Origin: Pirellulaceae bacterium
Lineage (GTDB): Bacteria; Planctomycetota; Planctomycetia; Pirellulales; Pirellulaceae
Direction: 5' to 3'
Length of the DNA stretch: 64,000 bases
NCBI GenBank assembly: GCA_022448315.1
Contig: JAKVCA010000017.1
Span: forward strand, 26,220 to 90,219
Position 1 is the first letter of the stretch. Every line of letters begins with the position of its first letter. The position numbers and the translations under genes are program-made. The notes below the pieces were generated by a model. That model was not told the DNA's origin and made no database searches. It saw only the letters and a program-made list of their open reading frames with translations. Positions 1 through 64,000 of this stretch are shown here, in pieces.

Positions 1-194
1 AGTGTCGTTAATTCGAATTGCAACTCACAGCCGGCCTCTCTCATACGTGGCCCGCCCAAGCCGACACAGCGGGTTTCCGGCCTCCGCAGACGCAGTTCCC
101 GAATCAGATTGCCGCCGTGAACATCGCCGCTAGGCTCGCCCACAGAAAAGAAAATGACCTTCGGGAGTTCTGGGTTCATTGAATTCGAGTCCAT
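1..194 (-). CDS. lpxB: Lipid-A-disaccharide synthase, N-terminal fragment (cut by window edge)
   Basis: The reverse strand reads without a stop from an ATG at 194 to the window edge (64 codons). It opens with the LpxB signature: a hydrophobic strand, then GEPSGDVHGG (family GEASGD) and, 27 residues later, GLGGPRM. LpxB is a GT19 enzyme that condenses UDP-2,3-diacylglucosamine with lipid X to make lipid A disaccharide at the inner membrane, so its presence implies an LPS-type outer membrane. A second in-frame ATG at 179 is an alternative start; neither has a strong Shine-Dalgarno (SD) sequence. The rest of the gene lies outside the window. It is divergent from the selenoprotein candidate at 566. 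Confidence 0.85.
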   Translation of the reverse strand, partial: MDSNSMNPELPKVIFFSVGEPSGDVHGGNLIRELRLRRPETRCVGLGGPRMREAGCELQFELTT

Positions 195-565
195 CCTGAT
201 AGAAAGGGGCATCGAAAAGACGCTCCGCAATTCAATCCATTTGGGGGCTAGTTATCGCAAAATGGGAAGTTTCGGCCTAGAGCATTTGTCCATCCCTACC
301 CTGGAAGCTTCGTATCTCGGGGGGCCGACAACGGTGTTGAGTCCAGAAGAATCTGGGGCGCGAGTTCAAGCAAAGCGCCCAACAGTTAGGAGTCTTTTGC
401 CGACGATTCCTTGGGGTATACGGAAAATTGTTGAAATAGGGGAGTTTTTCAACCGAATCCAGTAGATATACTCAACAGGTAGAGCGGAGGTGAATAGATC
501 GTACTCCGCGTAAACGTGTCGAAGCGGATTGGCTTCACAACTCAAAAAACATGGGAGTTCCAGCG
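195..565. other. Divergent intergenic region between lpxB and the HMA selenoprotein candidate
   Basis: There is no convincing gene in these 371 bases. It must hold the promoters of lpxB (minus) and the gene at 566 (plus). A hairpin with 7-bp arms GTTGAAA/TTTCAAC lies at 430-453, and a TATACT hexamer at 467-472 could be a -10 element for the plus-strand gene, but I see no good -35. The short open frames here lack a ribosome site and any family resemblance. Confidence 0.5.
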
Positions 566-889
566 ATGAACCGGTGGATGAGTGCAATGGCGGTCGCGGT
601 ATTCGCGATTTCCTTGGGCTGCCAAAACGATGTTCCCCAGGGAGCGGACGTCGCGGCGGTTGCAAACGGCCAACAGGTCGTCTTAACTTTGCCGAATATG
701 ACGTGAGGGGGTTGTGCCGCCTCGGTCCGAGGCGATTTGACAAAAGTGGACGGCATCTCCGACGTGAAGTGTGACATTGATAATGCCACTTGCACGTTTG
801 TCGTGACTGATGAATCCCTAGACGTCGACAGTGTTCTCGACGGTCTTGCCAAAACGAACGATCATATCGCGGGTTTCAAAATTAAATGA
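566..889 (+). CDS. Probable selenoprotein: secreted HMA-domain (MerP-like) metal-binding protein with Sec47
   Basis: Read from ATG 566 (GGGAG eight bases upstream) to TGA 887, the frame gives 107 residues if the internal TGA at 704-706 is translated as selenocysteine. Residues 1-19 are a signal/lipoprotein-type leader ending in SLGC. After it comes a heavy-metal-associated fold: the motif NMT-U47-GG-C50-AASV matches the HMA consensus (G)MTCxxC, with TGA exactly replacing the first metal-binding Cys. The frame stays open for 60 more codons with good HMA character (VDGISDVKCD, later VDSVLDGLAK) to a normal stop. HMA proteins bind soft metals (Cu, Hg, Zn) through CxxC; Sec would raise affinity or add redox activity. 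A SECIS-like hairpin follows the TGA at once. The alternative is a pseudogene with a nonsense mutation, but the precise Cys position, intact downstream frame and hairpin favour Sec. No selA, selB, selC or selD is in this window. Confidence 0.75.
707..734 (+). promoter_or_regulatory. Candidate bacterial SECIS element for Sec47
   Basis: Immediately after the in-frame TGA (704-706), bases 718-723 (CGCCTC) pair perfectly with 729-734 (GAGGCG), leaving the 5-base loop GGTCC. Seventeen bases separate the TGA from the loop. This fits the published bacterial SECIS consensus: loop roughly 16-37 bases after UGA, G in the first two loop positions. The GGTC core also resembles the E. coli fdhF loop. SelB would bind this element to deliver Sec-tRNA. 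Confidence 0.65.
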
Positions 890-980
890 TCGCCCCTCCA
901 TGGGAGCGAACTGGATTGTCCCAGTACACGAGTGGTGGGGCGAAGCGAATTCTCGAGATTGGTTCGTGGATAAGTTCAAG

Positions 981-1010
981 AAAGCCCGCCGGCGACGGCG
1001 GGCTTTCTTT
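981..1010 (+). terminator. Rho-independent terminator after the HMA gene
   Basis: A GC-rich stem AAAGCCCGCC / GGCGGGCTTT with a short loop is followed by CTTT. It lies about 90 bases after the stop of the HMA gene and would end that transcript. The A-rich flank would also let it act, less well, on the opposite strand. Confidence 0.85.
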
Positions 1011-1155
1011 ATGACCAAAAACATGACGCTTAATCGCGTGCTCAAAGCCGAATGTGGTTCAAAGCGAAGCTAGCATCCCTAAGCGTTCCGCTGAATTCAA
1101 ACGTTCAAATCGATCGGCGAGGTCGTCTCATCGGACGTTGAAAGCGACGCAAACG

Positions 1156-1629
1156 TTAAAGAACGGTCGCGTTGCGTAATCGATAGATGGCCCAGAGTTT
1201 ACCGTCTGGCCCCTCAAACTCTTTGAGGTAGAAATCGCCTTCCACCGTGATAGGGCGAGTGGTGAATTCTGTCGCAGTACCTTTTTTCATACCGACAATC
1301 ATGCAGTCATAGATCATCGCTCCAGGACCAAAGCAACACTCTTGGTTGTCGCGAACGAGGATGAACTTTTCAATGCCGGTCTGTTTGAAGCTGGGGCGGA
1401 TGTAACCTCGGATTTTGATCCGTTTTCCTTCAAAGTTGTTGATTTTGTCGGTCAGAATCTGCCGCGAGAAATCTTCATTCTTCTCAATCTCGAATTTGAC
1501 GTCGTCAAACGTCACGTTTTCGGGGAGTTCGGCGTCGACAAGAAGTGTCGGAATAACGATCATCAGAAGCGGGACGTAGGTGATGGAGAGGTAAGTGGCG
1601 TTTCGACGACTTACACAAACATCACTCAT
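1156..1629 (-). CDS. DUF3299-like exported protein (copy 1)
   Basis: 157 residues with a hydrophobic N-terminal segment (about residues 12-33, signal anchor or signal peptide) and a small beta-rich domain. The domain core reads KIRGYIRPSF, then FILVRDNQECCFGPG about 15 residues later, then a GMKKGTATEFTTRPITVEGDF strand region. This resembles planctomycete DUF3299-type proteins; the function is unknown. The ATG at 1629 overlaps the TGA of the upstream gene (ATGA), so the two are translationally coupled. The upstream neighbour carries the same domain (VRGYVYPS, FILVRDSGTCCFGG), so this is a tandem duplication. The paired Cys (CC) suggests metal or disulfide chemistry, but that is inference. 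Confidence 0.75.
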   Translation of the reverse strand: MSDVCVSRRNATYLSITYVPLLMIVIPTLLVDAELPENVTFDDVKFEIEKNEDFSRQILTDKINNFEGKRIKIRGYIRPSFKQTGIEKFILVRDNQECCFGPGAMIYDCMIVGMKKGTATEFTTRPITVEGDFYLKEFEGPDGKLWAIYRLRNATVL

Positions 1630-2306
1630 TTGAGATGGTCCGCTTTTAGGTAATATGCGCCAAGTTTTAGCCCGCTAAAGTCTCGTTCTGGTACCTGAAC
1701 GATGAATTTCCCGCCCAGCCCACGAGGCCACATACTATAGTCTACTCGTTTTTCGTTAACAAAGTCCACAACAATCATATCGGTCAGTTTGGGCTGCCCA
1801 CCAAAGCAACAAGTTCCGCTATCTCGGACAAGGATGAACTTTTTGAGGTTATTCTTCCGAGTGCTTGGGTAGACGTAGCCCCTGACGTAAACCATTTTGC
1901 CTTGATACGTTCGGGCTTTTTCCGAAATCGGAAAGAGCGGGGTTTTCTCATCGGGTGCTAGCTCTCGCCACGTCATCAGACTGTAGCCTTCGGGGACCTC
2001 AAGCCGTATCTTGATCTGGAAGAACAGAATGGAGCCAACAAAAAGCGTAGGGCCAGCGAGTACTGCGATCAGGGCGAGCTTCATGCCGGTAAGCTCGTTG
2101 GGGTATTTTCTAATGGAGATGAGTCCATAGACTCCGAAAACGCTTGCCAACGGTGCAATTGCGGCGAGTCGAACATCGATGAGGCTTGCTAAAGAAATCA
2201 GGCTGATCACGAATCCAACGACTGCTGCCCGGCTTCGACGACTAAAATCATTGTGGGGAGTCGCGGTTGTTCCGGGGGGCGATATTTCAGAAGCTTCCGA
2301 GCTCAT
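1626..2306 (-). CDS. Membrane-anchored DUF3299-like protein (copy 2)
   Basis: 226 residues from ATG 2306; a longer frame exists from 2339, but the N-terminus from MSSEASEISPPG is more natural. Residues about 25-105 contain three to four hydrophobic stretches (around AAVVGFVISLISLASL, LAAIAPLASVFGVYGLI, LALIAVLAGPTLFVG) of a DUF4190-like membrane module. A C-terminal soluble domain is paralogous to the downstream gene (VRGYVYPS, FILVRDSGTCCFGGQP). The stop overlaps the next start by four bases. Role unknown; the pair is likely one operon acting at the cell envelope. Confidence 0.75.
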   Translation of the reverse strand: MSSEASEISPPGTTATPHNDFSRRSRAAVVGFVISLISLASLIDVRLAAIAPLASVFGVYGLISIRKYPNELTGMKLALIAVLAGPTLFVGSILFFQIKIRLEVPEGYSLMTWRELAPDEKTPLFPISEKARTYQGKMVYVRGYVYPSTRKNNLKKFILVRDSGTCCFGGQPKLTDMIVVDFVNEKRVDYSMWPRGLGGKFIVQVPERDFSGLKLGAYYLKADHLK

Positions 2307-2414
2307 ATTGACTGGCCTTCGACACACGGGTTGATGCAAACGGAGCGTTTACGTCGTTCTAGAAACGCATTAGCCGACGATACGGCCGGTCCGCCACCGG
2401 GTCGAAGCCTTAAG

Positions 2415-4028
2415 CTAGTTGAAAAAACGAACCACTCGCCCGGTCAAAATGGACCATTGAACGGCGAAGAGGCAGGCTCCGACAACAAACATTGCAATGA
2501 CTAGAACAAGCGGTGAGACCGCTGAAGTTTGCGCCAGCAGAGATTTTCTTTCGAGTTTCTCTGGGGCCGAGTCGGCGACCTCCACTTTTTGGGGGGGCGC
2601 CAGGCCGGGCGTTGAAAAGGTTGGTGTCGTTCGAGTCTCTTCTTCCGTTATCGCCATTACGTTCGAGGATTCTGTCTGGTTCGCGGGATTCACTTCGGAA
2701 TTCGGTGTGAGCATCGAGGTAGTGAGGGCAAGTGACGGGAGTATGGCAATTCGCTCTACCGTGCTCAGGTTTGTTTGGGAGGATTTTTTGTCAGATTTAT
2801 CAGACTCTTTCGCAGATTTCTCCCCCGCGTTGATTGAGGACTGTTGATCTTCGTCTTCTTCATCTTCATCGTCGAGCACTGGGAAGAACGTGCTGGCCCG
2901 CCGAACTGCGTCGGGGTCAATTTTTTCCAGAGCCGTCAGGTGTTGTTTGGCTTCTGGAAGGGGGCAGGCTCGCAAATAGTTGATGACGGGTACTCGGACC
3001 CAGCTTGTTTTCTCATCGGCCGTTTTGAACAACTTCACAAGCTGCTCCATCACCGACCAGTCTTCCCACCGTGCGAGGTCCGGGATCACCAGGTCCGCGA
3101 GTTCGGGGCGATCCAGCATGTGGCCGAGACCTTGCACGATACGTTTTTGGGAGATTATATCCGCTTCGGTCCCGTGAAATCGGAGTGCGGCGATAGCAGC
3201 ATAAGTATCTGAGTAATCTGCCGCCTTATTCTTCAAAAACAAATCCTCGATCGTGCCCATGCCTGCGGGACCCGAAAGTGTTAGGTAGCAGGCGATCATC
3301 GCGTCGAGACCCGCTTTGCGGCGGCGATCCGTCGATTTCATCAGGTCTTCGAGCATGGGGAGGTCGGCCGTTGTTCCGCAAACACCAAGCATCGTGAAGT
3401 AAAGTCGTTTTCGACTCGCCGGAATATCTGGGTCGCCTAACCACTGCACCAGTTGATCGTGGTTCATTTTGTCTTTAAGCCCCCGAACATCATCGTACGG
3501 AGCTCTCGCAAATTCATCATAGGCATCGCGAGCGAGCATCTCTTCAGGATCTTCAAGGTGATTCTGGAAGAATTCGAGACGGGCGGCGCCGCCTTCTGGA
3601 AGGTCTCCCAGCTGTTCGAGGTAGAGGCGAGACCTCTTAGTCAGCCGAAGCGGTGTCGTCCAGTTGATGCTTGGTGGCCTTATCCCTTGGACTAGAAAAA
3701 GCACTTCTTTTCCCGCATCGCCAAAGTAAACCGTTTCGAAAGCGTCACCTTTGGAAACGAAGTCTTTACCTTTAAGGACGTCAATCACCGTAAATTCAGC
3801 CCGCACGATTTCACCTGGGTCAGGAATCTCACCAGGGGTTTCCGCGACTCGTGTCAACTTTGCGAATACGGCGACGTCCATAGTCCCCATTTCTTCGCTG
3901 AACGTCTGGGAGACCGCAGAACAGAAAGGACAAGTTGAGATGTTGCCATATGCGAGGGCAGACTCGGCCGCTGCAAACGCCGTTGCCACCAAAAATGCGA
4001 GATTTGTTCCAATTTGCCAGACATTCAT
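2415..4028 (-). CDS. Large secreted planctomycete protein with CPFC motif, helical repeats and C-terminal TM
   Basis: 537 residues from ATG 4028, chosen because GAGGA lies six bases upstream and a clean signal peptide follows (cleavage near ESALAYG). Just after cleavage comes TCPFCSAVSQTFSEEM, a motif I associate with a planctomycete family of secreted hypotheticals. Residues about 55-160 look like a beta-rich domain. Residues about 180-390 are alpha-helical and HEAT-like. An acidic low-complexity stretch (DDEDEEDEDQQ) and a Ser/Thr-rich linker lead to a C-terminal membrane helix around SPLVLVIAMFVVGACLFAV with a short RFF tail. It is thus likely a periplasmic protein anchored at its C-terminus. 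Function unknown. About 110 bases separate it from the DUF3299-like pair downstream, so one transcript is possible. Confidence 0.8.
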   Translation of the reverse strand: MNVWQIGTNLAFLVATAFAAAESALAYGNISTCPFCSAVSQTFSEEMGTMDVAVFAKLTRVAETPGEIPDPGEIVRAEFTVIDVLKGKDFVSKGDAFETVYFGDAGKEVLFLVQGIRPPSINWTTPLRLTKRSRLYLEQLGDLPEGGAARLEFFQNHLEDPEEMLARDAYDEFARAPYDDVRGLKDKMNHDQLVQWLGDPDIPASRKRLYFTMLGVCGTTADLPMLEDLMKSTDRRRKAGLDAMIACYLTLSGPAGMGTIEDLFLKNKAADYSDTYAAIAALRFHGTEADIISQKRIVQGLGHMLDRPELADLVIPDLARWEDWSVMEQLVKLFKTADEKTSWVRVPVINYLRACPLPEAKQHLTALEKIDPDAVRRASTFFPVLDDEDEEDEDQQSSINAGEKSAKESDKSDKKSSQTNLSTVERIAILPSLALTTSMLTPNSEVNPANQTESSNVMAITEEETRTTPTFSTPGLAPPQKVEVADSAPEKLERKSLLAQTSAVSPLVLVIAMFVVGACLFAVQWSILTGRVVRFFN

Positions 4029-4694
4029 GAGGATTCCTCGGCTATCCACAATCCGACACTACCCCACCCGCGCATACTCCGTTTGCCGCTCAAGCTGGGG
4101 AATTTCGCTTACAATTTGCCATACTTCTACTATCACGCACAAGGGGATTGATGTAAATGCAAGCGTTGCCAGATCGCCCTTCTTTCTGCCCGAACACAAC
4201 GAGTTCCGTTTTGTTGGGTGATTTCCGAGGCTTTTGACATCGGTCGGTGGGGCCTTTGATGGGCGTCAGACACCACTTCGATGTTTTGCGGGCAGGATTC
4301 GATTTCGTGTTACGGTTTGCGTCGCCGGCAGGGAGCCTTTGAGTTTTGCCGAACGATTCTTGGGCTTCGTCGTACGGAACCGACTCTTGCGGAGTACCTG
4401 GAAATCATGACTGGGTGTTGGTGCCGCCGCTTCTGGCTGGGATTTTCCAAATTGATCCCTTGGGAATGCCCCGCGTGGCACAGCTGCAAGAATGCTTGGT
4501 TTTCCTTAGTTCTTTATCTAAGATACGCCGTGGTTTAGCGAATCTTGATGATGGCTTTACCGCAGGTTTGGGAAAGTGCCTCCAGTGGCCCGCATCGCGC
4601 GAATTTAAGGTCAGAAGTTTCTTCATTGGCTGCAGGCAGACACCTTGAGTATCAGACGTGAATGCACGTCGTTTTCGTTAGGGAGACTAGATTG
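4029..4694. other. Gene-free region upstream of the ubiquitin-like cluster
   Basis: I find no supportable gene in 666 bases. Short frames on both strands overlap each other and lack family features. It must contain the divergent promoters for the CPFC protein (minus) and the Ub-like cluster (plus). A TTGACA hexamer is present near 4236, but no matching -10 follows at normal distance. The length is unusual for this gene-dense window. Confidence 0.4.
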
Positions 4695-5009
4695 ATGGCA
4701 GATGCAGGGGCACAGGACCGGCAAGGGACGCGGGTGACGTTTTTGGACCAAACGGGCGCTAAGTCCGTTGACGCCGTGATCGCGGACACAGTCACCGTAA
4801 AGCGTATTTTGCCCAACATCATCACCAAAATGAGCCTCCCGGTGATGGGACCGGACGGTCAGCCCATGAGTTACAGCCTCGACCACAAGGAGGGTGGGAA
4901 GCGATTGCGGGAAGACGAAACCTTGATCCAAGCCAATGTGACGGACGGTGATCATCTAATTGTCTACCCGGAAATTGTGGCCGGGCAGGGTAAATTTCAG
5001 TGTCATTAG
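4695..5009 (+). CDS. Ubiquitin-like beta-grasp protein (YukD/Prok-Ub-like)
   Basis: 104 residues from ATG 4695, preferred over an in-frame ATG at 4662 because GGGAG precedes it at about nine bases. The layout fits a beta-grasp fold: strand RVTFLD, strand DAVIADTVTVKRILPNII (strand then helix), a middle PVMGPDGQPMSYSLDH strand pair, GKRLREDETLIQANV (the 'L.D..TL' signature before the last strand), and final strand GDHLIVYPEIVAG. It is the presumed modifier of the pathway encoded downstream. It lacks a terminal diglycine: after AG (residues 96-97) a tail QGKFQCH remains, which a JAB protease could trim. An alternative is a non-conjugated YukD-type protein, but the E1/E2/JAB context argues for conjugation. 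First gene of the cluster. Confidence 0.75.
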   Translation: MADAGAQDRQGTRVTFLDQTGAKSVDAVIADTVTVKRILPNIITKMSLPVMGPDGQPMSYSLDHKEGGKRLREDETLIQANVTDGDHLIVYPEIVAGQGKFQCH

Positions 5010-5021
5010 GAGTTCATTCAC

Positions 5022-5696
5022 GTGGCTGGCAGTAGTATCTCACCTCGAGACCGACGTCTGAAAACCGATTTCGAGGCGATGCTTCGTCTGAAAGAGGAAA
5101 GCTCGATTCTTCGCTTCACGTCGCGTGGGACTCCACCGGATCAATACATCGTGACATTTCGTGGCCCTGGCACGTTCCGTCGTGAAGGTTCTCAAGAGGT
5201 CATGGTGGGTCGGGAGCACACCGTGTGGATCAATCTGACCGCCGCCTATCCGCGAATGATCCCCGAGCTTTCATGGCGGACTCCCATTTTTCACCCCAAT
5301 GTCAGTGGTAGTGGAGTGGTCTGTTTGGGGGCATACCAAACCAATTGGGTCCCCAGCCTCAAATTGGACGAACTCTGCATCATGCTGTGGGACATGATTC
5401 GGTTTCAGAACTACGATTCTGAAAGTCCGTATAATCGTGAAGCGGCAATGTGGGCACGAGACCACCAGCATCGATTTCCTCTGGATCAACGGCCGCTCCG
5501 GGACCTCCACGAGAGCACAAACGCTGGTCCTTCCACCGAACATTCGGAAAATGCCGATCGTGAGCCTTCCTCCAGTCGTCGAGAATCACTCGCAGGCTCG
5601 AAAATCGACTCTTCTGAAATGACGTTCCTTGATGTCGAAATCGTCGAAGCCGAAATTGATGATGACCCGCCAAGTGACATCATGTTCATCGAGTGA
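5022..5696 (+). CDS. E2 ubiquitin-conjugating-like enzyme with catalytic Cys101
   Basis: 224 residues from a GTG at 5022, with AGGAG overlapping the stop of the Ub-like gene, so coupled translation is likely. The UBC fold is clear: AAYPRMIPELSW (the E2 'YP..PP...F' strand), TPIFHPNV (HPN motif, residues 91-93), then GVVCLGAYQTNWVPS with the catalytic Cys101 followed by Trp and Pro as in eukaryotic E2s, then the helix LDELCIMLWDMI and the SPYNREAAMWARD motif that matches the E2 'NPxNxEAA'. The C-terminal 60 residues are acidic and Ser-rich and end in a hydrophobic DIMFIE. It should accept the Ub-like protein from the E1 at 6732 as a thioester. Confidence 0.9.
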   Translation: MAGSSISPRDRRLKTDFEAMLRLKEESSILRFTSRGTPPDQYIVTFRGPGTFRREGSQEVMVGREHTVWINLTAAYPRMIPELSWRTPIFHPNVSGSGVVCLGAYQTNWVPSLKLDELCIMLWDMIRFQNYDSESPYNREAAMWARDHQHRFPLDQRPLRDLHESTNAGPSTEHSENADREPSSSRRESLAGSKIDSSEMTFLDVEIVEAEIDDDPPSDIMFIE

Positions 5697-5709
5697 GCCC
5701 GGCTGGAAG

Positions 5710-5751
5710 CTGGCGGGCCAACCAAGTGTTCTGGCGGGCCAACCAAGTGTT
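5710..5751 (+). repeat. Perfect 21-bp tandem duplication downstream of the E2 gene
   Basis: The unit CTGGCGGGCCAACCAAGTGTT occurs twice head to tail (5710-5730 and 5731-5751), just after the E2 stop and before the JAB gene. It is a simple slippage-type duplication or a doubled binding site. Confidence 0.9.
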
Positions 5752-5967
5752 GTCTTGCGACCGGCTCTAACAGGAGTCGGTCTTTAATGGTTGCCGAGTT
5801 TGCGTTCGTTTGATGTACCGCCCCGATTTTTTCGAATCGCATTCAGATTGAAATAACCGAGGTGCACGGGGCCATGTGCTTTTCCGCAGCACAAATCGGT
5901 TCTGGGTCCGTGGGACTCGCGACGAGAAGTCAGCGAAACGCCTTCCAAACGAAGGGAAACTAGGACT

Positions 5968-6510
5968 GTGACCACTCCAATTGCAAAGCCGGCACCTATC
6001 CGTCGTGGAAACCGTCCCAGCCAAGTTGTGGGTCGTCTGCGACGTCACGGTTATCCTATTTTCTGTGCTGCAGATGTCTTGGATGAAATTGTTGACTATT
6101 CCGAAGAGAATCTACAACGTGAACGCGGAGGCTTTTTGCTTGGAGGACTCTACCTCGATCATCGTGTTTATGTAGAAATTCAGCATTTTGTACCGGCGCG
6201 ACTGACGATCGACCGTGCGGCTTCAATGACCTTCACACACAACACTTGGGCTGCCTTGTCCCGCGAAGCCCACGCGCGTTTTCCTGAGTCCATCCTTCTC
6301 GGTTGGCACCATACACATCCTGGATTCGGTATATTCCTGTCGGCTTACGATCGCTTCATACACACACATTTTTTCTCGCAACCTTGGCACGTCGCCATGG
6401 TCGTCGATCCCTGTCAAAAAGAGCTCGGTTTCTTTCAGTGGTCTGGCCAACAACTTCTGGATTGCGGTTTTGTCGTTGTCCCATCCGCTCCCTCGCAAAC
6501 AGACACTTGA
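5968..6510 (+). CDS. JAMM/JAB-domain isopeptidase (Prok-JAB)
   Basis: 180 residues from GTG 5968 (TAGGA just upstream). A single JAB1/MPN domain with the full zinc-protease signature: Glu52 in RERGGFLLGG, then HTHPGFGIFLSAYD giving His115, His117, Ser125 and Asp128 (ExnHxHx7Sx2D). Such enzymes cleave isopeptide bonds or process the C-terminus of Ub-like proteins. There is no signal peptide or membrane segment, so it is cytosolic. It would mature the Ub-like precursor (whose C-terminus needs trimming) or remove it from targets. A second, membrane-bound JAB protease lies at 7920. Confidence 0.92.
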   Translation: MTTPIAKPAPIRRGNRPSQVVGRLRRHGYPIFCAADVLDEIVDYSEENLQRERGGFLLGGLYLDHRVYVEIQHFVPARLTIDRAASMTFTHNTWAALSREAHARFPESILLGWHHTHPGFGIFLSAYDRFIHTHFFSQPWHVAMVVDPCQKELGFFQWSGQQLLDCGFVVVPSAPSQTDT

Positions 6511-6731
6511 TCGGTCGGAATTTTTCTGCTGGAGAATGGCGCGAACAGCGAAAGGACCCGAAGTCTGCTCTGGTTTTCCCAACAAAGTCGGATTCCTCAA
6601 AGTTTGATCTCTTCGACGTCAATGACAAGCGATTAGAATCGATTTGAGAAGCATGAAGGTGGCTCGCCTGCGAAAAGGGTGTCGCAGGACTTGCCCTTGG
6701 ATATATAAGATAATTTTAAGGCCTCTTTTCC

Positions 6732-7910
6732 ATGTCTGAACGGCCATTGGTCATAGATGATGATCGCTATTCCCGATTGCGTTTGATCGCGTGGTGGGAT
6801 CAGGAAAAATTAGCGCAAGCACGAGTGCTTGTCGTCGGTGCGGGAGCTCTGGGGAATGAAGTCCTGAAGAATCTTGCCTTGATGGGCCTGGGGCATATCT
6901 ACATTGTTGATTTTGACCAAATCGAGGAATCCAATCTGACCCGGTCGGTCCTGTTTCGTCGGAACGATTGTGGTCGTTCCAAAGCGGAAGCGGCTGCCTC
7001 TGCACTCAAAGATTTGAATCCTGATCTCGAGATTCTGGCTCTGCATGCTGATATTCTGACGGATCTAGGTCTTGGCATGGTGGCCGAAATGGATGTGGTC
7101 ATGGGGTGCTTGGACAATCGCGAGGCACGGCTTTGGCTCAACCGTATGTGCTGGAAAACCGGGACGCCGTGGATCGACGGTGGAATCCAGGAAATTAACG
7201 GCGTCGTCAAGGTGTTTGTGCCCCCTGACAGTGCATGCTACGAGTGCGGCATGACTGACAACGATTACCGTCTTATCAACCTCCGGTACAGTTGCCCGCT
7301 GCTGCGGCAGGAAGATATTCAGTCTGGGAAAGTGCCAACGGCGCCGACAATCTCATCGATTATTGCGGGGATGCAGACGCAAGAGGCATTGAAACTGATT
7401 CATGATATGCCTGTCGAAGCGGGCAAGATTATGGTGTTTAACGGCGTGACCAATCAGTTTTATAAAACCGAAATCCAACGCAAAGAAGACTGTTTGAGTC
7501 ATGAAACCTACACTCAAATTGCAGGAGCGGATCTTGCCAGTCGCGAGCACCGGGTTTCAGATCTTTTAAACTGGGCACAAGATTTCTACAAAGTGGGCGA
7601 ATGGTCTCTTGTCTTGGACCGCGACCTTATCACCGCCATGTCCTGTCACGAGTGCGGACGCCAGGTGGAGGTTCTTAAGACGCTTTCACGGGTCGGACAT
7701 CATCAGGCGATATGCGAAGGTTGTGGACAGGTCATGCAGGTTGAACGAGCTCATCGAATTGATGCCGAAAGTCGTTTGGTGGATTGCCGGCTGATCGAAG
7801 TGGGTGTACCTCTGTTTGACATCGTGCGTTTGCGTCGCGAAGGTGAAGAGCGATTTGTGCGGCTTGACCGTGACCGTGCAGAATCTCTGTCTGGTGTTTC
7901 GGCGACATAG
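6732..7910 (+). CDS. E1-like Ub-activating enzyme (ThiF/MoeB family) with C-terminal zinc cysteines
   Basis: 392 residues. The adenylating Rossmann domain is complete: VVGAGALGNEV (residues 35-45), VDFDQIEESNL with Asp60, Arg71, Lys84 and CLDN (126-129). Downstream are CYEC (169-172), RYSC with Cys188 as candidate thioester cysteine, and the helix TISSIIAGMQTQEALKLI typical of MoeB/ThiF. Unlike minimal ThiF proteins it carries about 130 extra residues with CHEC (305-308) and CEGC (328-331), plausibly a zinc ribbon for E2 or Ub-like binding. It should adenylate the Ub-like protein and hand it to the E2 at 5022. It ends nine bases before the next start. Confidence 0.92.
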   Translation: MSERPLVIDDDRYSRLRLIAWWDQEKLAQARVLVVGAGALGNEVLKNLALMGLGHIYIVDFDQIEESNLTRSVLFRRNDCGRSKAEAAASALKDLNPDLEILALHADILTDLGLGMVAEMDVVMGCLDNREARLWLNRMCWKTGTPWIDGGIQEINGVVKVFVPPDSACYECGMTDNDYRLINLRYSCPLLRQEDIQSGKVPTAPTISSIIAGMQTQEALKLIHDMPVEAGKIMVFNGVTNQFYKTEIQRKEDCLSHETYTQIAGADLASREHRVSDLLNWAQDFYKVGEWSLVLDRDLITAMSCHECGRQVEVLKTLSRVGHHQAICEGCGQVMQVERAHRIDAESRLVDCRLIEVGVPLFDIVRLRREGEERFVRLDRDRAESLSGVSAT

Positions 7911-7919
7911 GAGTTCCAC

Positions 7920-9332
7920 ATGGGCTCAGAAATTCAGTTTGGCGAAATTGAAAAATCGCGTCCGGAGAGGCAAACGCCTCCTGACAAGAATCGTCGATTT
8001 GCTGTGGTTGAGTGCCAGGAGCCCCAGTCCGGTGAACTGCGGATCTACGTTGATCTCGATGTAATGAAGGACATGGAGTCACATTCGGAGAGTGATACTA
8101 CGGTTGAATTGGGAGGGGTGCTACTGGGCCGACAGTTGGAGGACGAGCAGGGGCAGCCCTTTGTGGTGGTGAGCGACAGCCTCAGAGCGCAGCACTATGA
8201 GGCGACGAAAGGCAGCTTCAAGTTTACCCATGAAACCTGGCAGCAGATCTCCCGGCAGCGAGAGGATTTCCCCCCGGACTTGCAAATGGTGGGTTGGTAT
8301 CACACGCATCCCGATTGGGGCGTTTTTTTGTCGGGCATGGACCTTTTCATTTGTGAGAATTTCTTTAACAACGCCTTGGATCTCGCGCTCGTCATTGATC
8401 CTTGCCGCGGAGATCGAGGCTGGTTTCAATGGGTGGAAGATCGAGATCAGCCGAAGCGAACCGGTGGTTTTTATTTGACGTCTTCTCGCCATAGAGAGGA
8501 TGCATTGCGGCAATACGCACAATCCTTGAATGGAGCTTACAGTATGGGACATGATCCGCGACCCGCCGTTGTGGCAGGCCAGATTCAGCCAGCCCCGATG
8601 TACATGCCTCCCGCGCCGCCACGTTCGCCGTGGCTTGAGTTCGGAGTTTTTGGACTGGTTGGTGTCCAGTGTCTCATGCTGTGCTTTCTCGCTTGGCAGA
8701 GCTTCATGTTTGCAAGTCAGGCAAACGACGGTAGAGTCGAGCCCGCCAGTGACTTGGCACAACAGCAACCGGGGGATCGCCAACGCTTGTACGAGGCTGA
8801 AGCCTTGGTGGCGGTTCAGCGCCAGGTACTTCAGGATATGGTGGCAGCGGTCGGCGGTGATGTCGACCTTGCTGCCAAACTCGAGCAACTTGAATATGAA
8901 AACCGACGAAATCGATCGAGCCTTCAGGCGCAGGCTTTCATGAATCAGGAATTGCTGGATGAAAATCAAAGACTGAAGGTTTCGGAACAACGACTTGAAC
9001 TGGCGTTGGCTGAGCAAAAATCACTCCTAGACGCTTCTGTGAAAAATCTCGCAAGCGTGCAGCGACAGATCAAGGAGAGTGCCGAAACTGCGAGCGAAGC
9101 GAGGCTGGAGAGTCAGGTACTCCGGACCTGGTATCAAGGTGGTTTCTATTGGTTCGTGCTTTTTGGGGTCGGGGGCGTCGGCTTGCTGGCCGGTGCAGCA
9201 GCGATGGCTTACTTGCGTCGTGACGAATCGCAAAGTTTTCCGGAGGCCAGAGAGATGGGAGCCTCGGTTCATGGTGAAGAAGACGTCGTTTACTCTGCAG
9301 AGGACAGCGATGAATCGTCTCCATCAAACTGA
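7920..9332 (+). CDS. Membrane-bound JAMM/JAB protease with coiled-coil domain
   Basis: 470 residues from ATG 7920 (AGGAG seven bases upstream, overlapping the E1 stop region). Residues about 40-195 form a JAB domain with Glu63 (VELGGVLLG) and HTHPDWGVFLSGMD giving His128, His130, Ser138 and Asp141. A Pro-rich linker leads to a first membrane segment (about 240-266), then a long Gln/Glu/Leu-rich coiled coil (about 280-395), a second membrane segment (GFYWFVLFGVGGVGLLAGAAA, about 406-430) and an acidic tail. JAB and tail would sit in the cytoplasm with the coiled coil across the membrane. It looks like a receptor-type deconjugating enzyme that ties the pathway to the envelope. Confidence 0.9.
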   Translation: MGSEIQFGEIEKSRPERQTPPDKNRRFAVVECQEPQSGELRIYVDLDVMKDMESHSESDTTVELGGVLLGRQLEDEQGQPFVVVSDSLRAQHYEATKGSFKFTHETWQQISRQREDFPPDLQMVGWYHTHPDWGVFLSGMDLFICENFFNNALDLALVIDPCRGDRGWFQWVEDRDQPKRTGGFYLTSSRHREDALRQYAQSLNGAYSMGHDPRPAVVAGQIQPAPMYMPPAPPRSPWLEFGVFGLVGVQCLMLCFLAWQSFMFASQANDGRVEPASDLAQQQPGDRQRLYEAEALVAVQRQVLQDMVAAVGGDVDLAAKLEQLEYENRRNRSSLQAQAFMNQELLDENQRLKVSEQRLELALAEQKSLLDASVKNLASVQRQIKESAETASEARLESQVLRTWYQGGFYWFVLFGVGGVGLLAGAAAMAYLRRDESQSFPEAREMGASVHGEEDVVYSAEDSDESSPSN

Positions 9333-10029
9333 ACGTCTTGAGAATGAATGGGCCGTTCTCAAGTCCCTTGGTGAGCAAAGTACGATCTTCACGATCGATC
9401 CGCTTGGGGAACCACCGACCCTCTATCGATTGCAGTTTCAGGGCGCGGGTTACCAATGGGCAGATCGTGATTCTCGAGAGATTCAGATGAGCGATTCCCA
9501 TGAGGTTAAGATGGTTCTGACAGAGGCTTACCCTGATGAACCTCCTGAGCTGGAATGGTTGACGCCCTCCATTCATCCGTCATTGGAGCCGAGTGCCAAG
9601 ATGGGCTGGGCGGATCTTGATTTGGATTGGGACTCTCGGATGAACCTCGACCTTGTCTGCGAGAGAATCTGGGATGCGATTCGAGGCAACGCAAAAATCG
9701 ACATCTCTCAATGGGATGCCTTGATAGAAGCCTCGCCACATCGCCATGTATTAACCGCCCCTCCCGTTGATCTTCGCAGCCTCCGGAACCTCCTCTCCTC
9801 GGAGGGGTCAAACGTCGTGAAATACTGGAGAAAGGAGACACGCTCTTCTCGAGGACAGCCCCAGTCGTCCCCTGCCCCCTTGACGCTGATGGCAGCTGAA
9901 GAGAGCGACGGAGACGGGATTCATTTCGTTGAAAAAGATAAGACTAATGACGAGACTTCAGTGTCTCTCGAGGATTCCAAGGGACAGATCTGGTTTTTAG
10001 ACGAATCTCAGGCTGAATCGGGCGACTGA
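9310..10029 (+). CDS. E2-like (UEV-type) protein lacking the catalytic cysteine
   Basis: 239 residues from ATG 9310, which overlaps the end of the JAB-membrane gene by 23 bases. The N-terminal 135 residues follow the E2 fold and the first E2 of this cluster: TEAYPDEPPELEW (strand 3), TPSIHPS (HPN equivalent, 89-91) and the helix NLDLVCERIWDAI. In the active-site stretch GWADLDLDWDS, however, there is no Cys where E2 at 5022 has CLG. This resembles eukaryotic UEV proteins (Mms2/Tsg101), which partner an active E2 or bind the modifier. The C-terminal 100 residues are acidic and low complexity. Likely partner of the active E2; that role is inference. Confidence 0.8.
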   Translation: MNRLHQTERLENEWAVLKSLGEQSTIFTIDPLGEPPTLYRLQFQGAGYQWADRDSREIQMSDSHEVKMVLTEAYPDEPPELEWLTPSIHPSLEPSAKMGWADLDLDWDSRMNLDLVCERIWDAIRGNAKIDISQWDALIEASPHRHVLTAPPVDLRSLRNLLSSEGSNVVKYWRKETRSSRGQPQSSPAPLTLMAAEESDGDGIHFVEKDKTNDETSVSLEDSKGQIWFLDESQAESGD

Positions 10030-10067
10030 TCGAAAGCTGGCTTTGAAGTGGAAATGGAAAGTGGAAG

Positions 10068-10907
10068 ATGGAAGCTGCAATTTGTTCCATATTTGCGTTT
10101 GGAATCTTTGGCGGCTTTGGCTTTCTCATCTACCTGCTGATCCTCGTCGTCAAGCGTTCGGGACGGCTGAATCAGAGTTTTCGGGCCGCCGCCGTGACGA
10201 TGAAAGGGAACTTTGTACAGGGAGGGGTGTGGAAAAGGCCGAGAATTTCACTGCGATACGGAAACACGGCGGCACGTCTCCGGATACTAAAAAAGGCGGG
10301 AGGAGACGAAACAGAGCTGACAGTGAATTGGCCAGCAGGCAAACAGAGATTCGAGATGCACTCTCGAGTCGAAGGCATGACCTTTCGAAGGGCTGATTGG
10401 ACGCAAGTTGATTTTGGTCACGAATCTCTCGATACGGCTCTTGTTTTGAAAGCAGAGAATCCGCAAGGCTTTTCGCGACTGCTGAGCGACGGTGTCAAGT
10501 GGCAGTTGGAACGGTTGTTGACGTTTTTGCCTCACCAACGTTTTTACTGTGGGTGTTTGCGACGTGAACTCGTACTACGAAAAACAGGTCTGATAAAAAA
10601 CAACGCGGAGTTGGTTCAGTTTGTGCGATTTGGCTTGGAGCTTTACGATCAATTTCAATTGACTCAGGTGGAGGGAATTGATTTTGTTGAGAGTCAGGAA
10701 GCGACCCTGCTCGATCAGATCCATTGCCCGGTCTGTGGTGAACCTATTGAGAGTCGACTTGTCATTTGTGTGGACTGTAAGACGCCGCATCATCAGGAAT
10801 GTTGGGAGTACAACGGTCGCTGCGCCACGTTCGCTTGCGGCCAGGAGGTTTTTTCGAAACCCGCCGTTGCTCGCCCAATTGAGGATCCCCGAGGGAAAGG
10901 TTCCTGA
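10068..10907 (+). CDS. Membrane-anchored RING-type finger protein (candidate E3, Prok-RING)
   Basis: 279 residues: an N-terminal membrane helix (about 5-28), a soluble middle domain (about 40-205, no family recognised) and a C-terminal binuclear-type finger. The finger ligands are Cys220, Cys223, Cys234, Cys237, His241/His242, Cys245, Cys252 and Cys257 (CPVC, CVDC, HHQEC, then two Cys), matching the prokaryotic RING/treble-clef fingers described with bacterial E2 clusters. A RING next to E1, E2 and a Ub-like gene suggests an E3 that brings the E2 to membrane substrates. It could instead be a non-catalytic zinc scaffold. It is the last gene of the cluster; a convergent Nudix gene follows. Confidence 0.8.
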   Translation: MEAAICSIFAFGIFGGFGFLIYLLILVVKRSGRLNQSFRAAAVTMKGNFVQGGVWKRPRISLRYGNTAARLRILKKAGGDETELTVNWPAGKQRFEMHSRVEGMTFRRADWTQVDFGHESLDTALVLKAENPQGFSRLLSDGVKWQLERLLTFLPHQRFYCGCLRRELVLRKTGLIKNNAELVQFVRFGLELYDQFQLTQVEGIDFVESQEATLLDQIHCPVCGEPIESRLVICVDCKTPHHQECWEYNGRCATFACGQEVFSKPAVARPIEDPRGKGS

Positions 10908-10957
10908 AAACGAGTTTCTCGGTCGCATGTTTCGCGAAGTGACGTTCCGAGTGCCTT

Positions 10958-11419
10958 TTAGCTTCCGCCGTTACGAGGTTGCGGGGGGCAGGTTCCCCAG
11001 AACTCATCCAGTTGCCTCAGTAACGGGTCAAGAGTCTCCTTTTGAAGTGTCATATTTTGCCGGTATTTTACCCATCGATGGCCCTGGTGTTCAGTGACGA
11101 TGATGGAGTGATTGGGCTCGGCGAGCCAGGCCAGGAAAATGACCAACTCCTTCAAGACAGGCTCTTCGCCAATCCATGGAGCATGGACTCTGTAACGGAG
11201 TTTAAAGCTAAAATCGGATACGATATCGATGTTTTCCCGCCGCAAACCCGTTTCTTCTTCGAGTTCTCGCAGGGCACACTGCATTTGGGTTTCACCCGGG
11301 TCGACATGGCCCTTCGGCAGATCGAGTCGGTCTGCGTGCTCCATGATTAGGAGTTCAAGGTCAAATTGCTGCCTTGCTATTAAGAACCCACAGGACGTAA
11401 GAACTGGCTTGTCAGACAT
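10958..11419 (-). CDS. Nudix hydrolase (Ap4A-type)
   Basis: 153 residues with a complete Nudix box (pattern GX5EX7REUXEEXGU), starting at GHVDPGET and ending at EEETGL, residues about 37-59. The short leader with LLIMEHADRLDLPKGHVD is typical of bis(5'-nucleosyl)-tetraphosphatase-like and RNA-cap pyrophosphohydrolase-like Nudix enzymes, which cleave nucleoside diphosphates linked to another moiety. Cytosolic. The exact substrate cannot be told from sequence. It converges with the Ub-like cluster and is not part of it. Confidence 0.88.
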   Translation of the reverse strand: MSDKPVLTSCGFLIARQQFDLELLIMEHADRLDLPKGHVDPGETQMQCALRELEEETGLRRENIDIVSDFSFKLRYRVHAPWIGEEPVLKELVIFLAWLAEPNHSIIVTEHQGHRWVKYRQNMTLQKETLDPLLRQLDEFWGTCPPQPRNGGS

Positions 11420-11588
11420 GCTTTTCCTGAAATGATAAGATGCGTCAGGAGTTCATTCCGGTTGTGGAATGCTGATCAGATCGCTGACCAGATTGTCGAT
11501 GAGGTCGGCTACGCTTTCAGGTAGGCGTCTGTCGGTGAACTCAAAGAATTCGACCGGGTGTTATTTCGCAAGTGATGGAATTGGAAGA

Positions 11589-12152
11589 TTGAAGATTTAT
11601 ACCAAGGTAGGTGACCGGGGGCGAACCGGTCTGCTGGGAGGTCGCACCTGCGGCAAAGAGTCACTGCAGATCGAAGCCATTGGCACCGTGGATGAACTTA
11701 ACTGCCAAGTTGGCCGCATGACGTCGAGCCTCAAGCAAGGGCCATTGCGGGAGTCTTTGATTCAGATTCAGCGGTGGCTCTTTGAGTTTGGTGCGGAACT
11801 TGCGGCCCTCGGCGATCAGGCCTCTGGAGCGGAAAGGATTTCCGATGAGGAAGTGACCCTTCTTGAGCGTTGGATTGATGGTCTTGAAGCAGATTTGACT
11901 CCGTTGCGGACTTTCATCCTTCCCGGTGGCTCTCTTCGAGGTGCTGAATTCCACATGGCGAGAGCAATTTGCCGACGGGCCGAGAGACGGGTAGTCGAGC
12001 TTGCCCTCGCCGAGTCAACTCCGGTTCGAGGCGAGTTGTTACGGTTTTTAAATCGACTCTCAGATTGGTTTTTCGTCGGGGCTCGATTTCAATCCCAGGC
12101 GGATGGGGAAACGGAGATTCCCTGGATGGGCGATCATGGGGGGGGAAGTTGA
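11589..12152 (+). CDS. pduO: ATP:cob(I)alamin adenosyltransferase, PduO type
   Basis: 187 residues from a TTG at 11589 preceded by GGAA; the protein then begins KIYTKVGDRGRTGLLGG, exactly the family N-terminus. An in-frame start at 11469 would add 40 unsupported residues. Other hallmarks are GTVDELNCQVG, FILPGGS and the helix ICRRAERRVVEL with the ATP-contacting Arg residues. It transfers adenosyl from ATP to cob(I)alamin, making coenzyme B12 in the cytosol. No other B12 gene is adjacent, but a uroporphyrinogen methyltransferase/synthase fusion lies 6.5 kb away. Confidence 0.92.
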   Translation: MKIYTKVGDRGRTGLLGGRTCGKESLQIEAIGTVDELNCQVGRMTSSLKQGPLRESLIQIQRWLFEFGAELAALGDQASGAERISDEEVTLLERWIDGLEADLTPLRTFILPGGSLRGAEFHMARAICRRAERRVVELALAESTPVRGELLRFLNRLSDWFFVGARFQSQADGETEIPWMGDHGGGS

Positions 12153-12382
12153 TCTTTGACGGCGGTGCTTCCATTGCCCTTTGAGATTGATATCGAAATT
12201 GGTGGATTTCGTGAGCCTTTTACTGCCTTCTAGCGACCCGCGGGACGTGAGTTTTCCCGTTTACATGAAATGGTAGGGTGGTTAATCTGTTGGGCGGAGT
12301 CGGGAAATATTACCCTATCTCCGGCAAGGTAGCCGGCGGGGCAATACAGCTCGTGTCAATGCGAGTCCACAAGGGGCTCTAG

Positions 12383-12736
<354 letters not shown>

Positions 12737-13030
12737 ATCGATCCACGGTTGGCCCACCCCCGCGGTAAGATCCGGCAGGGTGGTACGCATGCTGAGGCTC
12801 TTGTCGTATTCGACTTGATATCCACGTTTTTCGCGAGGCTTCAAGGACTGTCCGCCGGAGACTTCGGGAGCTGCAGAATGAGGCATGACCACGACCACCA
12901 TGGAGCCCCGATCTTTTGACGGGTAACTTCACCTTTGTCTGTCGGTCCCCATGCACTTTGACACGAAAGATCCCGGTGGTGAAGAGTCATGTGTCATCGG
13001 AACCCCTTCATTTCCCCTGAGTAGCAAGGC

Positions 13031-15685
13031 ATGTCGTCGACTTCAATCAGAACGACTGCGACGGAAGCAAAGAAACTACTCATGGAGGGGCGTGAGCAGG
13101 TCCGTCGTCGGCACGAGGAGGGCGGCAGTGGAACGGAAATCGGCCATTTGCTCACCGATCTCGTCGATACGCTTGTCCTGAAGCTGCTTCATGAGGCCTT
13201 GCGCGAGGTCAAGGGTGCAGGTGAAAGTAGGACGAGCCGCGAGCTCCAAGAGCAATTCTCGCTGATCGCGGTTGGCGGCTATGGCCGCAGGGACCTCGCT
13301 CCGTTTTCTGATATTGATCTGATGGTCTTGATTCAGCCGGATGCCGATGCCTCGGTGAATCCGCTGATAACGCGACTCTCTCAGGATTTGTATGACGCCG
13401 GTTTTCAGCTCGGCTTAAGCGTTCGTGATTTTCGCGAAGCAACGGATTTGGCTCTTGGTGACGCCACAATTTTTACCGCCATGGCGGAAGCTCGTTACCT
13501 TGCCGGGAATATCGAGGTCTATCAGGCGTTTCGAGATCGATTGGTGAAACTCATCAAACGTCGTGGTTTTTCATTATTGGAATCCAGCCTTGCTGCACGC
13601 CGGGAGGAACGCGGCAATTACGGTGAGACGGTGTTCCTGCTTTGTCCCAACGTCAAGCGTTCACGAGGGGGGCTACGTGATCTGCAGTTAATTCGATGGA
13701 TCGCGTTTGCCCGTTTTGGGGAAACTGATTTCGATCGTATTCAGCAGCAAAACTTGCTCACAAACAATGACCTGGAGCAGATCCTTTCCGCAAGGGATTT
13801 TCTTCATCGGGTGCGCAATGAACTACATTTTCATGCAGGTAAAAGTCAGGATTTGCTGAGTCGCGAGGAGCAGGTTCGGATTGCTCAGAAGTTCGGATAT
13901 GAAGGGGACGCCGGCGTCTTACCCGTCGAGCAGTTCATGCGGAATTATTTTGCTCACTCAAGCCAGGTTAGATACATCGCTGCCAATTTCACGCAAACCG
14001 CGAGAAGCCGTTTCAGTCTAAGTGATCTGGTTGGTCCTGTTTTCAGCTTCAGAGTTTCCAGAGATTTTCGCATCGGCCCGGTTCATGTGACGGCAACGCG
14101 CAAGGGGCTCGCAAAGCTTGAGAATTCGCTGGTTGATGTTTTGCGACTGATGGATCTCGCCAATGCCTACAATCGTCGGATTGATCATCCAACCTGGATG
14201 GCGATTCGCGATAATATGCTCGAATGCGACGACCTAAAACTGGACGAGGCGGTTGCGAGCCGATTTGTTGCGTTCATGTCTGAAACCAATCGCCTCGGCC
14301 CTTTGCTGAGGCGGATGCACGAACTGAGGGTTTTGGAAAAAATTATCGCGCCGATGAAGCGAGCTCGGTGCCTTTTGCAATTCAACGAATACCACAAGTA
14401 CACGGTCGATGAACATTGCATTCGCGCGGTCGAGATTGGTGCGGGTTGGTTAACGGATCCCGGCGAAGTCGGCGATATTTATCGCAGTTTGAAAGCGCCG
14501 AAGTTACTTCATCTTGCCCTGTTACTCCATGACCTTGGCAAAGGGGACGAACGAGATCACAGTGAACTCGGTGCCGAGCTGGCGGACGCCACTTGTCGTC
14601 AATTGCATCTGACTGAGGATGAGGTTGAACAGGTCAGTTTTCTGGTCCTGCATCATTTGCGGATGAGTCACCTCGCGTTCTACCGAGATATGAATGATGA
14701 CGCCCTGATCGCTGAGTTTGCGGCGACCGTGCAGTCGATCGAGATGCTGAAAATGTTGCTCGTGCTGACTTGCTCTGACCTTGCGGCAGTGGGTCCCGGC
14801 GTACTGAACAACTGGAAGCAGGGGTTGTTGCTAGAACTTTACCATCGCACTCGTAATCAGCTCGCGGGTCAATCGGAACTTGATCCTCTTCAACAGGAAA
14901 CAGCGGAGATCAGGCGGCAGGTCGAGCAAAAGCTGACTGAAGCTGAAGATCATGATTCGCGGGTCCGCCTGTTGCGTTCACTTCCAAATGCGATCGTCAG
15001 CCAACGCACGGTCGATGAAGTGCTGCAGCAAGTGCACAAATTAAGTCAAATCGAAGAGGGGAATTCAACGATATCAACTCGCCTCCTTCAAGATGGAACG
15101 GCTGTTGAATTCATTGTGGGAACCGTCGATCGACCCCACTCAGGAATCTTTCATCGGATTACAGGAACGTTGACGAGTGCCCGCATGGAAATCCTGAGTG
15201 TGGACGCAAGTGGGCTCGATCTTCGGAAAATGGTCAATCGGTTCCTGGTCAGGGATCTGGAACCGGTCGGAGACTTGCAAGGTTCGCGGATCGAAAAGAT
15301 CTGTAACGATCTTCGACGAACTCTTGAGGACCCTGCGGAACCGATTCCCCCATTTCGAAAGGTGTGGGAGCCGTCTCAGGCGAACCTGAAAACCACGCAG
15401 CATCGTCTTCCAACCCGAGTCCGCATCGACAATGATACCAGCGACAGCTTTACCATCATCGATGTTTTTGCTCACGACGCACTTGGCCTGCTTTATGCCA
15501 TAAGCCGGGCGATTTTTGAGCTTCGATTGGATGTTCACTACGCGAAGGTAGGGACCTTTTTGGATCAGGTCGTTGATGTATTTTACGTTACGGACGCAAG
15601 TGGTGGAAAACTGCATGATCGAGAAGCGATTCAAAAAATAATCCTCGATGTGACGACGACCGTTGAGGAGGTTGGGCGGTCTTGA
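13031..15685 (+). CDS. glnD: Bifunctional PII uridylyltransferase/uridylyl-removing enzyme
   Basis: 884 residues with the usual GlnD order: nucleotidyltransferase domain (GGYGRRDLAPFSDIDLMVL, with the catalytic DID), a helical linker, an HD phosphohydrolase domain (LALLLHDLGKG and later LVLHHLRMSH) and two C-terminal ACT domains (around residues 700-780 and 810-880) that sense glutamine. It uridylylates PII Tyr51 under nitrogen limitation and removes UMP under nitrogen excess. It lies about 290 bases after glnB on the same strand and is probably co-regulated with it. Confidence 0.96.
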   Translation: MSSTSIRTTATEAKKLLMEGREQVRRRHEEGGSGTEIGHLLTDLVDTLVLKLLHEALREVKGAGESRTSRELQEQFSLIAVGGYGRRDLAPFSDIDLMVLIQPDADASVNPLITRLSQDLYDAGFQLGLSVRDFREATDLALGDATIFTAMAEARYLAGNIEVYQAFRDRLVKLIKRRGFSLLESSLAARREERGNYGETVFLLCPNVKRSRGGLRDLQLIRWIAFARFGETDFDRIQQQNLLTNNDLEQILSARDFLHRVRNELHFHAGKSQDLLSREEQVRIAQKFGYEGDAGVLPVEQFMRNYFAHSSQVRYIAANFTQTARSRFSLSDLVGPVFSFRVSRDFRIGPVHVTATRKGLAKLENSLVDVLRLMDLANAYNRRIDHPTWMAIRDNMLECDDLKLDEAVASRFVAFMSETNRLGPLLRRMHELRVLEKIIAPMKRARCLLQFNEYHKYTVDEHCIRAVEIGAGWLTDPGEVGDIYRSLKAPKLLHLALLLHDLGKGDERDHSELGAELADATCRQLHLTEDEVEQVSFLVLHHLRMSHLAFYRDMNDDALIAEFAATVQSIEMLKMLLVLTCSDLAAVGPGVLNNWKQGLLLELYHRTRNQLAGQSELDPLQQETAEIRRQVEQKLTEAEDHDSRVRLLRSLPNAIVSQRTVDEVLQQVHKLSQIEEGNSTISTRLLQDGTAVEFIVGTVDRPHSGIFHRITGTLTSARMEILSVDASGLDLRKMVNRFLVRDLEPVGDLQGSRIEKICNDLRRTLEDPAEPIPPFRKVWEPSQANLKTTQHRLPTRVRIDNDTSDSFTIIDVFAHDALGLLYAISRAIFELRLDVHYAKVGTFLDQVVDVFYVTDASGGKLHDREAIQKIILDVTTTVEEVGRS

Positions 15686-15741
15686 TTCAAAGCCCTTTGT
15701 ATTTTGGGCCGAAGGCGTTTTTAACACGTTAGGCGAATTTG

Positions 15742-16983
15742 ATGAATAGTGGCGTTAGATGGACCTTGTTTGCAATGGGCGTGCTTCTGGGCGCCAGCCT
15801 CTTGGCTCAGGTCGATTTGGCCGACGCGTTCCTCTCTGAGCCTCGGCGGTGGCGAATTGCAGAGGCAGAGCGACTTTGGTTCGACAAGCAGCAGAAGCCT
15901 GCGGTCCAAAGTCTCCTGAAAACGTTGAAGCAGGGTACGACTTCTTTGGAAGAACTGGGCCTCCTGTCGCGTTGGGCACTGCGTTGCGAGGACTATGAAG
16001 CAGTGCACTGGGCTTGTGACAGGGCGGAAGAAATGGTCAGTCTGGACGTCTACCCCATGCTCGCACAACGATTTGCATCCTATCGAGCTTTCGCCTTCTA
16101 TCGTCAACATGAACCTGAAAAGGCGCTTGAGTGTTGGCAGCCTTTTGAGACACTCGAACCCTTTAAAAATGACCCTTCTTATTTGAATGGGTACGCCTAC
16201 CTGCGAGCCCTTGTTGGCCTTGAGTTGGAGGACGCATTGACGCAGGCTGAGGAAGCGCTTCGAGATTATCGGTGGACCGAGGTTGAGCGACTTCAGCGCC
16301 TTGCACAGGTCAATCTCAATCTCAATCAAAACATTGCTGCCTTGGATTACATCCGTTCAGCGGCCAAGATTTACGGGCCGCTCAACGCCCAATTGAACGT
16401 CGTCTATGATCGAGAAATGGCTCGATCGCTGTCGTCCCCCTTACTGGGAGATGATGACGTAGAGCGCCAAATTCGACAATTGAGATCAGAACGAGAAACA
16501 CAAGCTCTGCAGGGAATCTTGTTGCGTCTCCAAAAAGCGGAGGCGTTGCAACGGATAGGAGAAACGCAAGCTGCATCGAAGGAACGCGAAAGCATTCGGT
16601 TGCTCGGGTATAACCCGGAGGAGCTTACGTATCTGATTTACGACGACCAACAACTGGAGGGATATGCCGCATTCATGGACACACGAGGTTGGATCAAGTT
16701 TCGTCAAGGGCGATGGAGTGAGGCCATCTCAGACTTGAAGCAGGCGATCGAATGCGCGGAACCGCTCTTCCAACAGCAACAACGTGTTGTCGAGGTCAAT
16801 CTGGAACGTCGGGTCCATGCTGAAGATTTCGAGGACCGATGGATGGAGCGTCGTCGAGGACTCGCGGTGATGTATGACCACCTTGCCCAAGCATACTACG
16901 AACTCGGTGAACTGAAGCAGGCGGAACAATGCGAGAATCGTGTACGGCAACTTGGTTTTCAGGTCGGACCGCATCTCTATTGA
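15742..16983 (+). CDS. Exported TPR-repeat protein
   Basis: 413 residues from ATG 15742 (a TTG one codon earlier is possible). A signal-type hydrophobic stretch (residues 6-28) is followed by mostly helical sequence with TPR-like pairs, clearest near the C-terminus (GWIKFRQGRWSEAISDLKQAI and, later, YDHLAQAYYELGELKQAEQ). TPR proteins are scaffolds; no catalytic motif is present. It follows glnD by 56 bases on the same strand, so read-through is possible, but a role in nitrogen control cannot be claimed. Confidence 0.8.
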   Translation: MNSGVRWTLFAMGVLLGASLLAQVDLADAFLSEPRRWRIAEAERLWFDKQQKPAVQSLLKTLKQGTTSLEELGLLSRWALRCEDYEAVHWACDRAEEMVSLDVYPMLAQRFASYRAFAFYRQHEPEKALECWQPFETLEPFKNDPSYLNGYAYLRALVGLELEDALTQAEEALRDYRWTEVERLQRLAQVNLNLNQNIAALDYIRSAAKIYGPLNAQLNVVYDREMARSLSSPLLGDDDVERQIRQLRSERETQALQGILLRLQKAEALQRIGETQAASKERESIRLLGYNPEELTYLIYDDQQLEGYAAFMDTRGWIKFRQGRWSEAISDLKQAIECAEPLFQQQQRVVEVNLERRVHAEDFEDRWMERRRGLAVMYDHLAQAYYELGELKQAEQCENRVRQLGFQVGPHLY

Positions 16984-17047
16984 GTGCCGAGTGAGATTGA
17001 GTGACGAGTCAGTACCATCCCGACGGAGTCGAGACTATGGACGGGAA

Positions 17048-17230
17048 TCACCCGAACTTTTTGAGGCCGACCCCCCTCATCATCGCGAAACCAAAGGTCA
17101 TCACAAAAACGACGGTAATCAACCATTGCGTGGTGGTCAGCGAACCGAGGGTGGTTTCTGCTTGGGTCAAAAGGTCTTGGAGGCTGCTGGACAGCCACTC
17201 ACAAATTTTAGCCCATTGTGCATCCGACAT
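17048..17230 (-). CDS. Small single-pass membrane protein
   Basis: 60 residues with a strong ribosome site (GAGGAG eight bases before the ATG). The first 30 residues are amphipathic (WAKICEWLSSSLQDLLTQ) and residues about 35-53 form a membrane helix (QWLITVVFVMTFGFAMM), ending GLKKFG. No family recognised. It is the only minus-strand gene between the TPR protein and the cyclase-fold protein. The good SD and clean topology make it credible in spite of its size. Confidence 0.65.
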   Translation of the reverse strand: MSDAQWAKICEWLSSSLQDLLTQAETTLGSLTTTQWLITVVFVMTFGFAMMRGVGLKKFG

Positions 17231-17541
17231 CGCAACGACTCCTCAAAGGGGTAGGGTGAAGCGTCATTCAACCTTAGGTTGCATTCGGTGATGAGTCAGA
17301 TGATTTCTCGCCTTCAGGTGAGTTGAGGGGCGTGGCAAAGGCAACTTGGAGAGCGAGTGACACGCGGGTTTCATGGAGATTCCTCGGCATTGGTGAAGGG
17401 AACGAACTTGTTAATCTGCCCCTGTCGCCGCTATAAAAGAGTAGGCGGAAAACTCAAGCTTTTCCGGATTTGCGGTTGCAGAGACACCCTCTTGGCGAAT
17501 TCTGCTCAAGGGACGCCGAGTTTTACAAATAGGAATTTTTG
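17231..17541. other. Divergent intergenic region, no gene seen
   Basis: Between the small membrane protein (minus) and the cyclase-fold protein (plus). Apart from the AGGA ribosome site just before 17542, I see no gene, RNA or clear repeat. Confidence 0.4.
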
Positions 17542-18588
17542 ATGGTTTCTTCACTCAGTCGACGTCGGATGCTGCAAGCGATCGGGGGAAGCATCGCAAT
17601 CGGTCCCTGGGGGCTGAACCATGCCAACGCGTCAGTAGCAAAAAAAGAGGAGTGGAACTCCTCCATCAAAAAAGGACTTGATTATGCCGCTCAAACGCAA
17701 TCACGATTGGGACACTGGGCGGGGGGGAACGGACAATATCCAACAGCCATGACGGCCCTCGCAGGTACCGCCATGATTTGTTCTGGCAGCACAACCGTTC
17801 AAGGTCCATTCTCGGCGAACGTTCGACGAGCGACCGATTATCTGCTTTCGAAGGTTCGCGGCAACGGATTGATTGGGGACAAGTCCGATGGGCATTACAC
17901 CTACGGACATGGATTTTCCATGCTCTTTCTCTCCCAAGTATTTGGTGAAGAGGAAGATGAAGATCGACGTGAGGAACTCGTCGAAGTGCTTTCCCAGGCG
18001 GTTGAGTTCAGTGTCAATGCTCAAACGCCTTCGGGTGGGTGGGGCTACGTCAGCGCCAAAGATGGTAGCAACTTCGATGAAGGTTCAACGACGATCACTC
18101 AGGTGCAGGGGTTGAGGGGCTGTCGGAACGCCGGCATTCCTGTTCCTAAAGAGTCCATCGAGAAAGCGAAGAAATATATCTACGACTGCAAAAATGCCGA
18201 TGGCGGAATTTCTTACAGTTCGCGCAATCGAGGAAGTTCAAGGCCGGCCATCACTGCGGCTTCACTGGCCACACTCTACAACGCCGGGGATTACGACAGT
18301 AAGCATGTCCCCGACATGATGAAATACGCGAGACGAGAACTCCACTCCTTGAACAACTCGGGATTCGGGCACTGGCATTACACGTACCTCTACTACTCTC
18401 AGGTCATCTACCGCCAGGGGCCCGATGACTGGAACGATTTCCGTAACAAACTCTACGATCGCATCGTGGGGCAGCAAAATGCAGATGGGAGTTGGAAGGA
18501 CAGCAGTGTCGGCCCCATTTACGCCACAGCTTGCAACTTGATCATGTTGCAACTGGACCGCGGTCTGTTACCAATCTATCAACGTTGA
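17542..18588 (+). CDS. Secreted squalene-cyclase/prenyltransferase-fold protein
   Basis: 348 residues from ATG 17542 (AGGA upstream; a TTG one codon before is possible). The N-terminus SRRRMLQAIGGSIAIGP is Tat-like (twin Arg, then hydrophobic). The mature part has repeated alpha-toroid motifs: LGHWAGGNGQYPTAMTALA, TPSGGWGYV, NADGGISYSS and QQNADGSWKDSSVGPIYATA. These are the QW-like repeats of the terpene cyclase/prenyltransferase superfamily, common in planctomycete secreted proteins. The DxDD motif of true squalene-hopene cyclases is not seen, so a catalytic terpene role is doubtful; binding or a structural role is as likely. Confidence 0.85.
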   Translation: MVSSLSRRRMLQAIGGSIAIGPWGLNHANASVAKKEEWNSSIKKGLDYAAQTQSRLGHWAGGNGQYPTAMTALAGTAMICSGSTTVQGPFSANVRRATDYLLSKVRGNGLIGDKSDGHYTYGHGFSMLFLSQVFGEEEDEDRREELVEVLSQAVEFSVNAQTPSGGWGYVSAKDGSNFDEGSTTITQVQGLRGCRNAGIPVPKESIEKAKKYIYDCKNADGGISYSSRNRGSSRPAITAASLATLYNAGDYDSKHVPDMMKYARRELHSLNNSGFGHWHYTYLYYSQVIYRQGPDDWNDFRNKLYDRIVGQQNADGSWKDSSVGPIYATACNLIMLQLDRGLLPIYQR

Positions 18589-18662
18589 GCCGAGGGGGCT
18601 TCAGGCTCGTCCCGTCAACCTTCAGGGATCACCCGCTTCAGCACCCACGGGTGCCAGGAGAA

Positions 18663-20243
18663 TCAGCAGTTAGGCGATTCTGGATCATTCAGGGACGCAT
18701 CGTCCGAGGTCGTCTCGACTTGGGTCATTGCTTCCACCAAGGCGGGCATGGTGGCTTCATTTGCCTCTGCGGCGACGGAATATCCTAGAGCTCGTAGGGT
18801 ATTTGAGGTCACAGGGCTGATGGACGCCAGTTTTACGTCACGCAGTGCTTCGCCGAGCGAGTTGTGTAGCGATCTGGCAATTGCGGAACTTGTGATGGTC
18901 ACCCAGTCGATGCTTCCGCACCGAATTCGCTCCATCGTACTCTCGGAAAGTTGTTTCCTTGGCACACTTTCATAGACCGCAAGCTCCGTAACGTTCCCCC
19001 CTGCTCTACTTAGGCCTTCCGATAAAATTTCTCGTCCTTGTTTTGCCCGCACGATCAGAAAGGATTGGGCGGAAGCTTCGTCCTCAAACGCTTTGAGCAG
19101 GCCCTCCGAATTGTAGTCGTTGGGCTGCAAGTCTGTGGTCAGGTGGTATCGCTGAAGTTCGGCTGCGGTTCCCGGGCCAATGGCCGCGAGCCGACTCTGG
19201 GCAAACCAACGGACGTCTTGTCCCTCCTGTCCGAGGTGCCGCATGAATTCACGAACGCCGTTGGTGCTCAAAAAAATGAGCCAGTCAAACGAACTTTCGT
19301 GTCCGATTGTATTTTTGATGGAGTCGCCCTCGTTGAGCGGCACGATCTCGATGGCAGGATCGCAAACGACCTCTGCACCAAGTTCTCGAAGAGGCGAGGT
19401 CAGAGTTTCCGACTGCCCTTCTGAGCGCGTGACCAAAATCGTTTTTCCGGTAAGCTGTTGTCGTGAAAACCAGTCGAAGCGGGATGAGAAGCTGGCGACC
19501 TCCCCGACGATGAAGACGACCGGAGGACGCATTGGTGGATCTGTCCTGACAAGATTTGCTACCTGACCCAACGTCGTCAACGTGATGCTTTGATTCGCAT
19601 GGGTGCACCGTCTTACCACTGCAACAGGAGTGTCACTCGATTTGCCATACTGAATCAGGCCGCCACTCCACAGCTCCACCGTCGTGGTCCCCATGTAAAT
19701 AATCAGTGTTCCCGGAAACTTGGCGAGTGCAGGAAGTTCGTGGATGGAATTTTGCTTTCCAAGACGTTCCTGACCGGTCACAAAGGCGACCGCAGAGGCT
19801 GAATCGCGATGGGTGATCGGGATGCCCGCATAGGCGGCGGCTGCGATTCCTGCAGAAATCCCCGGAACGACCTCGAAAGGGATGTTGGCCAATTCAAGTG
19901 CCTCAAGCTCCTGAAAACCACATCCAAAAATCAACGGATCACCCCCTTTCAGGCGAACAACCTTTTTTCCAGCCCGAGCCTTCTCGATCATGGCTGAGTT
20001 GATTTCCTGCTGGCTCCAGACCCGTCCCGCAGCATGGCTTCCAAGGCATATTTTTTCTGCGAGTGGTGAACAGTGTTGCATGAGTTGGGCGTTGGCAAGA
20101 TAGTCGTAAAGGACGACATCTGCCGTCTCCAGAAGTTTTTGCCCGCGCAATGTCAGCAGGTCAGGTTCCCCGGGACCTGCTCCAACAAGATGAACCTTAC
20201 CTAGCTTGAGGGGTTTTTCAGACTTCTTCGTCCGTTCAGGCAT
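18663..20243 (-). CDS. cobA-hemD: Uroporphyrinogen-III C-methyltransferase / uroporphyrinogen-III synthase fusion
   Basis: 526 residues with two domains. Residues about 15-255 are a SUMT/CobA methyltransferase (VHLVGAGPGEPDLLTLRG, VVLYDYLAN, RLKGGDPLIFGCG, PGISAGIAAAAYAGIPITHR), which makes precorrin-2 with SAM. Residues about 265-500 are a HemD synthase (ILVTRSEGQSETLTSPLRELGAE, WLIFLSTNGVREF, VTITSSAIARSL), which closes uroporphyrinogen III. Such fusions channel tetrapyrrole into the B12/siroheme branch. Cytosolic. Confidence 0.94.
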   Translation of the reverse strand: MPERTKKSEKPLKLGKVHLVGAGPGEPDLLTLRGQKLLETADVVLYDYLANAQLMQHCSPLAEKICLGSHAAGRVWSQQEINSAMIEKARAGKKVVRLKGGDPLIFGCGFQELEALELANIPFEVVPGISAGIAAAAYAGIPITHRDSASAVAFVTGQERLGKQNSIHELPALAKFPGTLIIYMGTTTVELWSGGLIQYGKSSDTPVAVVRRCTHANQSITLTTLGQVANLVRTDPPMRPPVVFIVGEVASFSSRFDWFSRQQLTGKTILVTRSEGQSETLTSPLRELGAEVVCDPAIEIVPLNEGDSIKNTIGHESSFDWLIFLSTNGVREFMRHLGQEGQDVRWFAQSRLAAIGPGTAAELQRYHLTTDLQPNDYNSEGLLKAFEDEASAQSFLIVRAKQGREILSEGLSRAGGNVTELAVYESVPRKQLSESTMERIRCGSIDWVTITSSAIARSLHNSLGEALRDVKLASISPVTSNTLRALGYSVAAEANEATMPALVEAMTQVETTSDDASLNDPESPNC

Positions 20244-20345
20244 TGCTTGAAAATCCTGCAGTAGACCTAGACAATCAGTGTCACTTCCGGCATATTACTT
20301 GGTTTGAGATCCCAAGGAAACGGTTGGTAGAGATACAAGAGACTT

Positions 20346-20609
20346 ATGCCTAATTCGAAAAGTGCTGAAAAACGACTTCGCCAAAATGCCGTTCGCCGCG
20401 AGCGAAACCGAGCAGTGAAATCCGCAGTCAAAACACAAGTTAAAAAGGTCGTTTCCGCGATCCGGGACGGCAATGTTGAACTGGCGGAGACCGAGTACCG
20501 TGCAGCTGCAAAGCAGTTGGACCGTGCGGGTGCTCATCGAGTCATTCATAAAAATGCGGCCGCTCGGAAAAAATCACGGTTGCAGAAACTGATCAAAGCA
20601 GCCAAATAG
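20346..20609 (+). CDS. rpsT: 30S ribosomal protein S20
   Basis: 87 residues, Lys/Arg/Ala-rich and helical, with the family start MPNSKSAEKRLRQNAVRRERN and the end RKKSRLQKLIKAAK. S20 binds 16S rRNA early in small-subunit assembly. It is a single-gene unit divergent from the cobA-hemD fusion; a strong hairpin follows 46 bases after the stop. Confidence 0.97.
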   Translation: MPNSKSAEKRLRQNAVRRERNRAVKSAVKTQVKKVVSAIRDGNVELAETEYRAAAKQLDRAGAHRVIHKNAAARKKSRLQKLIKAAK

Positions 20610-20655
20610 CTATCTCACCTGCCCGACGAAAGTCTCAAGTGTTTTCTTCCTTGGG

Positions 20656-20679
20656 TCCACGGAGCCTCTTCTCCGTGGA
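20656..20679. terminator. Hairpin between convergent rpsT and the pseudouridine synthase gene
   Basis: Perfect 9-bp arms TCCACGGAG / CTCCGTGGA with a 6-base loop. There is no T-tract on either side, so it may stabilise mRNA 3' ends rather than terminate alone. It lies between two convergent genes. Confidence 0.5.
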
Positions 20680-20818
20680 AGGATCATGCTGGACATGATG
20701 TCCACTCTTTTTGCCAAGTAGGACCGGGTAATCTGAGCGCGTTTCGACCGACGCGCGGAGTTGACCAGGCAATGTGCGGTGCCATTGGCACCGCTTTAGA
20801 CGCGATCGCCACGCTGGC

Positions 20819-21946
20819 TTACGATCTGGGACTGCGACGGCGATTTGAACTTGGGGCACGCGTCTTGGCAGGCTTTGACCGCGAGCCGCCTACCGATTTC
20901 TTTTTTGGCAGCCCGGATCCTTTGGCCGCGGCCGATTTTCTTTTCGCCGAACCTCGTTTCGTTGCGGCAAGCTTTTGAGTTGGACTGGAGCTACGACCTC
21001 CCTTTCGTGTGGGAGTCGCTCTCGCGCTTCTTGTGGAGGCTGCGGTTTTCGATCTATGTCCTATGGATGAACTTGTTTTCGAGGAGCGAGTCGTTCGACG
21101 CCCTGGGGAGTCGGACGATTTAGCCGCCGCCTTCGGATCGCGATGCGAGGACGTCGCTGCGGCCTTGGGGGCACTGACTCTGCGAATTTCCTTGATTTCG
21201 TCACGAGTCAAGGCACGGCACTCACCTGGTTGCATGTCACCAAGCCGAATCCGCCCGATCGCTATCCGTTTCAGACGGATGACCTTGTGCTCGAGTTTTG
21301 CCATCAACCGACGAATTTCACGGTTCTTACCTTCGTTGAGGACGATTTCCAAAACTGTCGTATGCTTGAGTTTTCTTCGGCTGCGAACACGTTTCGCCTT
21401 CGCCCACCCCTCTGATAGTCGAACCCCGGTCGTCAACTGCCGAAGAACTTCGCGGCTCGGGTGGCCGGAGACAACGACCTCATAGACTTTTTCGACGCCG
21501 TAACGCGGGTGTGTGAGTCGCTGTGCGACGGCACCGTCATTGGTGACGATGATGAGCCCCTCGCTCGATTTGTCCAAGCGACCAACGGTAAAGACACGTT
21601 GTCCAGTGGGGATGAGATCGATCACACGAGTGCGACCACTCGGGTCCCAGTTCGTCGACAGGACACCGGTGGGTTTGTTAATCAGAAAATACTCTTTCTT
21701 CGCGATTTTAATTCTTTCGCCATCAACTGCGATTTTCTGCAGACTCGAATCCACTTTCGTCCCAAGCTCGGATACGGTCTTGCCATCGACTTCGACACGT
21801 CCCTCGGTAATTAAGGTCTCGCAGTCTCGGCGACTTCCCAAACCTGCCAATGCGAGAATCTTTTGAAGTCGCTCGCCGGTGGATTTCGCTCGCTGAGAAT
21901 TCGACCGTGGACTGCGGGAAGTTTGTTGGCTACGCGAAGGCGACAT
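20819..21946 (-). CDS. RsuA/RluB-type rRNA pseudouridine synthase with long basic C-terminal tail
   Basis: 375 residues from ATG 21946; a TTG at 21988 would add 14 residues. A short Ser/Arg-rich N-terminus is followed by an S4 domain (ERLQKILALAGLGSRRDCE) and the catalytic domain with GRLDKSSEGLIIVTNDG (catalytic Asp), typical of RluB/RsuA enzymes that make pseudouridine in rRNA. From about residue 255 to the end it is a low-complexity Lys/Arg/Ser/Ala tail (SKTSSSIGHRSK and similar) of about 120 residues, far beyond the usual family length of 230-290. The tail probably binds RNA without specificity. Confidence 0.9.
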   Translation of the reverse strand: MSPSRSQQTSRSPRSNSQRAKSTGERLQKILALAGLGSRRDCETLITEGRVEVDGKTVSELGTKVDSSLQKIAVDGERIKIAKKEYFLINKPTGVLSTNWDPSGRTRVIDLIPTGQRVFTVGRLDKSSEGLIIVTNDGAVAQRLTHPRYGVEKVYEVVVSGHPSREVLRQLTTGVRLSEGWAKAKRVRSRRKLKHTTVLEIVLNEGKNREIRRLMAKLEHKVIRLKRIAIGRIRLGDMQPGECRALTRDEIKEIRRVSAPKAAATSSHRDPKAAAKSSDSPGRRTTRSSKTSSSIGHRSKTAASTRSARATPTRKGGRSSSPTQKLAATKRGSAKRKSAAAKGSGLPKKKSVGGSRSKPAKTRAPSSNRRRSPRS

Positions 21947-22150
21947 GGTTCGGGACCAGTAAGTAAGGGGGGAATCTTGGGCGATCAAGCCCCGCAGTTT
22001 AAACGGCAGGGGGGCAAGATGGAAGGCTTCGTTCTTCTCGTATGAGATGCCCGCTTACCGTTGTTTATGGCGTTGGGGCCTCTTGGCTCGAAGTCATTGA
22101 CCGGTGAGTGTCTTGGCTTGCTGGACATGAATTGAAAGGGGGGGCGCATA

Positions 22151-22187
22151 AAAACGCCCCGCCCACAGTGTGTGGGCAGGGCGTTTT
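22151..22187. terminator. Bidirectional rho-independent terminator
   Basis: An AAAACGCC(C)CGCCCACA stem with matching TGTGGGCAGGGCGTTTT arm, closed by a short GTG loop. A-rich and T-rich flanks allow termination of both strands; on the minus strand it ends the small lipoprotein gene at 22315. Confidence 0.9.
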
Positions 22188-22314
22188 ATCGCTAAGCAAG
22201 TTTGAAAAAGACTTGAAGCAATGGTTGAGCCCCAAAGGGCACTTCCGCGGGCAATACAACACTCACACCAAAAAACAACACGATGCCCGGCCCAAGTTTT
22301 TTCTCAAGCCTTGG

Positions 22315-22542
22315 TTAGTTGTCCGATTCTTCGGCAGGCGTTTCTTCGCCCTCAGACGTTTCGGCGGGCTCTTCTGTCGTCTCCGCCTCAGGTTCTTCCG
22401 CGAGGAGAGATGCGGGGTCGACTTCTTCCGTACCTTCGATGACGTCGACGGCTGATTCTGTTTCAGGAGTATCAGATTCCGCCGCGCAGCCCACGGCACC
22501 CATTATCAGGCAAAGACAGAGCAGCCAGTGAAAAGCTTTCAT
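22315..22542 (-). CDS. Small acidic lipoprotein
   Basis: 75 residues from ATG 22542, chosen because AAGGA lies about ten bases upstream; a GTG at 22551 is less likely. A lipoprotein signal (hydrophobic WLLCLCLIMGAVG then Cys19) precedes a Glu/Thr/Ser/Pro-rich, disordered tail (EEPEAETTEEPAETSEGEE). Likely anchored in a membrane by lipid. Function unknown; such short acidic lipoproteins are common in planctomycetes. A terminator follows about 130 bases downstream. Confidence 0.7.
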   Translation of the reverse strand: MKAFHWLLCLCLIMGAVGCAAESDTPETESAVDVIEGTEEVDPASLLAEEPEAETTEEPAETSEGEETPAEESDN

Positions 22543-23009
22543 AGAATTCACATCCTTAATTGAAGTAACAATCGCATCGACGGCAGGAAGCCACTCGGGT
22601 TAGCCCAGCGTCATAGGTTCGCTTAAACATACTCGGTTTAAAACAAGTGACGTGCCAATCCATGCGGAAAACCGTGCCGCGTGATATCGGGTTTCCGCAT
22701 GACCGTGTTAATCCATCAGGTCATGTGGAGAAGTAACACAAGGCAAACAAGGTTGAAGTCAAAAACAACACGTTCCTAAATGGACAAGAGTCTCAAGCAA
22801 CTGGATTTATTCCCGAGAAACGAAAAAAATCTCGCGATTCAATAGGGGTTGCAGAGGGGGTGTCACCTGTCTGGGTGGTCTTCCTTTTTAGTGGGACGAT
22901 TTTTTGTAAGTTGGGGAATAAATGACGGCTTTGCTGGATCTTGTAAGCACTGAAATGTGGCGGATGGTCGCGTCAAAAGGTCGCTTACGCAACATATCAA
23001 GAGGAAAAC
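22543..23009. other. Divergent intergenic region with a strong imperfect palindrome
   Basis: No gene seen in 467 bases. An inverted repeat at 22661-22701 has 10-bp perfect outer arms (CATGCGGAAA / TTTCCGCATG), one mismatch and two more pairs around a 15-base centre. It sits between the lipoprotein (minus) and the ECF sigma gene (plus), so it could be a regulator site or an mRNA hairpin. Several poly-T/A stretches lie at 22760-22920. GAGGA at 23001-23005 is the sigma gene's ribosome site. Confidence 0.6.
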
Positions 23010-23531
23010 TTGGATAACGCTTCTTCAGTTTCGAAGATCGAGCCTGTTTTTGAAACATGGGTTCAAGCGCACTACCAAGAGGTTTACCGATACGCCTATC
23101 GACTGTGCGCGCAGCAAGCGACAGCGGAGGATATTACCCAGCAAGTGTTTCTGAATGCATGGCGGTATCGAGATCAGTTGCGAGATCCTGATAAAAGCCG
23201 ATCGTGGCTGCTCGCCATGACTCGCAATCAATTTCTCAAGGAACTTAGGAAGACCAAGCCGTTGAGCTTTTCCAAGTGGGAGGTTGAGCCCGCGGACTTT
23301 CCAGTGGTTTCAGCGCAGCACCGGCATGAATTAGGCATGGATTTGCAGCAACTGTTGTTAAGCATGTCCACCGAATATCGAGTCGTATTGATGATGTTTT
23401 TCTTTGAGGGAATGACCTACAAAGAAATTGCTGACGAGCTAAAGATCAAAATGGGAACGGTCATGAGTCGGCTGTCCCGAGCCAAGGAGCAGCTTCGAGC
23501 GATCTTGGCGGAGTCTGAGTATCAGGATTGA
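23010..23531 (+). CDS. ECF-type RNA polymerase sigma factor
   Basis: 173 residues from a TTG at 23010 with GAGG five bases upstream; no in-frame ATG precedes it. Sigma region 2 (FETWVQAHYQEVYRYAYRL, then ATAEDITQQVFLNAW, then RSWLLAMTRNQFL) and region 4 (FFFEGMTYKEIADELKIKMGTVMSRLSRAKEQL, helix-turn-helix) are both clear. It directs RNA polymerase to a small regulon. The next gene, 12 bases downstream, has one membrane segment and is the likely anti-sigma partner. Confidence 0.93.
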   Translation: MDNASSVSKIEPVFETWVQAHYQEVYRYAYRLCAQQATAEDITQQVFLNAWRYRDQLRDPDKSRSWLLAMTRNQFLKELRKTKPLSFSKWEVEPADFPVVSAQHRHELGMDLQQLLLSMSTEYRVVLMMFFFEGMTYKEIADELKIKMGTVMSRLSRAKEQLRAILAESEYQD

Positions 23532-23543
23532 AGGTCACTTTAT

Positions 23544-24392
23544 TTGGAGGCAGCACGGGACGTCGTGGTGAAACGTATTCTCGAGGAACTTGACGGATTT
23601 CATTTGGAAGGTGACGGTTTCGTTCAGGACGCGTCAGACGAACTGCGTACGTGGCTGGAAAGTGCCGAGGGGAAGTCGTCTTTACAGCAAATGAAGCTGG
23701 CGAATTTGCGAAGCCAACAAGAGTTGAACCGAATTGATGTGCCATTTGAACTTCGGAAGCGAGTGACTCGTTTTGTTCAGCAGCAGCTCGATTCAGGTCA
23801 GCTCGCAGAGGCCGATGATGCCACAATGGTATCCCAGAAAGATACGGACAAAAAAAGTCCGCGGTCCGAGAAATCGTCGTCCTTTGCGACCCGATCCGTA
23901 AGGCGATGGCCTGTGGCCATCGCCGCATCTTTGGCCGGTTTTATGGTCGCAGGCGCCGTGATGGCAGTTGCATTGTGGCCGCAACCGAAATCCATGAGCC
24001 CAGAAGGCATCGCTCAGAGCATTCTTCGTCAGGCACCCGAATTGACCGACCAAACATGGTTTGAGGTGACTCCAGAGGTTTTGGCATCAGCGCCACTGCC
24101 CGAGGACTTATTGGTCCAGCCTGTTCGTTGCTCAATTCTCCAAACGGAGTGGAATCGGGAGACCGTGGTTTACGACTTGAGTGGACCCGAGATACCTGTC
24201 GCGATGTTGTTTGTTGCTCGTCTGCCAGCCAACTCAGGTTTATCTAACAGGTTTCCTGACAATCCGGACTATTTTACCGGGACCCTGAGTATCGCCTCTT
24301 CACACCAACGTGATTATCTCTATGTGCTGCTCGTCGAAGGGAACGCGGCGAATTACCGTTCCGTGTTGATGCGAGTTTGGCCCTTTGGTTGA
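23544..24392 (+). CDS. Single-pass membrane protein, candidate anti-sigma factor
   Basis: 282 residues from TTG 23544; GTG codons at 23565 and 23568 are alternatives. Residues 1-100 are helical and cytosolic (LRSQQELNRIDVPFELRKRV), about 123-146 form a membrane helix (WPVAIAASLAGFMVAGAVMAV), and the rest is extracytoplasmic. The canonical HxxxCxxC zinc anti-sigma motif is absent, so the assignment rests on topology and tight linkage to the ECF gene (12 bases). Confidence 0.7.
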   Translation: MEAARDVVVKRILEELDGFHLEGDGFVQDASDELRTWLESAEGKSSLQQMKLANLRSQQELNRIDVPFELRKRVTRFVQQQLDSGQLAEADDATMVSQKDTDKKSPRSEKSSSFATRSVRRWPVAIAASLAGFMVAGAVMAVALWPQPKSMSPEGIAQSILRQAPELTDQTWFEVTPEVLASAPLPEDLLVQPVRCSILQTEWNRETVVYDLSGPEIPVAMLFVARLPANSGLSNRFPDNPDYFTGTLSIASSHQRDYLYVLLVEGNAANYRSVLMRVWPFG

Positions 24393-24550
24393 GCATCGAT
24401 ATGAGGCGAAAGCAGCGGAGTAACCTCGGTTGTTCTGAGAATGCCGTTGCTGCGTTCGGATGGTGAATTAGCGTCAGTGGTGAGCCTCCTGCAAGTGGGT
24501 GGAAGTCCTAGCGGAACCCTGCGGGGCGATGAAGCATCCTCGCATCAATA

Positions 24551-24587
24551 AAAAAAGGCAGCATCCTACTCAGGATGCTGCCTTTCC
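24551..24587. terminator. Bidirectional rho-independent terminator
   Basis: An A-tract, the stem AAAGGCAGCATCCT / AGGATGCTGCCTTT with loop ACTC, then CC and a short T-rich stretch. It separates the convergent anti-sigma candidate (plus) and DUF1571 gene (minus) and can serve both. Confidence 0.93.
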
Positions 24588-24631
24588 TATTGCTTCGGGC
24601 AGCGTGTTGCCCGTCCTAAGTTCGCAGTGAA

Positions 24632-25492
24632 CTAGGGGAATTTATAACCTGGATTGTCCGGATTGAAGTCTTCGTCACTGAGTTTGACGTTCAGTTTCAC
24701 GTTTTTGTACGTGTACTCTTCTTCGAGGACTGGATTTCCGCCAGGACGACGCGGCCAAGAGTAGGCGGCGTAACGAATCGGGATTCGTAGCTCATTGTCA
24801 ATGTGGACTTTGGCGATGTGGAAGTCATAGGGCTCTTTCTTTTCGGGATGCTTGACTTCGATCATTGTGCAGTTTCGTCCATCGACGACCGACTTCACAA
24901 AACGCACTTCGCACATTCCCACTTCGCGATCCCGCTGAGCTTTCTCAATCAGTTTCACACCCAAGTTCTCCAGCCCTGCGTCGTAGATTGGGTATTTGTT
25001 TCCTCTCATTGCCATGAACCCATCTGGGTCCAAATTGACCCGGATGGCACCGGTCAGCAACCCTGTATCATGAGCAACCAGTTTGTTGCTGTTTCGATTC
25101 TCTACCCAAATCACCTCACGACCGGCGACGTCCTCCGGATAAGTGAAATTCATGTAAATGCTGAGCGGAGTGCCATTAGGCTTCCGATTGCGAATCTTCA
25201 CGAACATGTGTTCTTCTCTGCCCAAACGTCCGTCGATTCGCTCACGCTTGACCAGAGTGGCCGTGTAGTCATGGACGTTATTTTGCATTCGTCCCAAAGC
25301 ATTGAAAGCCAGCTTCAAAGCAGGATCCAGTGGGTGCGGAGGCCCTGGTAGTGCTGCAGGCGCAATGTCAGGTCGCTTGACGACTCGTAGGACCGGTTCT
25401 TGGGTCTGTTTTTGGGCATGGGCATTGGAAACGGCCAGCGCTGTTATGCAGACCACAAACATCAGCGTTCGCTGGATAGCATCTATTTGCAT
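24632..25492 (-). CDS. DUF1571 secreted protein
   Basis: 286 residues from ATG 25492, where AAGGAG and a clean signal peptide (cleavage after SNAHA) agree; a longer frame from 25552 is unlikely. The mature part follows planctomycete DUF1571 proteins: MQNNVHDYTATLVKRERIDG, then EEHMFVKIRNRK, VAGREVIWVEN and the C-terminal DEDFNPDNPGYKF. The fold is probably LolA/LppX-like, suggesting a periplasmic lipid- or ligand-binding role; this is inference from the family. A terminator follows 45 bases after the stop. Confidence 0.9.
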   Translation of the reverse strand: MQIDAIQRTLMFVVCITALAVSNAHAQKQTQEPVLRVVKRPDIAPAALPGPPHPLDPALKLAFNALGRMQNNVHDYTATLVKRERIDGRLGREEHMFVKIRNRKPNGTPLSIYMNFTYPEDVAGREVIWVENRNSNKLVAHDTGLLTGAIRVNLDPDGFMAMRGNKYPIYDAGLENLGVKLIEKAQRDREVGMCEVRFVKSVVDGRNCTMIEVKHPEKKEPYDFHIAKVHIDNELRIPIRYAAYSWPRRPGGNPVLEEEYTYKNVKLNVKLSDEDFNPDNPGYKFP

Positions 25493-26017
25493 CGTACTCT
25501 CCTTAGACACAAACTTCGGGAGATCCCTCAAAACCCGAAGTAAAATCGGCATCCTGCCGTTTTTATTTGGATGGTGCGCAGAACTTTTGGCTGAGGCTCC
25601 GGAGGGTGGAGTTCCGCGACGTTCAACTACCCCATTTATCGCCGAAAACTATCCGAAATCCGAAGCTGGACCTTAAATGGTCGAAAGAGATTTTCAAAAC
25701 AGCTCGGTCAAACCGGTCAAGTGTGTCAAATCGCCCAAGCAGAATCTGTCCGCTGTTTTGCCTAGACTTCCAGTTCTTCTCGCATCCCAGACCTTTACCA
25801 TAACCGATAAGGTGGGCGGCACCGAGACCAAAACGCGTGCAAGTGCATGCAGTGGCACGAGTCAATTGGGCGAGATGGCAAACCGACGGCTTTGATCCGG
25901 GGCGAAACGGGGTGGGCGGTTTCAAGGCTCGTTTCGAATCATTTGAAAATTGCCATCGGTCGGTAGCCCCATCATGAAGTGCAGATAGCTGTACGGGCTT
26001 ATGGCCGCCAACATGCG
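25493..26017. other. Intergenic region, no gene seen
   Basis: 525 bases between two minus-strand genes. It should contain the DUF1571 promoter. I see no supported gene, RNA or notable repeat; the short plus-strand frames lack ribosome sites. Confidence 0.4.
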
Positions 26018-26272
26018 CTAGCGATAGCCGTTTCGTATCTCAGAGTAAAGCTGTGCTCGCGCGGGTTCTGCCAAAGGGCTAGAAAATTCTCGAGGTCTGA
26101 GTTCTTGAAGGGGCGGACCCATCTGGTTGTCTGGAAATGGGTCGTACATGGAAGCCCGATTTCTTTGCTGTTGGATGGTGCCCGGAGGTTGCCAGGTCGC
26201 CATGTTCTGGCACCCAATCGCTCCCAAGGTGCTCCCGAGGAGCAGTATGAGACTCTGAATTTTTGTGGGCAT
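26018..26272 (-). CDS. Small lipoprotein
   Basis: 84 residues from ATG 26272. A lipoprotein leader (LILLLGSTLGAIG then Cys) is followed by a polar, Pro/Gln/Arg-rich mature part (QPPGTIQQQRNRASMYDPFPDNQ, then RPREFSSPLAEPARAQLY). The pattern DPFPDNQ..P recalls small planctomycete membrane lipoproteins. Function unknown. Confidence 0.65.
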   Translation of the reverse strand: MPTKIQSLILLLGSTLGAIGCQNMATWQPPGTIQQQRNRASMYDPFPDNQMGPPLQELRPREFSSPLAEPARAQLYSEIRNGYR

Positions 26273-26449
26273 GCCTACGTCATCAATTAAAGCAATCGAG
26301 CCGGGATTCAACGCAGGTGCTCCCTGCGAGGCCGATCTTTTGTCGCCCTATAGCCTTTTCCTTCTGCTCGGGCAACCTCATTCTGAGCACCTCGACGTTC
26401 TGCATCACGATCGAGAGGCCAACATCGTCTTGCGGTGAGCCATGGAGTT

Positions 26450-27451
26450 TTAGCTCAAGGTGATTTCCAGTAGGCAGGCCGTGGAGGTTTCCAACTCGAT
26501 CGCCAACTCTCCCGCTGCGGCGGGTACAAGTGCGGTTTGCCCTCGCTTCAAAGGCTGGCCGGATGGATCATCCTTCAGTGAGCAACTTCCTTCAACGGAG
26601 ACCAGAATACGCATGCGATCATCTCCTCCCAGAGTGAGGTGCGAAGCGAGGTGCCGCCTGCGGAGTACAAATTTGTCACAATTCACGAGAGTCTCCAAAC
26701 CCGATTCTTCAACGGTGACAGCGACCGGATCAACTGGGCCTGAGGTTTCGTCAATCACTTCCAGTGACTGTGCAATATGCAAAGGGCGAGAGTTTCCAGA
26801 CGCATCGACTCGATTCCAGTCAAAAAGCCGATACGTCGTGTCACTCGCCTGCTGAATCTCAGCGATCACCAAGCCAGCGCCGAGCGCGTGGACCGTGCCC
26901 GCAGGGATAAAAATACAGTCTCCTGCCTGCGGTTCAAAACAGTGAAGCATCTCTTCCGTACGTCCTGCGTTCACCGCTTTCGCGAGATCGGCTTTTCCGA
27001 TTCCAGATCTCAGGCCGGCAAAGACCTTGCTTCCCGGAACGGCTTCCAGGACAACCCACGCTTCTGTTTTGCCGAGGTCTGGACATGATAAATTCGATGC
27101 TTGAGCGTCATTTGGGTGAACCTGAACGGATAGCGGTCGGTGGCAATCTAGAAATTTAAAAAGTAAAGGGAAGCGTTTGCCCAATCCCTGGATTTGATGC
27201 GTTTGCGACCATTGTTCAAAGTCACGACCCAATAGTGCCTCTCCTTCTTTCATGAGAATTTCATTCAAACTCTGGCCCGCCCATTTTCCCGCCAAAACGA
27301 TGCTTTGGTCGGGGCCATGATCGACAATTTCCCAGCTCTCGGCGTAATTGCCCTCAGGACCGATGGACTTCCCTAACGAGGTCTGTAGCCTACGGCCTCC
27401 CCAGAGGTATTTGCGAAAAAGGGGGGTGAATCGCAGCGGGGTCTGCAGCAT
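26450..27451 (-). CDS. manA: Class I mannose-6-phosphate isomerase
   Basis: 333 residues from ATG 27451, where the family start LRFTPLFRKYLWGGRRL begins within five residues; ATG 27481 is an alternative. The zinc ligands are present in QVHPNDAQ, KTEAW and FIPAGTVHALG, and the catalytic region continues DTTYRLFDWNRVD. It interconverts fructose-6-P and mannose-6-P for GDP-mannose and polysaccharide synthesis. Cytosolic; apparently a single-gene unit. Confidence 0.93.
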   Translation of the reverse strand: MLQTPLRFTPLFRKYLWGGRRLQTSLGKSIGPEGNYAESWEIVDHGPDQSIVLAGKWAGQSLNEILMKEGEALLGRDFEQWSQTHQIQGLGKRFPLLFKFLDCHRPLSVQVHPNDAQASNLSCPDLGKTEAWVVLEAVPGSKVFAGLRSGIGKADLAKAVNAGRTEEMLHCFEPQAGDCIFIPAGTVHALGAGLVIAEIQQASDTTYRLFDWNRVDASGNSRPLHIAQSLEVIDETSGPVDPVAVTVEESGLETLVNCDKFVLRRRHLASHLTLGGDDRMRILVSVEGSCSLKDDPSGQPLKRGQTALVPAAAGELAIELETSTACLLEITLS

Positions 27452-27932
27452 GCTAGGGGCCTTTTCTTTTTCGGGGTTCATTGACTTGGCGGAGTGACGT
27501 TGAGTCAGCACTCTGGATCGAACGATTCAGGATCCTAGTATAAAAATGCGCCTGCCCTTCCCAAAAAATGCAGAGGCTAGCATTTCAAGTGAGATCGTTG
27601 CCGAGTTCTGTTCCCGTCGGTCACCCCTGCTCTTTTGACCTTGATGGTTTTCTGGAAAAACTCTATTCACGAGTCTAGATGAGTTCGCGAGGACCTTTTC
27701 GCAAGGGGCCCTTGGTCCAGTTGCTGATCTTGGCGTGCTAGGTTGTCACCCTAGCGACATGGGTTCGTGAGAGGGCCTGAGTCGGGGCCAACAAACAGTC
27801 GGACGCCCATCTCCCCACCAAAATGCCTTGTCCGCTGGATGATGCGGAACCCTTGAAATTTTATCTGCAAGACTTCCAACCGTTTCGTCATGCAATTTTC
27901 AGGGGGTGAGATTCACCAAAGGAATATTCCCT
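27452..27932. other. Divergent intergenic region, no gene seen
   Basis: 481 bases between manA (minus) and the methyltransferase gene (plus). A small inverted repeat GCTAGG...CCTAGC lies near 27738-27756. The AAAGGAA before 27933 is the downstream ribosome site. Nothing else supportable. Confidence 0.4.
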
Positions 27933-28757
27933 ATGACTGCAATGCGCCCATGTCAGCTTTGTGAAACGGAGATGGAACCCCATCTTATTCAAGGCAGCAC
28001 GCGGCGTTTATGGACGTGCCAGAACTGTGGGATGTTTCATGCTGAAAAAGAAGAGGCGGCAGCCACTCTGTCATTTCAGCCAAGGGAAGAAGGTCGAAGC
28101 GATTCCGAAACCATTTTGAGTCGGATGAAGGCGACTCTGTCTCAAGAAACGACTCAACTTCGAATGTTGCATGTGAACTGTCATTTGGGGCAGATGCTTT
28201 GCACAGCTGAGAAACGTGGATGGAAAGCCTTAGGAGTCGACCCACGTCGCAAGGCCGTAGATCTATGTCGATCACGAGGTCTATCCGTGTTCCACGCAAC
28301 TGCGGAGCGGCTTCCGTTCGAGTCAAGCAGCTTCCATGTCGTGTATGCGGATCAAGTGATCGATCGGGCAGAAAATGCCGGCCGGGCATTGAAAGAATGG
28401 AAACGGGTGCTTCGGACCGGTGGCCTCCTGTATCTTTCTGCGATCAACTGGGAGTCGAAGTCGGCAAGTGATGTTTCCTGCAAAGACTGGACGGCAGAAC
28501 AAAGATTTGGCTTCACGACGAAAAACTTGGGTCGTTTAGCTGAGCGTTCCGGATTTGAGTTCGCTGCCCCGAATATTCTTGGCGAGAAACGCTGGGCCGG
28601 CTTGCTGGATTCTGTGGTGAGTTCTTTCGGTGGAGGGAATCGTCGGGCCAACAAAAATTCCAGAGGGGAATCCATCTTGGAACTCGTCATGCGCAAGCCT
28701 TTATCCGGCTCAGGCGAGGCGAATCATTCACAGCGAAACTCGGCACGTGCAGCCTGA
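27933..28757 (+). CDS. Class I SAM-dependent methyltransferase with N-terminal zinc ribbon
   Basis: 274 residues from ATG 27933 (AAAGGA about nine bases upstream; a GTG at 27906 is possible). The N-terminus has CQLC and CQNC pairs (residues 7-10 and about 31-34), a zinc ribbon as in methyltransferases that modify sugars or hydroxy-acids. The Rossmann core shows LHVNCHLGQML (degenerate motif I), GVDPRRKAVD, ERLPFESSSFHVVYADQVID (post-I/II of Methyltransf_11) and WKRVLRTGGLLYLS. Motif I lacks the classic GxGxG, which is odd. Substrate unknown. Confidence 0.82.
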   Translation: MTAMRPCQLCETEMEPHLIQGSTRRLWTCQNCGMFHAEKEEAAATLSFQPREEGRSDSETILSRMKATLSQETTQLRMLHVNCHLGQMLCTAEKRGWKALGVDPRRKAVDLCRSRGLSVFHATAERLPFESSSFHVVYADQVIDRAENAGRALKEWKRVLRTGGLLYLSAINWESKSASDVSCKDWTAEQRFGFTTKNLGRLAERSGFEFAAPNILGEKRWAGLLDSVVSSFGGGNRRANKNSRGESILELVMRKPLSGSGEANHSQRNSARAA

Positions 28758-28777
28758 TTCAAGCGAGCATATGCCGT

Positions 28778-29041
28778 CTATTCAACCTTCACCCGTTCAG
28801 GTATGGCGTCGGCTTGCGCCTGCTGCCGAACCTCAATTTGATTATCGAGTCGGAGTTCGCAAACCACTTCTCGAAGTAGTTCCTGCGCCTGCTGCTTGAG
28901 GTAGTACGACTTCAGTTGACCCGACAGAAGAATCGAATCGCCGTGCCGCTCCACATGGACGTTTCTCAAGTCGTAGAGGTGGCTGGAATCCAGAATTTGT
29001 TGTGCGACTTCAATCGCTTCTTTGCCAACGAGTTGGGTCAT
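28778..29041 (-). CDS. BON-domain protein
   Basis: 87 residues from ATG 29041. The BON pattern is present: EVAQQILDSSHLYDLRNVHVERHGDSILLSGQLKSYYLKQQAQELLREV, with the central Gly. BON domains bind phospholipids or act as small periplasmic/cytosolic modules; no signal peptide precedes it from this start, so location is open. A longer frame to 29119 exists. It converges with the methyltransferase gene. Confidence 0.75.
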   Translation of the reverse strand: MTQLVGKEAIEVAQQILDSSHLYDLRNVHVERHGDSILLSGQLKSYYLKQQAQELLREVVCELRLDNQIEVRQQAQADAIPERVKVE

Positions 29042-29277
29042 CCTTTGACCGTCTCCATTGCATCCATGGTAGGGACTCGCCGAGCGGGCGAATCGTAGAA
29101 TTGTCTGGCGCAGGAGCACTTGTCGTGATCTCGAGAGAATCTCGCGGTGATTGAGTTGCGCTACCTCAGCATATTCCGTTTGCTTCGCGATTCACTCCTG
29201 CAGTCGCCAGTAGAGCGAGTCGACTCTCGAAGTCAAGTTTTTACATCCGTCGCTCGGACTGTATCTGAGCACTTCTC

Positions 29278-29937
29278 TTAAATGCTAGCGGTATTTCGGT
29301 CGACCTTGCCATGATCACGTAGGTACTGCAGGACTTCGCTGGCCAGATCAGTGATCGATTGTCCATCCGTTTTCAGCACCAATTCCGGGGAGTCTGGACG
29401 CTCGTACGGGTCGTCGATACCCGTGAAGCCACGAATTTCTCCGGCACGAGCCTTTTTGTAGAGTCCTTTGGGATCCCGTTGTTCGCAGATTTCGAGCGGT
29501 GTGTCGATCAGGACCTCTACAAAATCGCCTTGTGATCCCTGCCCTTCAACATGGTTGCGGGCAAGTTGTCGATCTCGTCGATAAGGGCTGACAAAGGCGG
29601 TAAGTGTGATGAGACCTGCGGAGCAAAAGAGTTCCGCGACGGCCGAGATTCGACGAATGTTTTCCTCGCGGTCTTCTGCTTGAAATCCAAGACCGAAGCG
29701 TTGGGCAAATGCTTCGCCATGAACTTCTTTGAGCATGGCGGGGCTGGCGTTGAGTCCGTGTCGAACGTTATCACCGTCCAGTAAAAAAGATGGGAGTTGT
29801 TGCTCGACCAGGAGCGAGTCGACTGCGTTGGCGATGGTGCTTTTTCCACTGCCACTCAAACCGGTAAACCAGACAACACAGCCACGGCGGCGGGTCACGG
29901 TGGGGGGGTGCCACGTTATATGGGTTTTTTCCGACAT
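29278..29937 (-). CDS. cysC: Adenylylsulfate (APS) kinase
   Basis: 219 residues. Walker A GLSGSGKST (residues 26-34), DGDNVRHGLN, FVSPYRRDRQLAR and VEVLIDTPLEICEQRDPKGLYKKARAG with the DDPYE element are diagnostic for CysC. It phosphorylates APS to PAPS, used for sulfation and sulfate assimilation; planctomycetes have many sulfatases, so a link to sulfated glycans is plausible. No ATP sulfurylase is adjacent. The acyl-CoA dehydrogenase-like gene lies 60 bases upstream on the same strand. Confidence 0.95.
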   Translation of the reverse strand: MSEKTHITWHPPTVTRRRGCVVWFTGLSGSGKSTIANAVDSLLVEQQLPSFLLDGDNVRHGLNASPAMLKEVHGEAFAQRFGLGFQAEDREENIRRISAVAELFCSAGLITLTAFVSPYRRDRQLARNHVEGQGSQGDFVEVLIDTPLEICEQRDPKGLYKKARAGEIRGFTGIDDPYERPDSPELVLKTDGQSITDLASEVLQYLRDHGKVDRNTASI

Positions 29938-29997
29938 GGTTTTTCCAAACTTCTTTGTACTTCCGGCGCCAACCTAGGAGAAATTTCGAGCCGACGG

Positions 29998-31062
29998 CTA
30001 CGACAAGCCTGCAAGTTCGCACAAATGGGCTTGTGCGACAGGTTGAGGACAACTCCAAACGAGAAAAAACAGGGCCTCTCGACACCATCGCCCGGCGGGG
30101 TGTCCGACCAGGTAGCCGGTCCCTTTTGCCGCGGTCAGGGCGGACTGGGTTGCGTTCAATGCCAGACGATTCGCCTGCTGTCTCAGTTCTTCAGAGGTGC
30201 ATGGCGATTCGCCACCCGCCATGGCGTAAAGGCGATCCGCGCATTGATTCCATTCGGCTTCGAGTGATACGGCAGGGTCTGTGAGCAGCTCTCGACTTTC
30301 CGCCTGTTGACTAAGAAAGTCAATCGCACCACGTGCCAAACCCAAAGCAAGCGTTGAGGTTTGAAGGCCTCCCGTATTTCCCCCAGTTCCCTGCTTCATG
30401 ACGTTTTCATCAGGTCCATAAAGCAGGAATTCTTTGGAGAGGAAAACCTTATTGCATTCAAGTCGACCGGTTCGGCTCCCAGAAAGTCCCACCAGTTCAG
30501 GAGTCGCTGGAATTGAGACGCCGTCAAGTTGGGTCGGAAGGGCAGCAAGGATCTGCCTGTCGTCCGCAAGGGTCGCGCCAATCACCACATGTTCCGCGAA
30601 CGGCACTCCGGTTACCCATGGGCTGAAGCCCTCCAATTCGAAACCTCCAGCGACCTCTTGAGCCCTGAGCGTCGGTCGCCCGATGTGTTGACGCGATGTT
30701 GTGAGGTGAGAAATGCCGACCGTGGCAAACGACTTGCCGGAAACCAGATCAGGCAGGAGTCGCGTTTTCAGGGCTTCGTTTTCCGAACGCTCGATGCGCT
30801 GACAGGCTCCTGTGCGCTGCGTGATCACGAAGGTGGTGGTGAGGCAGGCGGCACTCAGTTGCATGTAGCCTTTAATTCGATCTACGGGAGACCAGTCCAA
30901 ACCACCCCAATCTGGAGAATGAAACCAGCGATATACCCCTGCGCGACCACATTCTGTGAGTTGCTCAAGCGGCCAAGCTTCAGGTCGGTCAAGTGTTTTT
31001 CCAAGTTCAACCAGTCGTTGGCTAAGCGTCTGGAATGCTGGGGCGTCCGGAGTATCAATCAT
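29998..31062 (-). CDS. Acyl-CoA dehydrogenase-like flavoprotein
   Basis: 354 residues from ATG 31062. It follows the ACAD layout but is short: an N-terminal helical part (TLSQRLVELGKTLDRP, then GLDWSPVDRIKGYMQLSAACLTTTFVITQRTG), a middle beta domain (FATVGISHLTTSR, ELEGFSPWVTGVPFAEHVVIGA) and a C-terminal helical bundle (GLARGAIDFLSQQAESRE, then RQQANRLALNATQSALTAAKGTGYLVGHPAGRW). The usual catalytic Glu near the C-terminus is not obvious, so the reaction is uncertain; related flavoproteins include monooxygenases and desulfurases. Confidence 0.8.
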   Translation of the reverse strand: MIDTPDAPAFQTLSQRLVELGKTLDRPEAWPLEQLTECGRAGVYRWFHSPDWGGLDWSPVDRIKGYMQLSAACLTTTFVITQRTGACQRIERSENEALKTRLLPDLVSGKSFATVGISHLTTSRQHIGRPTLRAQEVAGGFELEGFSPWVTGVPFAEHVVIGATLADDRQILAALPTQLDGVSIPATPELVGLSGSRTGRLECNKVFLSKEFLLYGPDENVMKQGTGGNTGGLQTSTLALGLARGAIDFLSQQAESRELLTDPAVSLEAEWNQCADRLYAMAGGESPCTSEELRQQANRLALNATQSALTAAKGTGYLVGHPAGRWCREALFFLVWSCPQPVAQAHLCELAGLS

Positions 31063-31475
31063 CGGTATCACGAGCGATTCAGAAATGGGAACAAGGAAAT
31101 TGCCTATCTTGCCTTCAGTGAGAAAGGCGAACTCTAGATTCTACGAATTATCGATCAGCCACCCGTTCCTTGTTTTGGGTAATCGGTATACTGGGGCCTT
31201 GAGATTCACAACAGAAATCTCAGATCAACGGAATGACTCATCATCCTAGCGGTTTTCAGCGCGGGGGCAAAACGGCCAGCATCGCAATCCTCGGCAGGCT
31301 CGATACGACTTCGAAGATGCGATTCGAGGATTGAGGGCTTCTGCGAGTCGCATCTTTCGGTTCGTGGGAATGATCCAAGCTTCAACCACGCATGTTTTGC
31401 TGAACGACCTGATACGCTCATACGCGTGGCGAGCACCTATGCGTGGCAGGGTCCAACTTCAAAGGAAGAGGAACA
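31063..31475. other. Divergent intergenic region upstream of the glucan phosphorylase gene
   Basis: 413 bases between two divergent genes. It holds the AGGAAGAGGA ribosome site just before 31476; otherwise I see no gene or clear element. Confidence 0.4.
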
Positions 31476-33662
31476 ATGACCCCATCTCAGACTGTACCTT
31501 CACCTCCAAAGATCAATGCTGACGGTACAACGGCCCAAGAACTTTATGACAAATGCTTGGCGCTCGCACATAACCTCTGGTGGTCCTGGACTCCTGAAGT
31601 GTCCAGCTTGTTTCGCGATCTGGATCCAGTACGTTGGCGGCAGCTGGATCACAATCCGATTGCTTTGATGAAAGAATTCACGCCGGACCGATTGGACCTG
31701 CGAGCTGCCGAAATGGTGCTCTATAGCCGCATCAATCATGCCTATCGTCGCTTGAAAGAATACTTGGGAAGCAAGCAGACTTGGGGGTCGACTCATGCGG
31801 GAGTGCTTGGTGCACGTCCCATCGCCTATTTCTCCGCTGAATTTGGAATTCACGAGTCCATGCCGATTTATTCTGGTGGACTTGGAGTCCTTTCCGGAGA
31901 CCACATCAAAAGTGCGAGTGGCCTCGGCGTTCCGCTCGTCGCGATCGGCCTATTTTACAGCCAAGGCTATTTCAAGCAGCAGCTGGACGAGAGTGGTTAC
32001 CAGAGTGAAGAGTATATCGATACTCGGATCGACAATTTACCCATGCAGCCCGCCGTGGATGAGGAAGGGCAACCCATCATGGTCTCGATGGAGACACGGA
32101 GCGGGAATCTGGTCGCCAAAGTTTGGAAAATGGACGTCGGTCGCGTTCGTCTCTACCTGCTGGACTGCAATGTCGAAGGCAACAGTCCTGAAGATCGTCA
32201 GCTGACCAGTCGGCTTTACGGCGGTGATACACGCACGCGCATCCGACAGGAACTTGTTTTGGGAGTTGGCGGTGTCCGAGCCTTACGAGCTCTCGGAATT
32301 ACTCCGGGCGCCTACCATCTGAACGAAGGGCACAGCGCGTTTGGTCCCCTGGAAGTCATTCGTGGCAGGATGCACGACGACGGAATGACGTTCGATGATG
32401 CACTTCGGGAGGTCGCTCAGAATACGGTGTTCACGACCCATACGCCCGTGCCTGCAGGCCACGACCGTTTTGATGAAGCCTTGGTAGAAGAGCATCTGGG
32501 GCCGCTGCGAGATCAACTGGGGATCAGTTACGAGCAACTCCTCGGCTTAGGGAGAGTTGAGCCGCAGAACAACGAAGAGACCTTCTGCATGACGGTGCTC
32601 GGATTAAAGTTGTCGCGTCGCGCGAATGCGGTTAGCCAATTGCACGGACATGTTACGCGTCGAATGTGGGCCCACCTATGGCCTTGGCGTGTGGAGGAGG
32701 AAATTCCGATCGGTCACATCACCAACGGAGTGCATGTTCAGAGTTGGTTGGCGGAGCAGATGCGTCACCTTTATGACCGATATTTCCCATCCGACTGGGC
32801 AGATCGCATGGGTGCGGCCGAAGTCTGGCAAAACATTCACAAGGTTGATCCGGGGGAGCTTTGGGAAACTCACAACGCCCTTAAGACCCTGTTGATCAGT
32901 TTTGTCAGGCGTCGAATCAGTCGACAGTGTCGCCGACGTGGCGAAAGTGAGGAAGCGGTTGAGCACGCTCGTAATCTTCTCGATCCAGGTGTGCTGACGA
33001 TCGGTTTTGGGCGACGCTTTGCAACCTATAAGCGGGCGCATTTGCTATTCGCCGACTTGGACCGAACCGCCGAACTGCTCAATCATCCGGAGCATCCGGT
33101 TCAAGTGATCTTTGCCGGTAAAGCCCACCCCAAGGATGAACCCGGAAAGGAACTCATACGAAAAATTGCTAACCTGAGGCATGATCCTCGATTTGCTGGT
33201 CGTCTGGCATTTATCGAAGACTACGACATCAATGTTTGCCGTCACTTGATCCAGGGAGTCGATGTGTGGTTGAACAACCCGCGACGACCGCTTGAGGCAT
33301 CAGGGACGAGCGGCCAAAAGGTGATTCTCAACGGGGGGCTGAACTGCTCCATTCTCGATGGATGGTGGGCTGAGGCCCATGATGGTTCTAATGGTTTCGC
33401 GATCGGACACGGAACCAGTCACGTGTCGGATGAGATTACGGATGCTCGCGATGGTCAGTATCTCTACGAGACGCTTGAAAACCAGGTTGTCCCCCTATTC
33501 TATCGACGAGATGTTGACGGTTTACCAAGAGAGTGGATTCGCATGATGATGAATTCGATCGCCGGCCTCGCTTGGCGATTCAGTTCGGACCGAATGGTAA
33601 TGGACTATACCAGAACCTGCTATGTTCCCGCAGCTGGCGGGTTAAGCTGCGAGATGCCCTAA
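31476..33662 (+). CDS. glgP: Alpha-glucan (glycogen) phosphorylase, GT35
   Basis: 728 residues from ATG 31476 (GAGGAACA upstream). The N-terminus has the DUF3417-like element [22 protein letters not shown]. The phosphorylase core includes [33 protein letters not shown] and the PLP-lysine loop [17 protein letters not shown]. It releases glucose-1-P from alpha-1,4-glucans with pyridoxal phosphate, in the cytosol. The short, unregulated bacterial form; no other glycogen genes are adjacent. Confidence 0.96.
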
Positions 33663-33756
33663 CGATGGCTGCAGAAGAATGACCATCGTCGCAGGCATGT
33701 TTGGTGATCCGTTCTGTTGCGGTCGTTGAAGGACTTCAATTCAGGGGAGAGTGTTG

Positions 33757-34359
33757 ATGCGTCCCATCTTGATCTGTGCTGCATGCCTCAGTTTTGTGAT
33801 CCTCGGTGGTTGTCGGTCGGAGGCTCCTGAAAACGCCGGATCGGAACAAATGCCTACGGCCGAGGTTTTGGAGCAAACGGTCGCATCAGATGAGGTTGAG
33901 GTCTCTGTCGCGTCCTGGGAGGAAATTCAGGCTTGGGTGGCGATGCAAAAAGGGAAGGTGGTCGTGATCGATTTGTGGTCAACGATGTGCTTGCCCTGCA
34001 TGAAGGAGTTTCCGAACTTCGTGGAATTCAGTCGGGCGTATGAGGGTAAAGTCGTCTGCGCCTCCGTCAGCGTCGATTTTATTGGTGGACCTGATGGCGT
34101 GCCAAAGGATCTGGTCGAAGGGGTCACCGAGTTTTTGACGGACAGTCGATCTGCCATGAAGAATTTTGTGGCGAGTGATTCTGACGAGACGGTTTTAGGC
34201 AAAGTCGACGCGGTTTCCGTTCCCGTTTCACTCATTTACGACTCCCAGGGAAAGCTTCATAAGCGGTTAGCCGAAGGACTGGGGTCAGGTCAGAACGGAG
34301 CATTCAATTACGAAAGTGATGTGCGAGGGGTGGTGGATCAACTGCTCGACATGAAATAA
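33757..34359 (+). CDS. TlpA-like thioredoxin-fold lipoprotein
   Basis: 200 residues from ATG 33757 (GGGGAGA upstream). A lipoprotein signal ends LSFVILGGC (Cys22 region). The thioredoxin active site is DLWSTMCLPCMKEFP (CLPC), followed by VVCASVSVDFIGG and the cis-Pro loop SVPVSLIYD. It is an extracytoplasmic thiol-disulfide oxidoreductase of the TlpA/ResA kind, perhaps in cytochrome maturation or redox repair. The exported CYRC protein at 34469 converges with it. Confidence 0.88.
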   Translation: MRPILICAACLSFVILGGCRSEAPENAGSEQMPTAEVLEQTVASDEVEVSVASWEEIQAWVAMQKGKVVVIDLWSTMCLPCMKEFPNFVEFSRAYEGKVVCASVSVDFIGGPDGVPKDLVEGVTEFLTDSRSAMKNFVASDSDETVLGKVDAVSVPVSLIYDSQGKLHKRLAEGLGSGQNGAFNYESDVRGVVDQLLDMK

Positions 34360-34406
34360 ACCGTAATCGGCTTGTGGACGAGTCAACGTTTGAACTGAAC
34401 GGACAT

Positions 34407-34446
34407 AAAAAAGGCCTTGAAACCGTACAGGTTTCAAGGCCTTTCT
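34407..34446. terminator. Bidirectional rho-independent terminator
   Basis: An A-tract, a 15-bp class stem AAGGCCTTGAAACC / GGTTTCAAGGCCTT around GTACA, then TTCTGTTTT. It serves both the convergent TlpA-like gene (plus) and the exported protein gene at 34469 (minus). Confidence 0.95.
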
Positions 34447-34468
34447 GTTTTCAGGAACGGCTTTTCGC

Positions 34469-35029
34469 TTATTCCAGAATCTTTGTGAGGCTGGCAACGA
34501 CGGCTTCGACGTCAATGTCGTCCGCTTTGGTGTAGGCAACGTTGGCTTTGACGCGCCCGCCATCGGCCATGATGATGGTGATTTCCGCGTCGGAATTCAG
34601 GCCGTAGTTGTCCGGTCCGTTTTCGACTTCATTCGGGATCACGAATGGGACATTGCTTGCCTTCGAGTTTTGTGCCAGTGTTTTCGCTGCGGCTTCAGCG
34701 TCGACACGCTCTTCACCCATCACGTTGACGAAAGCGCGCAATTGCTTGGAAGAGTTCTTCTTCAGTTGTGCATCGAGGTTCTGCACGAGTTCCGCAACCT
34801 TCTCATCGGCGGATCGGGTGAAGACCATGACCTGAGGTCGGGAACCATTTTTGCAGCGATAGCAAAGGTTGGCACCCACTTTAACGCCATCCTCTTTGGC
34901 CCCTGCGGTCTTGGTGACATAGAATGGGCCAATGGACTTGCCAACTTGCAGACCACTTTTGACTTCTTCTGCTTGTGCGTTGCCGACGAGGGCAGCAACC
35001 ATCATCACGGCCATCAACAAATACTTCAT
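34469..35029 (-). CDS. Exported thioredoxin-like protein with CYRC motif
   Basis: 186 residues with a clear signal peptide (MKYLLMAVMMVAALVGNAQA, cleavage before EEV). The mature part has ANLCYRCKNGSRPQVMVFTRSADEKVAELVQ, where CYRC sits at the thioredoxin active-site position, then NVPFVIPNEV (cis-Pro-like) and AEITIIMADGGRVKANVAY. I recognise a planctomycete family of secreted thioredoxin-fold proteins, but no function is known. Rare Sec/Cys redox role possible; it lies next to a TlpA-like protein. Confidence 0.8.
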   Translation of the reverse strand: MKYLLMAVMMVAALVGNAQAEEVKSGLQVGKSIGPFYVTKTAGAKEDGVKVGANLCYRCKNGSRPQVMVFTRSADEKVAELVQNLDAQLKKNSSKQLRAFVNVMGEERVDAEAAAKTLAQNSKASNVPFVIPNEVENGPDNYGLNSDAEITIIMADGGRVKANVAYTKADDIDVEAVVASLTKILE

Positions 35030-35529
35030 CTCGGACTCCTAAGACGTGGAACTAAAAACCAAAGGTGCAAAGTTCCGATATCGGGCCCTGCACGCAGTTT
35101 AAACGGTTAATCTGACAACCTAATATCATAGAGGATCCAAAGTGTCAGGGAAGTCATGCAAGCTACAGTATTTCAAGGAGTCTGTTGCGGACAAGGATTG
35201 CCGTGCGGTCCCTTTTCCACGGCTGAAACACTTGTCGCGTTGTCAACGATGACCGAAACTGACGGGATCTCGGCTTCGCACTGGAAACGAGAAACCCCGT
35301 GTGAAGGGTAGTGGATGATCGAAGCCCCCCAATCAGTGCGGGTTAGCCAAAGCCGATCGGCTTCATCGCGCGGTGGAGTGGGTCTTTTGCCCAGAGCAGG
35401 TGCCATGATCCCTCGAAGAGGCTAAAACTTACTGAACAAGTGCAGAACAGCTCGACAGCAATCCGGGTCATTCATGCAATCAGAAGTCCAGGTCGTTTCA
35501 AACGACGACACATAAGGAAGCACCATCTC
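35030..35529. other. Intergenic region with one doubtful small frame
   Basis: 500 bases between divergent genes. A minus-strand frame at 35173-35406 (77 codons, ATG preceded by GAGGGATC) could be a small protein, but it has no family or topology to support it. The plus-strand gene may start at GTG 35440 inside this region instead of 35530; TAAGGAAG at 35513-35520 is the only ribosome-like site. Confidence 0.35.
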
Positions 35530-37422
35530 GTGGCGTCAACTTTTAATGTTCGATTGCAGGCTCTGAGTTTCAGGCGCATTGTCCTGTCTGTTTCAATTCT
35601 CGGAGTCGGAATAGGGGTCTTGTGGCCATTCTCTCCAGCTTCGCTTGCCCAGAATGAGATCCCCCGAAATAAAGGGGGGCAGAAAATCGGAGTCGCTTCA
35701 CAGGAGGCACATTACCGTTCACCAATCGATATTGTTTTGCTCGAAGATCAGGGGCTCCTGGTGTCCGTGAACCAAACCTCGAGCACGCTTTCGCTACTAC
35801 GTGCTCGCGATGGTCAATTACTGGACGAGGTACAGTGTGGCGAGCACCCGTACGAGGCGATCGCGTGCCTCGACGGCCGCGGTATTCTCGTTTCGGGGGC
35901 GTACGCAGGAACGGTTGAGCTCTTTGCCGTCGTCGATGAAAAACTGGTCACCAAGGGCCAGGTCGTCACAGGGTATGAGCCTCGGGGGCTGGCCGCTCAC
36001 AAGAGTTTGCCCGAAGCCTATGTCGGACTTCATGCGACGGGTGAGGTATGCCGACTCGATCTGGTCTCGATGTCCATTGTCGATCGTTGGGAAACGGGAA
36101 AATGGCCCAATCACCTTGCTTTAACCGACGACGGAAAACGACTTGCGGTTGGGTGTAGTGGCGAAAGCATGATCCGCGTCCTCGAGACCGAGACGGGAGA
36201 GGAGCTTTATCGGGAACGCCTCAGCAGTGGGATCAACCTTGGGCAAATGGTGATCTCTCCCGAGGATGGACAGGTTTACTTTCCGTGGATGGTTTACCGC
36301 AACAATCCCATCACTGTTGGAAACATTCGGCAGGGCTGGGTGCTTGCGAGTCGCATTGGGCGGGTTCGAATGGATGGGCCGTCTTATCGTGAGGCCATTT
36401 CACTCGATGTGCCCGGGAAAGCGGTCGCGGATCCCTATGGAATTGTGATTTCTCCGAATCACCGCCGGCTAGTCACCTCTTCGTCCGGCACACATGAAGT
36501 TCTGATTTACCGACTACGGGACCTCCCCTTTGAAGGTTCTGGCGGACCGGGCGATCTCATCAACCGCTCTCTGCTGGGAGACGAAGATCGGTTTCGGCGT
36601 CTCGAGGTTGGTGGGCGTCCCATGGGTATGGCGATTGCCACGGACAACGAAACCGTCTACGTCGCCAACTTCCTTCGTGATTCGATTCAAGTCGTCAATA
36701 TTGAGCAGGGCAAACTCGTGCGTGAGTACCCGCTCGGTGAACCGACCGAAGTCTCTCTGACACGCCGTGGGATGGAAGTGTTCTACGATGCTCGTCGAAG
36801 TCTTGATCAGTGGTACAGCTGTCATAGTTGCCATCAAGACGGAGGGGGGAATTCGAAAACAATGGACACCTTCAATGACGGAACCGAATTGACCAATAAG
36901 ACTGTCTTGCCCCTGCATGGAGTACATGAGACCAGTCCTTGGACGTGGCATGGCTGGCAACAGGACTTGAGGGATTCTATCCGACGTTCTTTCACGTCGA
37001 CCATGCAAGGCAATCGGGCACCTGAAGAGGATGTGGAAGCCGTGCTGTCTTTTATGTCTTCTCTCGAAATTCCTCCCAATCCATTTCTCACTGATGAGGG
37101 AGAGCGGACACCGGCAGCCAAGCGAGGGGAAAAGATTTTCCACGGGAAAAAGGCGGGGTGTGCCGAGTGTCACTATGGAGACCGGTGGACGGACGGTGAG
37201 GTGCACGAGTTGGGATTGGGAAGAGAGAATGATCCCTATCAAGGTTTCAATACGCCATCGCTTGTCGGCGTCTATCGAAAGGTCCGTTGGATGCATGATG
37301 GTCGGGCAAAGTCCCTCGAGAATTTGCTCACCGGGCCACACTCGCCAGACAAGGTCGCGGGGAACGACCGATTAAACGAGCAGGAACTCGAGGATCTGAT
37401 CGCTTTTCTGAAGTCGCTCTAG
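35530..37422 (+). CDS. Exported beta-propeller / di-heme cytochrome c fusion
   Basis: 630 residues from GTG 35530 (AAGGA about 12 bases upstream); GTG 35440 would give 660 residues but buries the signal. The signal peptide region is RRIVLSVSILGVGIGVLWPFSPASLAQ. Residues up to about 430 are YncE-like propeller repeats (DQGLLVSVNQTSSTLSLLRA, then NHLALTDDGKRLAVGC, then ETVYVANFLRDSIQVVNIEQ). The rest is a cytochrome c part with two heme sites, CHSCH and CAECH, and a Met/Trp-rich MauG/cytochrome-peroxidase-like context (MHDGRAKSLENLLTGPH). Likely a periplasmic electron-transfer or peroxidase-type protein. Confidence 0.85.
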   Translation: MASTFNVRLQALSFRRIVLSVSILGVGIGVLWPFSPASLAQNEIPRNKGGQKIGVASQEAHYRSPIDIVLLEDQGLLVSVNQTSSTLSLLRARDGQLLDEVQCGEHPYEAIACLDGRGILVSGAYAGTVELFAVVDEKLVTKGQVVTGYEPRGLAAHKSLPEAYVGLHATGEVCRLDLVSMSIVDRWETGKWPNHLALTDDGKRLAVGCSGESMIRVLETETGEELYRERLSSGINLGQMVISPEDGQVYFPWMVYRNNPITVGNIRQGWVLASRIGRVRMDGPSYREAISLDVPGKAVADPYGIVISPNHRRLVTSSSGTHEVLIYRLRDLPFEGSGGPGDLINRSLLGDEDRFRRLEVGGRPMGMAIATDNETVYVANFLRDSIQVVNIEQGKLVREYPLGEPTEVSLTRRGMEVFYDARRSLDQWYSCHSCHQDGGGNSKTMDTFNDGTELTNKTVLPLHGVHETSPWTWHGWQQDLRDSIRRSFTSTMQGNRAPEEDVEAVLSFMSSLEIPPNPFLTDEGERTPAAKRGEKIFHGKKAGCAECHYGDRWTDGEVHELGLGRENDPYQGFNTPSLVGVYRKVRWMHDGRAKSLENLLTGPHSPDKVAGNDRLNEQELEDLIAFLKSL

Positions 37423-37508
37423 CCGAAGAGAGGTTGATTTGGGTTCGGCATCGTTGACATCAGATAAAATCGTCGCGATGCGAGGTCCGCGTTGCCAACA
37501 CTTCGAAG

Positions 37509-38429
37509 TCAGTTGGCCCTTCTTTCGCTCTGCCATCGAAAGAATCCGATTTGTTCCAAGGCTGCCTTGAGCTCCTGTTTTTTTGCCGATGTCAAATTTC
37601 GTGCGGGTGGACGACAAATGCCGCAGTCGACTCCAATCAATGACATCGCGTACTTCGCGGCCGGTAGAAAGTCGAATCGGGCGAGGCAGCGAACCATCTC
37701 GACACTGGTTAGCTGCAAACGCCGGGCCGTTGAGAAATCCTGACGGTTGAACGCCTCAAGCAAATCGAGGTAGAGCGGAGTTGCAAAATTGTAGGTGCTC
37801 CCGACGGCTCCGCGTATCCCCAACGGCAGAACGGTGAGTAGGATTTCATCCATTCCAAACAGAATGTTGTATTGATCCCCCGCCTGTTCCAAGCATTCTT
37901 GCAGACTCATGAGGTCGTCGGTGGTGGCTTTCAAGCCAGCAAGGGTTGGAAGTTCATCAGCCGCCCGTTTCAAAAGTTCGGGCATAGGGAGATGGACCCC
38001 CGTCATGCTTGGAATATCGTAAAAGTAGAATGGGCATGAGGGAGCGTTATTGGCAATCGGCTGCAGGAAGTGGATCAGATCATCGAGTGAGCCAGGGCGA
38101 AAGTAATTTGGAGCAAAGGCTGAGATGGCGTCTGCTCCCTGTTCCTCGGCAAATTTAGCGATCGTGATTGCGTCATGTTGGCAATTGTGGCCGACGTGAC
38201 CAATCACCTTCAGCGGTAAATCGCCCGTCGCTTCGCACCAAGCTTGTATCAGCAAGCAGCGTTCATGCGTGGTCATCGATGTGGCTTCACCCGTCGTGCC
38301 ACCCACAAAGGCACCGGAAACTCCGGTTTTGGTAAGGTGTTCGGCCTGTACTCGGACCTGTTCGAGCCATAAACTCCCATCACTCTTGAAGGGTGTATGA
38401 GGTGCCGCAATAAATCCTTGGAGCATCAT
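37509..38429 (-). CDS. DapA-family aldolase, N-acetylneuraminate lyase-like
   Basis: 306 residues. A (beta/alpha)8 aldolase with GFIAAPHTPF, the GGTTGEATSMTTHER loop (GTTGE), FYFYDIPSMTGVHLP (the catalytic Tyr in the YxIPxxTGV form typical of N-acetylneuraminate lyases) and the Schiff-base lysine in AGLKATTDDL. Dihydrodipicolinate synthases would have YN.P instead, so a sialic-acid-lyase-like or related 2-keto-acid aldolase role is preferred. Cytosolic. It converges with the cytochrome fusion gene. Confidence 0.88.
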   Translation of the reverse strand: MMLQGFIAAPHTPFKSDGSLWLEQVRVQAEHLTKTGVSGAFVGGTTGEATSMTTHERCLLIQAWCEATGDLPLKVIGHVGHNCQHDAITIAKFAEEQGADAISAFAPNYFRPGSLDDLIHFLQPIANNAPSCPFYFYDIPSMTGVHLPMPELLKRAADELPTLAGLKATTDDLMSLQECLEQAGDQYNILFGMDEILLTVLPLGIRGAVGSTYNFATPLYLDLLEAFNRQDFSTARRLQLTSVEMVRCLARFDFLPAAKYAMSLIGVDCGICRPPARNLTSAKKQELKAALEQIGFFRWQSERRAN

Positions 38430-38665
38430 TTCAGTCTCTTCGGGGAAAATAGTGGGGTTGCAGGATCAATAAAAAACGTGCTCCAAGAGCCTGCTGACAC
38501 TTGCGTTTGCTTGGGAGGCTGAAATGAGCAAGATGGGATTGCATGGTTCCCGGTGAGCAATTGCAAATCGTCGCGCGATGAAAGATAGTGGATGCGGAAA
38601 AGTAATTGCAGTGCGAAAAACTAACGAACCGATTCGACGAATTAATCTCTTGATGAGAAACCAAT

Positions 38666-39541
38666 ATGACCGAAGACCTCAGTCAAAAACACTCCCCGTT
38701 TGGCGCCTTGTTTCAATCGCCCGAGACGTCCGAAGATTGGGACGCGTATCGATTGACGGACGAACAAGTCGCCACATTTCACGAAACCGGTTACTTGACG
38801 GGAATCCAGATCTTGACGGAGCTCCAGATTGACTTGCTGAAATCCGAGTTGGCGGAATTGATGCAACCCGATCACGAGGGGCGCGACCGATGGCACGAGT
38901 ATCATTCCAACGAGTCCACGGATCCCAGTCGAGTTCTGTTTCATGCCCTTGGCGCGTGGCGATTCAGGAAGGGGTTTCATGATCTCCTGTGGCATCCTGC
39001 TTTTTTGATGGCCGCGAGTCAATTGCTAGGGGGAAGTGTTCGATTCTGGCACGATCAATTGTTCTGCAAACCCGCTCGACATGGAGGAGTGGTTGCCTGG
39101 CATCAGGACTACTCGTATTGGACAAGAACTCAGCCGATGGCGCATTTGACCTGTTGGATTGGTTTGGATCACAGCGATCGCGAAAATGGCTGTGTGCATT
39201 ACGTGCCGGGTAGTCATCGGTGGGACCTTTTGCCAATCACAGGCCTGGCAGGGGACATGGATTCGATCCGGGACGTTCTCGACGATGAGCAATGGGAACA
39301 ATTTCAGAATCCGGTACCTGCGATCCTCGAGCCCGGGCAAGCGGTTTTTCATCACCCGTTGACGATCCATGGCTCCTATGAGAACACCACGGATCGTCCA
39401 CGACGCGCGGTAGTGTTGAATACCGTTAGAGACGGAGTGCAATCCAATAGTCCTGAGCCACTGTTAAGTGGAGTGCCACCAATTGCTCCTGGTACGGACC
39501 TGGGGGGCGTTTTTTTTCCACTGCTGTTTGAGGCTTCTTGA
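38666..39541 (+). CDS. Phytanoyl-CoA dioxygenase (PhyH) family protein
   Basis: 291 residues. The Fe(II)/2-oxoglutarate site is complete: WHQDYSYW gives His and Asp, and [20 protein letters not shown] gives the distal His and the 2-oxoglutarate-binding Arg. The N-terminal [15 protein letters not shown] is typical of PhyH. It would hydroxylate a small organic substrate that cannot be named. It is divergent from the aldolase gene and may share a promoter region of 236 bases with it. Confidence 0.92.
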
Positions 39542-39621
39542 ATGGCGAATCTCATGTCGCCAGCATCTGAGGGTTGACGGCAAGTATTCATCCGTCTTTC
39601 GACACTCGGCCTATCCGCAAG

Positions 39622-42009
39622 CTAGGCAAGGCCAATCCAGCGTCTCCAGCCCCATTCCACGGTGAGGAGTGTCACGGCGATCAGCAGGATGGGCCACTGA
39701 TGCCAGAGCGGTTTCCTGTAGACATTTTTCTCGGGGAGTGTCTCAGTCCTGAGTCGGTCTTCAATAGAAGCGAGTTCCGTGGGAGGGATCAACGTTCCGT
39801 CATTTGCCTCCGCGAAGGTCTCCCACCGTCCTTTTTCCAAAACGAGTTCCCGGTATTCGTCGCCTGTAGGCTCCCAAGTCCAGCCCAAGGTTCGTTCTTC
39901 GATCAACTCCCCATTGCGGTCGGTGGCGGTACAGACAACCTCATAGAAGCCTTCTCCCTGAAGCGGTACCAGTGCCCGGTATTGTCCCTGGGTGAGTGTC
40001 CACTTGGCCGCCTCGGTCGTCTGAGTTCCGTCCGGGTAAGTCACTGAGAGTTCGACCGATGCGGAGTCGTCAGGAAGGTACTCGAGGTTCTGGACATTCA
40101 ATAGGATCTCTCGAGATGGAATGGGGTCTTGGACAAAACGAGATTCGGCAGAGAGGCGTGTTGGTAGATCGGCCACAAGCCAACGCAAGAGTTGTCGCCA
40201 TGACTGTCCGAAATCATCAGGCGGCGCGTCAGGCATCGGAGAGTTTTTCTTAAGGAGCGGGTTGTCTGCGGGCGTCTGCAACTTCCACCGAAAGAGATCC
40301 CCGATCATCAGTGCGGCCGCGCGACCTCGACCATAGGTATGCGTCGCAAGACCGGGGAGTTGTTCAAGTTCCGATGTGTTTAATGTACCGATTAGGAGTG
40401 CACCAGGTTTGACTCGGGGGACTCGATTGATGCTTTGGAAATCGGGCATCGACGCACGTGCGACCGTTTCTTCATCCTGCGTATCCCTCAAACGCGTCCA
40501 CGATTGAAGCCAGCCTTCCCGAGTCAGCCCAAGGCGAAACCCTGTCGAATCCGTGACCACCTCTGTCTGCGGATAAACGGGCAGAATGTCCGACAATGAA
40601 GAACGGTCGAAACCACCAAGATCGAAACCCTGAGGACCGCCGAGCATCAGCAGGCCACCCCCTCGGCGATCGACAAACAACTTGATGAGGTCAAGTTGGT
40701 TTTGAGTGAAGAACTTGGCGTCCACATCATCCAAGATGATCGCGCTGTAGGTGAACAGCTCTTCGGCGACTTTAGGAAATCCGTCCATCAATTCATCTTC
40801 GGTCTCGGTTCCCAGTCGGACCAACACAGGCTCGTCGTATTCCGCAGTCTCTTCGGGGGTGGTTGCATTGAATCCGTCAAATAATGGATTCCGCGAGCCC
40901 GTCGAGCGATCAAGAAAGGCAAAACGAGGTTCTTTCTCTGCGAGACGAAGTAAGCCAACGACGTTGATCTCTGGATCTTCCTGGGCAGCGCGACGGAGGA
41001 ATTTGAACTCCCAGTTGGGTCGGCCAGCGACGTACAGAATGCGAAACGGTCCGCCTTCTCTGGGCACCATAAGACGTTGGTGATTGTTTAGTAGCGTGGC
41101 CTCTTTCGTTGGAGATTGAGTTGTGATTTCGCCGCCAGCGATTTCATCCTCTAACCTTGCGATCACCCGATAACGATTCAAAAGTCCTGCAAAATTCGGG
41201 ACTTCCAAGGTGACTTCTGCCGTCGTTTTTGCCGGAAGCGTGGTCCGCTGTTGGACGAGTTCTGTCTCATTCTGATCCAGCAAGGCAACCACCACCGTTC
41301 GACCTCCGAGTCCGACGTGGCTTATTTTTGCGGTCACCAGAAGTGGAGTTGTTTCGAAATTGGTGGGGTTCGCGCGAACTTCTTCCAAAGATAGGTCCAA
41401 GGGGGAATGGTGATCGCCGAAGATGACTGGAAAGACCGGGATGTCAGAGGACGATGAATTCAGGGTATCTGAGGCTTCTGAGTCCGTGGCGAGGCCATCC
41501 GTGACCACAACGATACCGGCCACCGAACGATCCTTGAATCTCTCCGCAAGTTGCAGAGTCTGAGTGAAAAGAGGACTTCGGGTGTCGGTCCCCTGCCCCG
41601 CCTTTTCTCGATCAACCATTTTCAGTTGTTCGCCCAGTCCAAAGTACTGAACGTTGTAGCCGTCCTCGAGTTGGTTCAGCCAAGCTTGGTCTCCGGACAA
41701 TGCGGATTGAATGGCCTGCCGCCTGGGGGAAGATTTTTGTTCGTCGTTAAGATCCAGACTTCGACTCTGATCAACCGCCACAAGAAGCAGGTTTTCGCCC
41801 GGTTTAGGTTCGATGACCTGTTTCGTGGGATTGAGCAGGCATGCGAGGAGCAACGTGACCGCGAGTGCCTTGATTGAGGCCAAAGCATATCGCCGCCACC
41901 CCTCGGTCGTCGTCCAGATCACTGAAGCCAGAAGAGTCAAACTGAAAACGACACCGAGAACCACCGCCATCCCCGACCAATTCCATTCCCATTGTACTTC
42001 AGGTGTCAT
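39622..42009 (-). CDS. VWA / glutamine-amidotransferase-like membrane protein
   Basis: 795 residues. Two N-terminal membrane helices (about 13-33 and 42-60) precede a von Willebrand A domain with the MIDAS DQSRSLD and VVVTDGLATD. Further on are a class I amidotransferase-like fold (RILYVAGRPNWEFKFLRRA, then LIKLFVDRRGGGLLMLGGP) without a clear catalytic triad, a beta domain and a last membrane helix (WPILLIAVTLLTVEWGWRRW). This architecture is common in planctomycetes beside giant coiled-coil proteins and MoxR-type operons. The ATG overlaps the TGA of the upstream gene by four bases, so they are co-translated. Confidence 0.85.
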   Translation of the reverse strand: MTPEVQWEWNWSGMAVVLGVVFSLTLLASVIWTTTEGWRRYALASIKALAVTLLLACLLNPTKQVIEPKPGENLLLVAVDQSRSLDLNDEQKSSPRRQAIQSALSGDQAWLNQLEDGYNVQYFGLGEQLKMVDREKAGQGTDTRSPLFTQTLQLAERFKDRSVAGIVVVTDGLATDSEASDTLNSSSSDIPVFPVIFGDHHSPLDLSLEEVRANPTNFETTPLLVTAKISHVGLGGRTVVVALLDQNETELVQQRTTLPAKTTAEVTLEVPNFAGLLNRYRVIARLEDEIAGGEITTQSPTKEATLLNNHQRLMVPREGGPFRILYVAGRPNWEFKFLRRAAQEDPEINVVGLLRLAEKEPRFAFLDRSTGSRNPLFDGFNATTPEETAEYDEPVLVRLGTETEDELMDGFPKVAEELFTYSAIILDDVDAKFFTQNQLDLIKLFVDRRGGGLLMLGGPQGFDLGGFDRSSLSDILPVYPQTEVVTDSTGFRLGLTREGWLQSWTRLRDTQDEETVARASMPDFQSINRVPRVKPGALLIGTLNTSELEQLPGLATHTYGRGRAAALMIGDLFRWKLQTPADNPLLKKNSPMPDAPPDDFGQSWRQLLRWLVADLPTRLSAESRFVQDPIPSREILLNVQNLEYLPDDSASVELSVTYPDGTQTTEAAKWTLTQGQYRALVPLQGEGFYEVVCTATDRNGELIEERTLGWTWEPTGDEYRELVLEKGRWETFAEANDGTLIPPTELASIEDRLRTETLPEKNVYRKPLWHQWPILLIAVTLLTVEWGWRRWIGLA

Positions 42010-45000
42010 TTTTCACCGGCTCCCAGTCGTTGGAAATACTCTCGCACTTCTTCGGCAAACTCGGAAGGAACCGGATCTTTATCGAGTCGAATGGATTCGT
42101 CTGTTCCCTCAAGACGAATTCGCTCCGCTGAGATGCGTCTCGCAAGATTGCTGAGAGGTTTGACGATGAGCTCATCGATTTCCTCAGGGTCAGGATTTTT
42201 TGAGTGCCTTTGGAAGTCGCGCCGCAGGGCCTCAGCTCGCTGACGGATTCTCGTGGCCTCCTCTGCCAAAGGGCCCGCAGGGACCAGATTTTCCAATTCG
42301 CGAAATCGATCCATCCAACCACGATAACTGTCGGTGACTAACGGATTCCCTCCCGCAGCAGAATACTCGGACCATTGGTCCAGAAGAGACTCTGCGGACG
42401 ATGCGTTTGCGTCACCTCTCATTGGATCTCCACCGGGACTCGAGTTGGTCGGTGGGGTTCTCGAAGCTGACTCGCCCATGGGATTCTGTCCCTGCGGATT
42501 CTGTCCCTGAGATTTCTGTCCCTGAGATTCCTGTCCCTGAGATTCCTGTCCCTGAGATTCCTGTTGATTGGGGTTTTCGTTCGCGATTTCTTCCGGATCA
42601 CGTTCTTCCGGATCACGTTCTTCCGGATCGCGATCTCCGTTGTTGCCCTCTGGTTCCGATGGGGTATCTCGAGGATTGGCCTCTGCCGCCAATTCGCGCA
42701 CGGTCGCCTCCGCCACCCGGAGTCTTGAGAGATCGTCGATTCCTGCAAGCTGGCTGGATCGTTCGACCGCTTGTTGGAGCGTCTCTAACCTCTCCGAGAG
42801 TGCCTCTTCGATCGGTACTGATCGTTCTGGAAGACCATTCTCGATCCAACGTCGGGACTCGTCTGCAAGCAGATCCACTTGCTGCTGCTTGGCTTCTCGA
42901 AATGCTTCATACAATTCATCTGAAAGCAAGGGTTCAGAATCCTCGGAAGCTTCTACCATTTCACGGAGGTCTTCCAGAGCTTGATCGAGTTGCTCTTCCC
43001 GGTCTTGCATTTCATCCAACAAGGGTGTCGTACGATCTCTTTCTCGAAGGTCGCCTGACTCGTCATCAAAGAACGTCTGCAACTGCTCTTCAACATCCTG
43101 TTGGCTTTGGCTGAGTCTTTGCAGTTGTTCATTGAGTTGGCGAAGTCCTTCCTGAAATGACTCTCCTGTCCGTTGTTGAAAATCTTCCTTTAATTCATCG
43201 AGGGCCTGCTCGGCTCGACGTCCCTCGGCAAGCGCTTGTTCCACATTTTCTTCGGACAACGCTTGAGCCGTTTGCTGAGCAGATTCGCGTGCCTGTTCGA
43301 GTTGTTGACGATCTTCGCGATTTCCGTCTGGGTCGTTGGTCAGGTCTTCTTCGAGTTGCTCAGTATCCCTGAGCAGCTGCTCCTGTTCCTCCCGGAGCCT
43401 CTCAAGACGACGCTGTAATTCTTCTGCTTGATCTTCATCCTCTACGGCTTCGAGTGCTGCCTGAAGTTGCCGGATCTGTTCATTCAGATCCTCTTGTCGT
43501 TGGGCAAGGTCAGTCAGGCGATTGAGTCGGTCCCGCTCCTGCTGCTGTTGGGGTGAAGTCAGATCCTGAGCTTGCGACTCTTGTTCGTAGCGATTGCGAT
43601 CGTTGTCCAGTTGGAGTTGCTGCAATTGTTGCTGACGAGGAGAACCCGCTTGCCGATTGGAAGAGGGAGAGCTTTGCTGACCCTGCTGACCCTGTTGTTG
43701 TTGCACGTCGAATTCGTTACCGACCAATCGCGTCAATTCCTGCAGAATGACCTGTTGCGCTACCGTTGCGTCCTGCAGTGGTGCAGCCCGATTTTCTTTG
43801 GAGGCAGACAGGATTTGTTCCGTTGCAGTCAACATGGCCTGTTCAAGCTTTAAACGACGTTCCGGAGGGAGATCGGCTTCTGGAATCTCCTCAAGTTTCG
43901 GTCTGGCCTCTTCGATGATCGCCAATTGCTCGTCGAGGACCAGTTCCACATCGCTTTGCCAATTTTCAGAGTTGATTCCCCGTCTGAGAAGATTCCACGT
44001 TGCAAGCAGGATTTGTTTTTGTCGCTCGATCAGGTCTTGAGCCTCCTGCTCGTTCGGTTCTCCGGGGCTTTGTTCCGACTGCGGTGATGGCTGATTCGGA
44101 TTATCCGGTTGATCAGACTGGCGGAAAATCTGTTCAAAATCCCGCACTTCAGCGACCAGCAGATCGCCCAATGTGCGACGAATCTGATTGCCCTCGATCA
44201 AATCTTCGGCCCAAAGAAACATCTGCATGAGGTCGCCCGGTTGTGCGTCGAGGCTCTCCATGGCAATCTGCTCGCGGATTTCCGCTTCAAGGGTGCGAGG
44301 TGAGGCCTCCTCAGACGAGGACGCGGCTTTTCGAAGCATCCGTTCGATGGGAGGTTTTCCGGCGAGTTGAAAAGTCAAACCCAAATTAATGACCCCAAAG
44401 TCGTCGGTGGCCGTGCCGAGTACATCGACTTCTTCGATGGGACTTACTTGAGGGTCGAAGCCTGGAGCAAGCCAACGCACCTCTGATGGCTGGTTCGGCA
44501 GCGCGGTCAACTTCAAAGAGGTCGGACTGGCGGGCTGTCTGCCGGTGACCGATTCAAATCGAAGTTGCCATCGCTCTGACTCTCTCAATGGGACTGTCAT
44601 CTCGTACCGATTCTCTTCATCGGTTGGCTTCATGACGTATTCGCCCGAGGGCCCTTGCCAGATTGCAGACCTCAACGGCTGATTGAACTTCGCCGACATG
44701 CGAAGCTCCGTGCCCTCAACCGCTTGAAGCCGCCTGGGGTCCAGCAAAGCTTTGGTCGTTAACCCTGTGAATTCGGGATAATCCAACTTGATGCTGAGCT
44801 CTTGAAGTTCTGGGAGTTCATACACTGCCACTTGGAACGAGGGTGTCGAGTTTTCGGCAGTCTCAATTCGATACTGGAGATCTTGACGAACACTCGGGAT
44901 TTGCCCCGAGTAGATCGGGTCGGCGAGGCTCTGCTCCAATCGATACCGGCTGAAGTTTCCGTCAGCGTCTTCGGATACCAGATGGAGAGCTTCGGTGACC

Positions 45001-45671
45001 GCGACAGGGAGTTTCACCGTGACCAGGAGTGATTGGCCCTTCTCAATCTCCGTATTGCCTGGAATGACTTGCCATGATTCGGGAGAACTCTCCAAGGACG
45101 CGAGTGTCTTCGTTTCCGAATCTGCCTGTAGAGGTAAGGAGCCGAAAGGCGCACGGGAAATCGCGACCGAAACAACGACGATCAATCCGAATGAAATTAC
45201 AGAAGCTAATCGCGAAGCCAAAAGCGTCGGGCTCGAGACAATGTGTTTCCAGTTCTGAGGTTGGCACTTGGATAGTAATTCCCTTTCCAGTTCCCCGAGA
45301 AGAAAATGGCTTTTGGATTTCGTGTGTGCGGTTTGCGATTGCGTCAAGGCAAAGAGACGTGAGTCAATCTCTGGAAAATGACTTTCAATCACCTTCGCAA
45401 CCGCCATGTCTGTTTCGAAACGCTTGCTGCACCAGATACGAATCAACATGCTTGTTGCGGTAGCCAACGAGATGGAGGCGAGTAAGATCAATCCCAAACT
45501 CGTGGGGGAGAGTGGGAAGGAAAGCGAATCGGCAATGAGCCACATCACGTACGCTTGAAACGCCCAGACTGACGCCGTCCAAGTTGCGGCTGATCGAGAG
45601 CGGAGACGGCATCTCGCCCGATGCAGATTTTGGGCAAGCAGATTTGTGGTCGAATGGGTGTCTTCAGTCAT
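42006..45671 (-). CDS. Giant DUF4175-like coiled-coil membrane protein
   Basis: 1221 residues. N-terminal membrane helices (about 30-75 and 155-180) are followed by beta-sandwich-like domains (about 200-500), then a very long Gln/Glu/Arg-rich coiled coil (about 530-1000; QQQERDRLNRLTDLAQRQEDLNEQ and many LREE/LEEDL heptads). After that comes a region of short in-frame repeats, DPEER x3 and SQGQE/SQGQN x6, and a helical C-terminus. Planctomycete homologues lie next to VWA/BatA-like proteins, as here. It probably forms a large envelope assembly; the role is unknown. Confidence 0.85.
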   Translation of the reverse strand: MTEDTHSTTNLLAQNLHRARCRLRSRSAATWTASVWAFQAYVMWLIADSLSFPLSPTSLGLILLASISLATATSMLIRIWCSKRFETDMAVAKVIESHFPEIDSRLFALTQSQTAHTKSKSHFLLGELERELLSKCQPQNWKHIVSSPTLLASRLASVISFGLIVVVSVAISRAPFGSLPLQADSETKTLASLESSPESWQVIPGNTEIEKGQSLLVTVKLPVAVTEALHLVSEDADGNFSRYRLEQSLADPIYSGQIPSVRQDLQYRIETAENSTPSFQVAVYELPELQELSIKLDYPEFTGLTTKALLDPRRLQAVEGTELRMSAKFNQPLRSAIWQGPSGEYVMKPTDEENRYEMTVPLRESERWQLRFESVTGRQPASPTSLKLTALPNQPSEVRWLAPGFDPQVSPIEEVDVLGTATDDFGVINLGLTFQLAGKPPIERMLRKAASSSEEASPRTLEAEIREQIAMESLDAQPGDLMQMFLWAEDLIEGNQIRRTLGDLLVAEVRDFEQIFRQSDQPDNPNQPSPQSEQSPGEPNEQEAQDLIERQKQILLATWNLLRRGINSENWQSDVELVLDEQLAIIEEARPKLEEIPEADLPPERRLKLEQAMLTATEQILSASKENRAAPLQDATVAQQVILQELTRLVGNEFDVQQQQGQQGQQSSPSSNRQAGSPRQQQLQQLQLDNDRNRYEQESQAQDLTSPQQQQERDRLNRLTDLAQRQEDLNEQIRQLQAALEAVEDEDQAEELQRRLERLREEQEQLLRDTEQLEEDLTNDPDGNREDRQQLEQARESAQQTAQALSEENVEQALAEGRRAEQALDELKEDFQQRTGESFQEGLRQLNEQLQRLSQSQQDVEEQLQTFFDDESGDLRERDRTTPLLDEMQDREEQLDQALEDLREMVEASEDSEPLLSDELYEAFREAKQQQVDLLADESRRWIENGLPERSVPIEEALSERLETLQQAVERSSQLAGIDDLSRLRVAEATVRELAAEANPRDTPSEPEGNNGDRDPEERDPEERDPEEIANENPNQQESQGQESQGQESQGQKSQGQNPQGQNPMGESASRTPPTNSSPGGDPMRGDANASSAESLLDQWSEYSAAGGNPLVTDSYRGWMDRFRELENLVPAGPLAEEATRIRQRAEALRRDFQRHSKNPDPEEIDELIVKPLSNLARRISAERIRLEGTDESIRLDKDPVPSEFAEEVREYFQRLGAGEK
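42481..42565. repeat. 15-bp in-frame minisatellite (5.6 copies)
   Basis: The unit GATTCCTGTCCCTGA (with slight variants toward the left end) starts at 42481, 42496, 42511, 42526, 42541 and partially at 42556. On the minus strand it encodes the pentapeptide SQGQE/SQGQN in the giant coiled-coil protein. A unit multiple of three lets copy number change without frameshift. Confidence 0.95.
42588..42632. repeat. 15-bp in-frame minisatellite (3 copies)
   Basis: The unit TTCTTCCGGATCACG occurs at 42588, 42603 and 42618 (the last with one change). It encodes DPEER repeats in the same protein, only 22 bases from the other repeat array. Confidence 0.95.
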
Positions 45672-45872
45672 TCCGCGTCTCCTGAGTTCGCAGGTCCCTG
45701 TGTCGACCTGGGCTCATCCGGTGGCCGTCCACTTTTTCCTTCGAAAGCGTGGTCGTCGAAAGCGTGCAGCTTTGGATGACCTGATTGTCAAGCGAAACCT
45801 CGGGGGTTTCAAGCATCGAAAGCCGACCCGACCTGAATTCTTTTGGGAGACAATGGCCCAAACAGGGAGCCA

Positions 45873-47561
45873 TCAGGTGGTCGGAGTATCCGAGAGGATG
45901 GCTTCGATCAGCATGGGCCCGCGGCGATCGCTCCAACGTGTCTGCAGGACAGACTTCAACGCTTCCCGCGTTTCGGTCCTGATCGTCGGAAGGCCAAATC
46001 CTTGGCCGAGTTGGATGAAGTCCGGGTTGGGTGACGAAAGATCCATGCCAAGGTATTGATTTTCACGGGATCCGGGTAAATCCAGCAGTTTAGCTCCGTC
46101 TTTAAGGATACGGTATTGTCGGTTGTTGCATATCAGGAAAGTGACTGGCAGTTGGTATTTCACTGCCGACCAAAATGCCTGAATTCCATAAATGGCCGAT
46201 CCGTCACCAAGCAGTGCCAAGACAGGGCGATTGGGCCAGGCCATCTGTACCCCACAGGCGAAGCCTGCGCCCCAACCCAGGGCCCAGCCCCGATGTCCAA
46301 AATAGCCTTCCGGCTGCGTCAGTGTGCCAAAGATCTCAAGAATGTTCTGGGTGGTGGTCACGGCTTCTTCGATCACCGCCAGCCCTTCGGGAGCCGTATC
46401 CACGATCGAAGTCATCAGGTTTTCAGCATTGAGTAAGGATTGTCGCTGACTTCGAGTTCGGATCTCTTCTTGGCGTTGTTGCCGGCCAACCAGAAGTTCG
46501 TTGGCCAGCTTTTTATTTCGTTCCTCGATTTTGTCGAGGGTAACACGATCAGACGTTTCCTGGATCTTGCCTGTCATTGCCTTCAGTGATGTCTTGATGT
46601 TTCCCCAAAGGATGGTGGTTGGGGAGGCGTTTTTTCCAAGTTCCCCGGGATGATGATCCAGCTGAATGATCGGAACTTCGGAGGCGATGGGGAATTCAGG
46701 CTCGAAATGGAGATAGAGTCGAAAGAGGTTCAGGCCGACGGCCATGACCACATCATGCTGGGATAATGTGGAAGCAATATCAGGCGTCCAGAGTGGAAGC
46801 GGCCCAGCCGCGAGTGGATGGTTCGATGAAATCGGCAAACGCCCGTGAGAGGTTGCTGATTCGTAATAGACAGGAGCCCCGAGCGATTCTGCAAAAGTTT
46901 CCAGCTCTTGCGTCGCGTCACTCTCGGTCACGCGACTACCGGACAGAATGGCGGGGTGCTTGGAATTCATCAGGACTTGGACCGCTTCGTCGAGTCGCTG
47001 CGCGACCCCAATCTCCGGCACGGTCTGTCTCCAGAAATCCAAATCGGGCGGATCTGCGGGCGCCATCTGAATATCAAGCGGTAAGGACAAGAAGACCGGT
47101 CCCGTAGGTGGAGTCAACGCGGTTTGGACTGCCCTTTTGATGACCGCGGGCAAGTCGGCGGTACGATTGACCTCGTATGACCACTTGGTCCACGGGCGTG
47201 CCACATTGACCATATCCCCTTCAAGAACGGGTTCTGACAGTCGCAGGCGTCGATCCTGTTGTCCGGCAGTTACCACGAGAGGTGTGCCTTCCTGATAGGC
47301 GTTGTAGAGCATGCCCATCGCATTTCCGAGTCCGCAACAGGTATGAAGGTTGATGCAGGAGACTTGGCCCGATGCCTGTGTGTAGCCATCCGCCATCGCC
47401 ACCACCGGAATTTCATGCAGGCCGAGATGGTATTGAAAACGCGAGTCGTCAAGTAACGCGTCATTGAGAGGCAGTTCCGTTGTGCCCGGATTGCCAAAAA
47501 TGGTCGTCACTCCAAAAGCTTCGAGTAGATCCAAAAAACAGTGAATGCCGGTATAGCTCAT
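45873..47561 (-). CDS. ThDP-dependent enzyme, benzoylformate decarboxylase-like
   Basis: 562 residues from ATG 47561, where MSYTGIHCFLDLLEAFGV matches the family start; the frame runs on to 47792, but those residues are not family-like. IFGNPGTTELPLNDAL and LGLHEIPVVAMADGYTQ carry the cofactor-activating Glu. The ThDP/Mg motif is GDGSAIYGIQAFWSAVKYQLPVTFLICNN. The best match is the benzoylformate decarboxylase branch of the acetolactate synthase superfamily; a substrate cannot be fixed. It lies just upstream (in transcription, after a gap) of the giant coiled-coil gene's far end, but no shared role is evident. Confidence 0.88.
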   Translation of the reverse strand: MSYTGIHCFLDLLEAFGVTTIFGNPGTTELPLNDALLDDSRFQYHLGLHEIPVVAMADGYTQASGQVSCINLHTCCGLGNAMGMLYNAYQEGTPLVVTAGQQDRRLRLSEPVLEGDMVNVARPWTKWSYEVNRTADLPAVIKRAVQTALTPPTGPVFLSLPLDIQMAPADPPDLDFWRQTVPEIGVAQRLDEAVQVLMNSKHPAILSGSRVTESDATQELETFAESLGAPVYYESATSHGRLPISSNHPLAAGPLPLWTPDIASTLSQHDVVMAVGLNLFRLYLHFEPEFPIASEVPIIQLDHHPGELGKNASPTTILWGNIKTSLKAMTGKIQETSDRVTLDKIEERNKKLANELLVGRQQRQEEIRTRSQRQSLLNAENLMTSIVDTAPEGLAVIEEAVTTTQNILEIFGTLTQPEGYFGHRGWALGWGAGFACGVQMAWPNRPVLALLGDGSAIYGIQAFWSAVKYQLPVTFLICNNRQYRILKDGAKLLDLPGSRENQYLGMDLSSPNPDFIQLGQGFGLPTIRTETREALKSVLQTRWSDRRGPMLIEAILSDTPTT

Positions 47562-47949
47562 CTTTGTCTCAAATTTCAGGCGTGTAGCATTGGACCGAAA
47601 AATTGGCGATTGAACTTGGGGAGGAAACCACTGTGCCCCGACAAGTGCCGCTTGATCCACGATGATCTTATCGATTTTTTTCCAAGGTCGCTTTCCCGGT
47701 TGGGTGTGAAACGCCCAGTTTCGCCATTTTCGCTTGCGGGTGTTTGCGTCTCTTGGTATTTCCTCTCTTCGAATCGGCAATGGGAGAGCCACATGTCGAG
47801 ATTCGTGACTGATTCACGGTGTTTCGCAAAAAGAGCTGAGGGGCAACAGTGACAAAATGCCAGCAAAGATTGCCTCAATCTCCCAGGATTCCCGACCGAT
47901 AAATACTGACACCTAGAGTTATCATTCGAGACGACCTCAGCGCAAGGGA
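47562..47949. other. Divergent intergenic region, no gene seen
   Basis: 388 bases. It includes an in-frame N-terminal extension of the ThDP gene that lacks family character. No RNA gene or clear promoter recognised. Confidence 0.4.
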
Positions 47950-48186
47950 ATGCCTGTGTCTCCTTATCCCAAAAATGAATGCGTCACTCGGTCTGTCGGT
48001 GCCGATGTTGCCGGACAAAATTCTGAACTGACACGAACTGTTCGCCTTGAGCAGATTTTTCCACTACTGTTGGATGCAGTTGCCAATGATAGTGCTTGGC
48101 TGGCGGATTTCTCTGAAGAGCCCGTGACGATTTCGGATGACCTCTACGACGTCATCCTTGCTTATCGACATTTCAGAAAAAACTAG
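47950..48186 (+). CDS. Small conserved-looking hypothetical protein
   Basis: 78 residues from ATG 47950. A polar N-terminus is followed by VRLEQIFPLLLDAVANDSAWLADFSEEPVTISDDLYDVILAYRHFRKN. This is a compact helical module of well-ordered composition that I take to be a small planctomycete protein. No signal or membrane segment. No function known; the ribosome site is weak. Confidence 0.55.
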   Translation: MPVSPYPKNECVTRSVGADVAGQNSELTRTVRLEQIFPLLLDAVANDSAWLADFSEEPVTISDDLYDVILAYRHFRKN

Positions 48187-48827
48187 GCCTCGGCAACGAT
48201 TCGCCGGTAGCCAATGGGTTCATGAGTATTGCCCGCCTAGCCTGAGTCGACTCGAGTGATCGATGATGGCCTGGTCGGGTCGTTCCCACGTCATCAAGCG
48301 GGACATGCATCGGGCAGTCGACCTGTCCTCGGTTGTATCGTGCGTCCCAGAGCCCACGGACGGGTTGAAAAACGTTGTAGGGCCCCTTCGATGAGTAGAA
48401 AGCACTGACGGACATAAGGTGGAAAAACGTCCTATGAATTTTTGGGTGCCTGCTCGTGAAACGATCGACTCTGACCCATGGCATGAGGCCACGCGACCTG
48501 CGACATTTTCGTCGTCAGAGTTTTCGCAATGACGGGAAAGTCAACGCGTCCCGCCTCCGCTCAAATCACATGTTCGATGAGGACGCCATCGCTCAATCGA
48601 TCCAGAAGTTCAATCGTCTTTGCGTTGTTGCTTACTTGGCCGAGTGCGCTTTGGTAGGGGATGACGGTCTCTGACCAGTCGCGATCGGTCGACCCTGAAC
48701 GTCAATACGCTTCGAGATAGTGGATCCGGATCCTTTCTCCGGGGAACTGACCTTCGATGGTCAAATAGCGATAGGCCCACGAAATCCGGAGATTCCGCTC
48801 CTCGGTCTCACATGATCAAGAGAAAAT
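48187..48827. other. Long gene-poor region between a small gene and the infC terminator
   Basis: 641 bases. Overlapping short frames exist on both strands (for example minus 48220-48484), but none has a ribosome site plus family features. A GGATCCGGATCC duplication lies near 48722. It may be decayed coding sequence. Confidence 0.4.
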
Positions 48828-48889
48828 ACGAAGTGAAATGACGCAGGCGATGGCGAGCCGTCCGAAGAGCGTTTGCGATTTCACTTCGT
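48828..48889 (-). terminator. Long-stem terminator-like inverted repeat after infC
   Basis: Perfect 12-bp arms ACGAAGTGAAAT (48828-48839) and ATTTCACTTCGT (48878-48889) enclose 38 bases. On the minus strand the repeat starts 18 bases after the infC stop and is followed by ATTTTCTCTT, so it probably ends the infC transcript, though the loop is unusually long. Confidence 0.6.
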
Positions 48890-48907
48890 TGCCTGAGAGC
48901 AGTTCAG

Positions 48908-49411
48908 TTACCGGGGAGCAATCGTGCACATCATCCGCTTGGCCTGCTGTGACGGCCGGCTCTCAATTTTGCCATGCTCTTCAAGTTGTTCGATGATCTG
49001 TTCCATGACCTTACGCCCCTCTTCTATGTGAGCGAGTTCACGACCGCGGAACATTACAGTAACTTGAACCTTGTCCTTGTGGGACAAAAAGCCAATTGCC
49101 TGTTTCACCTTGAAGTCGATGTCGTGTTGTCCAGTTTTGGGACGAACGCGAATCTCTTTCAACTTCGTTTGATGGCTTTTGCTTTTTTGGGACTTCTTGC
49201 CCTTGTCGTATTTCCACTTGCCGTAGTCCATGATGCGGCAAACTGGAGGTCGGGCCTGAGATGCCACTTCTACCAGATCCAGACCTTCATCTCGGGCCAA
49301 CCGGATGGCGTCTGCGGTCGCCATTACACCCAATTGGGTTCCTTGTGCCGAAATGACTCGAATTGGAGAAATACGAATTTGATCATTGATTCTTGCCTGA
49401 ACGCGATCGAT
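48908..49411 (-). CDS. infC: Translation initiation factor IF-3 (probable AUC start)
   Basis: 167 residues. The family start [23 protein letters not shown], then [24 protein letters not shown], then [18 protein letters not shown] and the end CTIAPR are diagnostic. IF-3 keeps 30S subunits free and checks start codons. No ATG lies at the right place. AGGAAAGG at 49420-49427 is eight bases before an ATC (49409-49411), which fits the rare-start autoregulation known for E. coli infC (AUU). A GTG at 49420 is closer than a working SD allows. No rpmI or rplT follows; a terminator-like repeat does. Confidence 0.93.
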
Positions 49412-49859
49412 TGCTGTCACCTTTCCTGCGGAAGATTGTTTGACTGCCCTCAATGGGCAAATTTCCAAACAGTACACCCAAATCGGAACCCTGAAAGTAT
49501 CTTCAAAGCCACTCGGTACCGTCAACTAGAGCAAGCTAAAATTCTGGACTCGGTGGAAACGTCGAATTTATCCTACAAAACGAGCTATGATGGTAGGTGG
49601 GCACCAATTTATAAGGGTTTTTGTGGGTATTCATCGGAATTACAATCGTGGAGTTCTTGTCCTGACAGGGCCATTGACCGCTTGGAGCAGTCTGGTTTCG
49701 AGAAATATCCGGGGATCAGTCGGGCCGAATTTCCATTCGCCTAAGGCAGAGCCCGCGAGAATGCTCGGCGTCCGGGGCTCCGCAATGCTGGGGCATCTTG
49801 GGTGCATGTCGATAAACCCTTCGACTCAATTGCGTTTTCAGTGAGCATGGGGACTCAGA
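49412..49859. other. Divergent intergenic region upstream of infC
   Basis: 448 bases between infC (minus) and the small zinc-ribbon gene (plus). It contains the infC leader with its SD. The sequence AGAATGCTCGGCG occurs twice (about 49757 and 49858), the second being the start of the next gene. No gene seen. Confidence 0.4.
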
Positions 49860-50120
49860 ATGCTCGGCGACAATCTTGACATTTCGATCGGTGACGATGG
49901 TGAGGACGACGAAGGAGCGTCGGGTCAAGATTTGCGCTCGGATGACGGCGGAATTCGCAAGTATATCGGTGTACGTTTTCAGTGCTGTGGCACTTACGCT
50001 CGGGCATACCCCAACAAGGCAATGACGGCATACCAGGCAAATTGCCCGAAGTGCTCCAAGCCCGTTCGATTCAGAATCGGGCCAGGAGGCACGGCCTCAA
50101 GATTTTTCGATGTCTACTAA
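49860..50120 (+). CDS. Small zinc-ribbon-like planctomycete protein
   Basis: 86 residues. An acidic N-terminus (ISIGDDGEDDEGASGQD) is followed by a ribbon-like part: FQCCGTYARAYPNKAMTAYQANCPKCSKPVRFRIGPGG, with CC and CPKC as possible metal ligands. The compact C-terminal domain with YxARAYxN and RFRIGPGG looks conserved. Likely a small cytosolic nucleic-acid- or protein-binding factor, by inference. The same-strand neighbours at 50401 and 51074 may form a loose operon. Confidence 0.75.
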   Translation: MLGDNLDISIGDDGEDDEGASGQDLRSDDGGIRKYIGVRFQCCGTYARAYPNKAMTAYQANCPKCSKPVRFRIGPGGTASRFFDVY

Positions 50121-50400
50121 GGCCGGTGTCTCCTGACGACGGTGCCGTCGTGATAGCCTACCGGCGTTTTTGGGGTGCGTTAGCGGACTTGATTCGATTT
50201 CATGATTGTTCAGTTATGCCGCAACGCTCCCGCGAACTGCAGAAGTCGGAAGAAGCTAGCAAGTCGCGAACGACTTCTCTTGTACTTCGTCGCGCATTTT
50301 AATACGATCGCCCGCCGCCCTCGTTTCAGAGCTGCCGAGCGTCAATCTTCGATACCCTTTGCCCCTTCGTGAATCGGGTTTTCCCTCATGCGGGCCTGTC

Positions 50401-50958
50401 ATGCTTGATTTTGATATCACACGATGCAGTCGCAAGTGTTCCGCGACCGGTCGAACCATTTTGCCGGGAGAGGACGTTTACTCGGTATTGCTCCAAGATG
50501 GTCGGGACATTGTACGAAGAGACTATGCTGCAAACGCTTGGGAGGGGCCGCCCGAGGCTTGCCTCGGTTGGTGGGCCACGCAGATCCCAAAACCTCCCAA
50601 TGAGGCCCAAAAAATGGCGCCTCCTGAAGTCTTGGTTGGATTGTTTGATCAACTGAGTCAGACCGATCAAAAGGCTGAGTTGCGTTTCATCTTGGCTTTG
50701 TTGCTTATCCGCAAGAAGCTTCTTAAGGAAGAGGCCTCGATCCAAGAGTCGGCGAGCAATCATTGGAGATTGAAGTGTCCCATGAATGAGACGGTCTATG
50801 AACTGGAGTCGATGCGAATTACGGCGAGTCAGGCGAGTCGATTGCAAGAGGAGCTGGTCGACTTGCTTTATGGTGGTGTCCCGCTCGATGCTGACGCCAG
50901 CAATGATACAGATGAGGTGTTGGAACCGACCCCGGAAGATGATTCTGAAGTTGCTTGA
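50401..50958 (+). CDS. Planctomycete hypothetical with Cys-rich N-terminus
   Basis: 185 residues from ATG 50401; a frame from 50359 exists but adds non-family residues. The N-terminus DFDITRCSRKCSATGRTILPGEDVYSVL resembles a small zinc- or metal-site module (CSRKC). The rest is helical (LVGLFDQLSQTDQKAELRFILALLLIRKK, then MRITASQASRLQEELVDLLYGG) with an acidic end. No signal peptide. I recall similar planctomycete proteins without known function. Confidence 0.75.
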   Translation: MLDFDITRCSRKCSATGRTILPGEDVYSVLLQDGRDIVRRDYAANAWEGPPEACLGWWATQIPKPPNEAQKMAPPEVLVGLFDQLSQTDQKAELRFILALLLIRKKLLKEEASIQESASNHWRLKCPMNETVYELESMRITASQASRLQEELVDLLYGGVPLDADASNDTDEVLEPTPEDDSEVA

Positions 50959-51073
50959 GCCCCTCATCCATGAATAACTCATGTGCAAGGAAGCACTTGT
51001 GAAGCCAAATGAATGTCGAGTGAAATACGCTGATGGGTTCGGCACCTCAGGACTGCTCCAGACTCTTCGTTCC

Positions 51074-52051
51074 ATGAGCCGGACTTGGGTGACTTTGGTT
51101 CTGTTTCTGATGATCAGCTTTCAGGTCGGCTGCCAGTCTTTTTTATGGTGGGGCCCTGCTGCCCCCGAAGCACCGATTGTCTTGCAGAGTACGCCCACCG
51201 CCCAAGAGATCGCGTTGGCGATTGGACGCAATTCGCAACGTATTCAGCAGCTTGAATCCCAGGTCAAGGTCTCGGTGCAGGATATGCCGGGGATCACCGG
51301 AAAGATGGCTTATGAGATTCCTCGTCGCATGAGATTGCAGGCAAAGTTTCTTGGACTGCCGGGACCAGGGGTTGATCTCGGGAGTAATGATGATGAATTT
51401 TGGGTTTGGCTGCAGACGGGAGGGACGGGGCAGGCGCCCATGATGATGTACGCGAATCACGTTGAGTTCGCCCAAACGTTGTCAAAGCAGAAAACACCGA
51501 TCCGACCCGATTGGCTGATTGATGCCATGGGGCTGGTGGCTCTTCAGCCTCAATCGGAGTTTGAAGGCCCAATCGTGCGTACAGACAAAAATTGGGAGAT
51601 TCGGGTACGAACACTCACTCCTGCCGGGGTCATCACCCGAGTCTTGGTGGTGGATCGCCAACATGCCTGGGTGCTCGAACAGCAATGGTACGACGAATTC
51701 AATCGAGTATTGGCGATTGCCCGAGCCAGCGACTTTTTTTATTACCCGGGACCTGACGTGAGTTTGCCCCATCGTGTTGAACTGGTGGTCGCGCCCCAAA
51801 CCCCCAATCAGCTGCAGTTGACGTTGCAAATGTCGGGGCATCGCATCAATCAGCTCGGTGGCGACGTTGCGCAGCTTTGGGCGAAACCCAACCCTCCGGG
51901 GGTACAGACTCTCGATATCGGTAAGCCGGGTATGTGGATGATGGGCGGAACACCAATTCCGGCAGCGCCCGATCCGATTTCGACGGCTCCAACAACGAAT
52001 TCTCCGAGCACCAGTTTCACACCCCAGTATCGCGGACGCGTTTATCGATAA
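51074..52051 (+). CDS. Large lipoprotein, LolA/LolB-like fold candidate
   Basis: 325 residues from ATG 51074. The lipoprotein signal VTLVLFLMISFQVGC ends at Cys20. The mature part has LESQVKVSVQDMPGITGKMAYEIPRRMRLQAKFLGLPGPGVDLGSNDDEFWVWL, the pattern of outer-membrane lipoprotein carriers (LolB-like), then a Pro/Thr-rich C-terminus. Probably an envelope lipoprotein involved in lipid or lipoprotein transport; that is inference. It follows the 50401 gene by about 115 bases. Confidence 0.78.
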   Translation: MSRTWVTLVLFLMISFQVGCQSFLWWGPAAPEAPIVLQSTPTAQEIALAIGRNSQRIQQLESQVKVSVQDMPGITGKMAYEIPRRMRLQAKFLGLPGPGVDLGSNDDEFWVWLQTGGTGQAPMMMYANHVEFAQTLSKQKTPIRPDWLIDAMGLVALQPQSEFEGPIVRTDKNWEIRVRTLTPAGVITRVLVVDRQHAWVLEQQWYDEFNRVLAIARASDFFYYPGPDVSLPHRVELVVAPQTPNQLQLTLQMSGHRINQLGGDVAQLWAKPNPPGVQTLDIGKPGMWMMGGTPIPAAPDPISTAPTTNSPSTSFTPQYRGRVYR

Positions 52052-52175
52052 GACCTAAAGCATGGTCGCAAAGTGGGGGGCACCAAAACTGCTAGCAGTC
52101 TTGGCGATCTTGACCTCGAATTGTGAAATCCGTAACGTGCATGCGGTCTTGCGGTCACTGCAGATGATGGGAGGG

Positions 52176-52207
52176 CATGCACAGTGAACGACCGTTCACT
52201 GTGCATG
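52176..52207. repeat. Near-perfect 14-bp-arm palindrome upstream of the DegT aminotransferase gene
   Basis: Arms CATGCACAGTGAAC and GTTCACTGTGCATG around the 4-base centre GACC. It sits about 80 bases before the start of the gene at 52288. There is no T-tract, so it looks more like an operator or a structured mRNA leader than a terminator. Confidence 0.85.
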
Positions 52208-52287
52208 ACGAGAATAGGATGTCTCGCCCATTTTGAATTGTGATTCAGGATAATTTAGATATTCATCGCGCAAGGAGGCGCATCTAG

Positions 52288-53478
52288 ATGGCACCTGCCC
52301 AAGAATCTTCCACATCGTTAACGAAAGAAATCTCCAGCGTCCCTCTGCTTGATGTAGGCCGAGGAAATAAGAAAATCCGCCAGGAGATCCTTAAGAAAAT
52401 CTCTGAAGTCTACGACGCAGGCTGTTTTGTGTACGGCCCGGACTGTCGAGAACTTGAATCCCGAATCGCTGAAATTTCTTCGGCGAAATATGCGATCGGT
52501 TGTGCGTCAGGCAGTGAAGCGTTGTTGGTCGCACTTATGGCTCACGACATTGGGCCTGGCGACGAGGTTATACTGCCGAGCTTCACATTTTTCGCAACCG
52601 CAAGCGCCGTCTGGCGTTTGGGGGCAAAGGTGGTGTTTGCTGACATCGACCCTTCAACCTTCAACATGGATGCAAAGCATGTTGAGAGTCTTGTGAATTC
52701 AAACACGCGGGCCATCATTCCCGTGCATCTATTCGGACAGTGTGCCGACATGGATCTTCTCGGTAAACTCGCGGATCAACACGGATTGCTGGTGATCGAG
52801 GATGCCGCCCAGTCGATTGGTGCCAAGTTCAATGGAAAGGCATGTGGTGCAATTGGACATGTTGGGTGTTTTAGCTTTTACCCGACCAAGAATCTTGGCG
52901 GATGCGGGGATGCGGGCATGATGACAACGGATGATGAAGCGTTGTCCATCAAACTGCGTCGGCTCGCAAACCATGGGATGGATCCACGTTATTACCACTC
53001 CTTGGTCGGAATAAACAGTCGTCTCGATACGTTTCAAGCGGTTGCACTCAACGCCAAGCTGAATCACCTCGAGGAATACACGTCTTCTCGTCAAGACAAT
53101 GCAAGTTACTATCGAGAATTGATGGACGCTTCTGGGCTTTCCGAAATGCTCGAACTGCCAGAAGCGGATTCACGCTGCGAACACGTTTGGAACCAATTCA
53201 CAGTTCGGATCTCTGCTGGTCGAAGAGATGAGGTCCGAGCGGGGCTCAAGCAACGGGGCGTCGGCAGTGAAATTTACTACCCCGTGCCTATGCATCTTCA
53301 AGAGTGCTTCCAGTCGCTCGGGTATCGTCAAGGCGACTTGCCACATACAGAGAAAGCGGCCCAAGAAGTTCTAAGTTTGCCGATTTTTCCCGAGCTCACC
53401 CGCCTCGAACAGGAGTATGTGGTGGAGAGCTTGGTGCGGGTTATGCGGGGTCGTGACGGCTTGAAGCTGGCCTCCTGA
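52288..53478 (+). CDS. DegT/DnrJ/EryC1/StrS PLP aminotransferase
   Basis: 396 residues. The fold-type I signature is complete: GCASGSEALLVALMAHDIGPGDEVILPSFTF, IEDAAQSIGAKF (Asp binding PLP), SFYPTKNLGGCGDAGMM with the PLP-lysine in PTKNLG, and HVWNQFTVRI. These enzymes transaminate nucleotide-linked keto-sugars for surface polysaccharides or LPS. No other sugar-nucleotide gene is adjacent. A palindrome lies upstream and a terminator downstream, so it is probably a single-gene unit. Confidence 0.93.
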   Translation: MAPAQESSTSLTKEISSVPLLDVGRGNKKIRQEILKKISEVYDAGCFVYGPDCRELESRIAEISSAKYAIGCASGSEALLVALMAHDIGPGDEVILPSFTFFATASAVWRLGAKVVFADIDPSTFNMDAKHVESLVNSNTRAIIPVHLFGQCADMDLLGKLADQHGLLVIEDAAQSIGAKFNGKACGAIGHVGCFSFYPTKNLGGCGDAGMMTTDDEALSIKLRRLANHGMDPRYYHSLVGINSRLDTFQAVALNAKLNHLEEYTSSRQDNASYYRELMDASGLSEMLELPEADSRCEHVWNQFTVRISAGRRDEVRAGLKQRGVGSEIYYPVPMHLQECFQSLGYRQGDLPHTEKAAQEVLSLPIFPELTRLEQEYVVESLVRVMRGRDGLKLAS

Positions 53479-53504
53479 TTGCCTCTCCAGCATTATTGAA
53501 TCAC

Positions 53505-53548
53505 GAAAAAAGCCCCCTTCGGCAGGACCGACGGGGGCTTTTAATTTT
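53505..53548. terminator. Bidirectional rho-independent terminator
   Basis: AAAAAAGCCCCC stem pairs with GGGGGCTTTT around a 15-base loop, with TTAATTTT after it. It ends the DegT gene (plus) and can end the convergent Fe-S gene (minus). Confidence 0.92.
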
Positions 53549-53632
53549 GGGTGCTTCGCATTGACGATCATGATGAGCCAAGCGGGGCGGACACCTGAGT
53601 CAGAAATGTCGTTCTATGTCGAATCAGGGTGA

Positions 53633-53965
53633 TCAGACCGAGAAGCTTTTGCCGCAACCGCATGACTTGACGACATTGGGGTTATTGAAGGTGAAACCCC
53701 TCTTGTCCAATCCGTCATGAAAATCAAGTTCGGTGCCTTCCAGGAACATGGCGCTTTTTTTATCGACAACGACCGTGACTCCGTGCTGTTCCGATTTGCT
53801 GTCAGCACCTGCATCGAAAGAAGTATCGAAATTCAATCCGTATTCGAAACCGCTGCAGCCACCACCCAATACGGCGATGCGGAGCACGGTTCCGTCTTCG
53901 CAATTGAATTCCGACATGGTTCGCTTTACTTCGGATGCTGCTTTTTCGGTTAACATTACTGCCAT
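53633..53965 (-). CDS. A-type Fe-S cluster carrier (IscA/ErpA/HesB family)
   Basis: 110 residues from ATG 53965 (GGAG ten bases upstream). The three carrier cysteines are present in [11 protein letters not shown] and [10 protein letters not shown], plus [10 protein letters not shown] and FNNPNVV. It receives [2Fe-2S] or [4Fe-4S] clusters and passes them to apoproteins. IscA versus ErpA cannot be decided here; no isc or suf operon is adjacent. Confidence 0.95.
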
Positions 53966-54210
53966 CAATCAATTCTCCGTTGCATGAAAAGTTCCATGAG
54001 GCGAAAGCATGGTTCACTTGGTACGAGAGATGACATCATGGCGTTCATGGATCGCCTTTTCCCAAGTCCTGCTTGGTCTTCAGTGGCAATTCGCCCTAAT
54101 TCACTCGTTCCAGCCGTCTTTCGCTTGACTACGTATTGTTTTTGTTATCCAAGGAGTCGTCAAGCCACTCCTCGCTCAGAATCGACAAAAGAACCCCTCG
54201 AGGAGCATGT

Positions 54211-55269
54211 TCACGCGGAAATCGTCGCCTGAATCGCAAGATCCGTCCTCAATCCATGCACTCCATTTCCCATGATAAGTTCGGGGTAGGAGCATTGTCC
54301 CTGTTTCAACTGCACGCCTTGGGCAATGTCCTCGGCTAAGAGCGTGGCGCCGTCCATATCGACAAAATCCAGGCCGGGAAGCAACTGCGCGATGGCCGAA
54401 ATTCCGACGGTTGACTCGGTCATACAGCCCATCATAACTTTGAGTTTCAATTTGCGGGCTTCCGTCATCATTTCAAGTGCCGGTGTCATCCCTCCGCATT
54501 TCACAAGTTTGATGTTGATGCCGTCAAATCCTGCGTCAGCGCATTGCTTGACATCGGCCGGAACAAGACAGCTTTCGTCGGCGATCAATGGCAGGTTTGT
54601 ACTTTCTTTGAGCTTGGGTATTGCATGAATATCGTTTGCGTGAAGCGGTTGTTCGATCAGCTCAACGTTGTATTCCGGAAGTCGAGGGGCAATCGCCGCT
54701 GCTTCTGCAAGGGACCAGCCTCCGTTGGCATCGACACGCAATCTTGCTGAGGTTAGTTCCTTCAGGTGCCGAAGCGTCGCAATGTCATTTCCTCGACCCA
54801 ATTTGATTTTGTAGACTGGCCAGTCAGGGAATTCTGCAAGTTTTTCGGCAATTTTCGCCGGTGTGTCGATCCCCAAGGTGTAGTTGCTTTTGGGGCGGGG
54901 CGTATCTTCCTGCCAGCCAAGTAATCGGAACACCGATTTTTGCTCCCGTTTGCCCCAGAGATCGTAAGCCGCTTGATCTAATGCGCACTGCGCAAAAGTG
55001 TCTGTCCGTAGGTCCTGCTCAAGCGTCTCCCATAACTCCGCAGGGTGTTCCCAGTTCGCGGTCTCAATCTTACTCTGGTTTTTCTTTAAAAGACGTAACA
55101 TCCCGTCAACATCACGTCCATAGTATGGGTTTGCGGTGGCCTCTCCATAGCCAGACACTCCATCCATCTGCAGTTCGACGATCAAGGTCGGTTGCGTGGT
55201 GATGGTTTCCCGCGAGATGGTGAACGGGTGCCTGAGTTGAAGATCAAAATGGTAAAGACGCAATTTCAC
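54211..55269 (-). CDS. Dipeptide epimerase-like enolase-superfamily enzyme
   Basis: 352 residues from GTG 55269, chosen because GGGAG lies seven bases upstream; a GTG two codons earlier is too close. The muconate-lactonizing/AE-epimerase features are there: VYKIKLG with the catalytic Lys pair region, RVDANGGW, IEQPL, IADESC (metal ligands Asp/Glu) and NIKLVKCGG, then MGCMTESTVGIS. These enzymes epimerise L-Ala-D/L-Glu or other dipeptides in murein recycling. Cytosolic. An SDR gene lies about 110 bases upstream on the same strand. Confidence 0.9.
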   Translation of the reverse strand: MKLRLYHFDLQLRHPFTISRETITTQPTLIVELQMDGVSGYGEATANPYYGRDVDGMLRLLKKNQSKIETANWEHPAELWETLEQDLRTDTFAQCALDQAAYDLWGKREQKSVFRLLGWQEDTPRPKSNYTLGIDTPAKIAEKLAEFPDWPVYKIKLGRGNDIATLRHLKELTSARLRVDANGGWSLAEAAAIAPRLPEYNVELIEQPLHANDIHAIPKLKESTNLPLIADESCLVPADVKQCADAGFDGINIKLVKCGGMTPALEMMTEARKLKLKVMMGCMTESTVGISAIAQLLPGLDFVDMDGATLLAEDIAQGVQLKQGQCSYPELIMGNGVHGLRTDLAIQATISA

Positions 55270-55381
55270 GATCACGCTCCCTCACAATCACGCTCCGCTT
55301 CGGCAAGGCAACGCATTGGAACAACAACGCGGTGGCACGATAGACTTGCGGGATCAAAACGAAATATCTCATCACCCATGT

Positions 55382-56194
55382 TCACTTCGATTGAGGGGCG
55401 ACCTGTTTTAAAATCCAGTCACCCAGCGAAGCGGAACAGGCCGAGACGGAAAATAAACAACGGAGCCAAGCGGGCAGAATCAGTTCGGCCGTACGTCGCT
55501 GGCAACCTCTTACAATTAGATTGGCAACTCGTTCTGGGGACAGTCCTTTGACGGGAGCTCCTCCCCCAGGCTTTGCTGCCGACTGGGGAACATTCGAGCC
55601 ATCTCGAGCATAACGGGAGCCCGCATCGGTGCGGCGAATGGGGCCGGGGCAGACGAGCATGGTGTGGACATTGGATGGACCTTCCAGACGGCATTGCTGT
55701 GTGAACCCGGCCAATGCAAATTTACTGGCCGTGTAGGGTGCCATGTAAGGCCATGCGGTTTTTGATGAAAGCGAACCGATATTGACGAGGTGGCCTCCAG
55801 TTTTTTCCAGAAGCGGCATGGCGGTAAGACTGCATTGGACCGCCGTCTCAAAATTCAAACGCATGAATTCCTGGTAGGTCTCCAACGAGGCTTCCCCCAA
55901 TGGGATTCTGGTTGATTTACCCACCGCATTTACAAGGACGTCGAGCCGACCGTAGTGCTTTTCGATAGCTTGCATCCCTTCGTTGACGGCCGTCGCATCG
56001 AGAACATCGACCGTCTCGTAGGACGCCTCAATTTGGTCCTCGTGCAGACGCTCGACGGCTGTTCGAAGTCGCTCAGAATCTCGAGCCCAAAGAATGACCT
56101 TGGCCCCTTGCTTGCCAAAGGCACGCGCGATGGAAAACCCCAATCCCTGTGAACCGCCGGTGACCAGCACCCGTTTTTCCCGCCATTGAGACAT
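55382..56194 (-). CDS. Short-chain dehydrogenase/reductase
   Basis: 270 residues from ATG 56194; a GTG two codons earlier is possible. VTGGSQGLGFSIARAFG (NAD(P)-binding TGxxxGxG), LVNAVGKS (NAG variant), IGSLSSKTAWPYMAPYTASKFAL with the catalytic Ser and YxxxK, and CPGPIRRT make it a classic SDR. The C-terminus has a hydrophobic stretch. Substrate unknown; the same-strand enolase-superfamily gene downstream may share its transcript. Confidence 0.93.
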   Translation of the reverse strand: MSQWREKRVLVTGGSQGLGFSIARAFGKQGAKVILWARDSERLRTAVERLHEDQIEASYETVDVLDATAVNEGMQAIEKHYGRLDVLVNAVGKSTRIPLGEASLETYQEFMRLNFETAVQCSLTAMPLLEKTGGHLVNIGSLSSKTAWPYMAPYTASKFALAGFTQQCRLEGPSNVHTMLVCPGPIRRTDAGSRYARDGSNVPQSAAKPGGGAPVKGLSPERVANLIVRGCQRRTAELILPAWLRCLFSVSACSASLGDWILKQVAPQSK

Positions 56195-56332
56195 ACACAC
56201 ACGTTGAGGTTGGAAAGATCAATGAAATGAAAGTAAGACGCAGATGATAGCACTTCAGGATTATCAGTTCTTTGTCCGCCGGAAAACTAAATTTAACTTC
56301 GGTCTCACGCCGAACCTATAAAAATCGTCAAG

Positions 56333-56842
56333 ATGCGCAAACTATTCTGCCCCCCCTATGTGAGTTTGCTTTCCATGAATATGTACCGATTCGTGTGCTC
56401 GAAGTCGTCGCTGCCGACTCTGATTCTCGCTAGTCTTGTCGCATCGCTGATGTCGGGCTGCGCTTTGACGCCTTCGGCGGAGAGTGGCTTGGAAGAATTG
56501 ACCGGGACGCAGTCGACGAATGGCATCTATGTCGTCGAGTACAAGGTGCCCCAGAAAAAGTCGGAGATGCAGAAGTTTCCTTTGAGTGAAGGTGTGACGG
56601 TACAGCAAGCGTTGGAAAAAAGCGGTTTGGTAAAGAAAGCTGGATCTTGCGAATTATTGCTGATTCGGACGATCCCGGGAACGCAACGGCGACACAAAAT
56701 GAAACTGGATTACATTTCTCGGAAAAGGCAGGTCTCGCCAGAGCATGACTATATGTTGCACGCTGATGACCACCTCGTCGTTGCCCGAGCTTCTCAGAAC
56801 CCTTTGGAAGCCATGTTTCCCGGCGCCTTGACCAGTCGCTAG
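56333..56842 (+). CDS. Small exported lipoprotein
   Basis: 169 residues from ATG 56333; in-frame ATGs at 56375 and 56381 are possible starts with the leader better placed. The signal region LPTLILASLVASLMSGC gives a lipoprotein Cys. The mature part is beta-rich (NGIYVVEYKVPQKKSEMQKFPLSEGVTVQQALEKSGL) with an SLBB-like or NusG-like small-domain feel, and the end reads DHLVVARASQNPLEAMFP. A role in capsule export (SLBB) is a guess. Confidence 0.7.
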   Translation: MRKLFCPPYVSLLSMNMYRFVCSKSSLPTLILASLVASLMSGCALTPSAESGLEELTGTQSTNGIYVVEYKVPQKKSEMQKFPLSEGVTVQQALEKSGLVKKAGSCELLLIRTIPGTQRRHKMKLDYISRKRQVSPEHDYMLHADDHLVVARASQNPLEAMFPGALTSR

Positions 56843-56952
56843 TGAGTTTAGGGCTTATCAAGCCCGAGTCAGATGAGGGTCTATTCCCCTTTCGTACGTG
56901 ACGACTTTATCGTGGTGTCATTGGGTCGACATCGCCTGCTTTTTTAGCCGCG

Positions 56953-58638
56953 CTACTGGCCGCTTTCTGAAACACGCCACCGATTTCGAAATAGCCAGAG
57001 CATGACCACCAACAAAAAGCAAGTCAGCAGTGTGGTCCAGATCAAATAACTTCCCGTTTCACGCCAATCGCTGAGTTGGTATCCAAAAAGTACAGCCTCT
57101 GTTTCAGGTGCTGGAATCCACCTTGTGTATCTGGGTTCCGCCTCCGGGTCATAGAAGGGCACTTCGTATGCTGCGGCAAAAGGCGAAACGGTGAGTGCCG
57201 TTTCGGTCCAGCGGGTCGCGTCAGACTCGGGAAAGAACTGGTCGGCAAAGGCGTGAGCCGCCAGTGGTCCGAAGAATATGACCAGGATCATCAGATAGGA
57301 TAACAGCATGGCGTGAGACGATTTGTTGAAAAGCGTTGAGCAGAGCAACGCCACAACGGACGTGGTGACGCAGGTGGCTCCGATAATGAGAAAGAACGCC
57401 AGTACCGGAATCAGGTTGGTCCAATAGGTGGTGACCAGGGCGACCGCAATCAGCAGAGGCCAAGTAAGAAATAACGTCAATACACTGGAGACACGGAGGC
57501 CTGAAATCAATTTGCCCCACAGGATTTTCCAGGGGCTGATGTTGGTTGTCAGTAACAAGTCCAGCGTCTGTCTCTCTCGTTCGCTTGTCACACTTCCTGC
57601 GGAGAACACGGGACCAACGAGAATATTGAACAGAATGACATATCCGATGTACCAGTAAGACTGACTCGGAAAAAAGAACAACGACCAGCACATCATGGGG
57701 ATGGAAAGCACCATGCTGATCTGGATGACCAGTCGAAGCATCAAGGTGCCTTGGCTAAATATCTCGGCGTGCAGTTCTTTGTTGAGTACTGGATTCTGGC
57801 CGTCCCGCATGAGGTCGTTGCGTTTTGGCGGGGCAAAGAGTCGGTCAGGAAATTGATCACGATTGATGATCAATCCCACGGCTTTTCTGTTTTCTTCTTC
57901 AATATCGACAACTTCTTTGCCTTCGCTGCCAACGTCCGGGGGATGAAGCATCCGACTGCTTGTCGAATAAAACAATAACGAACAGAGTGTGATGACCAAC
58001 GAGGGGAGGACCACGAGGACAAGGCTCAGCCTTAAGGAGCCTTGCTCACTCAGGGACCACCAAACCGCAACCGCGGTGATTGCGAGTGGAAGGATCAGGA
58101 GATACGAAACGACGAGTGAAGCCGAAGTTCGTGCAAAGAAACTACTGCAGGCGAGACTGATGACGCCAAAAGAAAGAACGCACAGCAACATGCCGATGTA
58201 AGCGGCAAGCACTTCGTAGAGGCTGACTCCTCCTAGGGGCAGGCAGAGGACGACGATGGGAAGCGACGTGAACACGAGCAACCCGAGGTGCGTCAACGAA
58301 GCAATGATCTTTCCCGAAACGATCGCTTCAGGAACCAGTGGGCTCGCGAGTAGCATCTCGTAGGTCTTGCGCTCTTTCTCCCCCGTGATCGCGCCTGATG
58401 CAAAACTGGGGGCCATCATGGCCGCAAGTATAAATTGCCCGAGGAAGAAAAGGTCGATGAGTTGGCGTGTGGCTTCAGGACTTTCTTGAAGGTTGAGTCG
58501 AGACTCCTGGGGCCACGCGAGGTATACGAGCATTCCAAGCAGACCTTGGTAGATCAGCATCAAAAGGAAGGCTCTTGGCATGCGAAGATTGACGAGGAGT
58601 TCGCGTTGCAACACGGGGTTTTCGCGGAGATACATCAT
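56953..58638 (-). CDS. ABC-2-type permease, duplicated
   Basis: 561 residues, all membrane-rich. The protein repeats one ABC-2 module twice: first copy ALLMLIYQGLLGMLVYLAW then GAITGEKERKTYEMLLASPL, second copy ISMVLSIPMMCWSLFFF then GSVTSERERQTLDLLLTTNI. Each has about six membrane helices. It forms the channel of an ABC exporter; no ATP-binding gene is beside it. An internal duplication in one chain suggests it works as a monomer-like dimer. Confidence 0.9.
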   Translation of the reverse strand: MMYLRENPVLQRELLVNLRMPRAFLLMLIYQGLLGMLVYLAWPQESRLNLQESPEATRQLIDLFFLGQFILAAMMAPSFASGAITGEKERKTYEMLLASPLVPEAIVSGKIIASLTHLGLLVFTSLPIVVLCLPLGGVSLYEVLAAYIGMLLCVLSFGVISLACSSFFARTSASLVVSYLLILPLAITAVAVWWSLSEQGSLRLSLVLVVLPSLVITLCSLLFYSTSSRMLHPPDVGSEGKEVVDIEEENRKAVGLIINRDQFPDRLFAPPKRNDLMRDGQNPVLNKELHAEIFSQGTLMLRLVIQISMVLSIPMMCWSLFFFPSQSYWYIGYVILFNILVGPVFSAGSVTSERERQTLDLLLTTNISPWKILWGKLISGLRVSSVLTLFLTWPLLIAVALVTTYWTNLIPVLAFFLIIGATCVTTSVVALLCSTLFNKSSHAMLLSYLMILVIFFGPLAAHAFADQFFPESDATRWTETALTVSPFAAAYEVPFYDPEAEPRYTRWIPAPETEAVLFGYQLSDWRETGSYLIWTTLLTCFLLVVMLWLFRNRWRVSESGQ

Positions 58639-58849
58639 GCTCGTTCCTCCCGGTTCACACCTCGGTGGCCTGTTGCTCGCCTACCCAGCTACTCTATCGC
58701 TTTGCTGCCCTGTCGTTTTGCTGCCCCGTGCTCTGTTGGGCAATGTGTCAGGCGGGTGATGTGCCTGTGTCCACTTCTTCGTCTCCAAGCAGGTTCCTCA
58801 ATGGATCGCCCGTCAAGTTTGATGGTGCACATCACCCTCGCTGGAAAGA

Positions 58850-60064
58850 TCAATATTCTCTCGGAGTCACCTGACCCTGTACGCGTGAGGGAAGTCCTTG
58901 TATGCGAAGGAACCCTTCGGCGTCATCCTGATTGTAGGCCCCGCCTCCTTCCATCGTTGCGATGCCTTCGTCGTAAAGGCTATAGGGACTTTGACGACTC
59001 TCGACTTGGATGTTTCCTTTGTAGAGCGCCAGTTCAATGGTGCCTGTGGTCCATTTTTGCGCCGCGTTGATAAACTCAAAAAGCGCGTCCATCTTTGCCG
59101 TGTACCAAAAACCATAGTAGACCATTTCGGCAACTTCGGGACTCATTCGGTCGCGGAGATGCATCAAGTCTCGATCCATCGTCAGTTGTTCGAGGTAGCG
59201 ATGGGCTGCGTAGAGGATTGTCATCCCAGGGGCTTCGTAGACGCCACGGCTCTTCATACCGACAAAACGATTTTCAACGATGTCGATCTGCCCGACACCG
59301 TTTCGACCTCCGATTTCATTAAGGTCAAGAACCATCTGCAAGGCTGATTTCGGGTCGCCATTCAGTTTGGTTGGCACACCCTTTTCGAATTCAATCGTGA
59401 CTTTCTCAATCGCATCAGGGGCCTGTTGCGGAGAAACGGTCATGCCAAAATCCACGAGGTCGACACCGTTGACCATGAGATCTTCAAGTTCCCCGGCCTC
59501 GTAACTGATGTGCAAACAGTTTTCGTCACTGCTGTAAGGCTTGGCGACGCTCGCTTTGACGGGAATGTTCTTTTCGTTGCAGTAGGCGATCATTTCGGTT
59601 CGACCGGGGAAGAGGTCGCGAAATTCCTGAATGCGCCACGGTGCGATCAACTTGACCTGTGGGTCAAGTGCCTCGGCAGCCAACTGAAATCGACATTGAT
59701 CATTTCCCTTGCCCGTCGCGCCATGAGCGTAGGCATCAGCACCCAGATCCCGCGCAATTTGAAGGCAGACTTTGGAGATCAACGGTCGAGCAATTGAAGT
59801 CCCGAGTAGGTAGAGACCTTCGTAATAGGCCTGCCACTGCATCACTGGAAATGCAAAGTCGCGGCAGAGTTCTTCCTGAACATCCACAATCTGAGAGGAC
59901 GCTGCCCCGCAATCACGGGCTTTCTTCAAGATCGCTTCTCGATCTTCGCACGGTTGTCCGAGATCGACATAGACACAGTGCACGTCGTATCCCTGATCCT
60001 GAAGCCAGCCAAGGATAACGGACGTATCGAGGCCACCTGAATACGCGAGGATACAACTGGGCAT
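58850..60064 (-). CDS. argG: Argininosuccinate synthase
   Basis: 404 residues, the family length. ILAYSGGLDTSVILGWL (ATP P-loop SGGxDS), GATGKGNDQCRFQLA, SSDENCLHISYEAGELED and GRNGVGQIDIVENRFVG are diagnostic. It joins citrulline and aspartate with ATP in arginine synthesis, in the cytosol. A single-gene unit; no argH is adjacent. It is divergent from larB. Confidence 0.97.
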   Translation of the reverse strand: MPSCILAYSGGLDTSVILGWLQDQGYDVHCVYVDLGQPCEDREAILKKARDCGAASSQIVDVQEELCRDFAFPVMQWQAYYEGLYLLGTSIARPLISKVCLQIARDLGADAYAHGATGKGNDQCRFQLAAEALDPQVKLIAPWRIQEFRDLFPGRTEMIAYCNEKNIPVKASVAKPYSSDENCLHISYEAGELEDLMVNGVDLVDFGMTVSPQQAPDAIEKVTIEFEKGVPTKLNGDPKSALQMVLDLNEIGGRNGVGQIDIVENRFVGMKSRGVYEAPGMTILYAAHRYLEQLTMDRDLMHLRDRMSPEVAEMVYYGFWYTAKMDALFEFINAAQKWTTGTIELALYKGNIQVESRQSPYSLYDEGIATMEGGGAYNQDDAEGFLRIQGLPSRVQGQVTPREY

Positions 60065-60312
60065 GTCGCGAGTACCTTTGTAATGGTGTAGTTTGGCGGT
60101 TTTAATGGTGTCGATTGCAACGGGGGTCGTACTGAACCGTTCAAAGGGGGCGGTCGATCAGGTCGGCACAGCGTTGTGAATCGTCTGACCCGCCGAAAAG
60201 CTGACAGAAAATCGTAAACGAATTTGTTTAGATCGAAAAGCGGCGATGATGCTTTGGCTTGGCGATCTTGGAAAAGAAAATCGCAATTTGCCTTAATCAG
60301 GCATGGAGCAAG

Positions 60313-61047
60313 ATGACACGTCCTCAGTCGGAAAAAGAAAATCGTCCCTACAATCTTGATTTTGATCGAGAGTCGCGCTGTGGCTTTGCCGAAGTGGTCT
60401 ACGGCCCCGGGAAAACCCCTGAGGTGTTGTGCGAGATTGTGCAACAGCTGATCCATGCCGGCCAGCCCGTCTTGGTCACGCGCGTGGAGGAAACGCAGAC
60501 ACAAGCTTTGCTTCAAGAATTCAAAGCGGGATTCTACAACGAAGCGGCACGGACTTTTCGCATGACTCGTCGGACGAACGAGGGTGCCCCCTCGGATCGT
60601 CGTCCGCCTCCGTTGCCCGTTGCCGTGGTGTCCGCAGGCACCGGTGACCTACCCGTCGCACTGGAAGCGATTGAAACATTGCGTTGGATGGAGGTTGAAG
60701 TCCGGGAGATTTTTGATGTCGGTGTGGCCGGGCCACACCGTTTGCAGGAACGCGTCGATGATCTGCAAGGTTGCTCGTCGATTGTCGTTGTTGCGGGAAT
60801 GGAGGGCGCTCTGCCCAGCGTCGTGGGAGGGCACGTCAATTGCCCGGTGATCGGCGTCCCCACCAGTGTGGGATACGGTGCTAACCTCGGAGGATGGTCG
60901 GCGCTTCTTTCCATGTTGAATAGTTGTGCAGCGAATGTCACGGTCGTGAACATTGACGCAGGCTTCAAGGCGGGATACCTGGCAGGGCTGATTGCGACGA
61001 CGTCCCAGCCAAATCAAATAACCGACTCTCCGTCGCAAAGCCCCTGA
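60313..61047 (+). CDS. larB: Nickel-pincer cofactor biosynthesis protein LarB
   Basis: 244 residues from ATG 60313 (GGAG just upstream); a frame from 60259 is less likely. The N-terminus FDRESRCGFAEVVYGPGKTPE and the PurE-like C-terminus with VVSAGTGDLPVALEA, FDVGVAGPHRL, VAGMEGALPSVVGG and PTSVGYGANLGG match LarB. LarB carboxylates and hydrolyses nicotinic acid adenine dinucleotide to make the pyridinium dicarboxylate for the Ni-pincer cofactor of lactate racemase-like enzymes. larC, larE and larA are not adjacent. Confidence 0.93.
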   Translation: MTRPQSEKENRPYNLDFDRESRCGFAEVVYGPGKTPEVLCEIVQQLIHAGQPVLVTRVEETQTQALLQEFKAGFYNEAARTFRMTRRTNEGAPSDRRPPPLPVAVVSAGTGDLPVALEAIETLRWMEVEVREIFDVGVAGPHRLQERVDDLQGCSSIVVVAGMEGALPSVVGGHVNCPVIGVPTSVGYGANLGGWSALLSMLNSCAANVTVVNIDAGFKAGYLAGLIATTSQPNQITDSPSQSP

Positions 61048-61068
61048 ATTTTCATGGAGTTCACGATC

Positions 61069-61923
61069 ATGGCGGTTCCAAGGATCCGAGATCGATCGCA
61101 GGATAGTCACAAAGGGGACTACGGACGTGTGCTCGTTATCGGTGGTTCGGTGGGGATGGGCGGATCGGTGGCTATGGCTGGTAAGGCATGCCTCCGGTCA
61201 GGCGCTGGGCTCGTCACGATTGCGACTCCCCGGGATTGCCTGTCCGTGGTCGCCGGGTTCGAACCGAGTTACATGACTCGCCCCTTGGATTGTGATGTTC
61301 ATGGAAGAGTGCATGAAAAAAGTCTTGAAATGGTTGACGACCTTTTGCAGACCGCTGATTGTGTGGCACTCGGCCCCGGGCTTGGTCGAGGACCAGCAGT
61401 CGATCGATTCGTGGTTCAGCTTTACCGGAACGTTGAAGCACCCATGGTTGTCGATGCTGACGCGCTCAATGCACTTTCCGCTCATTCCGAACGAATGTCT
61501 GAACCGCCCGGGGCAAGAATCTTAACCCCCCATGCTGGCGAACTTAAACGACTCATTCCGGATTTGCTTCCGACACGCGAGGCCCAGCTCAAACAGGCAA
61601 CGGAATTCGCAAGCAAAATGGGATGCACCATGATCTTCAAGGGTCACCATACGATGGTGACCGACGGATGCCATGAGATCTTCAACACGACGGGTAATCC
61701 TGGAATGGCAACGGGGGGCGTTGGCGATGTCTTGACGGGGGTTGTGGCGGGACTCGTGGGGCAGGGTTACTCTTGTTGGGACGCCGCCGTCCTCGGAACC
61801 CATCTGCACGGACTTGCCGGAGACCTTGCTGCCGAAAAATATGGGACCGCCTCTTTGATCGCGTCCGATCTGCTGGACTATCTTCCGGCCGCGTTTCTCA
61901 GCCACATGGGCGAGTCCACTTGA
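61069..61923 (+). CDS. nnrD: ADP-dependent NAD(P)H-hydrate dehydratase
   Basis: 284 residues from ATG 61069, which has GGAG nine bases upstream; ATG 61054 is an alternative. Ribokinase-like fold with HKGDYGRVLVIGGSVGMGGS, GPGLGRGPAVDRF, VVDADALNALS, LTPHAGELKRL and the catalytic-type NTTGNPGMATGGVGDVLTGVVAG. It repairs hydrated NAD(P)H in the cytosol. The usual epimerase (NnrE) domain is absent, so this is the dehydratase alone. It lies 21 bases after larB, which also uses a nicotinate dinucleotide substrate, so the two may be co-transcribed. Confidence 0.95.
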   Translation: MAVPRIRDRSQDSHKGDYGRVLVIGGSVGMGGSVAMAGKACLRSGAGLVTIATPRDCLSVVAGFEPSYMTRPLDCDVHGRVHEKSLEMVDDLLQTADCVALGPGLGRGPAVDRFVVQLYRNVEAPMVVDADALNALSAHSERMSEPPGARILTPHAGELKRLIPDLLPTREAQLKQATEFASKMGCTMIFKGHHTMVTDGCHEIFNTTGNPGMATGGVGDVLTGVVAGLVGQGYSCWDAAVLGTHLHGLAGDLAAEKYGTASLIASDLLDYLPAAFLSHMGEST

Positions 61924-61994
61924 TGAGACGGTTCAGCATGCGGGAAGAACTTCTGGCTTCTCAGTGACTTTGAGTCGTCAGTAACTTTAAGGAG

Positions 61995-62876
61995 TCAGTT
62001 TTGATCCTCAAGCATGTGTTCGAGTAAAGCTTCATGGTCTCGAAAGTCGGGAATGATGTAGTGTGCGCCGACGGAGATCAGGCGTGGGCGTTTCCATGGA
62101 TCCACAGAGCCGTCGCGTTTCTGCTCGTCGCTTGCCACTCCCACCGCCAGCCCCCCATGCCTCACCAGGTTCTCAATCTCAACGTAGCCATCGCCAAATC
62201 CGATCAGTTGTTTGGGGTCAGAGACTTTCTCTTCGAGAAGTTGCCGAATCACGGCTTCCTTTGAAAAACTTCGATAGTCGTTGACAGCTCCATAGACGCG
62301 ATCTTCGAAATAGGGATCGAGACCCAGAAGTCGAGCTTCCTCGCGAACATAGACCTCATCAGTTCCGCTGGCCAAGTAAAGCTGGACACCCCGACGATGC
62401 AGGTTTTCTAGTAACTCGCGACTGTGGGGGACAAGCCATTGATCTGCCGTCGCCTCTCCACTTCGTAAAGCTTCACGCCGTTGCTCGATTCGCGCTAGGA
62501 GTCTCCGGTGATACACCTCCTTGTACCATTGAGGATCTCGTGGTTGACCTCCGCGTTTTTTAATCTCCTCAACCAACTGAAGCATCTGGTAAATCGTCTG
62601 CTTGCCGGTCAGGCGATGGACGAAGTCGGTTACCAATGCCGTTAACGCGGCTTCCGACTCTCCGGAATCAAGCTCAGACAAGACCTGGACCATCATCGGA
62701 ATCATGATCTCGGGCCAACCCTCACGGATGAGGCTCAGAGTTCCGTCGAAGTCGAAAATCGCAACGCGAATCTTTTGAGTGTGGTAAGGCCTCACCACTT
62801 CGATGGAGCTGCCACTCAGCATGCATGGAGTATCCGGAAGCGGAAATTTTACGTGGAAGTCACTTTCGTGGTTCAT
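61995..62876 (-). CDS. HAD-superfamily hydrolase
   Basis: 293 residues. The HAD motifs are visible: VAIFDFDGTLSLIREGW (motif I, nucleophile Asp), LYLASGTDEVYVREEARLLGL (motif II-like) and LIGFGDGYVEIENLVRHGG (motif IV acidic pair), with a helical cap between I and II. Phosphatase of small metabolites; the substrate is unknown. It ends 72 bases from the nnrD stop (convergent). Confidence 0.9.
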   Translation of the reverse strand: MNHESDFHVKFPLPDTPCMLSGSSIEVVRPYHTQKIRVAIFDFDGTLSLIREGWPEIMIPMMVQVLSELDSGESEAALTALVTDFVHRLTGKQTIYQMLQLVEEIKKRGGQPRDPQWYKEVYHRRLLARIEQRREALRSGEATADQWLVPHSRELLENLHRRGVQLYLASGTDEVYVREEARLLGLDPYFEDRVYGAVNDYRSFSKEAVIRQLLEEKVSDPKQLIGFGDGYVEIENLVRHGGLAVGVASDEQKRDGSVDPWKRPRLISVGAHYIIPDFRDHEALLEHMLEDQN

Positions 62877-63148
62877 GGTGACTCTTGGATTCCATGCGTG
62901 ACAGGAGGGGTTTGTGAGCGGTTCGCGATAGTCTCAGGTTTGATTGAATGATACGAGTGCTAGCAGTGTTTGGCGAGATGGTCGCGACAGTGGGGTGTTT
63001 GTCGGTGTAAATCTCTCTAGGACGTTCCGACTGTTGGTGTTAAATTGTCGACCGTCAACGACCTTTGTCGAGTAGGCAGGCCAAAAGAGGGATGACGGTT
63101 CGTTGTTGGCGATGTCTTAAATTACGACCGCAATTCACGGATGAAAAC

Positions 63149-64000
63149 ATGTGGTACAACGGTTTGCGAATGGCGACGAGTGAATACGTAGCCTTGGGTA
63201 TCGTACTTGGCGTTGCGCTCGGGGCGGCGCAAGCTGCACCCCAACAGGGAGACTTCGGGGCGAGAGCCGGAATCAATGACCGCCCTCAGGTCAACAATGC
63301 GGGGAATGCGACGTCGGTTCCAGGCGGAGTCTCGCAAGTACAGACCACGGGATTACTCCCCTGCCCCTTTGAAGCTCTGAGCGTTGATCATCAAAAATAT
63401 CTCTCCGATCTCTTGAGCTATTGGGAGAACAGTACTCAGCAGATCGATCGTTTCAGATGCAAGTTCAATCGCTGGGACTATGATCCGGTTTGGGGACCCA
63501 AGCCTGACCCCCAAACGGGCGAAATGCAAGCGATGTACATCTCGACGGGAGAAATCAAATATCAGGTTCCCGACAAGGCCATGTATGAAGTCACCGGGAT
63601 GTGGGAGTTTCAAGCCGGTGATGCTGCGACGGAGAAGAAGTCCGAATTCGTAGAAGTGTCGTCTGAGACTTATGACAAATGGATAACCGATGGTAAAGCA
63701 TCTTTTCAGTTCGACGTTGCGACCAAACAGGTACGCCGAATTCCGATTCCTCCGGAGATGCAGGGAAAGACCATTGCGGATGGCCCAATCCCGTTCATCT
63801 TTGGTGCCAAAGCGGAGAAGATGAAGTCGCGATATTGGATTCGGGTAATTACCCCAACGGAGGCTCAGAAAGCGGGTGAGTACTGGTTGGAGGCGTATCC
63901 GAAGAGTCTCCAAGACAAGCAGGAGTTCAGTCGGGTCAAAGTGATTCTGGACAAGCAATTCCTGCCAAAAGCGGTTGAGATTTACGCGACAGACTACGAT
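63149..64000 (+). CDS. TIGR03009-type planctomycete secreted protein (truncated by window edge)
   Basis: 284 codons are visible, open to the window end, from ATG 63149. A hydrophobic leader (YVALGIVLGVALGAAQAAP) is a signal peptide. The mature part has LSVDHQKYLSDLLSYWENSTQQIDRFRCKFNRWDYDPVWGP, then GEIKYQVPDKAMYEV, IPFIFGAKAEKMKSRYWIRVITP and YWLEAYPKSLQDKQEFSRVKVILDK. This is the planctomycete TIGR03009 pattern, related to the LolA/LppX fold, so a periplasmic lipid-handling role is plausible. The C-terminus is outside the window. Confidence 0.85.
   Translation, partial: MWYNGLRMATSEYVALGIVLGVALGAAQAAPQQGDFGARAGINDRPQVNNAGNATSVPGGVSQVQTTGLLPCPFEALSVDHQKYLSDLLSYWENSTQQIDRFRCKFNRWDYDPVWGPKPDPQTGEMQAMYISTGEIKYQVPDKAMYEVTGMWEFQAGDAATEKKSEFVEVSSETYDKWITDGKASFQFDVATKQVRRIPIPPEMQGKTIADGPIPFIFGAKAEKMKSRYWIRVITPTEAQKAGEYWLEAYPKSLQDKQEFSRVKVILDKQFLPKAVEIYATDYD

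Follow-up and report, generated by a model that had tools for sequence, protein, structure and literature searches.

Does the seven-gene cluster of this Pirellulaceae bacterium encode a working pathway for conjugating a ubiquitin-like protein (Ubl), and on which proteins would such a pathway act? The window, that is, the whole stretch of 64,000 nucleotides that was analysed, contains seven real open reading frames, all co-directional on the + strand, at positions 4695-10907 (ORF calling). The original prediction had assigned them, in order, to a beta-grasp Ubl, an E2, a JAMM protease (JAB1), an E1, a membrane JAMM protease (JAB2), an E2-like protein without Cys (UEV-like) and a membrane RING protein, and every component is supported, with a Pfam match for each that in the E2-like protein falls under the cut-off. 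The features are the following:

4695..5009, + strand: Ubl, YukD-type beta-grasp, 104 aa; Pfam YukD 7.7e-17; VAG end in all aligned orthologues
4695-4985, + strand: predicted mature Ubl, residues 1-97, ending ...PEIVAG, from the orthologue alignment
4986-5006, + strand: Ubl tail QGKFQCH, 7 aa, behind the conserved VAG
5022..5696, + strand: E2 conjugating enzyme, 224 aa, HPN at 91-93, catalytic Cys101 at 5322-5324; UQ_con 5.8e-14
5676..5693, + strand: C-terminal short motif of the E2, DIMFIE; second copy, EMTFLD, at 5616-5633
5968..6510, + strand: JAB1, soluble JAMM isopeptidase, 180 aa, optional gene; JAB 2.9e-6
6732..7910, + strand: E1, single adenylation domain, candidate catalytic Cys188 at 7293-7295; ThiF 2.3e-61
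7506-7874, + strand: putative C-terminal UFD-like domain of the E1, residues ~259-381; AlphaFold2 model and structure matches
7920..9332, + strand: JAB2, JAMM domain at residues ~41-145, core gene; JAB 3.3e-10
9310..10029, + strand: E2-like protein without Cys (UEV-like), optional, overlapping JAB2; UQ_con 2.9e-4, under the Pfam cut-off; profile against PDB Ubc13 4e-11
10068..10907, + strand: RING protein, C4HC3 RING at C220-C257; Prok-RING_1 2.0e-11, above the cut-off

A YukD-like Ubl, a ThiF-type E1, an E2 with catalytic Cys, a JAB and a Prok-RING are thereby all found in one co-directional cluster. The search for the same gene order in other genomes, which had been proposed together with the original prediction, found the identical order again in dozens of them, and a chance arrangement is therefore excluded. 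Residue counts given below refer to 75 homologous clusters including the window, from Planctomycetota and one Abditibacteriales MAG. Conservation is highest in the Ubl (78% mean pairwise identity), as expected for a protein with many partners, and lies between 28 and 59% in the other members. Sigma-70 promoters in the region did not rise above the level of shuffled sequence.

The seven genes were also expected to be co-inherited as one unit, which is not the case. A near-universal core of five genes (Ubl, E2, E1, JAB2 and RING) is accompanied by JAB1 and the UEV-like gene as an optional pair that is gained and lost jointly. Both were present in 23 clusters and both absent in 29, with only two discordant. 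The cultured Singulisphaera acidiphila has a five-gene form. Corrected for phylogeny, this coupling comes down to few independent events, with four of five pairs pointing in the same direction and none in the opposite one (p 0.125).

The C-terminus of the Ubl appears fit for adenylation, with a terminal Gly that is either present or exposable by predicted cleavage. Among 69 Ubls, 45 end exactly at the invariant ...VAG, and the remaining 24, the one in the window included, bear 1-21 extra residues, which implies cleavage to a single C-terminal Gly. Other clusters have very divergent Ubls, and most of these still terminate in AG. By sequence, no solved structure matches the Ubl (best E 0.6). Bacillus subtilis YukD, after which the Pfam family is named, does not become conjugated (PMC1779556), which counts against a conjugation model. 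An in-frame ATG upstream, at 4662, is a possible alternative start of the Ubl. A link between the Ubl tail and the presence of JAB1 was considered and rejected, as the two do not associate (four-cell counts 29/15/13/10, with hardly any independent pairs). The Ubl lysines K23, K45 and K65 are nearly invariant. Position 69 of the Ubl is Lys in most seven-gene loci and Arg in most five-gene loci (K:R 20:5 versus 6:36); this skew is not independent of phylogeny and is thus not claimed as a signal.

The candidate catalytic Cys188 of the E1 is found in 73 of the 75 clusters, the remaining two being gapped at this position. In profile comparisons the E1 is nearer to eukaryotic UBA7, UBA1, UBA3 and UBA2 (1e-47 to 1e-36) than to ThiF and MoeB (1e-32 and 1e-31). 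The core fold is MoeB/ThiF-like (Z 31 in structure comparison), but the whole AlphaFold2 model (pLDDT 91) aligns up to residue 381 with UFD-bearing E1s (300-317 residues), whereas MoeB and ThiF align only to residue 258 (about 230 residues). Of its two zinc sites, one consists of CxxC and CxxH, and the second, CxxC..CxxC, lies inside the UFD-like domain. Burroughs, Iyer and Aravind reportedly proposed in 2011 that YukD-like Ubls are conjugated and that a UFD is present in some prokaryotic E1s.

In the E2, Cys101, singled out beforehand as the catalytic residue, is kept in 75/75 clusters and HPN in 74-75/75. The E2-like protein, predicted to be a UEV-like partner, lacks this residue throughout: Cys is found in 0/26 orthologues, HP in 26/26 and HPN in 23/26. 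Its start is best set at the ATG at 9310, as indicated by the orthologue alignment, with a 23-base overlap with JAB2. It is a paralogue of the E2 (match within its own genome, E 3.1e-18) and its family profile retrieves Ubc13/UBE2N, so that the E2 fold is secure. Judged from sequence, the protein is a UEV in the sense of an E2 fold without catalytic Cys. The copy in the window has also lost the Asn of HPN, which counts against the model. Furthermore, a short acidic-hydrophobic tail motif is common to the E2, the E2-like protein (two copies, DGIHFVE and GQIWFLD) and the linker of the RING protein (GIDFVE). It stands within the final eight residues of 70/75 E2s, compared with 4/1439 control ORFs and 0.4% of shuffled tails. 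This motif is probably a docking peptide for one joint partner, perhaps the Ubl.

The expected two JAMM proteases both carry the JAMM motif E...HxH...S..D intact. E52, H115, H117, S125 and D128 of JAB1 are found in 29/29 orthologues, and the corresponding residues of JAB2 in 66-67/68. The membrane anchors proposed for JAB2 and the RING protein were recovered as well. In JAB2, transmembrane helices at residues 241-259 and 412-430 stand on either side of the coiled coil, and two such helices are predicted in 51 of 63 long orthologues; in the RING protein, an N-terminal helix spans residues 10-28. The latter is followed by a cytosolic domain (~31-204), which resembles TtfA and CCDC47 in its AlphaFold2 model (pLDDT 91.6) and fold matches. 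The membrane-bound RING and JAB2 point toward membrane substrates, rather than phage defence.

A RING-type zinc domain is indicated by the Prok-RING_1 match and by eight zinc ligands conserved in about 53-54/57 orthologues, but the E3 part of the original claim stays a prediction. We consider it somewhat unlikely that conjugation needs only E1 and E2, with the RING protein acting instead as an adaptor or sensor in the membrane that carries a treble-clef zinc domain. Such a role would agree with the C4HC3 ligand order and with the weak structural likeness to E3 RINGs (Z 4.5-5.5, with a ZZ domain similar at 4.6). The top PDB sequence match of the family profile, the zinc finger of a plant cellulose synthase, also counts against an E3. 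In addition, the RING is the least conserved member (28% mean identity), and one relative without an E2 match retains a RING homologue beside the same housekeeping genes. On the other hand, the Prok-RING_1 match exceeds the cut-off, and a RING is found in nearly every cluster, very divergent ones included, with tandem duplicates in several. Tandem duplication is a typical tendency of E3s.

Taken as a cascade, the cluster likely specifies a functional pathway that conjugates the Ubl reversibly on the inner side of the cytoplasmic membrane. In the order of catalytic steps that we infer, a JAMM protease would trim the Ubl tail and expose ...VAG-COOH, and the E1 would adenylate the terminal Gly and then carry the Ubl on Cys188. 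The UFD-like domain of the E1 would present the E2, to whose Cys101 the Ubl could pass. The membrane-anchored RING may recruit substrates through its TtfA/CCDC47-like domain and prompt transfer to substrate lysines, and the membrane-anchored JAB2 would take the Ubl off again. If so, Planctomycetota, which have no relation to the archaea from which eukaryotes arose, own a complete E1-E2-E3-like cascade that also includes a Cys-less E2 partner and deconjugases of its own. Eukaryotic counterparts were matched to the majority of its parts.

In the seven-gene form, the UEV-like partner and the soluble JAB1 would be added as a pair. On the simplest reading, this add-on would either assemble and cleave chains of the Ubl or govern a second type of conjugate. 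A more specific version, in which E2 and UEV-like protein make chains on membrane-protein clients picked by the CCDC47/TtfA-like RING ligase, JAB1 cuts them and the tail motif binds the Ubl, is unlikely in our judgment. If true, it would mean UEV-directed chains and RING-ligase quality control of membrane proteins in bacteria without a 20S proteasome. In this genome, the search for a 20S proteasome gave as sole PF00227 match HslV, beside HslU, and tagging for a 20S proteasome is therefore unlikely. Eukaryotic Ubc13-Mms2 (E2-UEV), with the K63-cutting JAMM proteases BRCC36 and AMSH, is similar in its active E2, Cys-less partner and jointly gained extra JAMM protease. However, the majority of the Cys-less E2s from bacteria retain HPN, and the likeness here comes from the genes, not from chains or E2/E2-like binding. 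The five-gene and seven-gene forms, together with sites that lack the cluster, constitute a natural experiment, through which the role of the UEV-like protein and chain formation are directly testable.

An anti-phage defence of the Bil/Bub/CBASS type, tagging phage or host proteins upon infection, is distinctly unlikely. The best-studied bacterial Ubl pathways are of this kind, with Bil and CBASS in defence and Bub in putative immune operons, of which 544 are known (PMC13373217). Like the cluster, they combine a Ubl with its E1, its E2 and a JAMM deconjugase in one bacterial operon, and the patchy presence of the E2, with matches in 44/147 relatives, would also fit defence. Bil/CBASS/Bub-type operons, however, are linked to defence genes and regulators, whereas the planctomycete cluster has a RING, a Cys-less E2 and a fixed housekeeping neighbourhood. 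In many genomes it holds one chromosomal place by Nudix, cobalamin adenosyltransferase, P-II and GlnD genes, and the same site lacks the cluster in four relatives; a HEAT protein is a further identified neighbour. Defence islands usually move, and a fixed site that is empty in relatives is therefore unlike a mobile defence island. The gene set showed neither an effector nor a sensor or DNA-damage regulator. PADLOC gave generic JAB and E1 matches only, and none for Ubl, E2 or E2-like protein. Its BilD match to the E1 (1.2e-9) ranked behind generic E1-E2 models (4.1e-22), which does not place the cluster in Bil, and every cluster encodes E1 and E2 in two distinct genes, unlike the E1-E2 fusion of CBASS Cap2.

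That the Ubl is a sulfur carrier (ThiS/MoaD) or a secretion part (T7SS YukD), with E1, E2 and JAB serving another purpose, is highly improbable, since against the MoeB/ThiF-like E1 core and the Pfam label YukD stand an invariant-Cys E2 that always adjoins the Ubl, two JAMM proteases, and identified neighbours within about 10 kb that include neither T7SS (ESX/WXG100) nor cofactor genes.

The layout has precedents. According to the passage of PMC4197634 that cites them, Burroughs et al. 2011 predicted such operons in planctomycetes, actinobacteria and acidobacteria; as described there, the Ub-E1-E2-RING-JAB operons share with ours the core functions in one operon and the same phylum. For the archaeon Caldiarchaeum subterraneum, excerpts of PMC5654768 and PMC6043591 describe a Ub/E2/E1/srfp(RING)/Rpn11 operon, reconstituted in 2017, which ligates in vitro and whose JAMM protease cleaves the Ub tail. 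It is similarly compact, with a tailed Ub precursor trimmed by JAMM, a C-terminal Ub-like domain in the E1, an E2 and a RING. CsUb, however, ends in GG, whereas the planctomycete Ubl ends in VAG, and these excerpts report neither a UEV-like E2 nor membrane anchors, compared with two JAMM proteases, one of them in the membrane, in the planctomycete set. The paired UEV and JAB1 variant, the tail motif and the TtfA/CCDC47-like membrane domain are apparently new, and the C-terminal VAG rule and the empty site are results of the present analysis. Three features go beyond the original prediction: the Ubl terminus at a single Gly, with a tail predicted to be cleavable, the UFD-like C-terminal part of the E1, and the common tail motif.

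The seven co-directional genes, originally predicted to encode a complete ubiquitin-like conjugation pathway, were borne out as open reading frames (ORFs) and by their domain matches.

Features of the cluster, in gene order
4695-10907, plus strand: seven ORFs, as follows
YukD: ubiquitin-like protein (Ubl)
UQ_con: E2
JAB: soluble JAMM isopeptidase (JAB1)
ThiF: E1
JAB: JAMM protease with two membrane segments (JAB2)
weak UQ_con: E2-like, UEV-like protein
Prok-RING_1: RING protein

The weak UQ_con assignment is secure, because the E2-like protein is a paralogue of E2 (E 3.1e-18 within its own genome) and its family profile matches Ubc13/UBE2N at 4e-11. Its gene most likely starts at ATG 9310, overlapping JAB2. 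The genome carrying the window (5.03 Mb, 97% complete, 126 contigs) has a single copy of this Ubl and of the Prok-RING_1 protein. A perfect 21-base tandem duplication lies at 5710-5751, between the E2 and JAB1 genes.

No component is nearly as conserved as the Ubl (mean identity 78% vs 28-59% for the other cluster proteins), in which lysines 23, 45 and 65 are near-invariant. Every aligned Ubl contains DHLI(V/I)YPE(I/V)VAG; 45 of the 69 terminate exactly at VAG, and 24 carry 1-21 further residues (QGKFQCH in the window). Across the phylum, very divergent Ubls share their clusters with E1, E2 and JAB genes, often also with RING; most of them end in TAG or VAG, whether or not a tail follows (exceptions L112, L113). 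A fixed terminal glycine and a dispensable tail are what a conjugated, protease-matured modifier would require. At locus L111 of genome G147, an 845-aa open frame contains the Ubl match; it may be a fusion or merely a long open frame.

The catalytic cysteine of E2, at the predicted position Cys101, was kept in 75/75 sequences. The corresponding position of the E2-like protein never holds a cysteine (0/26), and His-Pro is present in all 26 and HPN in 23 (HPS in the window). The JAMM residues E, HxH, S and D were kept in 29/29 JAB1 and 66-67/68 JAB2 proteins. The RING ligands C220, C223, C234, C237, H241, C245, C252 and C257, kept in 53-54/57, follow the C4HC3 order given for prokaryotic RINGs in a review (PMC11354881). 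E1 Cys188 is found in 73 of the 75 aligned sequences and falls in a gap in the remaining two; the zinc sets CxxC+CxxH and CxxC..CxxC are near-invariant.

The E1 structure model (pLDDT 91) aligns with MoeB/ThiF across residues 8-258 (Z 31), and its match to eukaryotic E1s that bear a UFD extends to residue 381 (300 aligned residues for SAE2, 317 for UBA1); by sequence profile, UBA7/UBA1/UBA3/UBA2 are closer than ThiF/MoeB. As modelled, E1 is a single adenylation domain with its cysteine in a short loop, without a large catalytic-cysteine domain. The extra zinc cysteines that had been anticipated are present, and the model places them in a UFD-like C-terminal end.

We infer the catalytic steps from this residue conservation and by analogy with Caldiarchaeum, whose system was shown to carry out trimming by a JAMM protease, thioester chemistry at E1 and E2, and ligation stimulated by the RING (PMC5654768, PMC6043591). 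The sole proteasome-family protein in the window's genome is HslV; it is therefore unlikely that the conjugates are destined for a 20S proteasome.

The C-terminal residues of E2 form a motif, [DE][IV]x[FY][IL][DE], in 70/75 orthologues (4/1,439 unrelated ORFs; 0.4% of shuffled tails). The motif occurs twice in the tail of 18 of 26 E2-like proteins (shuffles 0.06%), and a similar one in the linker preceding the RING in 38/54 (shuffles 5.5%). The motif recalls SUMO-interaction motifs and is absent from the divergent subfamilies.

An E2-profile scan of 84,980 genomes returned 74 loci, all from Planctomycetota except one MAG labelled Abditibacteriales, and arrangements were read from profile searches across their ORFs. 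The predicted seven-gene order (Ubl-E2-JAB1-E1-JAB2-E2like-RING) recurs in other loci, but is joined by a second arrangement without JAB1 and E2-like (Ubl-E2-E1-JAB2-RING). Isosphaeraceae-type loci, such as L091 of Singulisphaera acidiphila, have the RING gene first. JAB1 and E2-like occur together in 23 of the 54 loci whose sequence extends 4.5 kb or more rightward of E1, and both are missing from 29; of the remaining two loci, one carries only JAB1 and the other only E2-like (Fisher p 5e-13). JAB1 presence changed at least six times on supported branches of the E1+E2 tree. In five independent contrasts the two genes changed jointly in about four and oppositely in none, which falls short of significance (p 0.125) because the contrasts are too few. 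By co-occurrence, JAB1 and E2-like are a real unit, with limited phylogenetic power.

The cluster is not a new kind of system, since related operons in Actinobacteria, Planctomycetes and Acidobacteria are described in a 2014 review citing Burroughs et al. 2011 (PMC4197634), and PMC7159879 likewise mentions tri-ligase Ubl operons. Compared with the 2011 operons as the citing review describes them, the novelty is apparently the paired UEV-like/JAB1 module.

The RING protein model (pLDDT 91.6) consists of one membrane helix, a TtfA/CCDC47-like domain and the RING. The middle domain resembles both mycobacterial TtfA (Z 15.6 over 159 residues) and the ER-translocon protein CCDC47 (Z 10.4-11.8), which suggests client recognition at the membrane, although fold likeness alone proves no function. 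Most JAB2 copies have a coiled coil between two membrane helices, probably with the JAMM domain cytosolic and the coiled coil extracytoplasmic. Ten seven-gene clusters (L036-L039, L042, L049, L057, L058, L064, L067) end in two to three tandem RING genes, and every one of these RING proteins has a separate membrane helix.

Nudix, cobalamin adenosyltransferase, P-II and GlnD genes lie downstream of the window's cluster and flank it in many other loci. Four relatives lack the cluster, and there the same genes that otherwise precede it (unknown family, transglutaminase) directly abut Nudix; E2 is present in 44/147 relatives. These shared neighbours, empty sites and patchy presence point to a resident locus whose block was repeatedly lost or gained, and not to a mobile defence island. 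Another relative without an E2 match (L140, genome G021) keeps a lone RING homologue (about 3775-4698, reversed orientation) upstream of cobalamin adenosyltransferase, P-II and GlnD, adjoining an AAA-type ATP-binding ORF, which favours loss of the block over gain.

A transglutaminase-domain protein is encoded immediately upstream of the cluster in 16 loci within L036-L060, mostly JAB1-bearing; since the gene also occurs in the cluster-less relatives L139 and L142-L144, it is a neighbour and not part of the cluster. In Isosphaeraceae-type loci, an M48 membrane peptidase of the CAAX-protease type follows the cluster after a median of 16 bases (L098, at 13611-14912; L075, L079, L083, L091, L096, L102, L105, L106). 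Elsewhere in the window, the strong AT skew around 42006-45671 is due to a Q/E-rich ORF of 1,221 aa on the minus strand, with coiled-coil-like stretches and 15-base repeats at 42482-42629.
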